DNA of 36,482 bases. Origin: a virus. The translations under genes were made by a program, and so were the position numbers. Under the pieces are notes generated by a model. The model saw nothing but the letters and a program-made list of their open reading frames with translations, searched no databases and had not been told where the DNA came from. The DNA lies in the IMG/VR virus record IMGVR_UViG_3300030101_003074, positions 1 through 36,482 of that record; one strand, written 5' to 3'. Numbering within the stretch: the stretch's first letter is position 1; every line of letters begins with the position of its first letter. Of the stretch, positions 1 to 36,482 are shown in pieces.

Positions 1-60
1 GTACAGTTCTCGATACTCGTTCATTCTTTCTTCTTCCTCCCAACCAACTTTACTTACCAT
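1..60 (-). CDS. 5' end of a gene truncated by the window edge
   Basis: An ATG at 60 opens a frame that runs off the left edge after 20 codons; the visible residues are acidic (WEEEER near the start). The ATG overlaps the end of the upstream 32-residue gene (its last codons read GAT GGT AAG TAA, and the ATG lies in GATGGT), the same tight packing seen throughout the window. A weak purine-rich stretch (AAGAGAACAAG) precedes it. No family can be recognised from 20 residues. Confidence 0.5.
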   Translation of the reverse strand, partial: MVSKVGWEEEERMNEYRELY

Positions 61-148
61 CTTGTTCTCTTGGAAGAAATAAAGGAACCCTTATCCATCC
101 TGCTTTCTTTAATAGAATACTAATTATGTGATCATAATTATATTTCAT
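50..148 (-). CDS. Small hypothetical protein, 32 aa
   Basis: A 32-codon frame starts at an ATG preceded by a very good ribosome binding site (AAAGGAGAGAAAG just upstream, AGGAG at 155-159 in plus coordinates). It ends in TAA and overlaps the next start. The product is basic at the N-terminal half (KYNYDH..., LLKKAGW) with a hydrophobic tail segment (VPLFLP). No family is recognised. The gene follows a structured intergenic element (170-283) and may be controlled by it. Support rests on the ribosome binding site and gene packing, not on homology. Confidence 0.55.
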   Translation of the reverse strand: MKYNYDHIISILLKKAGWIRVPLFLPREQDGK

Positions 149-169
149 CTTTCTCTCCTTTCTTAAATG

Positions 170-283
170 GTAGCGTGTTAGTCCAGTAAATTTTGCAAGA
201 GACACTAGATCTAGTAACAATTTGCAAGAGATATAAACTCATACCTTTCATTAAATTGTTATTAGAGAGTTCTAACACGCTAC
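170..283 (-). promoter_or_regulatory. Candidate structured leader RNA or recombination/operator element
   Basis: This non-coding gap (149-294) contains a perfect 12-base inverted repeat: GTAGCGTGTTAG at 170-181 pairs with CTAACACGCTAC at 272-283. Inside it are a 9-base stem (TAACAATTT 215-223 with AAATTGTTA 253-261) and a 12-base palindrome (ACTAGATCTAGT 204-215). TTTGCAAGAGA is repeated directly at 192-202 and 221-231. Read as RNA from the minus strand this could fold as a closing stem enclosing two hairpins, sited just upstream of the strong ribosome binding site of the 32-aa gene. A 69-codon frame crosses it but has no ribosome binding site. Alternatives are an operator or a site-specific recombination site. 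The function is inferred only from structure. Confidence 0.4.
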
Positions 284-294
284 TAATCATTCTA

Positions 295-804
295 TTACTT
301 AATAGAATATTTTTCAATGAGGCGATCAGCCTGGGAAAAAATACCATGAAGTTCTTTCAACTCCGAATATTTTTTCTTCCAGGATGCCAAATCACGAAAC
401 GCTTGTTGCAACAAATAGTTTCTGTGTTCGGGGTCATTGATCGCCACGTCCAGTGAAACATAACCTCGAGCCTGCTCATCGTCAGACGTAAAAGTTATTG
501 GAACACTATGAAAAGCACGAACAGGTTCGGCTGTTTGCTGAGTCACGACGAGGACCGCTCCTGTTAGAGTCCTGGCTTCGTACTTCCTATACTTCTCAGC
601 TGCTCTAGTGTCGTCCCACTCGAAGCACTCGTGAAGAGGCGAAGTCTTCTTTCTAGCCTCCCGCACAACCAGGTCTGGGGTGAGAGCCCCGTGTTTATAT
701 TCCAAAGCCTCAAGCTGTTCTCCAACAGCTTGAGCGTCCACTGAATACCTTGTACCGTCTCTCCAGACGAATTGTTTATCGCTTACTACTTTTACTTTAG
801 GCAA
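295..804 (-). CDS. Conserved phage protein of unknown function, 169 aa
   Basis: The frame starts at a TTG (804) preceded by GAGGAGGTAAAAA, a strong ribosome binding site with 7-base spacing; an ATG start is not available there. Residues 56-75 contain the motif SPLHECFEWDDTRAAEKYR, which I recognise from a widespread phage/prophage hypothetical family found near replication and recombination genes. The C-terminal third (about 120-169) is helical and charged. It overlaps the end of the upstream 210-aa gene by 8 bases, so the two are probably translated together. No enzymatic motif is visible. Confidence 0.75.
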   Translation of the reverse strand: MPKVKVVSDKQFVWRDGTRYSVDAQAVGEQLEALEYKHGALTPDLVVREARKKTSPLHECFEWDDTRAAEKYRKYEARTLTGAVLVVTQQTAEPVRAFHSVPITFTSDDEQARGYVSLDVAINDPEHRNYLLQQAFRDLASWKKKYSELKELHGIFSQADRLIEKYSIK

Positions 805-1429
805 TTTTTACCTCCTCATTATATTCCATCTTTTGAACTTCAGTAACTTGGAACATACCAAAGTTACCATTCTTTTGTGGTCTCCATTCACCAACACCAG
901 ATGCAAAGCCAGCCACGTTGAAGACGTTGATCAACTGTTCGATAGACCATGCGTTTGAATTGTACTTAACAGGAATACTTGCTTCCCAATCAGTAAACTC
1001 ACCTCTGTATCTAAGATCAGCGGCACCCATACCTACACGAACCATGTCTTCTCTCATAATTGGTTTACCTTTGATAGGAATGAGATCACATGGAATGTGA
1101 AATGATCCACGAGCCGAGACTTTTGTTAAGCCCTCAATGTGTGAACAAGCATTGACTGCAGCTGCTTTGAATGCAATCGCTGGAAAGCCATAACCTGAAC
1201 CGTCAGGCATTTTATACAAAGAGTCATTAAAACATTTTTCAGGATCCTTTGCTTCTCTACCTGCAGCTTTAGCTATTTTCATCTGCTTGTCTCTGATTTC
1301 TTGTTTAGCTTTCTCCGACCATTTGTTACAAATGAGCGGGGAGCTTCCTTTAACTGTAATAATACAGTCATTTAGTTTTATTCCAGGTACCTGGATATTT
1401 TCTGCTTCTTTCTTTTTAGTTGTTGGCAT
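797..1429 (-). CDS. Conserved phage protein of unknown function, 210 aa
   Basis: I chose the ATG at 1429, not the earliest in-frame start at 1462, because GGAGAAATTCAC sits directly before it. The N-terminus is lysine-rich (PTTKKKEAE). Recognisable features are SPLICNKWSEKAKQEI near residues 29-44 and a glycine/aromatic patch, GFASGVGEWRPQKNGNFGMF, near residues 177-196. These match a phage family that commonly sits next to the 169-aa protein seen here. The glycine-rich end loosely recalls RAMP-type folds, but this is only an impression. Its place among replication genes suggests an early DNA- or RNA-related role. Confidence 0.75.
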   Translation of the reverse strand: MPTTKKKEAENIQVPGIKLNDCIITVKGSSPLICNKWSEKAKQEIRDKQMKIAKAAGREAKDPEKCFNDSLYKMPDGSGYGFPAIAFKAAAVNACSHIEGLTKVSARGSFHIPCDLIPIKGKPIMREDMVRVGMGAADLRYRGEFTDWEASIPVKYNSNAWSIEQLINVFNVAGFASGVGEWRPQKNGNFGMFQVTEVQKMEYNEEVKIA

Positions 1430-1577
1430 GTGAATTTCTCCTTTCTTCAGCTTCCTTGTCAACTAGGTATTCGATAAAGCTGGCAACAGATCTGTAATCT
1501 TGTTCTGCCATCTTTTTTAGTTTTTGGTAACTTGGTTTCTTAACCGCTACCGATTTGTATTTGCCCGTGTCTGTCAT
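1416..1577 (-). CDS. Ribbon-helix-helix-like small protein, 53 aa
   Basis: The pattern fits an Arc/MetJ-type ribbon-helix-helix: a short strand (KYKSVAVKKPSY, residues about 5-16), a first helix (QKLKKMAEQ), a turn (DYRS) and a second helix (VASFIEYLVDKEAEER). Such dimers bind DNA operators. The start at 1577 is chosen because the preceding 21-aa gene ends TAATG, sharing one base with this ATG, which implies translational coupling; in-frame starts up to 1619 are possible. It overlaps the next gene by 14 bases. Being small and promoter-proximal, it may be an early transcriptional regulator. Assigned by pattern only. Confidence 0.6.
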   Translation of the reverse strand: MTDTGKYKSVAVKKPSYQKLKKMAEQDYRSVASFIEYLVDKEAEERRNSHANN

Positions 1578-1642
1578 TACAACCATCCCATCCATACGAA
1601 GATAGCGATAGCAATGCAACAGCCTATTATTACTCTGAGCAT
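1577..1642 (-). CDS. Tiny single-helix membrane peptide, 21 aa
   Basis: An ATG at 1642, preceded by GGAG with 5-base spacing (ACGGAGACTGA), opens a 21-codon frame. After two residues and an arginine the product is almost entirely hydrophobic (VIIGCCIAIAIFVWMGW), the right length for one membrane span. Its stop overlaps the next start as TAATG. It overlaps the preceding 25-aa gene by 13 bases. The good start, hydrophobic composition and coupling support a real gene, but no homologue is known to me. It might act on the inner membrane early in infection; it is not an obvious holin because it lies far from the lysozyme. Confidence 0.5.
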   Translation of the reverse strand: MLRVIIGCCIAIAIFVWMGWL

Positions 1643-1707
1643 TCAGTCTCCGTTTCTTCGTTCTGTATTAATATTACTTCGATCCAACTTGGTATTGAAT
1701 ATTCCAT
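1630..1707 (-). CDS. Small acidic hypothetical peptide, 25 aa
   Basis: The ATG at 1707 follows GAAAGGAGATCAAC, the best ribosome binding site in this part of the window, and is the first start downstream of the promoter at 1739-1768. The 25 residues are hydrophobic in the middle (SWIEVILIQ) and acidic at the end (NEETETE). It may be a functional small protein, or a leader whose translation delivers ribosomes to the two coupled genes downstream. No homology is recognised. Confidence 0.5.
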   Translation of the reverse strand: MEYSIPSWIEVILIQNEETETECSE

Positions 1708-1738
1708 GTTGATCTCCTTTCTACTTTCTATACAACTA

Positions 1739-1768
1739 ATTATATATTATCTCATAATGTAATTACAA
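1739..1768 (-). promoter_or_regulatory. Sigma-70-like promoter, minus strand
   Basis: Read on the minus strand, TTGTAA (1763-1768) is followed after 18 bases by a perfect TATAAT (1739-1744), then TA. The flanks CTTGTAATT and TATAATTA are identical to those of the minus-strand promoter at 9660-9689, with the same 18-base spacer. It sits about 30 bases upstream of the strong ribosome binding site of the 25-aa gene. The rest of the gap (1708-1863) is AT-rich; I see no strong terminator after the polymerase stop at 1864. Confidence 0.6.
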
Positions 1769-1863
1769 GTCCTAATTAGTTATTTTTCTTAATTTTTTTC
1801 CGAATGCAATCATACACGAGCATATCTAAAGCACCCCTGTACGGTCCTTAAAACCGATTTAAT

Positions 1864-3780
1864 TTACTTGATTTCTCCCCAATTATCGCCAATTTCACAA
1901 TCTACCTTTACTGGGACTTTTAGACTAACACATTCAACCATGAGCTTCTCAATCTTCTTTGCCTGGATCTCAGAATCGAAAGAACAGTCCAATTCATCAT
2001 GAACTTGTATGTGAGGGACAATACCTTCACGATAAAGATCTAGAATTGCTTTCTTTGTCATGTCAGCTGCACTGCCTTGTATTAATCTGTTCAGCGCTTT
2101 GTATGTAAAAGCTCGTCTAATATTTTTTCCGTGTTCTTTTCTTGCTTGTTCCAAGGGCAACGGTTTGTGAATACCGAAGCTGGCAGGCTCCCACAAATCA
2201 AAACGACACTTACGTCCAAGTAAAGTTCTGACAAAACCATTTTCTTGTGCAGACTTTGATGCTTGTTCCGTGAGCTGTTTAACAAAAGGAACTCTGCTGT
2301 GATAAGTTTTAAATAACTCATCAGCTTGCTCATCATTTAATCCTAACTGACTTTTTAATTTACCTTTACCCATACCATAGAATAGTCCCAGGTTAATTGT
2401 CTTTGCAACCTTACGATCTATGTTAGCCATCTCAGCCACAGTGCCATGGAAGTCTAGGTCACTATTATATCCGTCAATGACTTTATCAGCACCCTCCAAA
2501 CCATTCCTGGTTATAGCTGCATAGTGAGCCACAAGTCTGGGCTCTTGTTGATTGTAGTCAAAACAACCCCACTTACAGTCCTGCTCAGGTATAAATAAAC
2601 TTCTAATCATTGGACCTATCTTTTCATTACGAGCTGGTATCTGTTGTAAGTTTGGATTGCTCATAGAAAATCTACCGGTCACTGTGCCTCCTACATCAGA
2701 TTTCATTTGATGTATCTCTGCATGTATACGACCGTTCTTTTGATGTTTCATAATTGTGTCAATGAATGTGGTCCTGGCCTTGTTTATCTCACGAGCCTGA
2801 ACGACAAGCTTAGCAAGTTCACTATTATGTGTAGCTAAAAAATTTTTATCAAACTTAGGTTCCTTTGCTTTTTCTGTTCGATTGTATGGTATTTGCATAG
2901 CGTCAAAAGCTTTGGCGACGGATCGTGCTGCCCAGACATCAATAGAAACTCCTGAAATAGATTTTATTTTTGTAAGGAGGGCATTCTCTTCTTCCAAAAG
3001 ATTCTCTTTGATTTGAGTAGCACGACTGGTGTTAACCCGCACGCCTCTCCACTTCATCTCTATCAACGCAGGAAGTATATTGGTCTCAAGAGAGAAGACA
3101 GAAACTAAATCTTGTTTGTAAATCTCTGACTCTAAACGATGCCATAAACGTAATGTCAGGTCAGCATCTTGTTCTGCATAAGGTCCCACGAACTGAGCGG
3201 GAAGCTTAAACATCTCACCTTTCGGATCAACACCCCACTCTTTCGCAGCTTCATATAATAAATTTTCATTTTTCTTTTCACCCAGGTAATCTTTAGCAAC
3301 AGCGTTAAGAGAATAACCCATGCGATTCTCATCAATAATCTGAGCTGCAATCATTGTATCAATATAATTACCATTGACTTGAACATCTTTTTGTTTGAGC
3401 CATCCTACGTCATACATTGCATTGTGAAAGATTTTACGATTAGGCAAAGCCATTAATTTTTTAAAATTACGATAGAATATTTTCTCATCAAAGTTACCAC
3501 CACCAGGATGTTTCAAAGGAAAGTAACCTTTCCAACCTTCCACAGCTACAGCAACTCCTATCACATCACCCTCTCCTGTTGCCCAACCTGGCCCTATCTC
3601 TTTTATTTTTTCATCTCTTGTTTCTAAGTCTACCGCAATCTCTTTTGCGTCACTCAGGTCAGGAATGCTTTCAGGTGGCAACCATTCACTGGGTGGTTGA
3701 AACATAGGTATTTGGTTACTCATATAGGGCTCTATCCTTTCTTGTTTGTATTCAGGTAATATCCAATCAAATTCATTCAT
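1864..3780 (-). CDS. polA: Family A DNA polymerase with 3'-5' exonuclease
   Basis: This is the phage replicative polymerase, 638 aa, close to T7-like length. The exonuclease domain shows D51/E53 (VDLETRD), D124 (HNAMYD) and Y201...D205 (YAEQDAD). The polymerase domain shows motif A at 407-415 (FDYNQQEPR), motif B at 456-469 (RKVAKTINLGLFYG) and motif C HDE at 594-596. No 5'-3' exonuclease domain is present. In motif B the position equivalent to E. coli Phe762 is Leu464. Its ATG overlaps the helicase stop as ATGA, so helicase and polymerase are likely co-translated. Coupling with the primase and SF1 helicase upstream indicates a self-encoded replisome. Very confident. Confidence 0.97.
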   Translation of the reverse strand: MNEFDWILPEYKQERIEPYMSNQIPMFQPPSEWLPPESIPDLSDAKEIAVDLETRDEKIKEIGPGWATGEGDVIGVAVAVEGWKGYFPLKHPGGGNFDEKIFYRNFKKLMALPNRKIFHNAMYDVGWLKQKDVQVNGNYIDTMIAAQIIDENRMGYSLNAVAKDYLGEKKNENLLYEAAKEWGVDPKGEMFKLPAQFVGPYAEQDADLTLRLWHRLESEIYKQDLVSVFSLETNILPALIEMKWRGVRVNTSRATQIKENLLEEENALLTKIKSISGVSIDVWAARSVAKAFDAMQIPYNRTEKAKEPKFDKNFLATHNSELAKLVVQAREINKARTTFIDTIMKHQKNGRIHAEIHQMKSDVGGTVTGRFSMSNPNLQQIPARNEKIGPMIRSLFIPEQDCKWGCFDYNQQEPRLVAHYAAITRNGLEGADKVIDGYNSDLDFHGTVAEMANIDRKVAKTINLGLFYGMGKGKLKSQLGLNDEQADELFKTYHSRVPFVKQLTEQASKSAQENGFVRTLLGRKCRFDLWEPASFGIHKPLPLEQARKEHGKNIRRAFTYKALNRLIQGSAADMTKKAILDLYREGIVPHIQVHDELDCSFDSEIQAKKIEKLMVECVSLKVPVKVDCEIGDNWGEIK

Positions 3781-5297
3781 CTAAAAATTTCTGAGAATTC
3801 TAAATTACTTTGACTTGCAATAAGATGCAAGGACTCTTTGGCTCTTGTCGCTCCAACGTAAAATACTCTTCTCTCGTCATCAGGATTCGTTAAATAACCC
3901 TCTTCTACTCTTTTGGTAATGTCAGTTAACAACATAACATTGTCAGCCTCACCACCCTTTGCACCATGAATAGTAGATACTTTTATTCTTGGTTTAAAAT
4001 CTATTTCCTCATTGTTACGAAGTAATGACAATACATACACCTTCATTGTCTCTGATACTAAACTTAAAGCATAATGCCATGGCGTCTGTTGTTCTACCTT
4101 GAGTCCATGTTCCGTGCCCAGTGTTGCGATATTAAACATTTTCTTTTCATCTACACCTGTCAATCCTTTATGACCCCTTGCTACATCTTTCTCTAATTTA
4201 AAATACGAATACAAATTCTTTACCTGATCAAAAGAAACCTTATCACCTTTTTGTAAAGTTTCCCAGGTCCGTATTGCTTCTACTAATTTTTGTGATACAG
4301 AAGGATTGTCAAACTTCTCATAATACATACCCATGTCTCTCAACTCCATGACAAGTTGCTCAGCAATATAATTAGTCCTGGCCAGGAGGAGCCATGATCC
4401 GTGTTTCAAGTCTACTGAATCAAAACGATGTATATGTCTTTCTAAGAATCCTGACACAGGTTTAGCCATATATTCTTTTGGCACCCTATTATCTATCCTT
4501 GATACCAAACTATTAGCCACCCGATGCACCGCTATGGGAACTCTGTATGATTGATTTAAAATTTCTCTTTTACCTTCTAAGTTTATTAGAAACTCAGGCT
4601 GAGCACCTGACCATTTAAATATAGCCTGGTCATCATCTCCTGCTATGTAAACTCTTTCTACTTGATCTTGCATGTTCTTAATCATCTCCCACTGTATAAA
4701 AGACAGATCCTGAGCTTCATCAACAATCAATACTTCTAACTTAGACTTTGGTTTTTGTTTATTGTATTCCATCACCATGTCTGTGTAGTCAAATAAATTT
4801 CTTTCTTCTTTATATTTTTTCAAAGCCCTATCAACATAATCTAGTTTCAACCAACCCCCAGGTACGTGACCAAACTCATGAAACACTTTATTTAAAGGTT
4901 CGTTCTTTACTTTAGCTAGGTTGATAAGCTGCATATAAATATCCTCAGCTACGAAGGCACCGTAGTTGTCTACAGTTTTATCTGCATTTTTTAATTTAAC
5001 TTGAAGCAAGTCAGAACACTCATTGTAGTGTTCATCTTTCATTACATTAGTTTTATCTAAACCCAACGAATGATACGCAAGACTATGTAAAGTTCTAAAG
5101 TTAGAAAAATCTTTTCTTTGTAAATTAAATTTTGTGCAGGCTCGATCAATAGCCTCACGAGAAGCTTTGCGGGTAAATGCAAAATATCCTATACGATCGG
5201 GCGGTGTTCCACGTTCCAATTCTTCTTCTACAATACGCAGTAACCTGGTTGTCTTACCTGTTCCTGGTGGACCAAAAATAATATTTGTATTACTCAA
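3777..5297 (-). CDS. SF1 (UvrD/Rep-like) DNA helicase
   Basis: An ATP-dependent superfamily 1 helicase, about 506 aa. Motifs in order: Walker A GPPGTGKTT (9-17), Ia AFTRKA (40-45), II DEAQ (193-196), III AGDDDQAIFKWSGAQ (219-233), V STIHGAKGGEADN (441-453), VI VGATRA (481-486). A TTG start at 5297 is preferred because GGGGA lies 9 bases upstream and it places Walker A at the N-terminus as usual; the earlier in-frame TTG at 5327 has no ribosome binding site. It overlaps the methyltransferase stop by a few bases and the polymerase start by ATGA. Likely the replicative or repair helicase of the phage. Confidence 0.93.
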   Translation of the reverse strand: MSNTNIIFGPPGTGKTTRLLRIVEEELERGTPPDRIGYFAFTRKASREAIDRACTKFNLQRKDFSNFRTLHSLAYHSLGLDKTNVMKDEHYNECSDLLQVKLKNADKTVDNYGAFVAEDIYMQLINLAKVKNEPLNKVFHEFGHVPGGWLKLDYVDRALKKYKEERNLFDYTDMVMEYNKQKPKSKLEVLIVDEAQDLSFIQWEMIKNMQDQVERVYIAGDDDQAIFKWSGAQPEFLINLEGKREILNQSYRVPIAVHRVANSLVSRIDNRVPKEYMAKPVSGFLERHIHRFDSVDLKHGSWLLLARTNYIAEQLVMELRDMGMYYEKFDNPSVSQKLVEAIRTWETLQKGDKVSFDQVKNLYSYFKLEKDVARGHKGLTGVDEKKMFNIATLGTEHGLKVEQQTPWHYALSLVSETMKVYVLSLLRNNEEIDFKPRIKVSTIHGAKGGEADNVMLLTDITKRVEEGYLTNPDDERRVFYVGATRAKESLHLIASQSNLEFSEIFR

Positions 5298-6378
5298 TGT
5301 TATATGTCCCCAAGATACTTTTACCAATCAAGTATGGAATGATAGGCACAACAGAATTGCCTAAGCATTTAAGTCTGTCCACCCTTTTGGGTAAGCCATG
5401 AGCCACTCGACCCACGTCGGGTTCAAACTCCCACCACTTTGAGATCTCTCTGCTACCACGGCGTTGAGATTCTTCCCGTATCCTCTTCTTTCTGGTCGTA
5501 GCTGTGATGCTCCCCCGTTGTTCTTGGCATCGTTCGTCGTTGGTGTCGGCCACCTCAAAGCTACTCTCTCTTCTAATCTGCCTCTTTCCGTCCCTCTCTT
5601 CTGAATGTTCTCGATGTTCTCTGCCATAGCTGCTGACGCTCTCGGTGTCGGCCACATTAGATTTGGATGTGCTACCTGATCGTTCAAACTGATTGGCATT
5701 CCCTTCTCCAGTTTCATCTGCATTCTCTCCTTGCTCGAAGCCCCACGGCCACTGTGAGCATCTGGAGTTCGCCATATCCTCACTGTATCTGCTAGATTCA
5801 AACTGTGACTGCTCTTGCCGTCCTTTGATAATCTTCTCCCTGTCTTTGTCAAATTGATGTTTTGATGCTCTATCTCCTGTGTCGTTGGCGTGGGCAATAA
5901 TCCAGATCCTTTCCCGTTGATGGTTGGCACCGACGCTCGAAGCTGAAATACTAAACGTCCTTGTTGAGTAACCTTCACTCTCCAAGTTCTCGAGTACGGT
6001 GTCGAGACCGAGTTTAACGTGTCCACTAACGTTTTCTCCAATGACCCAAGTTGGCCTGAGTTCTTTGACAAGTCTAAAATACTCTGGCCAGAGATGTCTC
6101 GGATCCTCTTCAGCTTTCTGACGTCCAGCGACTGAGAAGGGTTGACAGGGGTATCCGCCTGTGATGATGTCGATGGAATCAATTCCATCTGCTCTGAGTC
6201 TTTCATGTGTTAGCTCCTTTATATCTCCATACACAGGCACTCCTGGCCAGTGTTTCTTTATTACGTCTTGACAGTATTTCTCCCAATCACAGAAGGCTAC
6301 TGTATCAACGAGTCCCGCTTGCTCTAAACCAAGACTGAACCCACCTATACCTGAAAACAAATCTAAATGTTTTAAAAT
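5290..6378 (-). CDS. dcm: DNA cytosine-5 methyltransferase, AUU start
   Basis: A C5-cytosine methyltransferase, about 362 aa. Motif I LDLFSGIGGF lies at the N-terminus, motif IV GGYPCQPFS has the catalytic Cys near 78, motif VI GEN is near 115, motif VIII QRERIWIIA is near 154, and motifs IX/X (RVAHGLP...RLKCLGNSVVP) are near the end. The segment between VIII and IX is low-complexity, with recurring ADT-type words. The first canonical start (TTG, 6360) would cut motif I and has no ribosome binding site. An ATT at 6378 gives the full motif and follows AAGGAGGAGATACC with ideal spacing, so I place the start there. It probably protects phage DNA from restriction; target unknown. Most of it is overlapped by a second frame (5361-6206). 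Confidence 0.9.
   Translation of the reverse strand: MLKHLDLFSGIGGFSLGLEQAGLVDTVAFCDWEKYCQDVIKKHWPGVPVYGDIKELTHERLRADGIDSIDIITGGYPCQPFSVAGRQKAEEDPRHLWPEYFRLVKELRPTWVIGENVSGHVKLGLDTVLENLESEGYSTRTFSISASSVGANHQRERIWIIAHANDTGDRASKHQFDKDREKIIKGRQEQSQFESSRYSEDMANSRCSQWPWGFEQGENADETGEGNANQFERSGSTSKSNVADTESVSSYGREHREHSEERDGKRQIRRESSFEVADTNDERCQEQRGSITATTRKKRIREESQRRGSREISKWWEFEPDVGRVAHGLPKRVDRLKCLGNSVVPIIPYLIGKSILGTYNIE
5361..6206 (-). CDS. Overprinted protein inside dcm, WPTP-repeat family, 281 aa
   Basis: This frame lies wholly inside the methyltransferase gene in another phase, yet it looks like a real phage family. It has a strong ribosome binding site (AAAGGAGCTAACAC before the ATG), a segment VKVTQQGRLVFQLRASVP, repeated LPTPTT/WPTPRA/WPTPTT words, and a C-terminus GSLNPTWVEWLMAYPKGW. 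I recognise this architecture from proteins encoded with phage Dcm genes. Each WPTP corresponds to a V/IA(D/H)T or similar word in the Dcm frame, because GTGGCCGACACC reads VADT or WPTP. Function is unknown; a methyltransferase partner or specificity protein is conceivable. The alternative is that this frame is only a by-product of constrained Dcm codons. Confidence 0.6.
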   Translation of the reverse strand: MKDSEQMELIPSTSSQADTPVNPSQSLDVRKLKRIRDISGQSILDLSKNSGQLGSLEKTLVDTLNSVSTPYSRTWRVKVTQQGRLVFQLRASVPTINGKGSGLLPTPTTQEIEHQNINLTKTGRRLSKDGKSSHSLNLADTVRIWRTPDAHSGRGASSKERMQMKLEKGMPISLNDQVAHPNLMWPTPRASAAMAENIENIQKRGTERGRLEERVALRWPTPTTNDAKNNGGASQLRPERRGYGKNLNAVVAERSQSGGSLNPTWVEWLMAYPKGWTDLNA

Positions 6379-7874
6379 GGTATCTCCTCCTTCATAGAAG
6401 GTAAATCTAAATTAACCTCTTCTTTCTCCTGATCAGGCACGTACCACATATAAACTAACCTACCACGAACTCTTTTACGAGTATCGCCACCTCCTATTTG
6501 TTTAATACGTGCCCCCATCTGAGTTGTTGTGAACTCAGTAAATCTTTTCTTCATAAGATACTCTTCTAGTGAAGACATCTTGAAGTAGATTTTTCCTTCT
6601 TCTGACCAAGCTTTTCCGATAAGTATCTCTTCAATATTGAGTGCCTTACCTTGGTCATTAATAAAATTATCCAAGTGTTGTTCAAACCGACCTTCCTTTC
6701 TAACCTCTTTGGGCATTTCTATTATTTCGACTGATTGTAGTAGCTGCTGAATACGAGCAGTCCAGTCTCTATTACTCAATGGATTTGGGAGTACATTCAA
6801 ATTATCCATACAAGCTTTTCGAAACTTAGACTGCTCGAACAGGCTATCTGTGGTCAACTCCAAACGCCTACCATCAACGTTTAGAAACCAAACAGATTCA
6901 TCGGATTGATACTTTGTTAAGTCACCAAACTTGTGTTCGTAATCTACACCAATACCAAATTGTCTTTGACGACATAAATTAGAATTACAATGTGAACACA
7001 TTGGTTGATCCTTACACTTGTACGCATACTCTTTCTTTTCATGTTGCCTGATTGTTTTGTTTACCTGGTTAACAGATAAAGCTGGGTCCATGTATTTGTG
7101 ATTGAACTCAGATATCTTGTCTTGCCAGTGATCAGGAAAAGCTTTTTTTGCATACACTGCGTATTGATACAAAGCATTGTCTCTTGTACCTTCAGGGAAA
7201 CCCTCAGCCATCAAAGTTTCCAAACAAGGTGGACCATCCTTTAACTCTCTTGACTCTTCAACAACCTTTACATCTTTCAGTTCTTTTGGAGTCAAAACAT
7301 ATTTATCATATAATTGATAAAACTCTTCTACAGATAATGAATTACCCTCATCATCCATAGCATATCTCATACTCTCATCACCACCGTGATAAGGTAAATT
7401 TAAAAAATTACCTGTGTCTCCTCTGTCTTTTTTAATCTCTTCTTGCTTCGGAAATATTTCACAGTCAGCATATCCTAAAGAGGCAGCTATCTCTGATAGC
7501 TTTCTTCTCATTAAAGATGCAGGCACAGATTGTTTTGCAAAAAGAAATAGATGTGCCCCGCCACTCTTTGAACGACACACAATCATAGGAATATTTTTAG
7601 CTCTTAATTTTTTTATTATTGCTTTGAAATCAAGAGGATACTTATCAATATCGCAACAGCCCCAATAGCAATTAGAATCATCCATAATAGGAATGATCCC
7701 TAAGCCAGGGTCTTTGCCGTCTAGATGAGCATCATAGTATTGATCAAACAAAGGTTCTTTTTTGATGTAAGCTTTACCAGATAACTTACCATTCTCCTTT
7801 GTTTCACCTTTAAAATAGACACCATAAGCTCTATCTAAACCTTTAAATATCTCTCTAAATTTCTCGTATTTCAA
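6372..7874 (-). CDS. Archaeo-eukaryotic-type primase (PrimPol-like)
   Basis: About 500 aa. The AEP catalytic core is visible: motif I DID at 75-77 (CCDIDKYP), motif II SKSGGAH at 102-108 and motif III region EIFPKQ at 139-144, followed by NFLNLPYHGG at 156-165. A C-terminal primase-type segment (about 225-285) leads to a four-cysteine cluster (C287, C293, C296, C301), a probable zinc site. The last residues are MKEEIPF. I prefer the TTG at 7874, which has GGGAG 5 bases upstream; a GTG at 7880 overlaps that ribosome binding site. It would make primers for the family A polymerase. The closest known use of such primases is in phage and TOTE-type mobile systems. Confidence 0.88.
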   Translation of the reverse strand: MKYEKFREIFKGLDRAYGVYFKGETKENGKLSGKAYIKKEPLFDQYYDAHLDGKDPGLGIIPIMDDSNCYWGCCDIDKYPLDFKAIIKKLRAKNIPMIVCRSKSGGAHLFLFAKQSVPASLMRRKLSEIAASLGYADCEIFPKQEEIKKDRGDTGNFLNLPYHGGDESMRYAMDDEGNSLSVEEFYQLYDKYVLTPKELKDVKVVEESRELKDGPPCLETLMAEGFPEGTRDNALYQYAVYAKKAFPDHWQDKISEFNHKYMDPALSVNQVNKTIRQHEKKEYAYKCKDQPMCSHCNSNLCRQRQFGIGVDYEHKFGDLTKYQSDESVWFLNVDGRRLELTTDSLFEQSKFRKACMDNLNVLPNPLSNRDWTARIQQLLQSVEIIEMPKEVRKEGRFEQHLDNFINDQGKALNIEEILIGKAWSEEGKIYFKMSSLEEYLMKKRFTEFTTTQMGARIKQIGGGDTRKRVRGRLVYMWYVPDQEKEEVNLDLPSMKEEIPF

Positions 7875-7893
7875 ATGCACTCCCGAAAATAAA

Positions 7894-7910
7894 GGGGGCT
7901 TATAGCCCCC
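7894..7910 (-). terminator. Intrinsic terminator after the SSB-like gene
   Basis: GGGGGCT (7894-7900) and AGCCCCC (7904-7910) form a perfect 7-bp GC-rich stem, extended by one A-T pair, with a three-base loop. Read on the minus strand it is followed by TTTATTTTC. It sits between the stop of the SSB-like gene (7919) and the primase start (7874), and could reduce transcription into the primase-methyltransferase-helicase-polymerase genes. On the plus strand the following tract is poor in T. Confidence 0.75.
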
Positions 7911-7918
7911 TAGTTAAT

Positions 7919-8752
7919 TTAAAATGGTATGCTTGAATCTGAGTCACTAGATGAAGTCTCTGTTTCTTCATAAGAAACATTTCTTTCACCTTTTCTACAA
8001 CTCTCTTCAAACTCTTTAGCCATATTAAGCAAGTCACCACCGTTAGGTAGTTCGGTGAGAACTGCTTCCTTGGTAGGACCATTCCAACCATACCAAGTGC
8101 CTTTGTCGTTAGACTCCTTCATTGTCGTCCACTTATAAATGTGAGCGAATGCAGGAGCTGCGAACAAGTTTCCGTTTTTTCCTTTGAGGAATTGTCTCTT
8201 CATCATGGTGTTCCAACGCTTACTGTGTTTAAGCTGTGTAGACTTAAACGTAATTACAGCAGGTGATGGCACATCGTCTTTGCCAATAACCAAAACAAAA
8301 TGGTTATGACAAGTGTCAATGTAATTACCAGTGTCGAGCCTATCCTTATTCTGATCGTCTCTCTTTGTTTTCATCAGAATATCAGAGTTAGCATCATACA
8401 CATTGATAGGCGCACCTGACCCTTGTCCACGGTCCGCCCACTCAACATACTGAAGCTGAAAGTAACAAGGCACGACTCTCAAACCTTCATCAGATTTGTA
8501 TAGTTCTTGAGTCACGGTATTGTAAATCATACCTGCCTTCGCACCTTCTATCTCTTCAAGTTCTGGTGAGAGTTGCATCAATATTTTTACTCTTGGTGTA
8601 GCCATTGTATCGTTAGATACATTCTGTAAGCCTCTACCACTGAGAGCCTCCAGGCTATCAAGAGTCACAGGTGCAACTGCCTGTGTTTTCTTTTCTTGTA
8701 CTGCTTTACCAGCAGACATCTTCTTCTTATTTACGGTTTTTCTCTTACGCAT
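7919..8752 (-). CDS. Conserved phage protein, probable ssDNA-binding protein
   Basis: A 277-aa protein with a very basic start (MRKRKTVNKKK), a central globular region (about 50-250; TPRVKILMQLSPEL, AGMIYNTVTQE) and a serine/acidic tail ending SDSDSSIPF. The tail resembles the acidic tip of bacterial SSB proteins, which ends in DDDIPF and recruits partner enzymes. I know the central region from replication clusters of many phages, usually annotated hypothetical. GGAGATAACT precedes the ATG. It is first before the terminator, so it is likely made in higher amount than the downstream enzymes, fitting a stoichiometric DNA-binding role. The SSB role is inferred from the tail and context. Confidence 0.7.
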   Translation of the reverse strand: MRKRKTVNKKKMSAGKAVQEKKTQAVAPVTLDSLEALSGRGLQNVSNDTMATPRVKILMQLSPELEEIEGAKAGMIYNTVTQELYKSDEGLRVVPCYFQLQYVEWADRGQGSGAPINVYDANSDILMKTKRDDQNKDRLDTGNYIDTCHNHFVLVIGKDDVPSPAVITFKSTQLKHSKRWNTMMKRQFLKGKNGNLFAAPAFAHIYKWTTMKESNDKGTWYGWNGPTKEAVLTELPNGGDLLNMAKEFEESCRKGERNVSYEETETSSSDSDSSIPF

Positions 8753-8754
8753 AG

Positions 8755-9321
8755 TTATCTCCTTATCTTTATTTCGTTCAAGACATGTACCCCGAAAAGA
8801 TCTAAAGGTAATTCGTGCGGGTTGCCTTTATCCAGCTGCTCTTTAAAAAAAGCTTTAAGAGTGCTTGGATGTATTTTGGCATCATCCACCGGTTGAAGTC
8901 CTTGCTCTTCGATTGCACGTATGAACTGTTCTGCTTGAGAGTCTTCGCCTTTAGCGAAGTTTGCTTTTACCTCACGCTTGATCAGATCACCGAATCCTTT
9001 GTTTCGTAGTATATCAAAAGCTTCAGATTGAATCTCTTTTTTGATATGTGCTACTACTTTTTCGGAAGCAGTGACTTTTGATCCATTAGCCAAGGTAAGT
9101 GAAGATAGATTCTTAGCCCTAAGCAACTCGGTTGTCTCATCATACAACTTCTGTAACTTTTGATTGAGTCCTTTTTTATGAGCCTCAATGTTCTCAAGTT
9201 CAGCTACAGTTGATTCGATTTCATGACACTTCGAGCCCAATGAGGACAAAGATCCATCATCAAGTTTACCTAAATCCTTAGACGATTCTTCTAAAGACTC
9301 AAGTATAGATGCGTTAGTCAT
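8755..9321 (-). CDS. Conserved coiled-coil phage protein of replication region
   Basis: 188 aa. The N-terminal half (about 20-75) is helical and likely coiled coil (ESTVAELENIEAHKKGLNQK). It is followed by NGSKVTASEKV, then GFGDLIKREVKANFAKGEDSQA and IHPSTLKAFFKEQL, ending LPLDLFGVHVLNEIKI. These C-terminal words are shared by a phage family of unknown function that I have seen beside replication genes. The start has AGGAG with good spacing. It overlaps the upstream gene by one base and leads directly into the SSB-like gene, so a role in handling DNA or the replisome is plausible but unproven. Confidence 0.75.
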   Translation of the reverse strand: MTNASILESLEESSKDLGKLDDGSLSSLGSKCHEIESTVAELENIEAHKKGLNQKLQKLYDETTELLRAKNLSSLTLANGSKVTASEKVVAHIKKEIQSEAFDILRNKGFGDLIKREVKANFAKGEDSQAEQFIRAIEEQGLQPVDDAKIHPSTLKAFFKEQLDKGNPHELPLDLFGVHVLNEIKIRR

Positions 9322-9638
9322 TACGTTCTCCTATAGAGTTCTATTGATATAGGATAATACTTTTGATGTTTCTTATCCCACTTCAACAGATTAAATTTAC
9401 CACCATTCAACTCTGAGCAATATGCACATACAATGCCTATCAGAGAAGGGTCGCCCATACAAAGTATGTAATCATCGTCAGTAAACGTTTTGATTGCACG
9501 CTTCATCTTTGCAACAGCTGGTCCTGGACTCAGGACAACTTGATAGTTTGGTGGCATGACAGGGACAAGTTCACCATACTTATCAGCAGATAATATGTCC
9601 TTACCAGGCATTTCTTGTACTACATATACTTTACTCAA
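9321..9638 (-). CDS. Conserved small phage protein, 105 aa
   Basis: First gene of the leftward operon. It starts at a TTG (9638) with AAGG five bases upstream, about 20 bases from the promoter at 9660-9689. Recognisable words are VYVVQEMPGKD at the N-terminus, DDYILCMGDPSLIGIV (residues about 54-69) and LKWDKKHQKYYPI near the end. These are typical of a small conserved family in marine and other tailed phages. No catalytic motif is evident and the function is unknown. Confidence 0.75.
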   Translation of the reverse strand: MSKVYVVQEMPGKDILSADKYGELVPVMPPNYQVVLSPGPAVAKMKRAIKTFTDDDYILCMGDPSLIGIVCAYCSELNGGKFNLLKWDKKHQKYYPISIELYRRT

Positions 9639-9659
9639 TGTTACCTTCTTTCTAGTGTA

Positions 9660-9689
9660 ATTATATAATACTTGATATCTAAATTACAA
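9660..9689 (-). promoter_or_regulatory. Sigma-70-like promoter for the leftward replication operon
   Basis: On the minus strand TTGTAA (9684-9689), 18 bases, then TATAAT (9660-9665) and TA. Its boxes, flanks (CTTGTAATT ... TATAATTA) and spacer length match the promoter at 1739-1768. It shares DNA with the rightward promoter at 9672-9699, so the two would compete for RNA polymerase. Confidence 0.6.
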
Positions 9690-9699
9690 GCACTATATT
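9672..9699 (+). promoter_or_regulatory. Sigma-70-like promoter for the rightward island
   Basis: TTGATA (9672-9677, 5 of 6 consensus) is followed after 16 bases by TATATT (9694-9699, 5 of 6). It lies 16 bases before the ATG of the SNF2-like gene, so the leader is very short. It overlaps the divergent minus-strand promoter. The sequence between CTTG (9671) and CAAG (9690) is an imperfect inverted repeat that could also be an operator. Confidence 0.5.
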
Positions 9700-9714
9700 C
9701 TAAAGTAGAAAGTT

Positions 9715-11157
9715 ATGAAAAAATTACAGGACTATCCGTTTAAGACTGAGCCTTTTGCTCATCAATTAGCTGCATTGGGCGCTGCCCTTGATAAGGAAGA
9801 GTTTGCCTGGTTCATGGAAATGGGAACAGGTAAAACACTGGTAGCCATATATAATGCTAGCTGGTTGTGGGATCAAGGAGATATAGAAACCCTCATGGTT
9901 ATAGCTCCTAAAACTGTATATAAAAACTGGAAAAGAGAACTTAAGAGTCATCTACCTGAACATATAACACCTGATATTTTTGTATGGGGATCTGATAACA
10001 AAGCAGAGGATAGAAAAAAATTAGAAAAAGTATTCTTACCGAACGACAACTTTAAAATTTTATTAATGAATGTAGAAGCCTTCAGTACAAAGAAAGGCGT
10101 TGACTTTGCCAAGAAGTTTTTACTTGCACATAAAGCAATGGTAGCAGTTGATGAAAGCACAACAATAAAAAACCCTACAGCAGCTAGAACTAAAAATATA
10201 TTAAAGCTTTCTTCGCTTATCAAATACAGACGCATCATGACAGGATCTCCAGTGACTCGTTCACCCATAGATCTATATGCTCAGTGTGCTTTTTTGAGTG
10301 AAGACCTATTGGGGTTTAGTTCTTTTTGGACATTTAAAAATAGATACTGTGTCATGGTAAAAAGAAACATGCCTACGCATCAGTTTAGTATGATAGTTAG
10401 CTATCAAAGACTTGGAGAGTTAGCTGAAAAACTAGACAACTTTTCATACAGAGTTTTAAAAGACGATTGCTTAGATCTTCCTGAAAAAATATATCAGGTT
10501 AGAAATGTTTCAATGACTCCAAAGCAATTGGAGATGTATGTCACTATGAAAAGAATGGCCATAGCTGAGTTAGAGGGAGAAAGGCTGACAGCCCTATCAG
10601 CGCTAACCCAAATATTAAGGCTACATCAGATAGTGTGCGGGCACGTAAAACTAGATAATGGAGAAGTAAAGCCAGTAGAGAATAACAGGTTAAAAGAATT
10701 AATGAATATACTAGAAGAGACATCAGGCAAAGTTCTTATCTGGGCAAACTATAGACATGATATTCAAGCGATTGCAACTGAAATATCAAAGGTGCATGGT
10801 CCAAGTTCCGTTGCAACTTTCTATGGAGACACTGGAAGTGAAGAAAGACAACAAATTGTAGATGACTTTCAAAATGGCGAAGACCTTCGTTATTTTGTTG
10901 GTAATCCAAAAACAGGAGGCTATGGTTTAACTTTAACCAAGAGCCACACTGTGATATACTATAGTAACTCTTATGACTTAGAAGTCCGACTACAATCGGA
11001 GGATAGAGTGCACCGCATAGGACAAACATCAAAGGTCACTTATGTTGACCTAGTAACTGAAGGCACTGTAGATGAAAAGATTGTACAAAGTTTGAGGAAT
11101 AAGATTAATTTAGCGACGGAAGTCATGGGAGAGGAGTTAAAACAATGGCTGATTTAA
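9715..11157 (+). CDS. SNF2-like superfamily 2 helicase/ATPase
   Basis: 480 aa with the SF2/SNF2 motif set: EMGTGKT (35-41), AP.TVYKNW (64-72), DEST in place of DEAH (146-149), MTGSPVTRSP (175-184), GNPKTGGYGLTL (396-407), and QSEDRVHRIGQ (427-437) followed by YVDLVTEGTVDEKI. The compact size, without extra DNA-binding domains, fits phage SNF2 proteins. They use ATP to translocate on duplex DNA or displace bound proteins; the exact role in phage is uncertain. It opens the only plus-strand operon and overlaps the PP-loop gene by 13 bases. The ribosome binding site is weak (AGAAAG). Confidence 0.92.
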   Translation: MKKLQDYPFKTEPFAHQLAALGAALDKEEFAWFMEMGTGKTLVAIYNASWLWDQGDIETLMVIAPKTVYKNWKRELKSHLPEHITPDIFVWGSDNKAEDRKKLEKVFLPNDNFKILLMNVEAFSTKKGVDFAKKFLLAHKAMVAVDESTTIKNPTAARTKNILKLSSLIKYRRIMTGSPVTRSPIDLYAQCAFLSEDLLGFSSFWTFKNRYCVMVKRNMPTHQFSMIVSYQRLGELAEKLDNFSYRVLKDDCLDLPEKIYQVRNVSMTPKQLEMYVTMKRMAIAELEGERLTALSALTQILRLHQIVCGHVKLDNGEVKPVENNRLKELMNILEETSGKVLIWANYRHDIQAIATEISKVHGPSSVATFYGDTGSEERQQIVDDFQNGEDLRYFVGNPKTGGYGLTLTKSHTVIYYSNSYDLEVRLQSEDRVHRIGQTSKVTYVDLVTEGTVDEKIVQSLRNKINLATEVMGEELKQWLI

Positions 11158-11990
11158 GAGTATTATCCTTAGGAGCGGGAGTGCAATCAAGCACTTTAGC
11201 CTTTATGTATGAGTATGGTGAAATAGGTCCAATGCCAGATTTTGCTGTATTTGCAGACACAATGGCAGAGCCTAAAGAAGTTTATGAATGGTTTGACTGG
11301 ATGAAGGGTAAAATTAAAAATTATCCTATTCATGTAATCAGTGCAGGAGACATAGAACAAGATTCAATTGAGGCAGCAGAAGGTTTGCATACTTCTAGAA
11401 CTCCTCCTTTCTTTACAAAAGACCCAAAGAAACACAGCATGGGTATCTTGACCAGGCAGTGCACTGGTCACTACAAAATTGAACCTATTCACAAATACAT
11501 TAGAACACACATGGGATATAAAAAAGGACAACGTGTTAAAAAAGGCACTGTTGTTGAAATGATCATGGGCATATCCCGTGATGAAACCTATCGTGTAAAA
11601 GAGGCCAGGAAGCCTTGGATCAAGAATGTTTACCCACTAGTTGACAGAAACATCACTAGAGCGATGTGTAAGAAATGGTTTGAGGATCACACTATGCCTA
11701 AACCACCAAGGTCAGCTTGTACTTTTTGTCCTTATAAAACATGGAAAGAATGGAAGTATTTAAAAGATAATTCACCTGAAGAGTTTCAACACGTTATTGA
11801 ATTTGAAAAAAAGATTAATGGTGGGTTTAAAGGTATGCGTGAAGGCTACACTGTCTTTGTAACCAAAGAAGGTAAACCTTTGAGTGAAATTGATATTGAT
11901 GAGAAGGCAAAAGACAATGGTCAGTTGTCCATGTTCGACGAATTAGGTGGTGTTACATTCAATGATTGCGAAGGTATGTGCGGTGTATGA
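11145..11990 (+). CDS. PP-loop ATPase, PAPS-reductase-like, probable Fe-S enzyme
   Basis: 281 aa. The PP-loop SLGAGVQSS (8-16) marks an N-type ATP pyrophosphatase of the PAPS reductase/adenine nucleotide alpha-hydrolase superfamily. Other family features are RQCTGHYKIEPIHKYI (104-119), GISRDETYR (142-150), YPL (163-165) and SACTFCPYKTW (190-200). Cysteines C106, C192, C195 and C275 or C279 could hold an Fe-S cluster. Members adenylate or sulfurate substrates; DndC in DNA phosphorothioation is a relative. Here it is paired with an SNF2 helicase and lies near dcm, suggesting nucleic-acid modification, but no DndA/B/D/E partner is visible. Sulfate assimilation or tRNA thiolation are alternatives. 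Confidence 0.85.
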   Translation: MADLRVLSLGAGVQSSTLAFMYEYGEIGPMPDFAVFADTMAEPKEVYEWFDWMKGKIKNYPIHVISAGDIEQDSIEAAEGLHTSRTPPFFTKDPKKHSMGILTRQCTGHYKIEPIHKYIRTHMGYKKGQRVKKGTVVEMIMGISRDETYRVKEARKPWIKNVYPLVDRNITRAMCKKWFEDHTMPKPPRSACTFCPYKTWKEWKYLKDNSPEEFQHVIEFEKKINGGFKGMREGYTVFVTKEGKPLSEIDIDEKAKDNGQLSMFDELGGVTFNDCEGMCGV

Positions 11991-12220
11991 GTAGAATCGT
12001 ATACCAAGATGGAAAATTACTTTTAAGTTTAACAAGAGAAGAAGCCCAAAGAGCCATGAATAATATTGGTATGCCGATTGAATTAGACATAGGTCAGCTA
12101 AAAGTATTTCAAGAAGACATACACAAAGCTGCCATGCAACACTGGTCCAGGGTCGAAGTTTACAAAGCCGTAGAAGAACATCAGCTATCGCATAATCGCA
12201 AATCTAAAAGAAAAAAATAA
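11987..12220 (+). CDS. Small hypothetical protein, 77 aa
   Basis: The ATG at 11987 overlaps the PP-loop stop as ATGA, so I prefer it to the in-frame ATG at 11966. Visible features are SRIVYQDGKLLLSLTREEAQRAM at the start, written here as SRIVYQDGK then LLLSLTREEAQRAM, helical middle segments, and a strongly basic tail (NRKSKRKK) that could bind nucleic acid. No family is recognised. Co-translation with the PP-loop enzyme suggests a common pathway. Confidence 0.65.
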   Translation: MSRIVYQDGKLLLSLTREEAQRAMNNIGMPIELDIGQLKVFQEDIHKAAMQHWSRVEVYKAVEEHQLSHNRKSKRKK

Positions 12221-12252
12221 ATGTATATTCTCCACGACAAAGGAGAATTACA

Positions 12253-12432
12253 ATGTACAACTTAACCAATAAAGCAAAGCAACACTTTCTAAATTTTTTT
12301 AAAAGTGATGTCGATAAAGAACAAGAATTAAAGGACTTCCTAAAAGCTGAATACAAGAAAGACTGGAAAGCAGCCTATGCTTGGTATTTAGAAGAGGGTA
12401 CCTTACCCAACTACGTCAGAAGAACTCTTTAG
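12253..12432 (+). CDS. Small hypothetical protein, 59 aa
   Basis: AAAGGAGAATTACA gives a strong ribosome binding site to the ATG at 12253. The 59-residue product is helical and charged, rich in lysine and aromatic residues (KAEYKKDWKAAYAWYLEEG), and ends PNYVRRTL. It is the last gene of the rightward operon. Its stop overlaps the end of the convergent lysozyme gene by 4 bases, with no terminator hairpin in between. Function is unknown. Confidence 0.7.
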   Translation: MYNLTNKAKQHFLNFFKSDVDKEQELKDFLKAEYKKDWKAAYAWYLEEGTLPNYVRRTL

Positions 12433-12878
12433 GTATTAGCTATGATTTCAGCAAGGTGCTCACAGCGCTTCGGTGTCTGTGAATGCCACCTGGAGTCTTT
12501 CATTTCTTCAGAGGCTTTTTTCCAATCCTTAACTCTCATTGCTTTCCACATCTTGGCAAACTTTCGAACACCATTTGTTCCCAGCTGAAACACCATTTCA
12601 AGAATCACCTCTGACACGTGTTGAGGTAAATCGTGTCCAATGCACTCATCTATAAGATGATCCGCCCCCGCAGCTGCTTTATTTAAGTCTATATCAAATA
12701 ATTCATTTACTTCGTCCATAGAGATTTCCACACCCTCTTTGTATCTTTCTCGCTCGTGAGGCTGAATAAGGTGCCCGATTCCGATCGTGGCTTTTCCTAA
12801 ACTGTCCAAATACATTTGTGTGCGTAGGCCTTCATGGTCCTGTACCCGTGCTCGAAGTTCGTCTGTAATTTTCATCAT
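12429..12878 (-). CDS. T4-type lysozyme endolysin (GH24)
   Basis: 149 aa from the ATG at 12878, which overlaps the previous stop as ATGA and follows GGGGAATTGGATC. The GH24 catalytic triad has T4 spacing: E16, D25 and T31 within HEGLRTQMYLDSLGKATIGIGH, given here as HEGLRTQMYLD then SLGKATIGIGH. The rest is the usual helical lobe. It cleaves the peptidoglycan glycan backbone at the end of infection. No signal peptide is present, so a holin or another route is needed; none is obvious apart from small peptides. It is the last gene of the late leftward module. Confidence 0.93.
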   Translation of the reverse strand: MMKITDELRARVQDHEGLRTQMYLDSLGKATIGIGHLIQPHERERYKEGVEISMDEVNELFDIDLNKAAAGADHLIDECIGHDLPQHVSEVILEMVFQLGTNGVRKFAKMWKAMRVKDWKKASEEMKDSRWHSQTPKRCEHLAEIIANT

Positions 12879-12967
12879 GATCCAATTCCCCAATGTATTG
12901 CATGTTCATCGGGTTTTCCTTTCTGAGGCAGAATTTTATCAAACAACTTTTTTAATTTCAACCACAT
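12875..12967 (-). CDS. 30-aa amphipathic peptide before lysozyme
   Basis: A 30-codon frame fills the space between the 277-aa virion protein (2-base gap) and the lysozyme start (ATGA overlap). The product begins MWLKLKKLFDKIL, which would form a short cationic amphipathic helix, then PQKGKPDEHAIHW. There is only a weak ribosome binding site, so coupling to the upstream gene is likely. Position next to the endolysin makes a lysis helper or membrane-active role conceivable, but it lacks a real transmembrane span and is not a classical holin. Confidence 0.55.
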   Translation of the reverse strand: MWLKLKKLFDKILPQKGKPDEHAIHWGIGS

Positions 12968-12969
12968 CT

Positions 12970-13803
12970 TTAACTTAAACCTAAAGTATCTAATTGTTCA
13001 TCAAATTTATCAAAGAAAGTTCCATCACCATATAAAGCTGGATTGTTCACAGGATCTAACAAAGATTCAAAATTAGATGCAGGAGGAATCTCAGGTTTAG
13101 TTTTAAGTTCTGTTTCGAAATTGTTAGGAAAAGCTGTCATAACACCAGTAGGTTCTTCAGTAACTGTGCCTGTTACTTCACTACCATAAGTAACTTTTGC
13201 TGGAGGAGGAAACATAAAATTATAAACATCCTTGGCACCTTCAAAAAACTTTGATGCCATTCCAAATCCAGGGATAATAGAAAGAGGACTAAAGTTAGAC
13301 ATAATGCCTTGATTTTCAACTATTGTGCCACCCGTTGTACTAGGAGTTCCCTTAGCATTGGGATCATAAGATAGAGTATTGTATCCTGTAAAAGCTCTTC
13401 TTATATCTCCCATAGCCTCTGAAAAGTTTCTGGGTGCTACCGCAGTAATACCAGGTTTACTCATTGATAAAACGGTCTGACCAGCGGCGTTTTTTAAAAT
13501 AATTGGATTGCCTTCTGCATCTCGTAAGCCTCCCATTTGTAGAGTGCCGTCATCCATTACTCGACCACCAAGACCAATGCCTTCTTGATACAGCTTTGAT
13601 TTGTCTACAAAACTTTGTAAGTCTGCAGGTCTATCATATTTAACCTGCTTTTGTTTATCTGCTCTAGCTAAGTCAGAAAAAGAACCACCAGGCACACTAC
13701 TGTCGGCAGCGCTCATGATTCTACTTATAGCAGATTTGCTAAGACTTTTTCCTTTACCGCCTTTAGCTTTATCCTTAAAACCTCTTGGAGCTCTTCTTAC
13801 CAT
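12970..13803 (-). CDS. Probable virion-associated protein, 277 aa
   Basis: No family is recognised with certainty. The N-terminus is very basic (MVRRAPRGFKDKAKGGKGK), followed by a mixed region (QSFVDKSKLYQEGIGLGG, LRDAEGNPI), a hydrophobic/glycine stretch around FSPLSIIPGFGMA and an acidic C-terminus. GAGGAG precedes the start, which overlaps the stop of the 948-aa gene by one base. Its place at the end of a run of large presumed internal virion proteins suggests a structural or ejection role. Confidence 0.6.
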   Translation of the reverse strand: MVRRAPRGFKDKAKGGKGKSLSKSAISRIMSAADSSVPGGSFSDLARADKQKQVKYDRPADLQSFVDKSKLYQEGIGLGGRVMDDGTLQMGGLRDAEGNPIILKNAAGQTVLSMSKPGITAVAPRNFSEAMGDIRRAFTGYNTLSYDPNAKGTPSTTGGTIVENQGIMSNFSPLSIIPGFGMASKFFEGAKDVYNFMFPPPAKVTYGSEVTGTVTEEPTGVMTAFPNNFETELKTKPEIPPASNFESLLDPVNNPALYGDGTFFDKFDEQLDTLGLS

Positions 13804-16649
13804 TATACTCTCCTCCTCAATGCTGTGTTAAGTAGAGAGTCCTGTGGGAACAAAGCCTGTGCATTATCTGCCGTATCAGGTGAGACTGGTGCTGAAAATA
13901 CATCCTCCACTGATGCTAATCTTGTGGCATCATTTACTGGCTGTACATTATTAGCTACTCCTGTTTCTTGAGGAACTGTGGTGACTTGTTCTCTAATCTC
14001 AGGCTCTTGACTTTGTTCTGCGGGCACGGTCTCTGTAGCAATGTTCGTGTTAGGAATATCTTTAAAGCTGTCCATAAACTCCATAAGATCTTGATTCTTA
14101 CCTTTTTGAAACTCCATGAAACCTTCGCTCAAAGGAGAAAAGCTACCGACCGTTGTGTTAATTCTTCTCTGTATAGAATTAAAATCATTCTCTAAGTTTT
14201 CTTCTAAGTCAGGGTTTTCATTTAAAAGTTTTTCTAATGTCCTGGCCAACTCTAAATAATTTTTACGAATACCTTTTAGGTTCGTTGATTGTGTAGTTAT
14301 TGCATCTTTAATAGGGTTGATGCTAAACGGATTGGAAAATATCTTCGTGGCATACTTACCAAGAACCAAGAAAGTAACAGCATTTATTAAACCAACACTA
14401 CCAGATACTGCGGCCGCACCTGCAGCTGCTCCACCAGGGAATAAAAAGCCTCCTGATATGGCACGTAAAGTAGATTTAATACCACCTAACTGTGTTCGAC
14501 GAGCCAAGTAAGTTGATAAGTTAAAGTTTTTATTATTGAAAAATTGTTCAGAGGCATCTGCAAACTTTTTTAAATCCTCTGTGCCAATACCTAAGCCTGC
14601 TTTTTTTAAAGCCTCATCCATAGCAACAAGTTTATTTGCATCAAACTTCATGATTTGATCAAGACCTAAATTACTTTTGAAAGAGTTAACATTGAATTTC
14701 ATGTCAGCTAACTGACCAAAGAAGTCATCTGTTCTATCTTTTGCAGATCTCATAAAGCCCGGTGCTCCCTCAAAAGATTTTTGAAAAGCGTCTGCTATTC
14801 TTAATCTAACAGCGTCTTTAAATTTTTCAGGACCCATTAACTTATACATATTGTCGACAGAAGTTTTTGTTTCTAATCTAAATGCTTTCTTAAACAAGTC
14901 TTCAACATACTTACTCCCTTGTTGTTGAAACTCATTAAAGAATTGAAATTTTGTGATACCCTTAAAATGTTTACCATCAGGACCACCAAACAATACAGCA
15001 TATTTAGCATATGTATCATCAGCTAACTTAAGAGAGTTCATATACTCTCTCATGGCTGTGTTTGATTTACCTGTGATGCTTTTTAAAGAAGGCACAGGAG
15101 CTCCTAAAGACTTTTCTAGTTCTGTTAAAACTCCTTTTACTTTTTGTGAAATATCTTTTGCAGACGTTTTTAATTTAAAGTCAGGTTGCATGTAGTTATC
15201 AATCTGATTCATGTAACCATTTATTTTACCATAGTTCACGGTCCCTGTTTCAATAGCGTCTTTTTCTAATCCTTTTAAAAATTTGTAAACGCTCTCGTCT
15301 GCTTTATTGATAAACTTTCCAGCGTCATCCTTAGGTGCATTTTTAAATATTGATTTAGCAAGTTCTCTTGATTGATTACCTGCACCCTTGATGGAGAAGA
15401 CATCTCCTAAACTCTCAGCTAATCCTATTGCTTTGGTGTAGCTTTTATTGATATCGTTAACAGCGTTCTTAGTATACTTACTAACTGTAGTTGCCATGTC
15501 ATATCCCATGTCAGCAATCATGCTTTTCGGTGCAAGGCCACCACCATTCATAGCTGTAACTAATTGATCAAACCCAGGAATAACGTTCTTATCTACGTTC
15601 TTTAAATATTTTTCAACATTCTTCTCATAGGCTTTTCTAAACACAGTTCCAAAGAAAGGAGTTCTACCAATCGAGTTAGGTAGAGAATTAAAAATAAACA
15701 TGTTCGATACTTCAGAGCGACCTGGATCTATTCCTATGTTTCTCAATTGTTGATAAGCTTCTTTGTTTACACCAGTAGCTTTATTCAAACCAGCTTTGAA
15801 TATACCTAAAGCAGGTCTTGCTGCTAAAAAAGCGCCACCAAAAGCTAAATCAATTAAAGCTTCTCTTTTCAAATAATCTATTTGTTCGTCAACACTTGGT
15901 CTATAAATACCTTTTTGTTGTCCCATGAACTCACCATACTCGTTGTAAGTTGGTGTATACAAAACACCCTTACCATTTAAGTATGACAACAGTCCTTCAT
16001 AACCAGCTAAATTAGAAACATAAGCTGCAGTTCCACCAAGTAATCCTCCAAAAATAGCACCTAACGGTCCAGCTACAGCTCCAAGTCTAGCTCCTTTCAC
16101 AGTTCCCGCTATGCTAGAAAGAACAGACGAAGATAACTTCATCATTGGAAAAGGGTTAGGTCTGCCGTTTAAATAACCTGCTGTATCATTTATTTCATCA
16201 ATACTAGCTGTTTGAGGATACATCATTGAGTCTGTATATCCGTACTCAGCTTTCATTCTCTCCATGTCGTTAATAATTTGAGCTTGAGGCAATCCTTTTT
16301 TCAAACCATTCTCTGCCATTTGCACAAGAATAGATTGCATTTGATTGATAGGTATAGAAGCTCCTGTTTCTCTTGTGGTACCACCATAAGATTCTGCGGC
16401 TTGAGTCATGCCCAAGATTGTCGGTAGAGGAGCACCTGGTGGTAAATCAGGAGAGACTTGTGGTGTTTCATCCTCATCTTTTTTAACTTGATCGCCTTTT
16501 TGAAATCCTCTGACCTGATCAAAACCAGTGTCTGATATTTTAGCAACATCATCAAAAGTATAAGAAGGAAACACTTCAGGATTGTTATTTTGTTGCATGA
16601 ACTCCATTCGAGCTCTTAATAAATCAGGTAATTGTGTAAAAGTTTTCAT
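13803..16649 (-). CDS. Large presumed internal virion/ejection protein, 948 aa
   Basis: A long protein without recognised enzyme motifs. The first 170 residues are polar and disordered-looking (PDLPPGAPLPT). Residues about 174-216 are a glycine/alanine-rich hydrophobic segment (GAVAGPLGAIFGGLLGGTAA) with glycine-zipper spacing, and a second lies near 740-790 (GGAAAGAAAVSG, then VTFLVLGKYA). Between them are long helical, lysine-rich regions. Large size, membrane-inserting segments and lack of catalysis fit internal virion proteins that podoviruses eject to form a DNA conduit. No lytic transglycosylase motif was seen. Confidence 0.65.
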   Translation of the reverse strand: MKTFTQLPDLLRARMEFMQQNNNPEVFPSYTFDDVAKISDTGFDQVRGFQKGDQVKKDEDETPQVSPDLPPGAPLPTILGMTQAAESYGGTTRETGASIPINQMQSILVQMAENGLKKGLPQAQIINDMERMKAEYGYTDSMMYPQTASIDEINDTAGYLNGRPNPFPMMKLSSSVLSSIAGTVKGARLGAVAGPLGAIFGGLLGGTAAYVSNLAGYEGLLSYLNGKGVLYTPTYNEYGEFMGQQKGIYRPSVDEQIDYLKREALIDLAFGGAFLAARPALGIFKAGLNKATGVNKEAYQQLRNIGIDPGRSEVSNMFIFNSLPNSIGRTPFFGTVFRKAYEKNVEKYLKNVDKNVIPGFDQLVTAMNGGGLAPKSMIADMGYDMATTVSKYTKNAVNDINKSYTKAIGLAESLGDVFSIKGAGNQSRELAKSIFKNAPKDDAGKFINKADESVYKFLKGLEKDAIETGTVNYGKINGYMNQIDNYMQPDFKLKTSAKDISQKVKGVLTELEKSLGAPVPSLKSITGKSNTAMREYMNSLKLADDTYAKYAVLFGGPDGKHFKGITKFQFFNEFQQQGSKYVEDLFKKAFRLETKTSVDNMYKLMGPEKFKDAVRLRIADAFQKSFEGAPGFMRSAKDRTDDFFGQLADMKFNVNSFKSNLGLDQIMKFDANKLVAMDEALKKAGLGIGTEDLKKFADASEQFFNNKNFNLSTYLARRTQLGGIKSTLRAISGGFLFPGGAAAGAAAVSGSVGLINAVTFLVLGKYATKIFSNPFSINPIKDAITTQSTNLKGIRKNYLELARTLEKLLNENPDLEENLENDFNSIQRRINTTVGSFSPLSEGFMEFQKGKNQDLMEFMDSFKDIPNTNIATETVPAEQSQEPEIREQVTTVPQETGVANNVQPVNDATRLASVEDVFSAPVSPDTADNAQALFPQDSLLNTALRRRV

Positions 16650-16651
16650 CG

Positions 16652-19315
16652 TTAATTAGGTAATACAGCCCCTTCTACTGGATTTAAGTTTAAGTCTACA
16701 TCAACATCATAGAACTTCAACAAGTTAACAGGATCAGCAGCTGCGTTTGCCGCTGAAGAAGAGGACTCAATCTGTCCATCATATCTTATTTCAGGATTTG
16801 CATAATCATAAGAGGTAGTAGGTAGATAACCATCTGATTTATAATAATGTCTTTGAGCATATTGAGGTAAGAAGTTTTGATCAATCGTCTCATTATACTC
16901 TTGAATCAATTGATTTTTAAAACCTTTAACCCTTGATAGTAAAACTTGTGGAGAAGAGAACTGACCTGTTAAATCAAATTTACCAACAGAAGATTGAATT
17001 GTATCTTTCAATAATCGTTGTTCAGGTTGAATATATCTAGCAAAGTCAAAACCAAGAATAGTTGCATAAATATCAACAGCAGCGATAGTAGAAGGTATAA
17101 CAACTTCTTTACCTGCCAAATTTAGAGTAATAGATCTATCCGCTCCTGGAGCTGTAACAGAGTCAAAACTAGGAACAAATTTTCTTTGTGTTGGATCGTA
17201 GACCAAACCGAACTTCTCAGCTGTTTCATTTAAGTATTCAAACTTATCATCTGCTAATTCACCGATAGTTTCTCCACCGTCATAAGGAACGTTTTGTGTC
17301 GTGTTGACGTCAAAATATGTTCCTGAGTAACCTTTATTTCTGATCGTTCTAATGTCTTTTTCAAGACCATCACTCACGCCAGGTATTTGACCTATGATGT
17401 AACCAGCCTTGTCTTCAATTCTTAAATCATTGACAGAAAAACCTCCTGCTACATCAAGTTTGTCATTCAATTCAGCATTAAGATATCCTGCTAAAGTATC
17501 TTGATAAGATAAAAAGTCCTTGTTTCCAAAATAGTTTTGATCATTAAAAATACCTTTACCAGTAATAATCTGTTCAAGGTTCTGTAACGCAATCGCTTTT
17601 GACTCGTCGTCCAATTCAGGATCGTTGGCAATTTGATTGTACGCCATTTCAACTTCTTTTTGAGATATGTTTGGTAAACTTTTACCCGCCTCTTCGTACT
17701 GACCTTTCAGTTGATTCCATATAGTTCCGATTGTATAAACAGCGGCTTTAGGATTGTAAAAGAAACCGATCTCATTACCATCACCAAACATAGCCATTAC
17801 TTGATCTATCTTATTAACAGAACTTTTGATTCTACCTAATCTTGATTGATCCGTGTTCCATTTATCTCCTTCAGGGTTCATTAAACCAGCAAAATTGTAT
17901 GCCATTTCCCAAGGTGGAGTATCTAATACATTGTATCTTGGTTTCTCTACCACGACTGTTGATCCGTCTGGTTGTTCTATTTCAAACACGACGTTAGATT
18001 TTTTGTAACCAAGCAAGTCATTTGGATTATCTACTCGCATACCAATATTGGTATCCGCTATCTTTTGACCATAGGTAGGTGATTTTGGATCCATGTCGTA
18101 CTGTATTTCATATACGTAGTTATTATCTCCTATTTCACCGACGTTTTTAGCATGTACTTCGAGTAAACTATATTCCCTGTCTAATTGTCTTTGTTGTCTG
18201 TCTTCAACCATACCTGCGGCTGCTAAACCAAGCTCTCTATCTTCAGCTCTTCTTTTTTCTGCTAATGCAATCGCTGTATCTACAACAGGAGCTCCCGCTT
18301 GACCCAACACGTCTAAGAAACCAGTCAATCCTTTCTCATCTGTTCTACCGCTCATTAAGTTTGAACCTAGCTTCAATAAAAGCAAAGCGGCGTCAGTTGA
18401 ATTTTCAGGACCTGTAACCCTTTTTAATTCTTCTTTTAGTTTGTCAACCTCCATACCAAAGTTGAACTCTTCTTCTTTGTTCTGATTATCTTGTTTGTTT
18501 TGTTGTTCTGCCTCCATATTTGCAACAGAATTATCTCCTCCTGCTTGATAACCTGAACCAGGCTCTCTTAAAAACTGTTCTTGTCGAGCTCGTTCCGCCA
18601 TTACCTGTTCCATAACAGAAGCATCTCCACCAGTTTGCTCTATGTTTGCTTTTGTTTCAGCCTCAACCTGATCATCACTTTTAGGTTCATTTGCCTGAGC
18701 TAAAATAATTTCACTATCTAAAAAATCATTAGCATTAGCTAATCTCATCTCAGTTCCTGGAGGCGGTGTGTTTGGTAATTTTAAAAGACCTGCCTCTTTT
18801 AATTCTTCAGCGTCAACACCTAATGTATTTCTAAGATAACTCCCACCGCCTTTGGAGTAAATATCAGCTATTTTTGATAGTCTAACTTGAGTTCCTGGTG
18901 GGTAGTATGTGTTAAAAGTATTTGGAGTTATGTTATTTTCTATATTAACAGGTAAACCATAAGGATTGCTACCTGTTACAACTCTAGGTGTCGGAGCAAA
19001 CTCTGTTCTATCTGTTCCTAAAAAACCTGTACTTAATTCGTTGATTGCTCTTTTACCTAAGTCAAAATAAGGAGAGAAAAAATAGTTTTGAATGTTAGCT
19101 AAGTTTTCATAAGCAGCTCCAATACCTGTTGAAACAGTGTTGGCTAAATAGCCAGGTTGCAACCCTTTCTCCATCTCTTGACCAAAAGTTTGACCCATTT
19201 GAAACGGGAAGCTACCTTCAATAATTTGATTTATTGTGGATCCTGGTCCGCTTACATTACCACCAGGTTGAAACCCTTTGGCGAACATTTTTCTTTTGAG
19301 TATATCATTTGCCAT
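16652..19315 (-). CDS. Large presumed virion protein, 887 aa
   Basis: The ATG at 19315 is chosen because it follows the preceding stop by one base; an in-frame alternative at 19342 would overlap that gene. The protein begins MANDILKRKMFAKGFQPGG, a short basic leader often seen on marine phage internal proteins. It has a Q/E-rich stretch around 230-290 (AEQQNKQDNQNKEEEF) and long mixed helical and strand regions. No catalytic motif is visible. It lies between the 300-aa and 948-aa proteins in the late module, consistent with an internal core or tail component. Function is inferred from context. Confidence 0.65.
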   Translation of the reverse strand: MANDILKRKMFAKGFQPGGNVSGPGSTINQIIEGSFPFQMGQTFGQEMEKGLQPGYLANTVSTGIGAAYENLANIQNYFFSPYFDLGKRAINELSTGFLGTDRTEFAPTPRVVTGSNPYGLPVNIENNITPNTFNTYYPPGTQVRLSKIADIYSKGGGSYLRNTLGVDAEELKEAGLLKLPNTPPPGTEMRLANANDFLDSEIILAQANEPKSDDQVEAETKANIEQTGGDASVMEQVMAERARQEQFLREPGSGYQAGGDNSVANMEAEQQNKQDNQNKEEEFNFGMEVDKLKEELKRVTGPENSTDAALLLLKLGSNLMSGRTDEKGLTGFLDVLGQAGAPVVDTAIALAEKRRAEDRELGLAAAGMVEDRQQRQLDREYSLLEVHAKNVGEIGDNNYVYEIQYDMDPKSPTYGQKIADTNIGMRVDNPNDLLGYKKSNVVFEIEQPDGSTVVVEKPRYNVLDTPPWEMAYNFAGLMNPEGDKWNTDQSRLGRIKSSVNKIDQVMAMFGDGNEIGFFYNPKAAVYTIGTIWNQLKGQYEEAGKSLPNISQKEVEMAYNQIANDPELDDESKAIALQNLEQIITGKGIFNDQNYFGNKDFLSYQDTLAGYLNAELNDKLDVAGGFSVNDLRIEDKAGYIIGQIPGVSDGLEKDIRTIRNKGYSGTYFDVNTTQNVPYDGGETIGELADDKFEYLNETAEKFGLVYDPTQRKFVPSFDSVTAPGADRSITLNLAGKEVVIPSTIAAVDIYATILGFDFARYIQPEQRLLKDTIQSSVGKFDLTGQFSSPQVLLSRVKGFKNQLIQEYNETIDQNFLPQYAQRHYYKSDGYLPTTSYDYANPEIRYDGQIESSSSAANAAADPVNLLKFYDVDVDLNLNPVEGAVLPN

Positions 19316-19316
19316 A

Positions 19317-20219
19317 TCACAACTGTATTCCTGAGTTACCACCGAATAGTGAACCGATGCCCGCTAAGCTAACTCCAGCACCTAGTAACTGAGATAATGG
19401 TGAAGGAGATGGTTGAGTTGTAAATGTTTGTTGTCCTGAAGGCACACCCCGTAAGATGTCGGAAGCAAACTGTATTCTACCAAAAGGCTCTCTTTGAGCT
19501 TCTAATATGTTTTGACGTGCAACGTCTAACTGTGCCTGATCTTGTGCTTGTTGCATGCCACCAATGCCTAATAATTGTTGAATGTCGCCTTGCAATCCTG
19601 CTTGTGCGAACTGACCTAAACCTAATTGTTGTGCTCCCACACCACCCAATACACCAGCGGCTTGTAATTGCCTGGCCTGTTGAGCTTGTTGAGCAGCTAA
19701 TCCAGCTTGTTGTGCTTGTAAATAGTTTCTTGACTGATCTTCAAATATTCTTCTTGTTTTTATATCTTGTAAATTTCTAGCAAGTTCTGCTTGAACAACT
19801 CCCTCACGACCACCGCCAAAAGCTCCAGCCCCTACGGCTTGAGCGGCTGCTTGATTTTGTGCAATAGCAGCTTGTCTGTCCATCTCAGCTAAGGCTTGTT
19901 GTGTAACCTGTTGCTGGTAAGGATTCATAAATTGTGATGTGATGTTAGGGTCATACATTTGAGTTGCCCCTAAAGCAGTATTAGCTGCCATAACCTGTGT
20001 GTTAGCCGCAGACTGTAAGAAAGGTTGATAAGCACCCACGCCTGTGGTTGCTAAGTTAGCTGCTGTTTGTTGAGGCGCTGTAAATTGTGCTACCTGAGCA
20101 GACGGTACTGTCATAGCTGTATTAGAAACACCCTGAGGACCAAAGACAGATTCAAGAAGTTGTTCTGTTCTTTCCTCTATAAACTGAGGTTGTCTAATGA
20201 TTTGTTCTTGAACTGCCAT
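19317..20219 (-). CDS. Q/A-rich internal virion protein, 300 aa
   Basis: Composition is dominated by glutamine and alanine (AAQQAQQARQLQAAG, AANTQVMAANTALGA), with the words FMNPYQQQVTQQAL and GAGAFGGGREGV near residues 115-150. I know these from a family of marine phage virion proteins. The C-terminus has a hydrophobic glycine-rich segment (LLGAGVSLAGIGSLFGG). The start overlaps the upstream stop as TAATG. It is likely a helical core or ejection protein partnered with its two large neighbours. Confidence 0.7.
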   Translation of the reverse strand: MAVQEQIIRQPQFIEERTEQLLESVFGPQGVSNTAMTVPSAQVAQFTAPQQTAANLATTGVGAYQPFLQSAANTQVMAANTALGATQMYDPNITSQFMNPYQQQVTQQALAEMDRQAAIAQNQAAAQAVGAGAFGGGREGVVQAELARNLQDIKTRRIFEDQSRNYLQAQQAGLAAQQAQQARQLQAAGVLGGVGAQQLGLGQFAQAGLQGDIQQLLGIGGMQQAQDQAQLDVARQNILEAQREPFGRIQFASDILRGVPSGQQTFTTQPSPSPLSQLLGAGVSLAGIGSLFGGNSGIQL

Positions 20220-21439
20220 TACGCTCTACCTACCATGTTGCCTAATATACCTTGTTTTTGTGCGTCTTGTAAGCCATAAAAGAAAGAGCCACCCATCTCT
20301 TTGGCTTGATCTAAACTTGTTGCACCCATACCATAACCTATGTCAGCCACTGTATTTGCATTCACTACAAACTCACCGTCAGCTAATTTTGCATAGACAG
20401 TGTCCTTGTTCGGTGATCCACGGTCATCGGATATCGGACCTTCTCTCTCTAAAAATAAATCTCTTCTTGGACTGTTCTCTTTAAAACTACTTATACTACC
20501 ACCAATATTTGCAGATCTAATATCGGGCTTTCCCCTATACGTTCTGTCTATGTAGTCCTGATACGAATCTTTGTACGGATCCATTTCTCTTTCTTCCTCT
20601 TTCATTCGTTTATTTCTCATTTCTTCCATCATTTTATTTAAAAGAAAATCATCCATGAAATCTCTTTCTTCATCAGTCAACGGTCGTCTATTATTCTTGC
20701 CTTCTTTATAAAAAAGTTTGCCGTCTTTAGCGTTCATGATACCACCGTCTTTTACTGGGTAAGTATATGTTCCATCAGGGTTTAATATGGGGTTAACTAC
20801 GTTTGCTACTCCTGTTGCAAGTTGTCCTTGAGAACCTACTTCAGGTGATTTCGGTAACTCAATATCATCTTCATCCATGGCACCACTAGCGTAAGCTGCT
20901 ATAGCACCAGGAATAATGTAACCAGCGTTGTTTACAAAAAAGTCACTGACATCAAATTTGTTTGCTTGACTGTAATAATCGCCAACAGCTTTTTCTTTAA
21001 CATATTCTAATACCGCAGGATCAGTACTACCAGCTTTAGCTACTTCACCTTTTACATAATCATCAAGGGACATTTGAGCCGCACCAACCTTTGCTTTTGG
21101 AGCAGTAAGACCAGCCATTTTACCACCGATTGATTCAGCACCTCTTTGACCAAAAGGTTTTATGACATTACTAACTCCAGGTATTGTGCCTTCTCTAAAG
21201 AAATTACCTATACCTAAAAAATTACTATCTGGGTTTCTACCAAAATATGTTTGACCAGCATAACCTAAAGAACCTCCGATCAACGCATTTCTAAAAGAAT
21301 CATCCACATCTTTACCAGAAGCTAAAGAACCAATGCCTGAACCTATACCAGCACCTAATGGTCCAGCAACACTGTAACCAATGATACCGCCTACGGCAGG
21401 CAACGCCTCTTTAATACCTTTGATAAAGTTCTTTAACAT
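20219..21439 (-). CDS. Presumed internal virion protein with glycine-zipper segment, 406 aa
   Basis: GGAGTAAAA precedes the ATG. Residues about 15-45 form a glycine-rich hydrophobic segment (VGGIIGYSVAGPLGAGIGSG) that could insert in a membrane. A central charged region (MMEEMRNKRMKEEERE) follows. Near the C-terminus is LADGEFVVNANTV plus a glycine-containing helix (DIGYGMGATSLDQAKEMGG); this LxDGEFV word recurs in proteins of marine podovirus-like phages. Likely ejected or located inside the capsid. No enzyme motif. Confidence 0.65.
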   Translation of the reverse strand: MLKNFIKGIKEALPAVGGIIGYSVAGPLGAGIGSGIGSLASGKDVDDSFRNALIGGSLGYAGQTYFGRNPDSNFLGIGNFFREGTIPGVSNVIKPFGQRGAESIGGKMAGLTAPKAKVGAAQMSLDDYVKGEVAKAGSTDPAVLEYVKEKAVGDYYSQANKFDVSDFFVNNAGYIIPGAIAAYASGAMDEDDIELPKSPEVGSQGQLATGVANVVNPILNPDGTYTYPVKDGGIMNAKDGKLFYKEGKNNRRPLTDEERDFMDDFLLNKMMEEMRNKRMKEEEREMDPYKDSYQDYIDRTYRGKPDIRSANIGGSISSFKENSPRRDLFLEREGPISDDRGSPNKDTVYAKLADGEFVVNANTVADIGYGMGATSLDQAKEMGGSFFYGLQDAQKQGILGNMVGRA

Positions 21440-21441
21440 TT

Positions 21442-21693
21442 TTACTCCGGTAGTGTGTGTGCTCCAGCAAATACATTTGGAGCGGTTACATGAACATCTC
21501 TTCTTATATCTGCCTCTGTTGTTTCTGTTTCAGGATTGTCAATATCAGCCTGACATTCCTCATGTGAACTATATTCGTGACCTGTTTTAGTATTAGTTAC
21601 GGTAGTTTCTACCTTAGCACTATAAACAGGAATTTTTTCACCGTTGATCATGTCATAACGTAAGATCTTCGGCTCATCTACAATTTTAGCCAT
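21442..21693 (-). CDS. Small conserved phage protein, 83 aa
   Basis: An acidic, threonine-rich protein with a beta-rich look (KVETTVTNTKTGHEYSSHEE, then DNPETETTEADIRRDVHV). The segment EYSS.EE...D.DNP.T.T..DI.R.V is a pattern I have met in marine phage hypothetical proteins. It lies just upstream of the internal virion proteins and just downstream of the oxygenase block. Function unknown. Confidence 0.65.
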   Translation of the reverse strand: MAKIVDEPKILRYDMINGEKIPVYSAKVETTVTNTKTGHEYSSHEECQADIDNPETETTEADIRRDVHVTAPNVFAGAHTLPE

Positions 21694-21732
21694 ACTATAG
21701 TTTTATAGATCAAAAGCTATGAAATCAACAGT

Positions 21733-22317
21733 TTATACGTCAAAAACTAGATTACCTGACACGGTAATTCTGTACTCATCAGACGTATAAAAAGGGTATA
21801 CACAGTGTGCTAATTTAGCAGGAAAAAAAGCTATTTTACCCTCAAAACTCTTATCAGCTCGTATGGCTTCTGTTTCAACCTTACCCAAAGGATCTGTGTA
21901 GATAAAATTAAAACAACCCGCCTGACATTCATCCTTTTTCATGTGAGGAAATCTCTTTGCTTCTTCTTCAAACGTATAAGGCATCTTATGCCAAATAACA
22001 AAACTAAATAAACCAGAATGTTTATGCACAGGATTGAACTCATGTTTTTGTTGAAAGTTAACCCATAGGCTTAGAAACTTTAATTCTTTTTGAGACGACA
22101 ATGTTTCAACTGCATTTTTAAAATAAGAGAATTGCTTACTGTGCTCTTGAACACAAGCATTCATAAAGGGCATCAATATTGGCTTAGCTTCAGGTATGCT
22201 ATACTCTTGTTTTAAATTACCCGCCAAATTATGATTAAATCTTTCAAGAGATTTTTTGTGTATTTCTTTGTCAAGTTGATCGAGAATATCTTTTGGAACG
22301 TTTGTTATTACATACAT
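21733..22317 (-). CDS. Putative Fe(II)/2OG-type oxygenase, HxH variant
   Basis: 194 aa from the ATG at 22317, chosen because AAAGGA lies 8 bases upstream. The candidate metal triad is H98-x-H100 (FNPVHKHSG), H171 (AKLAHCVYPF) and a 2OG-anchoring R183 (EYRITVSGN). The pattern W.NFQ.K.EFNP.H.HSG...FVIWHK.PY belongs to a cyanophage/marine phage family of putative 2OG-Fe(II) oxygenases. HxH in place of HxD is unusual, and activity is not proven. It is the last gene of the first enzyme block before the virion genes. Confidence 0.7.
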   Translation of the reverse strand: MYVITNVPKDILDQLDKEIHKKSLERFNHNLAGNLKQEYSIPEAKPILMPFMNACVQEHSKQFSYFKNAVETLSSQKELKFLSLWVNFQQKHEFNPVHKHSGLFSFVIWHKMPYTFEEEAKRFPHMKKDECQAGCFNFIYTDPLGKVETEAIRADKSFEGKIAFFPAKLAHCVYPFYTSDEYRITVSGNLVFDV

Positions 22318-22928
22318 AGCCAAGTCCTTTCTTGTAATGTTTCGTGGTTCGGGTTCATTGGAAAGCTAATTGATAGTCTGTTATCTAATGATACCGCTTT
22401 GTGCCATACACCAGCAGGAGCATAAACACAGTCTCCTGGTTCTAAGGTTATGTCAAATTTGTCTTCTACTGTAAACTGAGTTTTTCCCTCTATTTGTATT
22501 ATTAGATTATGGGACTGATCAAAGTGCATACCAAATCCATCTTTTGTTGTTTGCATATTTTTTACAGAAAAAAATATGTGAGCGTCACAAGATATTTTGT
22601 TAACGTTTTCTAAAAAATGACAAATGTCATTTATCTTTTTGTTAACTCTAGAACAGTCAGTTAGATAACAAACATAGTTATCTATGTATCTTTGGACTCT
22701 CTGTGGTCCTATGATTGATTTATCGGTTTGCCATTCTGCTACCAGCTCAGGTCTTATTGGGCTAAGATCGCCTCCTATTACGTTAAATCTTTCGTAGTTT
22801 ATAAAAGGAGTATTGTTCAATAAGTCATACAAATCTGACCAACAAAAAATATCTTGAAAGGCGCCCTTATGATAAAAAGGTTGTAGCTCTTTTGTAACAG
22901 AACAAATTTGTTGTTGTAAATTATTCAT
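22308..22928 (-). CDS. JmjC/cupin-type Fe(II)/2OG oxygenase
   Basis: 206 aa. The C-terminal cupin core shows H135-x-D137 (GFGMHFDQSHN), IIQIEGKTQF, LEPGDCVYAPAGVWH with H176, and R184. This arrangement is typical of cupin-4/JmjC hydroxylases, which hydroxylate protein side chains such as Arg, His or Asn. The N-terminal 110 residues are helical. It overlaps the previous gene by 8 bases and the next by 10. Within this array it is the member most likely to act on a protein. Confidence 0.75.
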   Translation of the reverse strand: MNNLQQQICSVTKELQPFYHKGAFQDIFCWSDLYDLLNNTPFINYERFNVIGGDLSPIRPELVAEWQTDKSIIGPQRVQRYIDNYVCYLTDCSRVNKKINDICHFLENVNKISCDAHIFFSVKNMQTTKDGFGMHFDQSHNLIIQIEGKTQFTVEDKFDITLEPGDCVYAPAGVWHKAVSLDNRLSISFPMNPNHETLQERTWLCM

Positions 22929-23400
22929 TTGTTTTCAAAGCAATGGTAATTCTAAAAGATCCTTGTTTAATATTAGGTAAAGCTCTGTGAGATATGTTCG
23001 CTCTGAACTTTACAACTCTGTTGAATATGGGATACACTACTATTGAAGTATCATCTCCAATCTTAAATTCTGTCCCACCACCGTCTTCCATAGTCCAATT
23101 AGGATCAGGGTATATTAGATATGTCCAATCTCCATCATCAGCATGAAACGAACCATACTGTGTAAGGGACTGACCGTTGGCATAGCACCTTACAATTTTT
23201 TCTTTTATCTTTGGTTGAAAGTAAGATTGATAGTGAGGAGTGCTTTGATACCAAAACCTGTTTGGGTCATTGTCATTACCTGATAAGTTCTTGTACTCCC
23301 AGTGACCTAAGTAAATGTCTTTCCAAAAACTTGTAAGGTCATCCTCGTTAAATACATTATCGGCATACCAAACGTTAGTCACTAAAGATTTAAAGTTCAT
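22921..23400 (-). CDS. Fe(II)/2OG-dependent oxygenase
   Basis: 159 aa. Triad H86-x-D88 (YGSFHADDGDWTYLIY), H138 (RANISHRALP) and R150 (SFRITIALK), with the GGTEF word (109-112) that usually follows the HxD in prolyl-hydroxylase-like enzymes. The N-terminus begins NFKSLVTNVWYADNVF, a typical lid region. Start ATG overlaps the upstream stop as ATGA. The substrate is unknown; small size fits single-domain phage 2OG enzymes. Confidence 0.8.
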   Translation of the reverse strand: MNFKSLVTNVWYADNVFNEDDLTSFWKDIYLGHWEYKNLSGNDNDPNRFWYQSTPHYQSYFQPKIKEKIVRCYANGQSLTQYGSFHADDGDWTYLIYPDPNWTMEDGGGTEFKIGDDTSIVVYPIFNRVVKFRANISHRALPNIKQGSFRITIALKTNE

Positions 23401-23930
23401 GCAAATGTAAACACAGCTACGATACGAGCGCCTTTTTTAGGAAATACCATATAGTGTGGAGAAGAACCAAAACAAACACCTTTATATTTTTCAGGATCAA
23501 TTGTATGTAAAACTCTACTGTTGTCGTCTGATAACACTACTGTCTTAGCCTCAGGATCACAATCATTCAGATATATCAGCAGCTGCTTGTGCGGGTAGGG
23601 GTGGTCCGTGTGCGTTGGACAATTCTCCGTTATGCCAGCAAACGTAATATTTACAGACACTCTGTAAACATCCTTAACTTCAATGTTATTTGCATCCGCA
23701 AACTCCTTTAATATTCTTAAAAACTGTTCTCCATACGTAGAGTTAAACATCTCACCTTTTGTTCTTTCCTCAGGTCTTCTTAAAACATCATGACTCATAT
23801 AAGCATTGTTATCTGGTGGATTATGAATTGTATTTGGACTGTAGTAATACGGAAAAGAATTACTTAACACTGTTTGTTCTATAAAATTCAAACTATCTTT
23901 TGATAAAAAATTATTACTAGTAATAAACAT
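23397..23930 (-). CDS. Fe(II)/2OG-dependent oxygenase next to halogenase
   Basis: 177 aa from the ATG at 23930; a longer in-frame form (23969) would overlap the halogenase more deeply. Triad H107-x-D109 (CPTHTDHPYPHK), H159 (SSPHYMVFP) and R169 (GARIVAVFTFA), with LLIYLND between, the usual strand after HxD. It starts 14 bases inside the halogenase gene, which suggests coupled expression and possibly successive action on one substrate. Substrate unknown. Confidence 0.78.
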   Translation of the reverse strand: MFITSNNFLSKDSLNFIEQTVLSNSFPYYYSPNTIHNPPDNNAYMSHDVLRRPEERTKGEMFNSTYGEQFLRILKEFADANNIEVKDVYRVSVNITFAGITENCPTHTDHPYPHKQLLIYLNDCDPEAKTVVLSDDNSRVLHTIDPEKYKGVCFGSSPHYMVFPKKGARIVAVFTFA

Positions 23931-25401
23931 TGTTCTCGTGAAACTCCATAAAAGAGAAACCCTCGTCAATAGCCAAGTCTCTCCATGTTTTTAGTCTTTT
24001 TGTCAAATCATCTAATCTCTTTTCGTTTTCTTCTTTGAATTCTGTCATGTCAACACCTCTCACTTTTAACATATTGATGTCTGTCGGGTGCCAGTGCATT
24101 CCTGTTGCAATAGCGTGATGCCCTCCAATGCAGTCAAAAGAGTGCACTTGCTCTCTCATCAAAGCGGTGTGTACAAACCCTGCCTCTATCGTAGGAGCTA
24201 GTTTGTAAAGTTTCTCGTCCCAGTTTTTATTAAAGTTAGCTTTCCAATACGCAGTATCTTTTCTGTGAGATAAAGCGTAGTGCAGAGCGACAAAGTCAGC
24301 AAAATTTTTAAATAAGTATTTACAAGCAAAGGTAAAGTTATCCTTATCCCATTGACTTATCTCACCCCTGGTCATGTTTCTAATTAACTTAATCAAAAAT
24401 TGATGCACAGTGTATAGTCCGTTGCTTTCAAGAGGTTCTATAAAACCAGCTGATAACCCTATTGCACAGACATTCTTAACAAACAATCTTTCATGTATAC
24501 CTACTCTCATTTTTATTTTTTTAAATTCTAGATCGTCTCTACCTAAATAAGTTTTGAAATCTGACAAAGCGTCTTTGTCATCAATAAATTTGTCAGAGTA
24601 CACATATCCTGTGCCTATTCTATTCCATAAAGGTATATTCCAAATCCAACCATCATTATAAGCAGTGCAGTTAGTGTAGGGGACTAATTCTTTTTCTTTA
24701 TCCTTGTAAGGTATTCTTGTTGCCCAAGCTGAATTATTAGGTAATAAATCCTCGTAAGATTCAAAAGGTTCTTTTAAAGTTTCTCCTAACAACATAGATT
24801 TAAAACCAGTGCAATCTATGTACAGGTCTGCCTTATGTTTACCGTTTAATGAAACAATACCCTCATCATTTTGTTCAATATCTTTGATATGTTCAGAAAA
24901 ATATTTTAAACCTTTTGGTATGCAAAACTTTTCTTTCAACCACTTAGCAAACAATGTTGCATCAAAGTGATAAGCTGTTTCTTTTTCAAAGTTCTCACTT
25001 CTGTACATGTGACCAGTATCTATCTGAGCCATGTGTTCATATAACATAGAAGCGTAACTTTCGTATGGAAGATCAGGATACTGTAATTTTAAATACCACC
25101 AGTCATTCATAGGGTATTTCAACTCACCAAAAGGATAATGAAAAGCCTCTCCTTTTTTATAAAAGTCAGTGAACTTTATACTGTACTTGTATATAGCATT
25201 ACATTCTCTCATGAAGTCATCATCTTTTATACCTAATAAATCTAACCAAGATCGAAAGCCGAGTATGGTGCTTTCTCCAACACCAACAGTGCTTTCATTT
25301 GGTGACTCTATAAGACTGATTTCATAATTAGGAAAAACTTTAAGCAAAGTAGCTGCAGTCATAAAACCAGCAGAACCCCCGCCAACTATACAAATTTTCA
25401 T
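23917..25401 (-). CDS. Flavin-dependent tryptophan-halogenase-like protein
   Basis: 494 aa from the ATG at 25401 (AGAGGGTTAAC upstream; ATGA overlap with the preceding oxygenase). FAD site GGGSAG at 7-12; GVGEST at 40-45; a lysine in the AIYKYSIKF word (K72), aligning with the catalytic lysine of PrnA; DCTGF at 196-200; the halogenase signature WIWNIP at 252-257; and PLES with E325/S326, matching the catalytic glutamate region. Such enzymes use FADH2, oxygen and halide to halogenate aromatic substrates. A viral relative (VirX1) is known from a cyanophage. No flavin reductase gene is visible. The substrate could be free tryptophan, an indole, or a peptide. Confidence 0.9.
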   Translation of the reverse strand: MKICIVGGGSAGFMTAATLLKVFPNYEISLIESPNESTVGVGESTILGFRSWLDLLGIKDDDFMRECNAIYKYSIKFTDFYKKGEAFHYPFGELKYPMNDWWYLKLQYPDLPYESYASMLYEHMAQIDTGHMYRSENFEKETAYHFDATLFAKWLKEKFCIPKGLKYFSEHIKDIEQNDEGIVSLNGKHKADLYIDCTGFKSMLLGETLKEPFESYEDLLPNNSAWATRIPYKDKEKELVPYTNCTAYNDGWIWNIPLWNRIGTGYVYSDKFIDDKDALSDFKTYLGRDDLEFKKIKMRVGIHERLFVKNVCAIGLSAGFIEPLESNGLYTVHQFLIKLIRNMTRGEISQWDKDNFTFACKYLFKNFADFVALHYALSHRKDTAYWKANFNKNWDEKLYKLAPTIEAGFVHTALMREQVHSFDCIGGHHAIATGMHWHPTDINMLKVRGVDMTEFKEENEKRLDDLTKRLKTWRDLAIDEGFSFMEFHENNVYY

Positions 25402-25925
25402 GTTAACCCTCTCCATTGTTGACACTTTTGATAATTAAAAGCCAGGCTTATTCTTTTGTTTTCGCTCTTGTTTGGTAAAACTCTGTGTAATACATCATCA
25501 TCAAATAACAAAACATCACCTGTGTTAGGTGATATTCTTATTCTTGGCTCATCAATATAAAACTCAATGTCGCTCATTGAACTTGTTAAATACACAACAC
25601 CACAGATAAACTTAACACAATCATCTTTATGGTTATGATATTCCTGGTAGAAATTTTCTTCATATATATTAACCCAAGATTTTTTTATATATCCGTCAAA
25701 ATATTTTTCTTTTGAAAACATATACTCATTAATGTGATTTAGTATAGACATCTTTAGAGGCCATAGTTCTTTGACATTCAAAATATTATCAGTCAAATTA
25801 TACGACGTCTTGATATCACAGTCCCAAGACTGATCTGTCATGTCTAAATGTTTTGAAGCGACTGCCTTAAAAGCGTCATCCATAACACGATCGTCAATTT
25901 TACCTCTATAAATTTCTCTGTTCAT
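25398..25925 (-). CDS. Putative Fe(II)/2OG oxygenase, HxH variant
   Basis: 175 aa from the ATG at 25925, which overlaps the preceding stop as ATGA; upstream in-frame starts are less likely. Features: H97-x-H99 (YQEYHNHKDD), a strand GVVYLTSS, DVLLFDDDVLH with H147, and R158 (NKRISLAFNYQ). This resembles the putative 2OG-Fe(II) oxygenase family that has an NxHxH-type motif. It directly precedes the halogenase in the transcript. Whether HxH supports metal catalysis here is uncertain. Confidence 0.72.
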   Translation of the reverse strand: MNREIYRGKIDDRVMDDAFKAVASKHLDMTDQSWDCDIKTSYNLTDNILNVKELWPLKMSILNHINEYMFSKEKYFDGYIKKSWVNIYEENFYQEYHNHKDDCVKFICGVVYLTSSMSDIEFYIDEPRIRISPNTGDVLLFDDDVLHRVLPNKSENKRISLAFNYQKCQQWRGLT

Positions 25926-26599
25926 AAATGATAGTACAAATAGTAAGTAGGATATTTTATACCAAAAATTTGTATTTTCGTACCTTTTTCTACCCACACA
26001 GCAGACTCAGGTTTTAGTGGGTTTATCTTGCCATTTAGACGAACTTTTAAGTATCCAAAACAATTTTTTATTACAATATGATGTCTAAACTTATGTTCAA
26101 TGGATTTAATCTCTTGATGTCCACTTCTAAAAAAACCATCAAAATAAACGTTCTTTCTATTTAAAAGTTTTGAAAAAAGATTTTTTGCATACAGAGTATT
26201 TTTAAACATAGTGTGTGCTCTTCTAACTATTAGTTCCTCCCCGCTCTCCCAAGCAACGATGTTATTGAAAGAGTTGATATAACCATCTTTCTCCATATGA
26301 GGCTTAACAATCTTTCCATTTGATTTGCGTATTTGTAAAGAAGGTGTGCCATCCAACAAAGTTTCTGGCCATCTCCATCTATCGACTAATCTATCAAATA
26401 GGTCTTCTTGTTTAATACGTAGTAATCTAAGCTTGGCAAGTCTTCTTATGTGAAACTTAACCTTGTCTTCGTTTTTTATAATATTTTTAAATAACCATCT
26501 TACTTCTTTTACAAAATTATCACTTAGTTCTCTTTTCTCTAAAAGATATTGTTTTGATTCTGTTGGTAAATTTAGTTTAGTTAATTCCGTAGAGCTCAT
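25922..26599 (-). CDS. Unrecognised protein inside the oxygenase-halogenase array, 225 aa
   Basis: I do not recognise this family. The ATG at 26599 is used; a TTG at 26626 is possible. The N-terminal 70 residues are highly basic and helical (KFHIRRLAKLRLLRIKQED). Then come RWRWPETLLDGTPSLQ, KPHMEKDGY, an FDGFFRSGHQE word, and HHIVIKNCFGYLKVRLNG, which looks like a beta-sandwich with histidines, ending YPTYYLYYHL. Several His/Asp pairs could bind metal, but no clear 2OG triad is seen. It overlaps its neighbours by 23 and 4 bases, so it is part of the same operon and perhaps the same pathway. Confidence 0.7.
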   Translation of the reverse strand: MSSTELTKLNLPTESKQYLLEKRELSDNFVKEVRWLFKNIIKNEDKVKFHIRRLAKLRLLRIKQEDLFDRLVDRWRWPETLLDGTPSLQIRKSNGKIVKPHMEKDGYINSFNNIVAWESGEELIVRRAHTMFKNTLYAKNLFSKLLNRKNVYFDGFFRSGHQEIKSIEHKFRHHIVIKNCFGYLKVRLNGKINPLKPESAVWVEKGTKIQIFGIKYPTYYLYYHL

Positions 26600-27074
26600 G
26601 CAAATTATCTGTGTACCAAGAAGCAATAACGAACCTATTACCCTTAGTTATTTCTTTTACTCCGTGAGGATACTTTATTCCGTCAAAAAAGATAGTCCTG
26701 CCTATTTTTGGTTTGACTATCATTCCGTCTTCAAAGAAAGTCTCACCACCCTCGTAGTCATCATTTAGATAAGTTATAGATGTCATAATTGTAGTATCTC
26801 TTGCTTCATCTACGTGCATATCGTGTTTTGTGCCAGTTGGTCTATGAACCACTTGAACTAACTCAGGATAAGAGATAACTCCTTTTGAGTTCAAATAATT
26901 ATTCAAAGCAAATACTATTTTCTTTGGTAATTGATCATCTAAGTCTTCTACCTTTGCTAAATTTAAAGTATTTGTATTAGCCCACAAAGCACACTTACTT
27001 GGATTGTTTTTATATATTTCTATTAGTTTGTTGCCGACATCTTTGTCAAGCATACCGTCTTGAATAAGGCGCAT
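26577..27074 (-). CDS. Prolyl-4-hydroxylase-like Fe(II)/2OG oxygenase
   Basis: 165 aa and the clearest prolyl-4-hydroxylase-like member. Triad H87-x-D89 (HDMHVDEARD), H137 (GIKYPHGVK) and R147 (GNRFVIASWY), with the hallmark ITYLNDDYEGGETFF at 100-114 and KPKIGRTIFFDG before the distal histidine. Such enzymes hydroxylate proline or related residues in proteins. It starts one base inside the 118-aa virion-associated gene, so it is transcribed with structural genes. Substrate unknown. Confidence 0.88.
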   Translation of the reverse strand: MRLIQDGMLDKDVGNKLIEIYKNNPSKCALWANTNTLNLAKVEDLDDQLPKKIVFALNNYLNSKGVISYPELVQVVHRPTGTKHDMHVDEARDTTIMTSITYLNDDYEGGETFFEDGMIVKPKIGRTIFFDGIKYPHGVKEITKGNRFVIASWYTDNLHELYGIN

Positions 27075-27430
27075 TATAATTGTTGTTTAATCTCCAATAC
27101 AGATACTTCTATCATTGCTCTACTAGCTGCGTTTGCTTGAACTTTCATACTATCTCCTTCTTGATAAACTATAGCAGAAGAGATTGTGTTTGTATCAGAT
27201 GCAGACACATCTACTTGATGCGTTTGAAAATCAGCAGTTCCGTTGTTGTGATCAATGTTAACAGTCACCGCACTTGATCCATCGTAATTATGTGTGTTGA
27301 TAGTCTTAACAATAAAAGTTGATACAGGCGTTGGTGGCGTAGCAGCTACGTTTGCCACTGGCACAGTGAATACTGTGGTTAAATCAGTTGTAGTTAGGTT
27401 TGCAATAAATCTTTTAAATACGTCAGCCAT
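27074..27430 (-). CDS. Small beta-rich virion-associated protein, 118 aa
   Basis: Begins MADVFKRFIANLTTTDLTTV and continues with alternating strands rich in V/T/S (TFIVKTINTHNYDGS, AVTVNIDHNNGTADF), ending IEVSVLEIKQQL. This resembles small beta-sandwich head-tail or decoration proteins of marine phages; the pattern FKR...TTDLTTVFTVP is familiar. It sits between the 608-aa structural protein and the oxygenase block. No strong upstream ribosome binding site; it follows the 55-aa gene immediately. Confidence 0.6.
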   Translation of the reverse strand: MADVFKRFIANLTTTDLTTVFTVPVANVAATPPTPVSTFIVKTINTHNYDGSSAVTVNIDHNNGTADFQTHQVDVSASDTNTISSAIVYQEGDSMKVQANAASRAMIEVSVLEIKQQL

Positions 27431-27598
27431 TTAGCTTAGAAACCACGATCTTCTTGTGGACTCCTCTTGTGTATCACTCGTATAAGAAGTGTTTAATTGT
27501 TGTATCATAAACTCCAACTGTCTGATCAGTATAGAAAACTGTTGTTGATCGTATTCTACATCAGGGTCAGGGAATCTTTGTATAATTAATTTAGCCAT
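27431..27598 (-). CDS. Small conserved protein, 55 aa
   Basis: The ATG at 27598 overlaps the 608-aa gene stop as TAATG. The product begins MAKLIIQRFPDPDVEYDQQQ, followed by a helix FSILIRQLEFMIQQL and a polar tail ending RRSWFLS. Similar small proteins occur in marine podovirus-like genomes next to the same structural gene. It is too short for a functional call; a minor neck or tail component, or a chaperone, would fit the position. Confidence 0.65.
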   Translation of the reverse strand: MAKLIIQRFPDPDVEYDQQQFSILIRQLEFMIQQLNTSYTSDTQEESTRRSWFLS

Positions 27599-29424
27599 TA
27601 TCTTCTCCCGTCTGGTTGTATGTCAAATCTTTGAGTTCCTGCTCTCCAAGCAGTGCCGGTGGTATTTGAAACCAAGTTCACAGTAAACTCTCTACCCCTA
27701 CCTCTTAAACTAACAAAATCTGTATTGTCATTAAAACTAACTGTTTTTATTACACTGGTACTGTTGTTAGGATAGTTTTTAAACTCAAGCTTTGCATTTA
27801 ACGTGCCTTCCTGATTTTGCACGTCAGGAATAAGTTTAGAAACAAAAGAAAATTCATTACCTTCACCTATTTCTACCGATCCTGATTTAACAAAAGCAGT
27901 GATTGCAGTGCCATCAGCATCATTACCAGTCTCATGTAAAAATGTTTGTGTAGCTCCCGCAGTTAATCCTAATATAGTTTCGTTATTAGCGGTGGTGCTT
28001 TCTAAAAACTCTGTCGCAATAGGAGCATCATATACTTCTCTAGACATCCATGTTGTTCTAGATAAAGTTCCTGTCCACCAAGTTTGTTCTAGATAATTGT
28101 AAGCGACTATAGCGTTTATTTGATCCGATCCCGTGCGTGGATAAAACCACATGATTTCATTAAACTCACCGTTGTGTCCTGCAAAAGCATTCTCCGCTCC
28201 AGTTTGATTTAGATTGTCAAATACAAACTGTTCTACAGTGCATGGTATTTTTTTCACAGCACCATCAAATAAGAAGAAGGAATCCTGAGACATCCAATAG
28301 CTAATACCATTTACGTCTACACCAGCATGACTACCTACCATTCCACAGTTTTGTCCTAACTGTCTTAAACCAAAAGTAAAAGGTGGTCCAATAAACTGCA
28401 TTGAGTGTAAAGAAGTGTCTGTCCATATAAGATTCTGACCTCTTGATCTTAAAGCAGCTACGATTCTTGAACCGTCTGCAATACGTAGCGAACCAGCAGT
28501 ATTCTCTGCTGTAGGTTGATATGTGGTAATATCTTCTTGATCAGAAAATCTAATTAATAAATCATCTTGTGAAGCAGTATCTCCAATAGTTGCTTCCGTT
28601 CCAAAGAAAATTAAATGTCTATCAGGAGTCGATAAAAGACTTAATCTTGATGCTGTGGGTGCACCTGATATTGCAGTACATCTTGTAGAAACACCTGCTG
28701 ATGTATCCCATCTAAACGCCCCGCCGTTTAGAACAGTAGCGATCAAGTCTTCTCCAAAGTTTTCTAAAGACCATTGTCTTGCTTCTAATGTTACGTTTGA
28801 TGTTGTAGAAGGCGTTCCCCATGTGCCTGAACTCCATCCATCTGTTCCCCAACCGAATGCTGGAGTAGAGAAAGAGGGTCCAATACTGATTTGATATTTT
28901 GCATTTCCTGAACCTCCACCACTTGCAGTTGAACCTGAAGCTGCCGAGGTATGTGTTACAACGTACGCTGAAGTGTTTGGCACACTGCTAATCTCAAACT
29001 CTTTGTTCATATCCAATCCATCAATAGTTGAAAAAGAATCAAAAGTTACAAAGTCACCTTCCTTAGCACCATGACCCACATCTGTAACAACCACAGATGT
29101 AGTAGCATTTGTTGTAAAAGGATTAGTTAAAGCTTGTGTTTCTCTAATAGGAGTTATGTCAAAAGCAGATCCCTCTTCTATTACATATAGTTTTCTATCA
29201 GTGCCTATTGCGTTGTATCTTGTGCCATCAAGAGCAACCCATGCGTGCATGTCCCTTGCAACACCGATCAAAGTTGTAGAAATAAACTTCTCCCAACCAT
29301 TGATTTTTTGAGGTAATCCTTGAAAAAACCTAACCATATCACCATCTGTCCACTTGCCTTCGCCTGTGTAGTCAGTGACTTCTTTATTGATACCTGGTGC
29401 TGGTCTAAAATTAACTAAGGGCAT
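27598..29424 (-). CDS. Structural protein, P22 gp10-like stabilisation/tail hub family
   Basis: 608 aa. The N-terminus PLVNFRPAPGINKEVTDYTG, then GKWTDGDMVRFFQGLPQKI and NGWEKF, with RYNAIGTDRKLYVI near 70-83, matches a marine phage virion family that I associate with packaged-DNA stabilisation or tail-hub proteins. The rest is beta-rich, with WSLENFGEDLIATVLNGG and repeated GT-rich turns, consistent with a propeller-like fold. It lies between the two oxygenase blocks. A perfect palindrome GTAATATATTAC (29429-29440) sits just before its start, and there is no clear ribosome binding site. Confidence 0.7.
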   Translation of the reverse strand: MPLVNFRPAPGINKEVTDYTGEGKWTDGDMVRFFQGLPQKINGWEKFISTTLIGVARDMHAWVALDGTRYNAIGTDRKLYVIEEGSAFDITPIRETQALTNPFTTNATTSVVVTDVGHGAKEGDFVTFDSFSTIDGLDMNKEFEISSVPNTSAYVVTHTSAASGSTASGGGSGNAKYQISIGPSFSTPAFGWGTDGWSSGTWGTPSTTSNVTLEARQWSLENFGEDLIATVLNGGAFRWDTSAGVSTRCTAISGAPTASRLSLLSTPDRHLIFFGTEATIGDTASQDDLLIRFSDQEDITTYQPTAENTAGSLRIADGSRIVAALRSRGQNLIWTDTSLHSMQFIGPPFTFGLRQLGQNCGMVGSHAGVDVNGISYWMSQDSFFLFDGAVKKIPCTVEQFVFDNLNQTGAENAFAGHNGEFNEIMWFYPRTGSDQINAIVAYNYLEQTWWTGTLSRTTWMSREVYDAPIATEFLESTTANNETILGLTAGATQTFLHETGNDADGTAITAFVKSGSVEIGEGNEFSFVSKLIPDVQNQEGTLNAKLEFKNYPNNSTSVIKTVSFNDNTDFVSLRGRGREFTVNLVSNTTGTAWRAGTQRFDIQPDGRR

Positions 29425-29444
29425 TTTAGTAATATATTACATTT

Positions 29445-29996
29445 TCAACGTTTTTCTACATCAATGTTAAAAGCTAGAGATAGCCTAGCTTCCTCCGAGA
29501 GATGTGGAGATACGCTATGTTTTACCATACCAGGAAACAAAACCAACATATTTGATTCTAAAGGCACAGACCTTGAAAACTCTAAAAAGTCTATTCTTTC
29601 CGCTGGTTGAGGAACGTCAATATAAAAGGCTCCTGACCAGTCTGTAGGATAGTGCATGTGTGTTTGAGTATAGTCTCTGTTTAAGTGCTTCATAGCCCAA
29701 GCGTCTTTAAGTTTGTAATCAAATATCTCTTCGGTGTGACAACTCCTAAGTTGATAAATACCGTCTATGGTTAACATGGCTTCTGTAAAAAGCTTTTTTG
29801 TTTGATTGTCCTCCAACAGAGATGTGTAGTTTGACATGGTGGCTTTAACGTTTGTTTTTCTATCCATAACATCTTTTTCTGTAAGTCTTAAAACAGTATT
29901 CTTAACAACAGATAGATAATCCTCATGTAAAAAATCTCTAAAAATATAGACAGCATATAAGCTGCTATGACCGTTTTGTACTACTTGTAAGTTCAT
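29445..29996 (-). CDS. Putative Fe(II)/2OG oxygenase, HxH variant
   Basis: 183 aa. H113-x-H115 (TQTHMHYPTDWSGAFYIDVP), then LVLFPGMVKHSVSP with H160, and R171 (ARLSLAFNID). The THxH...WSGxFYxxxP arrangement matches the putative 2OG-Fe(II) oxygenase family in which HxH takes the place of HxD. The start overlaps the upstream gene as ATGA. It is the last gene of the second enzyme block before the 608-aa structural gene. Confidence 0.75.
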   Translation of the reverse strand: MNLQVVQNGHSSLYAVYIFRDFLHEDYLSVVKNTVLRLTEKDVMDRKTNVKATMSNYTSLLEDNQTKKLFTEAMLTIDGIYQLRSCHTEEIFDYKLKDAWAMKHLNRDYTQTHMHYPTDWSGAFYIDVPQPAERIDFLEFSRSVPLESNMLVLFPGMVKHSVSPHLSEEARLSLAFNIDVEKR

Positions 29997-30529
29997 AGTG
30001 TTATAAAAAATGCCAATATCTTTCTTTCATCAAACGTAAAGTCTTGACAAGGAGCGTGAGGTCTTTTGGCATTATACATCAGTAACCTATTTGGATAAGC
30101 TCCAACAACAATATCAGGTTCTTTGTCCCATTCGTGTTCAAAGAAAGCAGTCCCGCCACTTACCGATTGATCAAAATATAGTATGCCAGCTATATCTGCG
30201 TTAGAATCAGAATGAACTAATCCGTACTTTGTATTTACTTTTGACTTCATTAACTCTTTACTTAAAACTTTTCTAGCAATAACTCGTAAATCAAAATCTC
30301 TGTCTATAATTCTTTGTAGTTCTTTTTTGTATACTTTTGTTTCATCCTCCCCAACTATTGTTTGATAACAAGGATATGCTTGAAATCTATTACCGTAGTA
30401 AACCTCAGAAGGTTGATAGGTTGCGTCATACTCTAAGTTATCTAAAAGATTTTTAGATCCTTTAAATAAAACATCACCTAGAAAATTAGGTTTTAGATAA
30501 ATAGATCCTTCGATAATTGATTCAATCAT
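29993..30529 (-). CDS. Fe(II)/2OG-type oxygenase (DUF6445-like)
   Basis: 178 aa. H106-x-D108 (YGLVHSDSNADIAGILYFD), GGTAFF (125-130), YPNRLLMYNAKRPHAPC with H158, and a basic residue at 169-170 (DERKILAFF). The NRxxxYxxxxxH arrangement before the distal histidine resembles the DUF6445 group of putative 2OG oxygenases; its neighbour at 30526-31032 shares the same layout, suggesting an old duplication. Both ends overlap neighbours as ATGA. Confidence 0.72.
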   Translation of the reverse strand: MIESIIEGSIYLKPNFLGDVLFKGSKNLLDNLEYDATYQPSEVYYGNRFQAYPCYQTIVGEDETKVYKKELQRIIDRDFDLRVIARKVLSKELMKSKVNTKYGLVHSDSNADIAGILYFDQSVSGGTAFFEHEWDKEPDIVVGAYPNRLLMYNAKRPHAPCQDFTFDERKILAFFITL

Positions 30530-31032
30530 TTGTCAAAAAAAGTATTTATTGTTAACCTTGCATTGTCAATTGAGTCTCCATAATTCTTTAAAGACATATG
30601 TCTATATTTTTGTCCGTCAAACAAAAGAGCTCTGTTATGAACAAAACCAATGCGATCCACCATGTTATCTTTATCATCAAAAAAAGCAGTCCCTGATTCT
30701 AAGTTAGTATCAGATAAGAATATCAATACGCTGTAGCCTGGATCAGTATGTATCCAATCAGGTTTGTCATTTTCATATCTTGCATGACAATACATTCCAT
30801 GACCTTTTTTAGTAAGATCCATATTTAGTTTTCTTTTAATCAACTCAACAACGTTTAGAAACAAAAAAGGAGCCACCTTCTCTATGGGCTCGGTTCTAGT
30901 TCCTGGCCAATTTTGATTTGTTATATTTGTGCGCTCTCGAAATTCGTCTATGTTGTAAAAAGGTAATTGCTTAACACAGTCGTAATAATCATGACTGTAG
31001 TAATCAAAAAAATTATCTACTATTTTTATCAT
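30526..31032 (-). CDS. Fe(II)/2OG-type oxygenase (DUF6445-like)
   Basis: 168 aa. H95-x-D97 (PDWIHTDPGYSVLIFLSD), SGTAFFDD (113-120), VHNRALLFDGQKYRH with H145, and R159 (NARLTINTFF). Compared with the next gene it has the same HxD, GTAFF, NRxLL and distal-histidine order at similar spacing, so the two look paralogous. It starts 20 bases inside the glycosyltransferase gene, indicating coupled translation. Confidence 0.78.
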   Translation of the reverse strand: MIKIVDNFFDYYSHDYYDCVKQLPFYNIDEFRERTNITNQNWPGTRTEPIEKVAPFLFLNVVELIKRKLNMDLTKKGHGMYCHARYENDKPDWIHTDPGYSVLIFLSDTNLESGTAFFDDKDNMVDRIGFVHNRALLFDGQKYRHMSLKNYGDSIDNARLTINTFFDK

Positions 31033-31843
31033 CTTTGTTAGCGACCATTGTCCCTACATGACCTTTAAAAGCTCTGTTACCAAAGTGTGTTAAAGGCATG
31101 GCCAGGTCAGCCCAAATTTGACCACCACACTCTTGCCACAATCTAGAGAAATAATAATCTTCAGAAAGGTATCTTATTGTTGGTTTGCCCTCTTTAGTTT
31201 TAGTCTCATAAGGACCCACGGCAAATAGATCATAACAATTATCTGATCTAAAATATTCACCGTTAACTATTTGATCAGACTCATATTTTCTTTCAGGAAA
31301 CTTTTTCATCATTGTACGAAACACTTCACGTTTGACTAACATCATACCTGTAGCTGCTTCATTGACTGGAAAGAAACCGTTCTCACCCTTAAGGTTTAAT
31401 GGATCATCAAAATTAACATTGTATCCCAAAGCCTTTGCTTCTATCTCGTCAGGTTGTGCATTAGGGTTTTCTTGTAAAATACCTTTGACTTTCTCAAGAT
31501 AGATATGCTTTCTTGGATAGATCCCACAAGCAACATCTTTGTCTGCGCACACAAGTCTTTCAATATTCTGCCAATTAAACCCTATGTCAGCATCTATAAA
31601 CAAAAGGTGCGTAGCTACAAAATCTTTATCATCCATCATCATTGACACTATTGTATTTCTTGCACGAGTTATCAAACTTTCATTACCCATAGATTGAAAT
31701 CTTAATCCAACATTCTTTGCCATACTCCATTGTTGAACCTCTAATAATCCATGAACAGTTGCTTCTGCTAGCATCCCGCCATACATTGGCATACCTAAGT
31801 ATATTCTTACATTCTTATCTTTTAGTTCTTCAGGCTTAATCAT
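31013..31843 (-). CDS. GT-A-type glycosyltransferase
   Basis: 276 aa. NESLITRARNTIVSMMM (54-70), LLFIDADIGFNW with DxD at 84-86, VACGIYPRK (104-112), and later a YLSEDYYFSRLW word followed by LTHFG. This set marks the small GT-A-type glycosyltransferases seen in cyanophages and marine phages. The DxD would bind a metal and sugar nucleotide. It overlaps an oxygenase on one side and the DUF6065-like gene on the other (8 bases), which suggests that glycosylation and hydroxylation occur in one pathway, for example on virion proteins or host surface glycans. Donor and acceptor are unknown. Confidence 0.82.
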   Translation of the reverse strand: MIKPEELKDKNVRIYLGMPMYGGMLAEATVHGLLEVQQWSMAKNVGLRFQSMGNESLITRARNTIVSMMMDDKDFVATHLLFIDADIGFNWQNIERLVCADKDVACGIYPRKHIYLEKVKGILQENPNAQPDEIEAKALGYNVNFDDPLNLKGENGFFPVNEAATGMMLVKREVFRTMMKKFPERKYESDQIVNGEYFRSDNCYDLFAVGPYETKTKEGKPTIRYLSEDYYFSRLWQECGGQIWADLAMPLTHFGNRAFKGHVGTMVANKDDKNSR

Positions 31844-32540
31844 ATCTTTTCCTTTTCCATAATAAGTTTTTATAGTTGTCTAAATAATATCTAAACATAC
31901 TAACGTGTTCTTCATTCGTGTGTTGATTGTAGTCATAAACTTCCATTTTCCAATCTTCTCTTTTAAAAGGGATTACCCAAACCAAAGGTTGCCCAGCTTC
32001 AACGATAAAATCTTTATCAAACTTTTTTACAATAAAAGGGAAATTGACAGGAAACTTGTATACATCTGTATCAACAATTCCTTCTGCTATTCGTATTTTG
32101 GAAGGAGAGTTAGGAGGGTTAAGAAACATACAACTATAACCTTTAGGTGTTTGAATAGACCAAGGATTGTTAATTTTAAGTAGTATCTTTATTTCTTCCT
32201 CATTAAAAAACTCTTCGTTTATCTGCCAATATCCATGATCACTAATACCAGAATCAACTAAGATAGCTTGGTTTTCTTTTAGGTTTTGATTATATTCTAT
32301 AGCAATTGTGTCGTCTGATTTTTTGTAACATAAAAATGCAAAATTATTTACAAGATAATAACCTGACGTTAAGACATCAAGAAAAGGAATACATCTTTTT
32401 ACAGAACCTCCTTTTTCCTTACCCCCTGGAAAGTTTTGCATAGACTTATACCAATTTGGCACTCTCTTCTTTGAAGGTATTGGCTTTTCTATTAAAGAAA
32501 AATGTTCGCTATAAAATTTTATTTTCTTACTAAATAACAA
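31836..32540 (-). CDS. DUF6065-like hypothetical protein, 234 aa
   Basis: The frame starts at a TTG (32540) just inside the preceding gene; the next ATG is 33 codons later and would remove the PIPSKKRVPNWYKSM segment, typical of the family start. Other words are VKRCIPFLDVLTSGYYL, NNPWSIQTPKGYSCMFLNPP, and IEAGQPLVWVIPF-like VEAGQPLVWVIPF near the end. I match this to DUF6065-type proteins that accompany 2OG oxygenases in marine phages; their role is unknown. The NPP and IPF words suggest a beta-barrel. No metal triad is evident. Confidence 0.7.
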   Translation of the reverse strand: MLFSKKIKFYSEHFSLIEKPIPSKKRVPNWYKSMQNFPGGKEKGGSVKRCIPFLDVLTSGYYLVNNFAFLCYKKSDDTIAIEYNQNLKENQAILVDSGISDHGYWQINEEFFNEEEIKILLKINNPWSIQTPKGYSCMFLNPPNSPSKIRIAEGIVDTDVYKFPVNFPFIVKKFDKDFIVEAGQPLVWVIPFKREDWKMEVYDYNQHTNEEHVSMFRYYLDNYKNLLWKRKRYD

Positions 32541-33139
32541 CTAGGTAATCCAATGAAAGGTCTTCCGTCATTAAGTTTAGCATCTTTTGTTTCTACATTG
32601 TTGTAATGAAGAAAAACTTGAGTGCATCTCTCTCCTTCAAAAGGTTCTCTCCAATGCTCCAAAATATTACCTTTGTAAACCAGCATGTCTCCAGGTGATA
32701 GGTTAACGGCAATTCCTTCTTTACCTGATTCACCACTGGGCTCTAAATAAATAGGCCACATATCGCCACCCAAGTTTAAGGTTGTAGATATCTCACAAGA
32801 AAATCTATCTATGTGTCTAGTTAGTTCATGACCTTTTCTATAAACCCTAGCATATGAATAGTTTGGATTAAGCTTTAAGCCTGTTGTGTATTCCATTCTA
32901 GGATGAAGCGCTTGAAGTAAAACTTCCATGGCTACATCTGCATAGTGAGAGTATGCCCCTGGAACTTGTTCATCTCTAAAAGTTCCGAACACCTCATCAT
33001 ACGGAGAAATAATTTTATCTTCAAAAAGTCTTTTAGCTACTTTTTCTTTCAAAGTAAAATACTCCTCTATGAAAGCAGCTACCTCTTCACTAATCGCATT
33101 TTTTATTACTGTGTAATTATTAGTTTGAAATTCATTCAT
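32519..33139 (-). CDS. Fe(II)/2OG-dependent oxygenase
   Basis: 206 aa. Triad H109-x-D111 (ELTRHIDRFSCEISTTLNL), LSPGDMLVYKGNILEHW with H162, and R171 (GERCTQVFLHYN). The N-terminus begins FQTNNYTVIKNAISEEVAAF, a common lead-in of these enzymes. A YAxxYxxGHELxxHxD layout is usual in phage and bacterial 2OG oxygenases of this group. Start overlaps the preceding stop as TAATG. Substrate unknown. Confidence 0.83.
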   Translation of the reverse strand: MNEFQTNNYTVIKNAISEEVAAFIEEYFTLKEKVAKRLFEDKIISPYDEVFGTFRDEQVPGAYSHYADVAMEVLLQALHPRMEYTTGLKLNPNYSYARVYRKGHELTRHIDRFSCEISTTLNLGGDMWPIYLEPSGESGKEGIAVNLSPGDMLVYKGNILEHWREPFEGERCTQVFLHYNNVETKDAKLNDGRPFIGLPSCYLVRK

Positions 33140-33762
33140 TATTTAAAATCCTTTCCTCTGAACCATGTTACTAATGAATATCTAGTTCCTTTAGTTACTT
33201 TTTTTACCTGATGCCAGTTATCACTAGGAAATAAAATTACGGTTCCTTGATTTAACCACTCAGGCTCTGAAAAAGTTTTTTTCTCTAGTTTCATAATTGG
33301 AGATAAATTAGGACTAACTATTTCTAGATTACCTCCCTCGTACTCACTAGGGTCTGTCAAACATGCAACTAAAGAAAGCTTTCTACTAAGACCGTCATGC
33401 CATCCGTCTCCCCCGTGAGGTGCTACGTCTTGATGCCAACCATAAAACTGACCTTCTGTATATTTAGTAAATTGATAAGGCTCTCCATCATCTATATCAA
33501 AGTTCCATCCAGCGTCTTTGTTAGCTTGCTCCATAAGTTCATGAAACCAAACATTCATCCATCTCATGGGCTCTATCCAAGCAACTCTTGAGTTTCTTAT
33601 TTTAGACAATTCTTTTTCTTCTTCTTCTGTAAGTTCGTCCGACTTTTTACCTGTTGTAACAGCTCTCTGCTCCTTAATCATCTTACCAAATTTTATGATG
33701 TCATTACAAAATGAAGGAGGCAATGCCTTGTCGTAGAACCAATAAATATTTTCTAAATACAC
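33139..33762 (-). CDS. PKHD-type Fe(II)/2OG-dependent oxygenase
   Basis: 207 aa from a GTG at 33762 that shares a base with the preceding stop (TAGTG); a TTG at 33783 is the alternative. Triad H110-x-D112 (FYGWHQDVAPHGG), LVACLTDPSEYEGGNLEIVSPN, GTVILFPSDNWHQV with H184, and R194 (GTRYSLVTWFRG). This is the classical PKHD/prolyl-4-hydroxylase layout. It is the first enzyme gene after the tail-fibre and chaperone genes, so it would be made with tail proteins. Confidence 0.87.
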   Translation of the reverse strand: MYLENIYWFYDKALPPSFCNDIIKFGKMIKEQRAVTTGKKSDELTEEEEKELSKIRNSRVAWIEPMRWMNVWFHELMEQANKDAGWNFDIDDGEPYQFTKYTEGQFYGWHQDVAPHGGDGWHDGLSRKLSLVACLTDPSEYEGGNLEIVSPNLSPIMKLEKKTFSEPEWLNQGTVILFPSDNWHQVKKVTKGTRYSLVTWFRGKDFK

Positions 33763-34121
33763 TACGCTGGTTGAGCTGGCCAAGCGGTTCCGCTGTCATC
33801 TAAAGCTACAATTACTGTAGCATTGTTGGCGGGATAGTCTCTAAGTGCTTGCCTATATGTAGCCCATTCTGCTTTCTTTGAATCTGTTAAAGGGGAGTCA
33901 GAGAGTTGTGTCCAGTCACTATTTACTAGTAACTTGTTTCTTTCTTCTCTCACTTCGTCTGCTGTTAACGTCTTTGTATCTGCAACATCACTTCCAGTGT
34001 AAAACCAACCAGGTAATACATTATCATTTGATGTTTCTAAAAAACCTTCTCTATTAGTTGGTTGAGAGTCAAGAACTTCAACCACTCTGTTCTGTGTGTT
34101 TATGTTATACCATTTAGCCAT
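33762..34121 (-). CDS. Phage tail assembly chaperone-like protein, 119 aa
   Basis: The C-terminal half has the well-known pattern EVREERNKLLVNSDWTQLSD, then PLTDSKKAEWATYRQALRDYP, found in tail-assembly-chaperone and tail-fibre-assembly proteins of many phages. The N-terminus WYNINTQNRVVEVLDSQP is a small beta domain. It directly follows the tail-fibre gene (TAATG overlap), the usual place for a fibre-folding helper. Role inferred from domain and position. Confidence 0.8.
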   Translation of the reverse strand: MAKWYNINTQNRVVEVLDSQPTNREGFLETSNDNVLPGWFYTGSDVADTKTLTADEVREERNKLLVNSDWTQLSDSPLTDSKKAEWATYRQALRDYPANNATVIVALDDSGTAWPAQPA

Positions 34122-35443
34122 TATGGGAAATACTCCGTGAATTGCGCTTTACCAGCGTTACCTGCTTGACCAGTTCCTCTGTTTCCTGGTCTACCTGTTC
34201 CACCCGTACCAACTGTTACGGAAACTGGAGAACCTTTGGTGTAGTTACCTACGATATCTCTGTAGACACCACCTGCTCCTCCGCCTGAACCTTCTTCACC
34301 ACCTGCTGGTCCTGCCCCTTTACCACCGTTACCAAGTGGAGAGAAAGGAGATACTGCACCGTTACCACCACTACTTGTAGCGTTACCGGCTTGACTTGCG
34401 GTTCCTGCTTCACCAAAAGCACCTGAAGCGGCACCACCAGGAGTTGAGTTTGCACCTCCAGAAGGGAAACCCGCTGCTCCTTGAGGACCACCATTAGCTG
34501 CTCCAAAAGGGAAAGTTGTGTTACCACCAGGCTGACCTTGTCCCTGACCGAAACCGTGACCACCACAACCGCCTGAGCCACCTCCACCTAAACCAAAAGC
34601 AACACCAAACATTGCATCTGATCTAGAAGTGAAAGAACCTGTACTTGTTAACTGTTGTGTGGTTGTTACGTTTCCAACAACACCACCTGCTGCATCAGCA
34701 AAAGCTAGAGCGCCAGGAGCTGTTACACTTAAAACTTGTCCTTCAGTTCCTACTGAAGTTAAACCCGTACCACCTTTACTTGTAGGGACAGTTGGTAATC
34801 TATCTGATCCTAAAGTACCTGAACCAATATTACTTGCGTTTAAGGCTGTTAAAGCAGATCCATCTGCTGCTGGTAAGGTTGCAGGGAATCTTGCATCAGG
34901 AACTGTGCCTGAGGCTAAATCTGCTGCGTCTAAATTTGTTAAGTTTGCGCCACTAACTGCTGGCAAAGTAGCAGGGAATCTTGCATCTGGTAAAGTGCCT
35001 TTGTTTAAAGCAGCTGCGTCTGTTGAACTTGAAATTTCTACATTAAAGTCTGATGCACCATCACAATATACTGTTGTGTGTGCACCTTGTGTAATTAAAG
35101 TACCGTTGGCTTGGTGACCTGTGGCTGCGATTGTTAGTGTTTGTGAACCTGTTGTATTATTAAAAAATGTGTATTTACTTTCAGTGGCAGGGATAAATAC
35201 TACGATATCACCCGTTAGAGCTCCTGTTAGTTCAATTGTTCTATTTGATGACTCTGCTGTATCAGAGGCATTTGCTGTTGAAAGTGTAATATTTGCGGAT
35301 CCAGCTACAGATTTTGAAATGTAACCAGACATAAAAGCATCAATGACGTCTAAGTTATTGTTGGTATTGGTACCCCATGTGTTGGCATTTGCGCCAGTTG
35401 CCATAAGTTCTAGTTTAAGTCTATCTGAAAAGTTACTACTCAT
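34121..35443 (-). CDS. Tail fibre protein with glycine-rich adhesin-like tip
   Basis: 440 aa. The N-terminus SSNFSDRLKLELMATGANAN, then TWGTNTNNNLDVIDAF, matches the attachment domain of many marine phage tail fibres. Two copies of a DARFPATLPA unit lie 30 residues apart (about 153-162 and 183-192); a 17-base word is exactly repeated in the DNA at 34881-34897 and 34971-34987. Residues about 284-440 are dominated by glycine (GLGGGGSGGCGG, GGKGAGPAGG), like polyglycine-sandwich tip adhesins such as S16 gp38. It would recognise the host surface. AGAGAGGTAAAAAC precedes the start. Confidence 0.82.
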   Translation of the reverse strand: MSSNFSDRLKLELMATGANANTWGTNTNNNLDVIDAFMSGYISKSVAGSANITLSTANASDTAESSNRTIELTGALTGDIVVFIPATESKYTFFNNTTGSQTLTIAATGHQANGTLITQGAHTTVYCDGASDFNVEISSSTDAAALNKGTLPDARFPATLPAVSGANLTNLDAADLASGTVPDARFPATLPAADGSALTALNASNIGSGTLGSDRLPTVPTSKGGTGLTSVGTEGQVLSVTAPGALAFADAAGGVVGNVTTTQQLTSTGSFTSRSDAMFGVAFGLGGGGSGGCGGHGFGQGQGQPGGNTTFPFGAANGGPQGAAGFPSGGANSTPGGAASGAFGEAGTASQAGNATSSGGNGAVSPFSPLGNGGKGAGPAGGEEGSGGGAGGVYRDIVGNYTKGSPVSVTVGTGGTGRPGNRGTGQAGNAGKAQFTEYFP

Positions 35444-35493
35444 GTTTTTACCTCTCTAAAATATATCTTTTTTTGTTATTCAAGCAACACTTT

Positions 35494-36477
35494 TTATGCT
35501 GCGTCAACCTCTGTCCAAGTATTACTTGCACCTGTTACAACGTTTGCCCAAGGTGTAGCAAAAGGATTACCTGCTACCACAGTCAGATCTAGCCCCGTAA
35601 CATCAACGGTTGCTGAGGCGTTTACCGTGGCTGTTCCTGTAGCGAAGCTAATAGCGACAGTCGAAACACTAACAATGACACCCGTACCACCTGTGGCTGA
35701 AGCTGTTCCAGCGGAGAAGCTGGACGACAATCCAGTAACATTTACCACTGCGTCCGCTTCCACAACAGCAGTCCCTAGAGCAGAAGCCATAGTAACTGGC
35801 ACAGGATCTACTTGAGTAAAGATATCAATAAATGGAGTCCCGATAGCAAAGTCTAATTGATCAGAAGGTGCAACAACTGCTACACTTCCTTCACCAGAAA
35901 CAGTCGCTCCTGATAAAGCAGCACTGACTAATTGACTATCTAAAGTAACAAGAGATGTTCCTGTTTCAGTCGTATCGCCTAGAGCACTTGTCATCTCTAG
36001 TCCTGTTACAGAAACTATGACACCCGATCCTACTTCTACTGTAGGTGTGCCTAACGCAGTAGACATCGTAACGCTACTAACGTTAGTAATAAATTCTATG
36101 TTCTCATTCCAGGCAAATGAACCCCAAGTATTTCTACCCCAACCTGCATCAACAGTTCCCGATGCAGTTTCCGTTCCTGTTGTAAATGCCATAGAAAGAC
36201 TTGGCATAACAACGCCTGTGCCTTCTCCTACAGTTACTCCAGATAATTGTGTTTCGAAAGAAACACCTGTTGGAAAAATTACGTGTTCAGGTTCACCTAT
36301 TGCGGTGCCTAAAACAGAAGATACTTGAAGTGAATCAAGTGTAACTACAACATCAGTAAAGGCAGTTTCAGTGCCTAATGCTGTTGTAGTCGATAACCCA
36401 GTAACAGATACTGTGATCGAGCTTTGTTGGCCCCATGCGCCTTCGCCCCAATTATTTTCACCCCAAGCATCTGCCAT
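35494..36477 (-). CDS. Repetitive beta-rich virion protein with W/G motifs, 327 aa
   Basis: Built from about twelve degenerate units of roughly 20-26 residues with the pattern V-x-V-T-G-L followed by ALGT-x-T (examples VSVTGLSTTTALGTET and VSVTGLEMTSALGDTT). Two tryptophan/glycine segments interrupt it: WGENNWGEGAWG at the N-terminus and GWGRNTWGSFAWNE in the middle. Similar W/G-plus-repeat proteins occur in marine phages next to tail genes. It is probably an elongated virion surface or tail protein. The ATG lies 3 bases from the window edge, so upstream signals cannot be seen; no enzyme motif. Confidence 0.7.
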   Translation of the reverse strand: MADAWGENNWGEGAWGQQSSITVSVTGLSTTTALGTETAFTDVVVTLDSLQVSSVLGTAIGEPEHVIFPTGVSFETQLSGVTVGEGTGVVMPSLSMAFTTGTETASGTVDAGWGRNTWGSFAWNENIEFITNVSSVTMSTALGTPTVEVGSGVIVSVTGLEMTSALGDTTETGTSLVTLDSQLVSAALSGATVSGEGSVAVVAPSDQLDFAIGTPFIDIFTQVDPVPVTMASALGTAVVEADAVVNVTGLSSSFSAGTASATGGTGVIVSVSTVAISFATGTATVNASATVDVTGLDLTVVAGNPFATPWANVVTGASNTWTEVDAA

Positions 36478-36482
36478 GGTAA

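Follow-up and report, generated by a model that had tools for sequence, protein, structure and literature searches.

The window analysed here, i.e., the whole stretch of 36,482 bases, is a linear IMG/VR record in which no head or terminase gene was recognised, and it thus represents a partial genome. Positions 298-21,693 hold mostly replication, lysis and virion genes, along with several that received no assignment (PHROGs). Directly after the tail fibre and its chaperone starts a cassette of 17 genes (g01-g17) that spans 21,733-33,783, all on the minus strand (Table 1). Fourteen of its 16 junctions overlap by 1-53 bases (ORFs as listed), and the two that do not, with gaps of 20 and 167 bases, flank the structural gene g10, which together with g09 splits the enzymes into two runs (eight and seven genes). 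A sequence-only reading of this DNA had listed eleven oxygenases, a halogenase, a glycosyltransferase and a DUF6065-like gene, joined mostly by overlaps; the named genes are present and most junctions do overlap, but g09 and g10 had been missed.

The DNA polymerase is 51-58% identical to those of three HTVC023P-type members, and g10 is about 40-42% identical to its homologues in such phages. HTVC023P, HTVC027P and 023Pt_psg01 are the closest annotated kin found for the polymerase and among the closest for g10. Based on these shared polymerase and structural genes, we provisionally place the phage next to the HTVC023P-type pelagiphages and DSL-LC04.

Table 1 Predicted features of the cassette and of the tail fibre genes that precede it (positions in the window)
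Feature	Position	Strand	Evidence
g01, 2OG oxygenase (PF13759), HxH..H	21733..22317	-	Pfam 1.3e-7, over cut-off; phrog_81 2e-27
g02, JmjC protein-hydroxylase-like, HxD..H..R	22308..22928	-	PF08007 (JmjC_2) 4e-12
g03, 2OG oxygenase, HxD..H	22921..23400	-	PF13640 25 bits, just under cut-off; phrog_274 5e-15
g04, 2OG oxygenase (phrog_274)	23397..23930	-	invariant H120, D122, H172; near-invariant R182 (31 sequences)
g05, flavin-dependent halogenase, VirX1-like	23917..25401	-	PF04820 E 1e-98; 6qgm VirX1 E 2e-102
g06, 2OG oxygenase (PF13759), HxH..H	25398..25925	-	Pfam 4.7e-12
g07, JmjC-like domain without metal ligands	25922..26599	-	hhalign 94% to JmjC alignment
g08, 2OG oxygenase, prolyl-hydroxylase-like, HxD..H	26577..27074	-	PF13640 44.5 bits; P3H1/P4H/PHD2 in PDB search
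g09, small conserved gene	27074..27430	-	no confident family; adjoins g10 in kin
g10, virion structural protein (phrog_3287) inside run	27598..29424	-	PHROG 4e-84; HTVC023P-type homologues
g11, 2OG oxygenase (PF13759), HxH..H	29445..29996	-	Pfam 4.5e-13
g12, 2OG oxygenase (phrog_1644/DUF6445-like)	29993..30529	-	HxD..H..R in alignment; PHROG
g13, 2OG oxygenase (phrog_1644)	30526..31032	-	invariant H95, D97, H145, R159; phrog_274 cross-match
g14, glycosyltransferase (phrog_1574), DAD motif	31013..31843	-	PHROG, motif
g15, DUF6065-like (phrog_7084), predicted dUTPase-like fold	31836..32540	-	PHROG, AF2
g16, 2OG oxygenase, PHROG label 'ferrochelatase', prolyl-hydroxylase-type fold	32519..33139	-	motif, AF2, P4H/PHD2
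g17, 2OG oxygenase, PiuC/PKHD-like, HxD..H	33139..33783	-	PF13640 62.5 bits; PiuC in PDB search
Tail fibre assembly chaperone, PF16778 Phage_tail_APC	33762..34121	-	Pfam E 8e-19
Tail fibre, Gly-rich C-terminal tip (proposed substrate)	34121..35443	-	PHROG tail-fibre matches

Enzymes of the cassette

Eleven predicted double-stranded beta-helix Fe(II)/2OG oxygenases were confirmed, g16 through its structural model and the other ten by homology. Six score over the Pfam cut-off (g01, g02, g06, g08, g11 and g17), four were assigned by PHROG profile, cross-homology and conserved motif (g03, g04, g12 and g13), and g16 by an AlphaFold model and fold search. The profiles involved are interlinked, i.e., phrog_274 also matches the Pfam-confirmed g08 at 3e-15, and phrog_274 and phrog_1644 match the same genes. 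HxD...H...R is invariant or near-invariant in alignments of the families of g04, g12 and g13, and HxD...H can be read in g03 itself; g12 gave no tblastn match among named phages. The number eleven thus stands as first claimed, but the metal triad is not uniform: it reads HxD...H in eight and HxH...H in the three PF13759 genes (g01, g06 and g11), where it is a feature of the family that is also present in the solved relative 3bvc. Tandem or recent duplication was rejected as the origin of the eleven, as pairwise identity among them is at most 31%. In PDB searches, g02 lies nearest to NO66, MINA, YcfD and JMJD5, g08 to prolyl 3- and 4-hydroxylases, and g17 to PiuC; g02, g08 and g16 resemble protein hydroxylases most closely.

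The family of g16 carries the label 'ferrochelatase', also in published pelagiphage annotations (PMC9599517), and no ferrochelatase Pfam match was found for it. Its AF2 model (pLDDT 94.5) is a prolyl-hydroxylase-type beta-helix that matches P. putida P4H and PHD2 (Z 15-17, fold search), the top Foldseek match being the P. putida P4H structure with bound EF-Tu, and H109, D111 and H162 are invariant in 41 sequences. The structure-prediction check that the sequence-only reading had suggested therefore bears it out for this gene: by modelled fold and motif, g16 is an oxygenase and not a ferrochelatase. A new result is that three PHROG labels, i.e., 'ferrochelatase', 'DNA endonuclease V' (phrog_274) and 'minor coat protein' (phrog_1644), are misnomers for oxygenases in this region. 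Published work (PMC9599517, PMC11561400) has tied genes called 'ferrochelatase' and 2OG genes to seasonality or to the biology of iron or heme, and any 'ferrochelatase' in the HTVC023P-type phages always has a 2OG gene beside it (PMC9599517). Relabelling the family undercuts the heme and iron readings in these recent pelagiphage papers, which should be reread on the understanding that both genes encode oxygenases, at any rate where the g16 family is concerned.

The claimed halogenase held up well. The best PDB match of g05 is VirX1, a cyanophage halogenase from a different phage lineage, and the catalytic motifs are intact (GGGSAG, GWIWNIP, K80 and EPLE, each found in the sequence or conserved across 13 aligned sequences), which confirms a predicted flavin-dependent halogenase with the FAD motif GxGxxG, WxWxIP and the catalytic Lys and Glu. 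Substrates of VirX1 are reportedly small aromatic molecules. As a lone query, g05 found nothing in viral contigs, and an alignment query was needed to reach its relatives there. The glycosyltransferase and the DUF6065-like gene were likewise correctly named. For the latter, g15, the AF2 model (pLDDT 81.7) found dUTPases at Z about 10 in a fold search, a match that supports a shared arrangement, not an activity; its relative in Syn9 is gp43, and the DUF6065 alignment was too diverse to scan contigs with. The JmjC-like g07, which the sequence-only reading had left unrecognised, was rejected as a metal-binding twelfth oxygenase, its ligand positions being lost relative to the contigs L259 and L260, and is likely a pseudo-oxygenase. 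No confident family was found for g09 with Pfam or PHROG profiles, and it is conserved beside g10 in kin.

Related clusters in other phages

The proposal that the gene set be sought elsewhere proved fruitful, as seven other contigs (L252-L258) carry these genes in an almost unchanged order, and three more (L096, L176 and L251) carry parts of the set. Three of the seven (L256-L258), near-duplicates of one another, have one oxygenase more. For L254 and L256, a pair whose synonymous changes are not saturated, omega is 0.05-0.21 across the enzyme genes compared, i.e., the cassette is under purifying selection in this close pair; between the window and its kin dS is high or saturated and omega rough. 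The complete set thus recurs in order in other contigs and under purifying selection, which is new, and the idea of a co-expressed tailoring set is well supported by the overlaps, the order kept elsewhere, the selection and the intact halogenase motifs. In the kin, the same slots hold genes for a sulfotransferase, an O-methyltransferase, a radical SAM protein and epimerases; a carbamoyltransferase domain is encoded in L099, a contig whose cluster is related.

2OG oxygenases and halogenases commonly cluster in ocean phages, and published proposals on their role differ (nitrogen metabolism, iron or heme, antibiotics). As in the cyanophage clusters, the halogenase of the window has several 2OG genes as neighbours, and tail fibre genes are close by. 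The Syn9 block (gp40-gp54, DQ149023), most of whose genes are annotated only as gpNN, also lies downstream of tail-fibre and Gly-rich genes, and shares with the window a VirX1-type halogenase (two in Syn9) and a DUF6065-like gene; its 9-10 oxygenases, one of them JmjC-like, belong to PHROG families that also occur in the window. However, Syn9 is a T4-like member of the Kyanoviridae, and no glycosyltransferase or virion gene was seen inside its block. HTVC023P, HTVC027P and 023Pt_psg01 have 3-5 oxygenases at the same site by the tail genes (PMC9599517) and two of the three have the 'ferrochelatase', but no halogenase was found in those regions and the oxygenases are far fewer, with eight distinct 2OG genes across the group (PMC9599517). 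The halogenase-carbamoyltransferase-2OG cluster of S-SSM6a/S-SSM7 (Iyer et al. 2021) resembles the window in its halogenase and its 2OG and cupin-like oxygenases, whereas sugar and carbamoyl chemistry dominates there. S-SCSM1 also has many 2OG-Fe(II) oxygenase genes, 24 in one genome, though the ORF numbers suggest a scatter across a large T4-like genome and not a single packed cassette (PMC9602691). The density of oxygenases, initially thought remarkable, is real but weakened as a distinction by S-SCSM1, by Syn9 (10 oxygenases in a 12-kb span plus two halogenases, same profiles) and by two metagenomic contigs, L216 and L140, with 11 oxygenases each (same profiles). The kind of cluster is already known, and here it is a large, conserved set in an HTVC023P-related lineage.

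Fibre tip and enzyme content

Together, the enzyme repertoire and the genes of the kin look like side-chain tailoring of a macromolecule. We propose, with a probability of roughly 0.45, that the cassette modifies the tail-fibre tip post-translationally, the tip being the best-supported candidate. The enzymes would be made within the late tail module, and their target would be the receptor-binding tip of the fibre, whose gene lies immediately upstream. Side chains would be hydroxylated by the oxygenases and then elaborated by the halogenase and glycosyltransferase (in kin, also by sulfo- or methyltransferases), and as the tip sequence evolves, an exchange of enzymes would bring new chemistry to the surface that contacts the host. 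The presumed benefit would be host range, or evasion of receptor change. The last 170 residues of the fibre comprise 56 Gly, 3 Tyr, 11 Phe and no Trp, and a Trp halogenase would therefore need another aromatic target in this tip. No direct report of hydroxylated phage fibres was found in the open full-text literature.

Enzyme content follows the tip sequence (last 170 residues) and not the backbone, a new observation made on 12 non-duplicate genomes of the window's group (partial Mantel r = 0.68 given g10 divergence, p = 0.0002; Mantel p-values are exploratory here, the tests having been chosen after the gene order was seen and several variants run). Proximal enzymes correlate at 0.62 with the tip vs 0.28 with the fibre N-terminus, and for the enzymes past the conserved g10 (the distal half) a correlation with the tip is seen as well (0.51, exploratory p 0.004), an effect that falls to r 0.09 (not significant) once three window-like genomes are left out. 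Two genomes with similar g10 illustrate the pattern: L267 (83% identical to the window) has both tip and cassette as in the window, and L036 (86%) has neither. Block transfer of the physically linked tip and cassette could produce the same correlation, and shared host range is an alternative cause.

Upstream context was examined for 110 runs, each with at least three such enzymes, most of the loci having been found through enzymes. A Gly-rich protein lies within three genes upstream in 85 of them vs 53.6 +/- 4.1 when non-enzyme genes were shuffled, and a small 'MAHFA' protein does so in 57; Gly-rich PF21722 proteins precede the Syn9 and S-WAM1 clusters too. Nevertheless, among loci ascertained through g10 alone, a Gly-rich tip occurs in 5 of the 11 that have a cluster and in 6 of the 16 that lack one (not significant), and it stands directly upstream in only 4 of 13 runs. 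A Gly-rich tip as an obligatory partner was dropped, as six contigs (L016, L020, L022, L028, L036 and L076) also combine oxygenases with tips that are not Gly-rich.

Of the substrates first suggested (a virion protein, a host surface molecule or a small metabolite), the co-segregation with the fibre tip favours the virion protein as the presumed target. That the cassette decorates the host surface (LPS, capsule or a surface protein) in the course of infection, e.g., to exclude other phages, is an unlikely alternative: the tip would co-vary via the same host, host-specific adaptation yielding the same correlation, the glycosyltransferase, epimerases and sulfotransferase fit glycans as well, and capsule tailoring was one of two readings, the other being metabolite tailoring, given to the related S-SSM6a cluster (PMC7824862). 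However, the window has a single glycosyltransferase, no pathway to sugar nucleotides was recognised there, the oxygenases for which close relatives have been solved are similar to protein hydroxylases, and the cassette genes overlap one another inside a virion tail module. That likeness to protein hydroxylases, i.e., of g02 to NO66, MINA and YcfD and of g16 to the P4H solved with EF-Tu, could instead mean that intracellular host proteins (EF-Tu, ribosomal proteins) are hydroxylated and translation retuned, which we regard as improbable, given that it leaves the tail-fibre linkage, the tip co-variation, the halogenase and eleven unlike enzymes unexplained. We also see little probability in the making or tailoring of a small halogenated metabolite (antibiotic, toxin or signal): besides the reading of Iyer et al., iodination of diverse substrates is reported for VirX1, the solved halogenase nearest to g05 (so the title of Gkotsi 2019, cited in PMC10452541), but no scaffold-building enzyme (synthetase, ligase or polyketide synthase) was recognised in the window and co-variation with the fibre tip is not predicted. 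That the oxygenases mainly consume 2-oxoglutarate and thereby shift the nitrogen and energy balance of the host, a role proposed in cyanophages (PMC3037559), is very improbable here, since such a sink needs neither eleven dissimilar enzymes with conserved motifs nor a halogenase nor rapid turnover of gene content.

Returning to the fibre tip as substrate, a broader and more tentative suggestion is that the receptor-binding tips of marine phages are diversified by a set of interchangeable enzymes (hydroxylation, halogenation, glycosylation and sulfation) whose content is matched to tip sequence. The co-variation of tip and cassette turns the differing roles proposed for such clusters into one testable idea, for which isolated phages exist (Syn9, HTVC027P). 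If the tip is modified, prediction of host range from sequence alone misses a layer, and if the broader suggestion is true, phages of unrelated families would be diversifying their adhesins enzymatically, after translation.

Cassette proteins under other names

The window member of phrog_2954 was modelled for the fold assignment and, despite its 'ferrochelatase' label, is by that model a prolyl-hydroxylase-fold oxygenase; the motif of its family is kept across 41 sequences. The 'ferrochelatase' name is used by both PHROGs and pelagiphage papers. From their HxD..H..R motifs, the 'DNA endonuclease V' (phrog_274) and 'minor coat protein' (phrog_1644) families likewise appear to comprise Fe(II)/2-oxoglutarate-type proteins. 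The DUF6065-like protein, which recurs in these cassettes and also in Synechococcus phage Syn9, is predicted to share the dUTPase fold.

Genes around the fibre and enzyme runs

About half of the enzyme runs are preceded, at a distance of no more than three genes, by a member of the 'MAHFA...' family, for which no Pfam family was found; that position would suit a chaperone-like protein. Upstream of the fibre, the repeat-rich protein is conserved in related phages, and no family was found for it. The PAPS-reductase-like gene is possibly tied to sulfur chemistry or DNA modification.

Features discussed, with coordinates
Feature	Location	Remark
phrog_274 member	window 23397-23969	
JmjC-like protein	window 25922-26599	
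phrog_1644 member	window 30526-31032	
DUF6065-like protein	window 31836-32540	
phrog_2954 member	window 32519-33139	
PAPS-reductase-like gene	window 11145-11990	phrog_424
Repeat-rich protein	window 35497-36477	327 aa; VTGLSxxTALGT-like repeats
Small 'MAHFA...' proteins	L104:3671-4135, L191:2199-2609, and others	
Non-oxygenase enzyme genes/domain	L036:7884-8690, L019:7257-7862, L023:832-4000, L099:5214-5777	

Variation within the cassettes

In cassettes of the window type the JmjC-like protein no longer has its metal ligands, while its relatives on contigs L259 and L260 still carry histidines; it is possibly a pseudoenzyme partner. In related phages, slots that otherwise hold oxygenases are occupied by sulfotransferase, methyltransferase, glycosyltransferase, radical SAM and epimerase genes, and a carbamoyltransferase C-terminus is present in L099.
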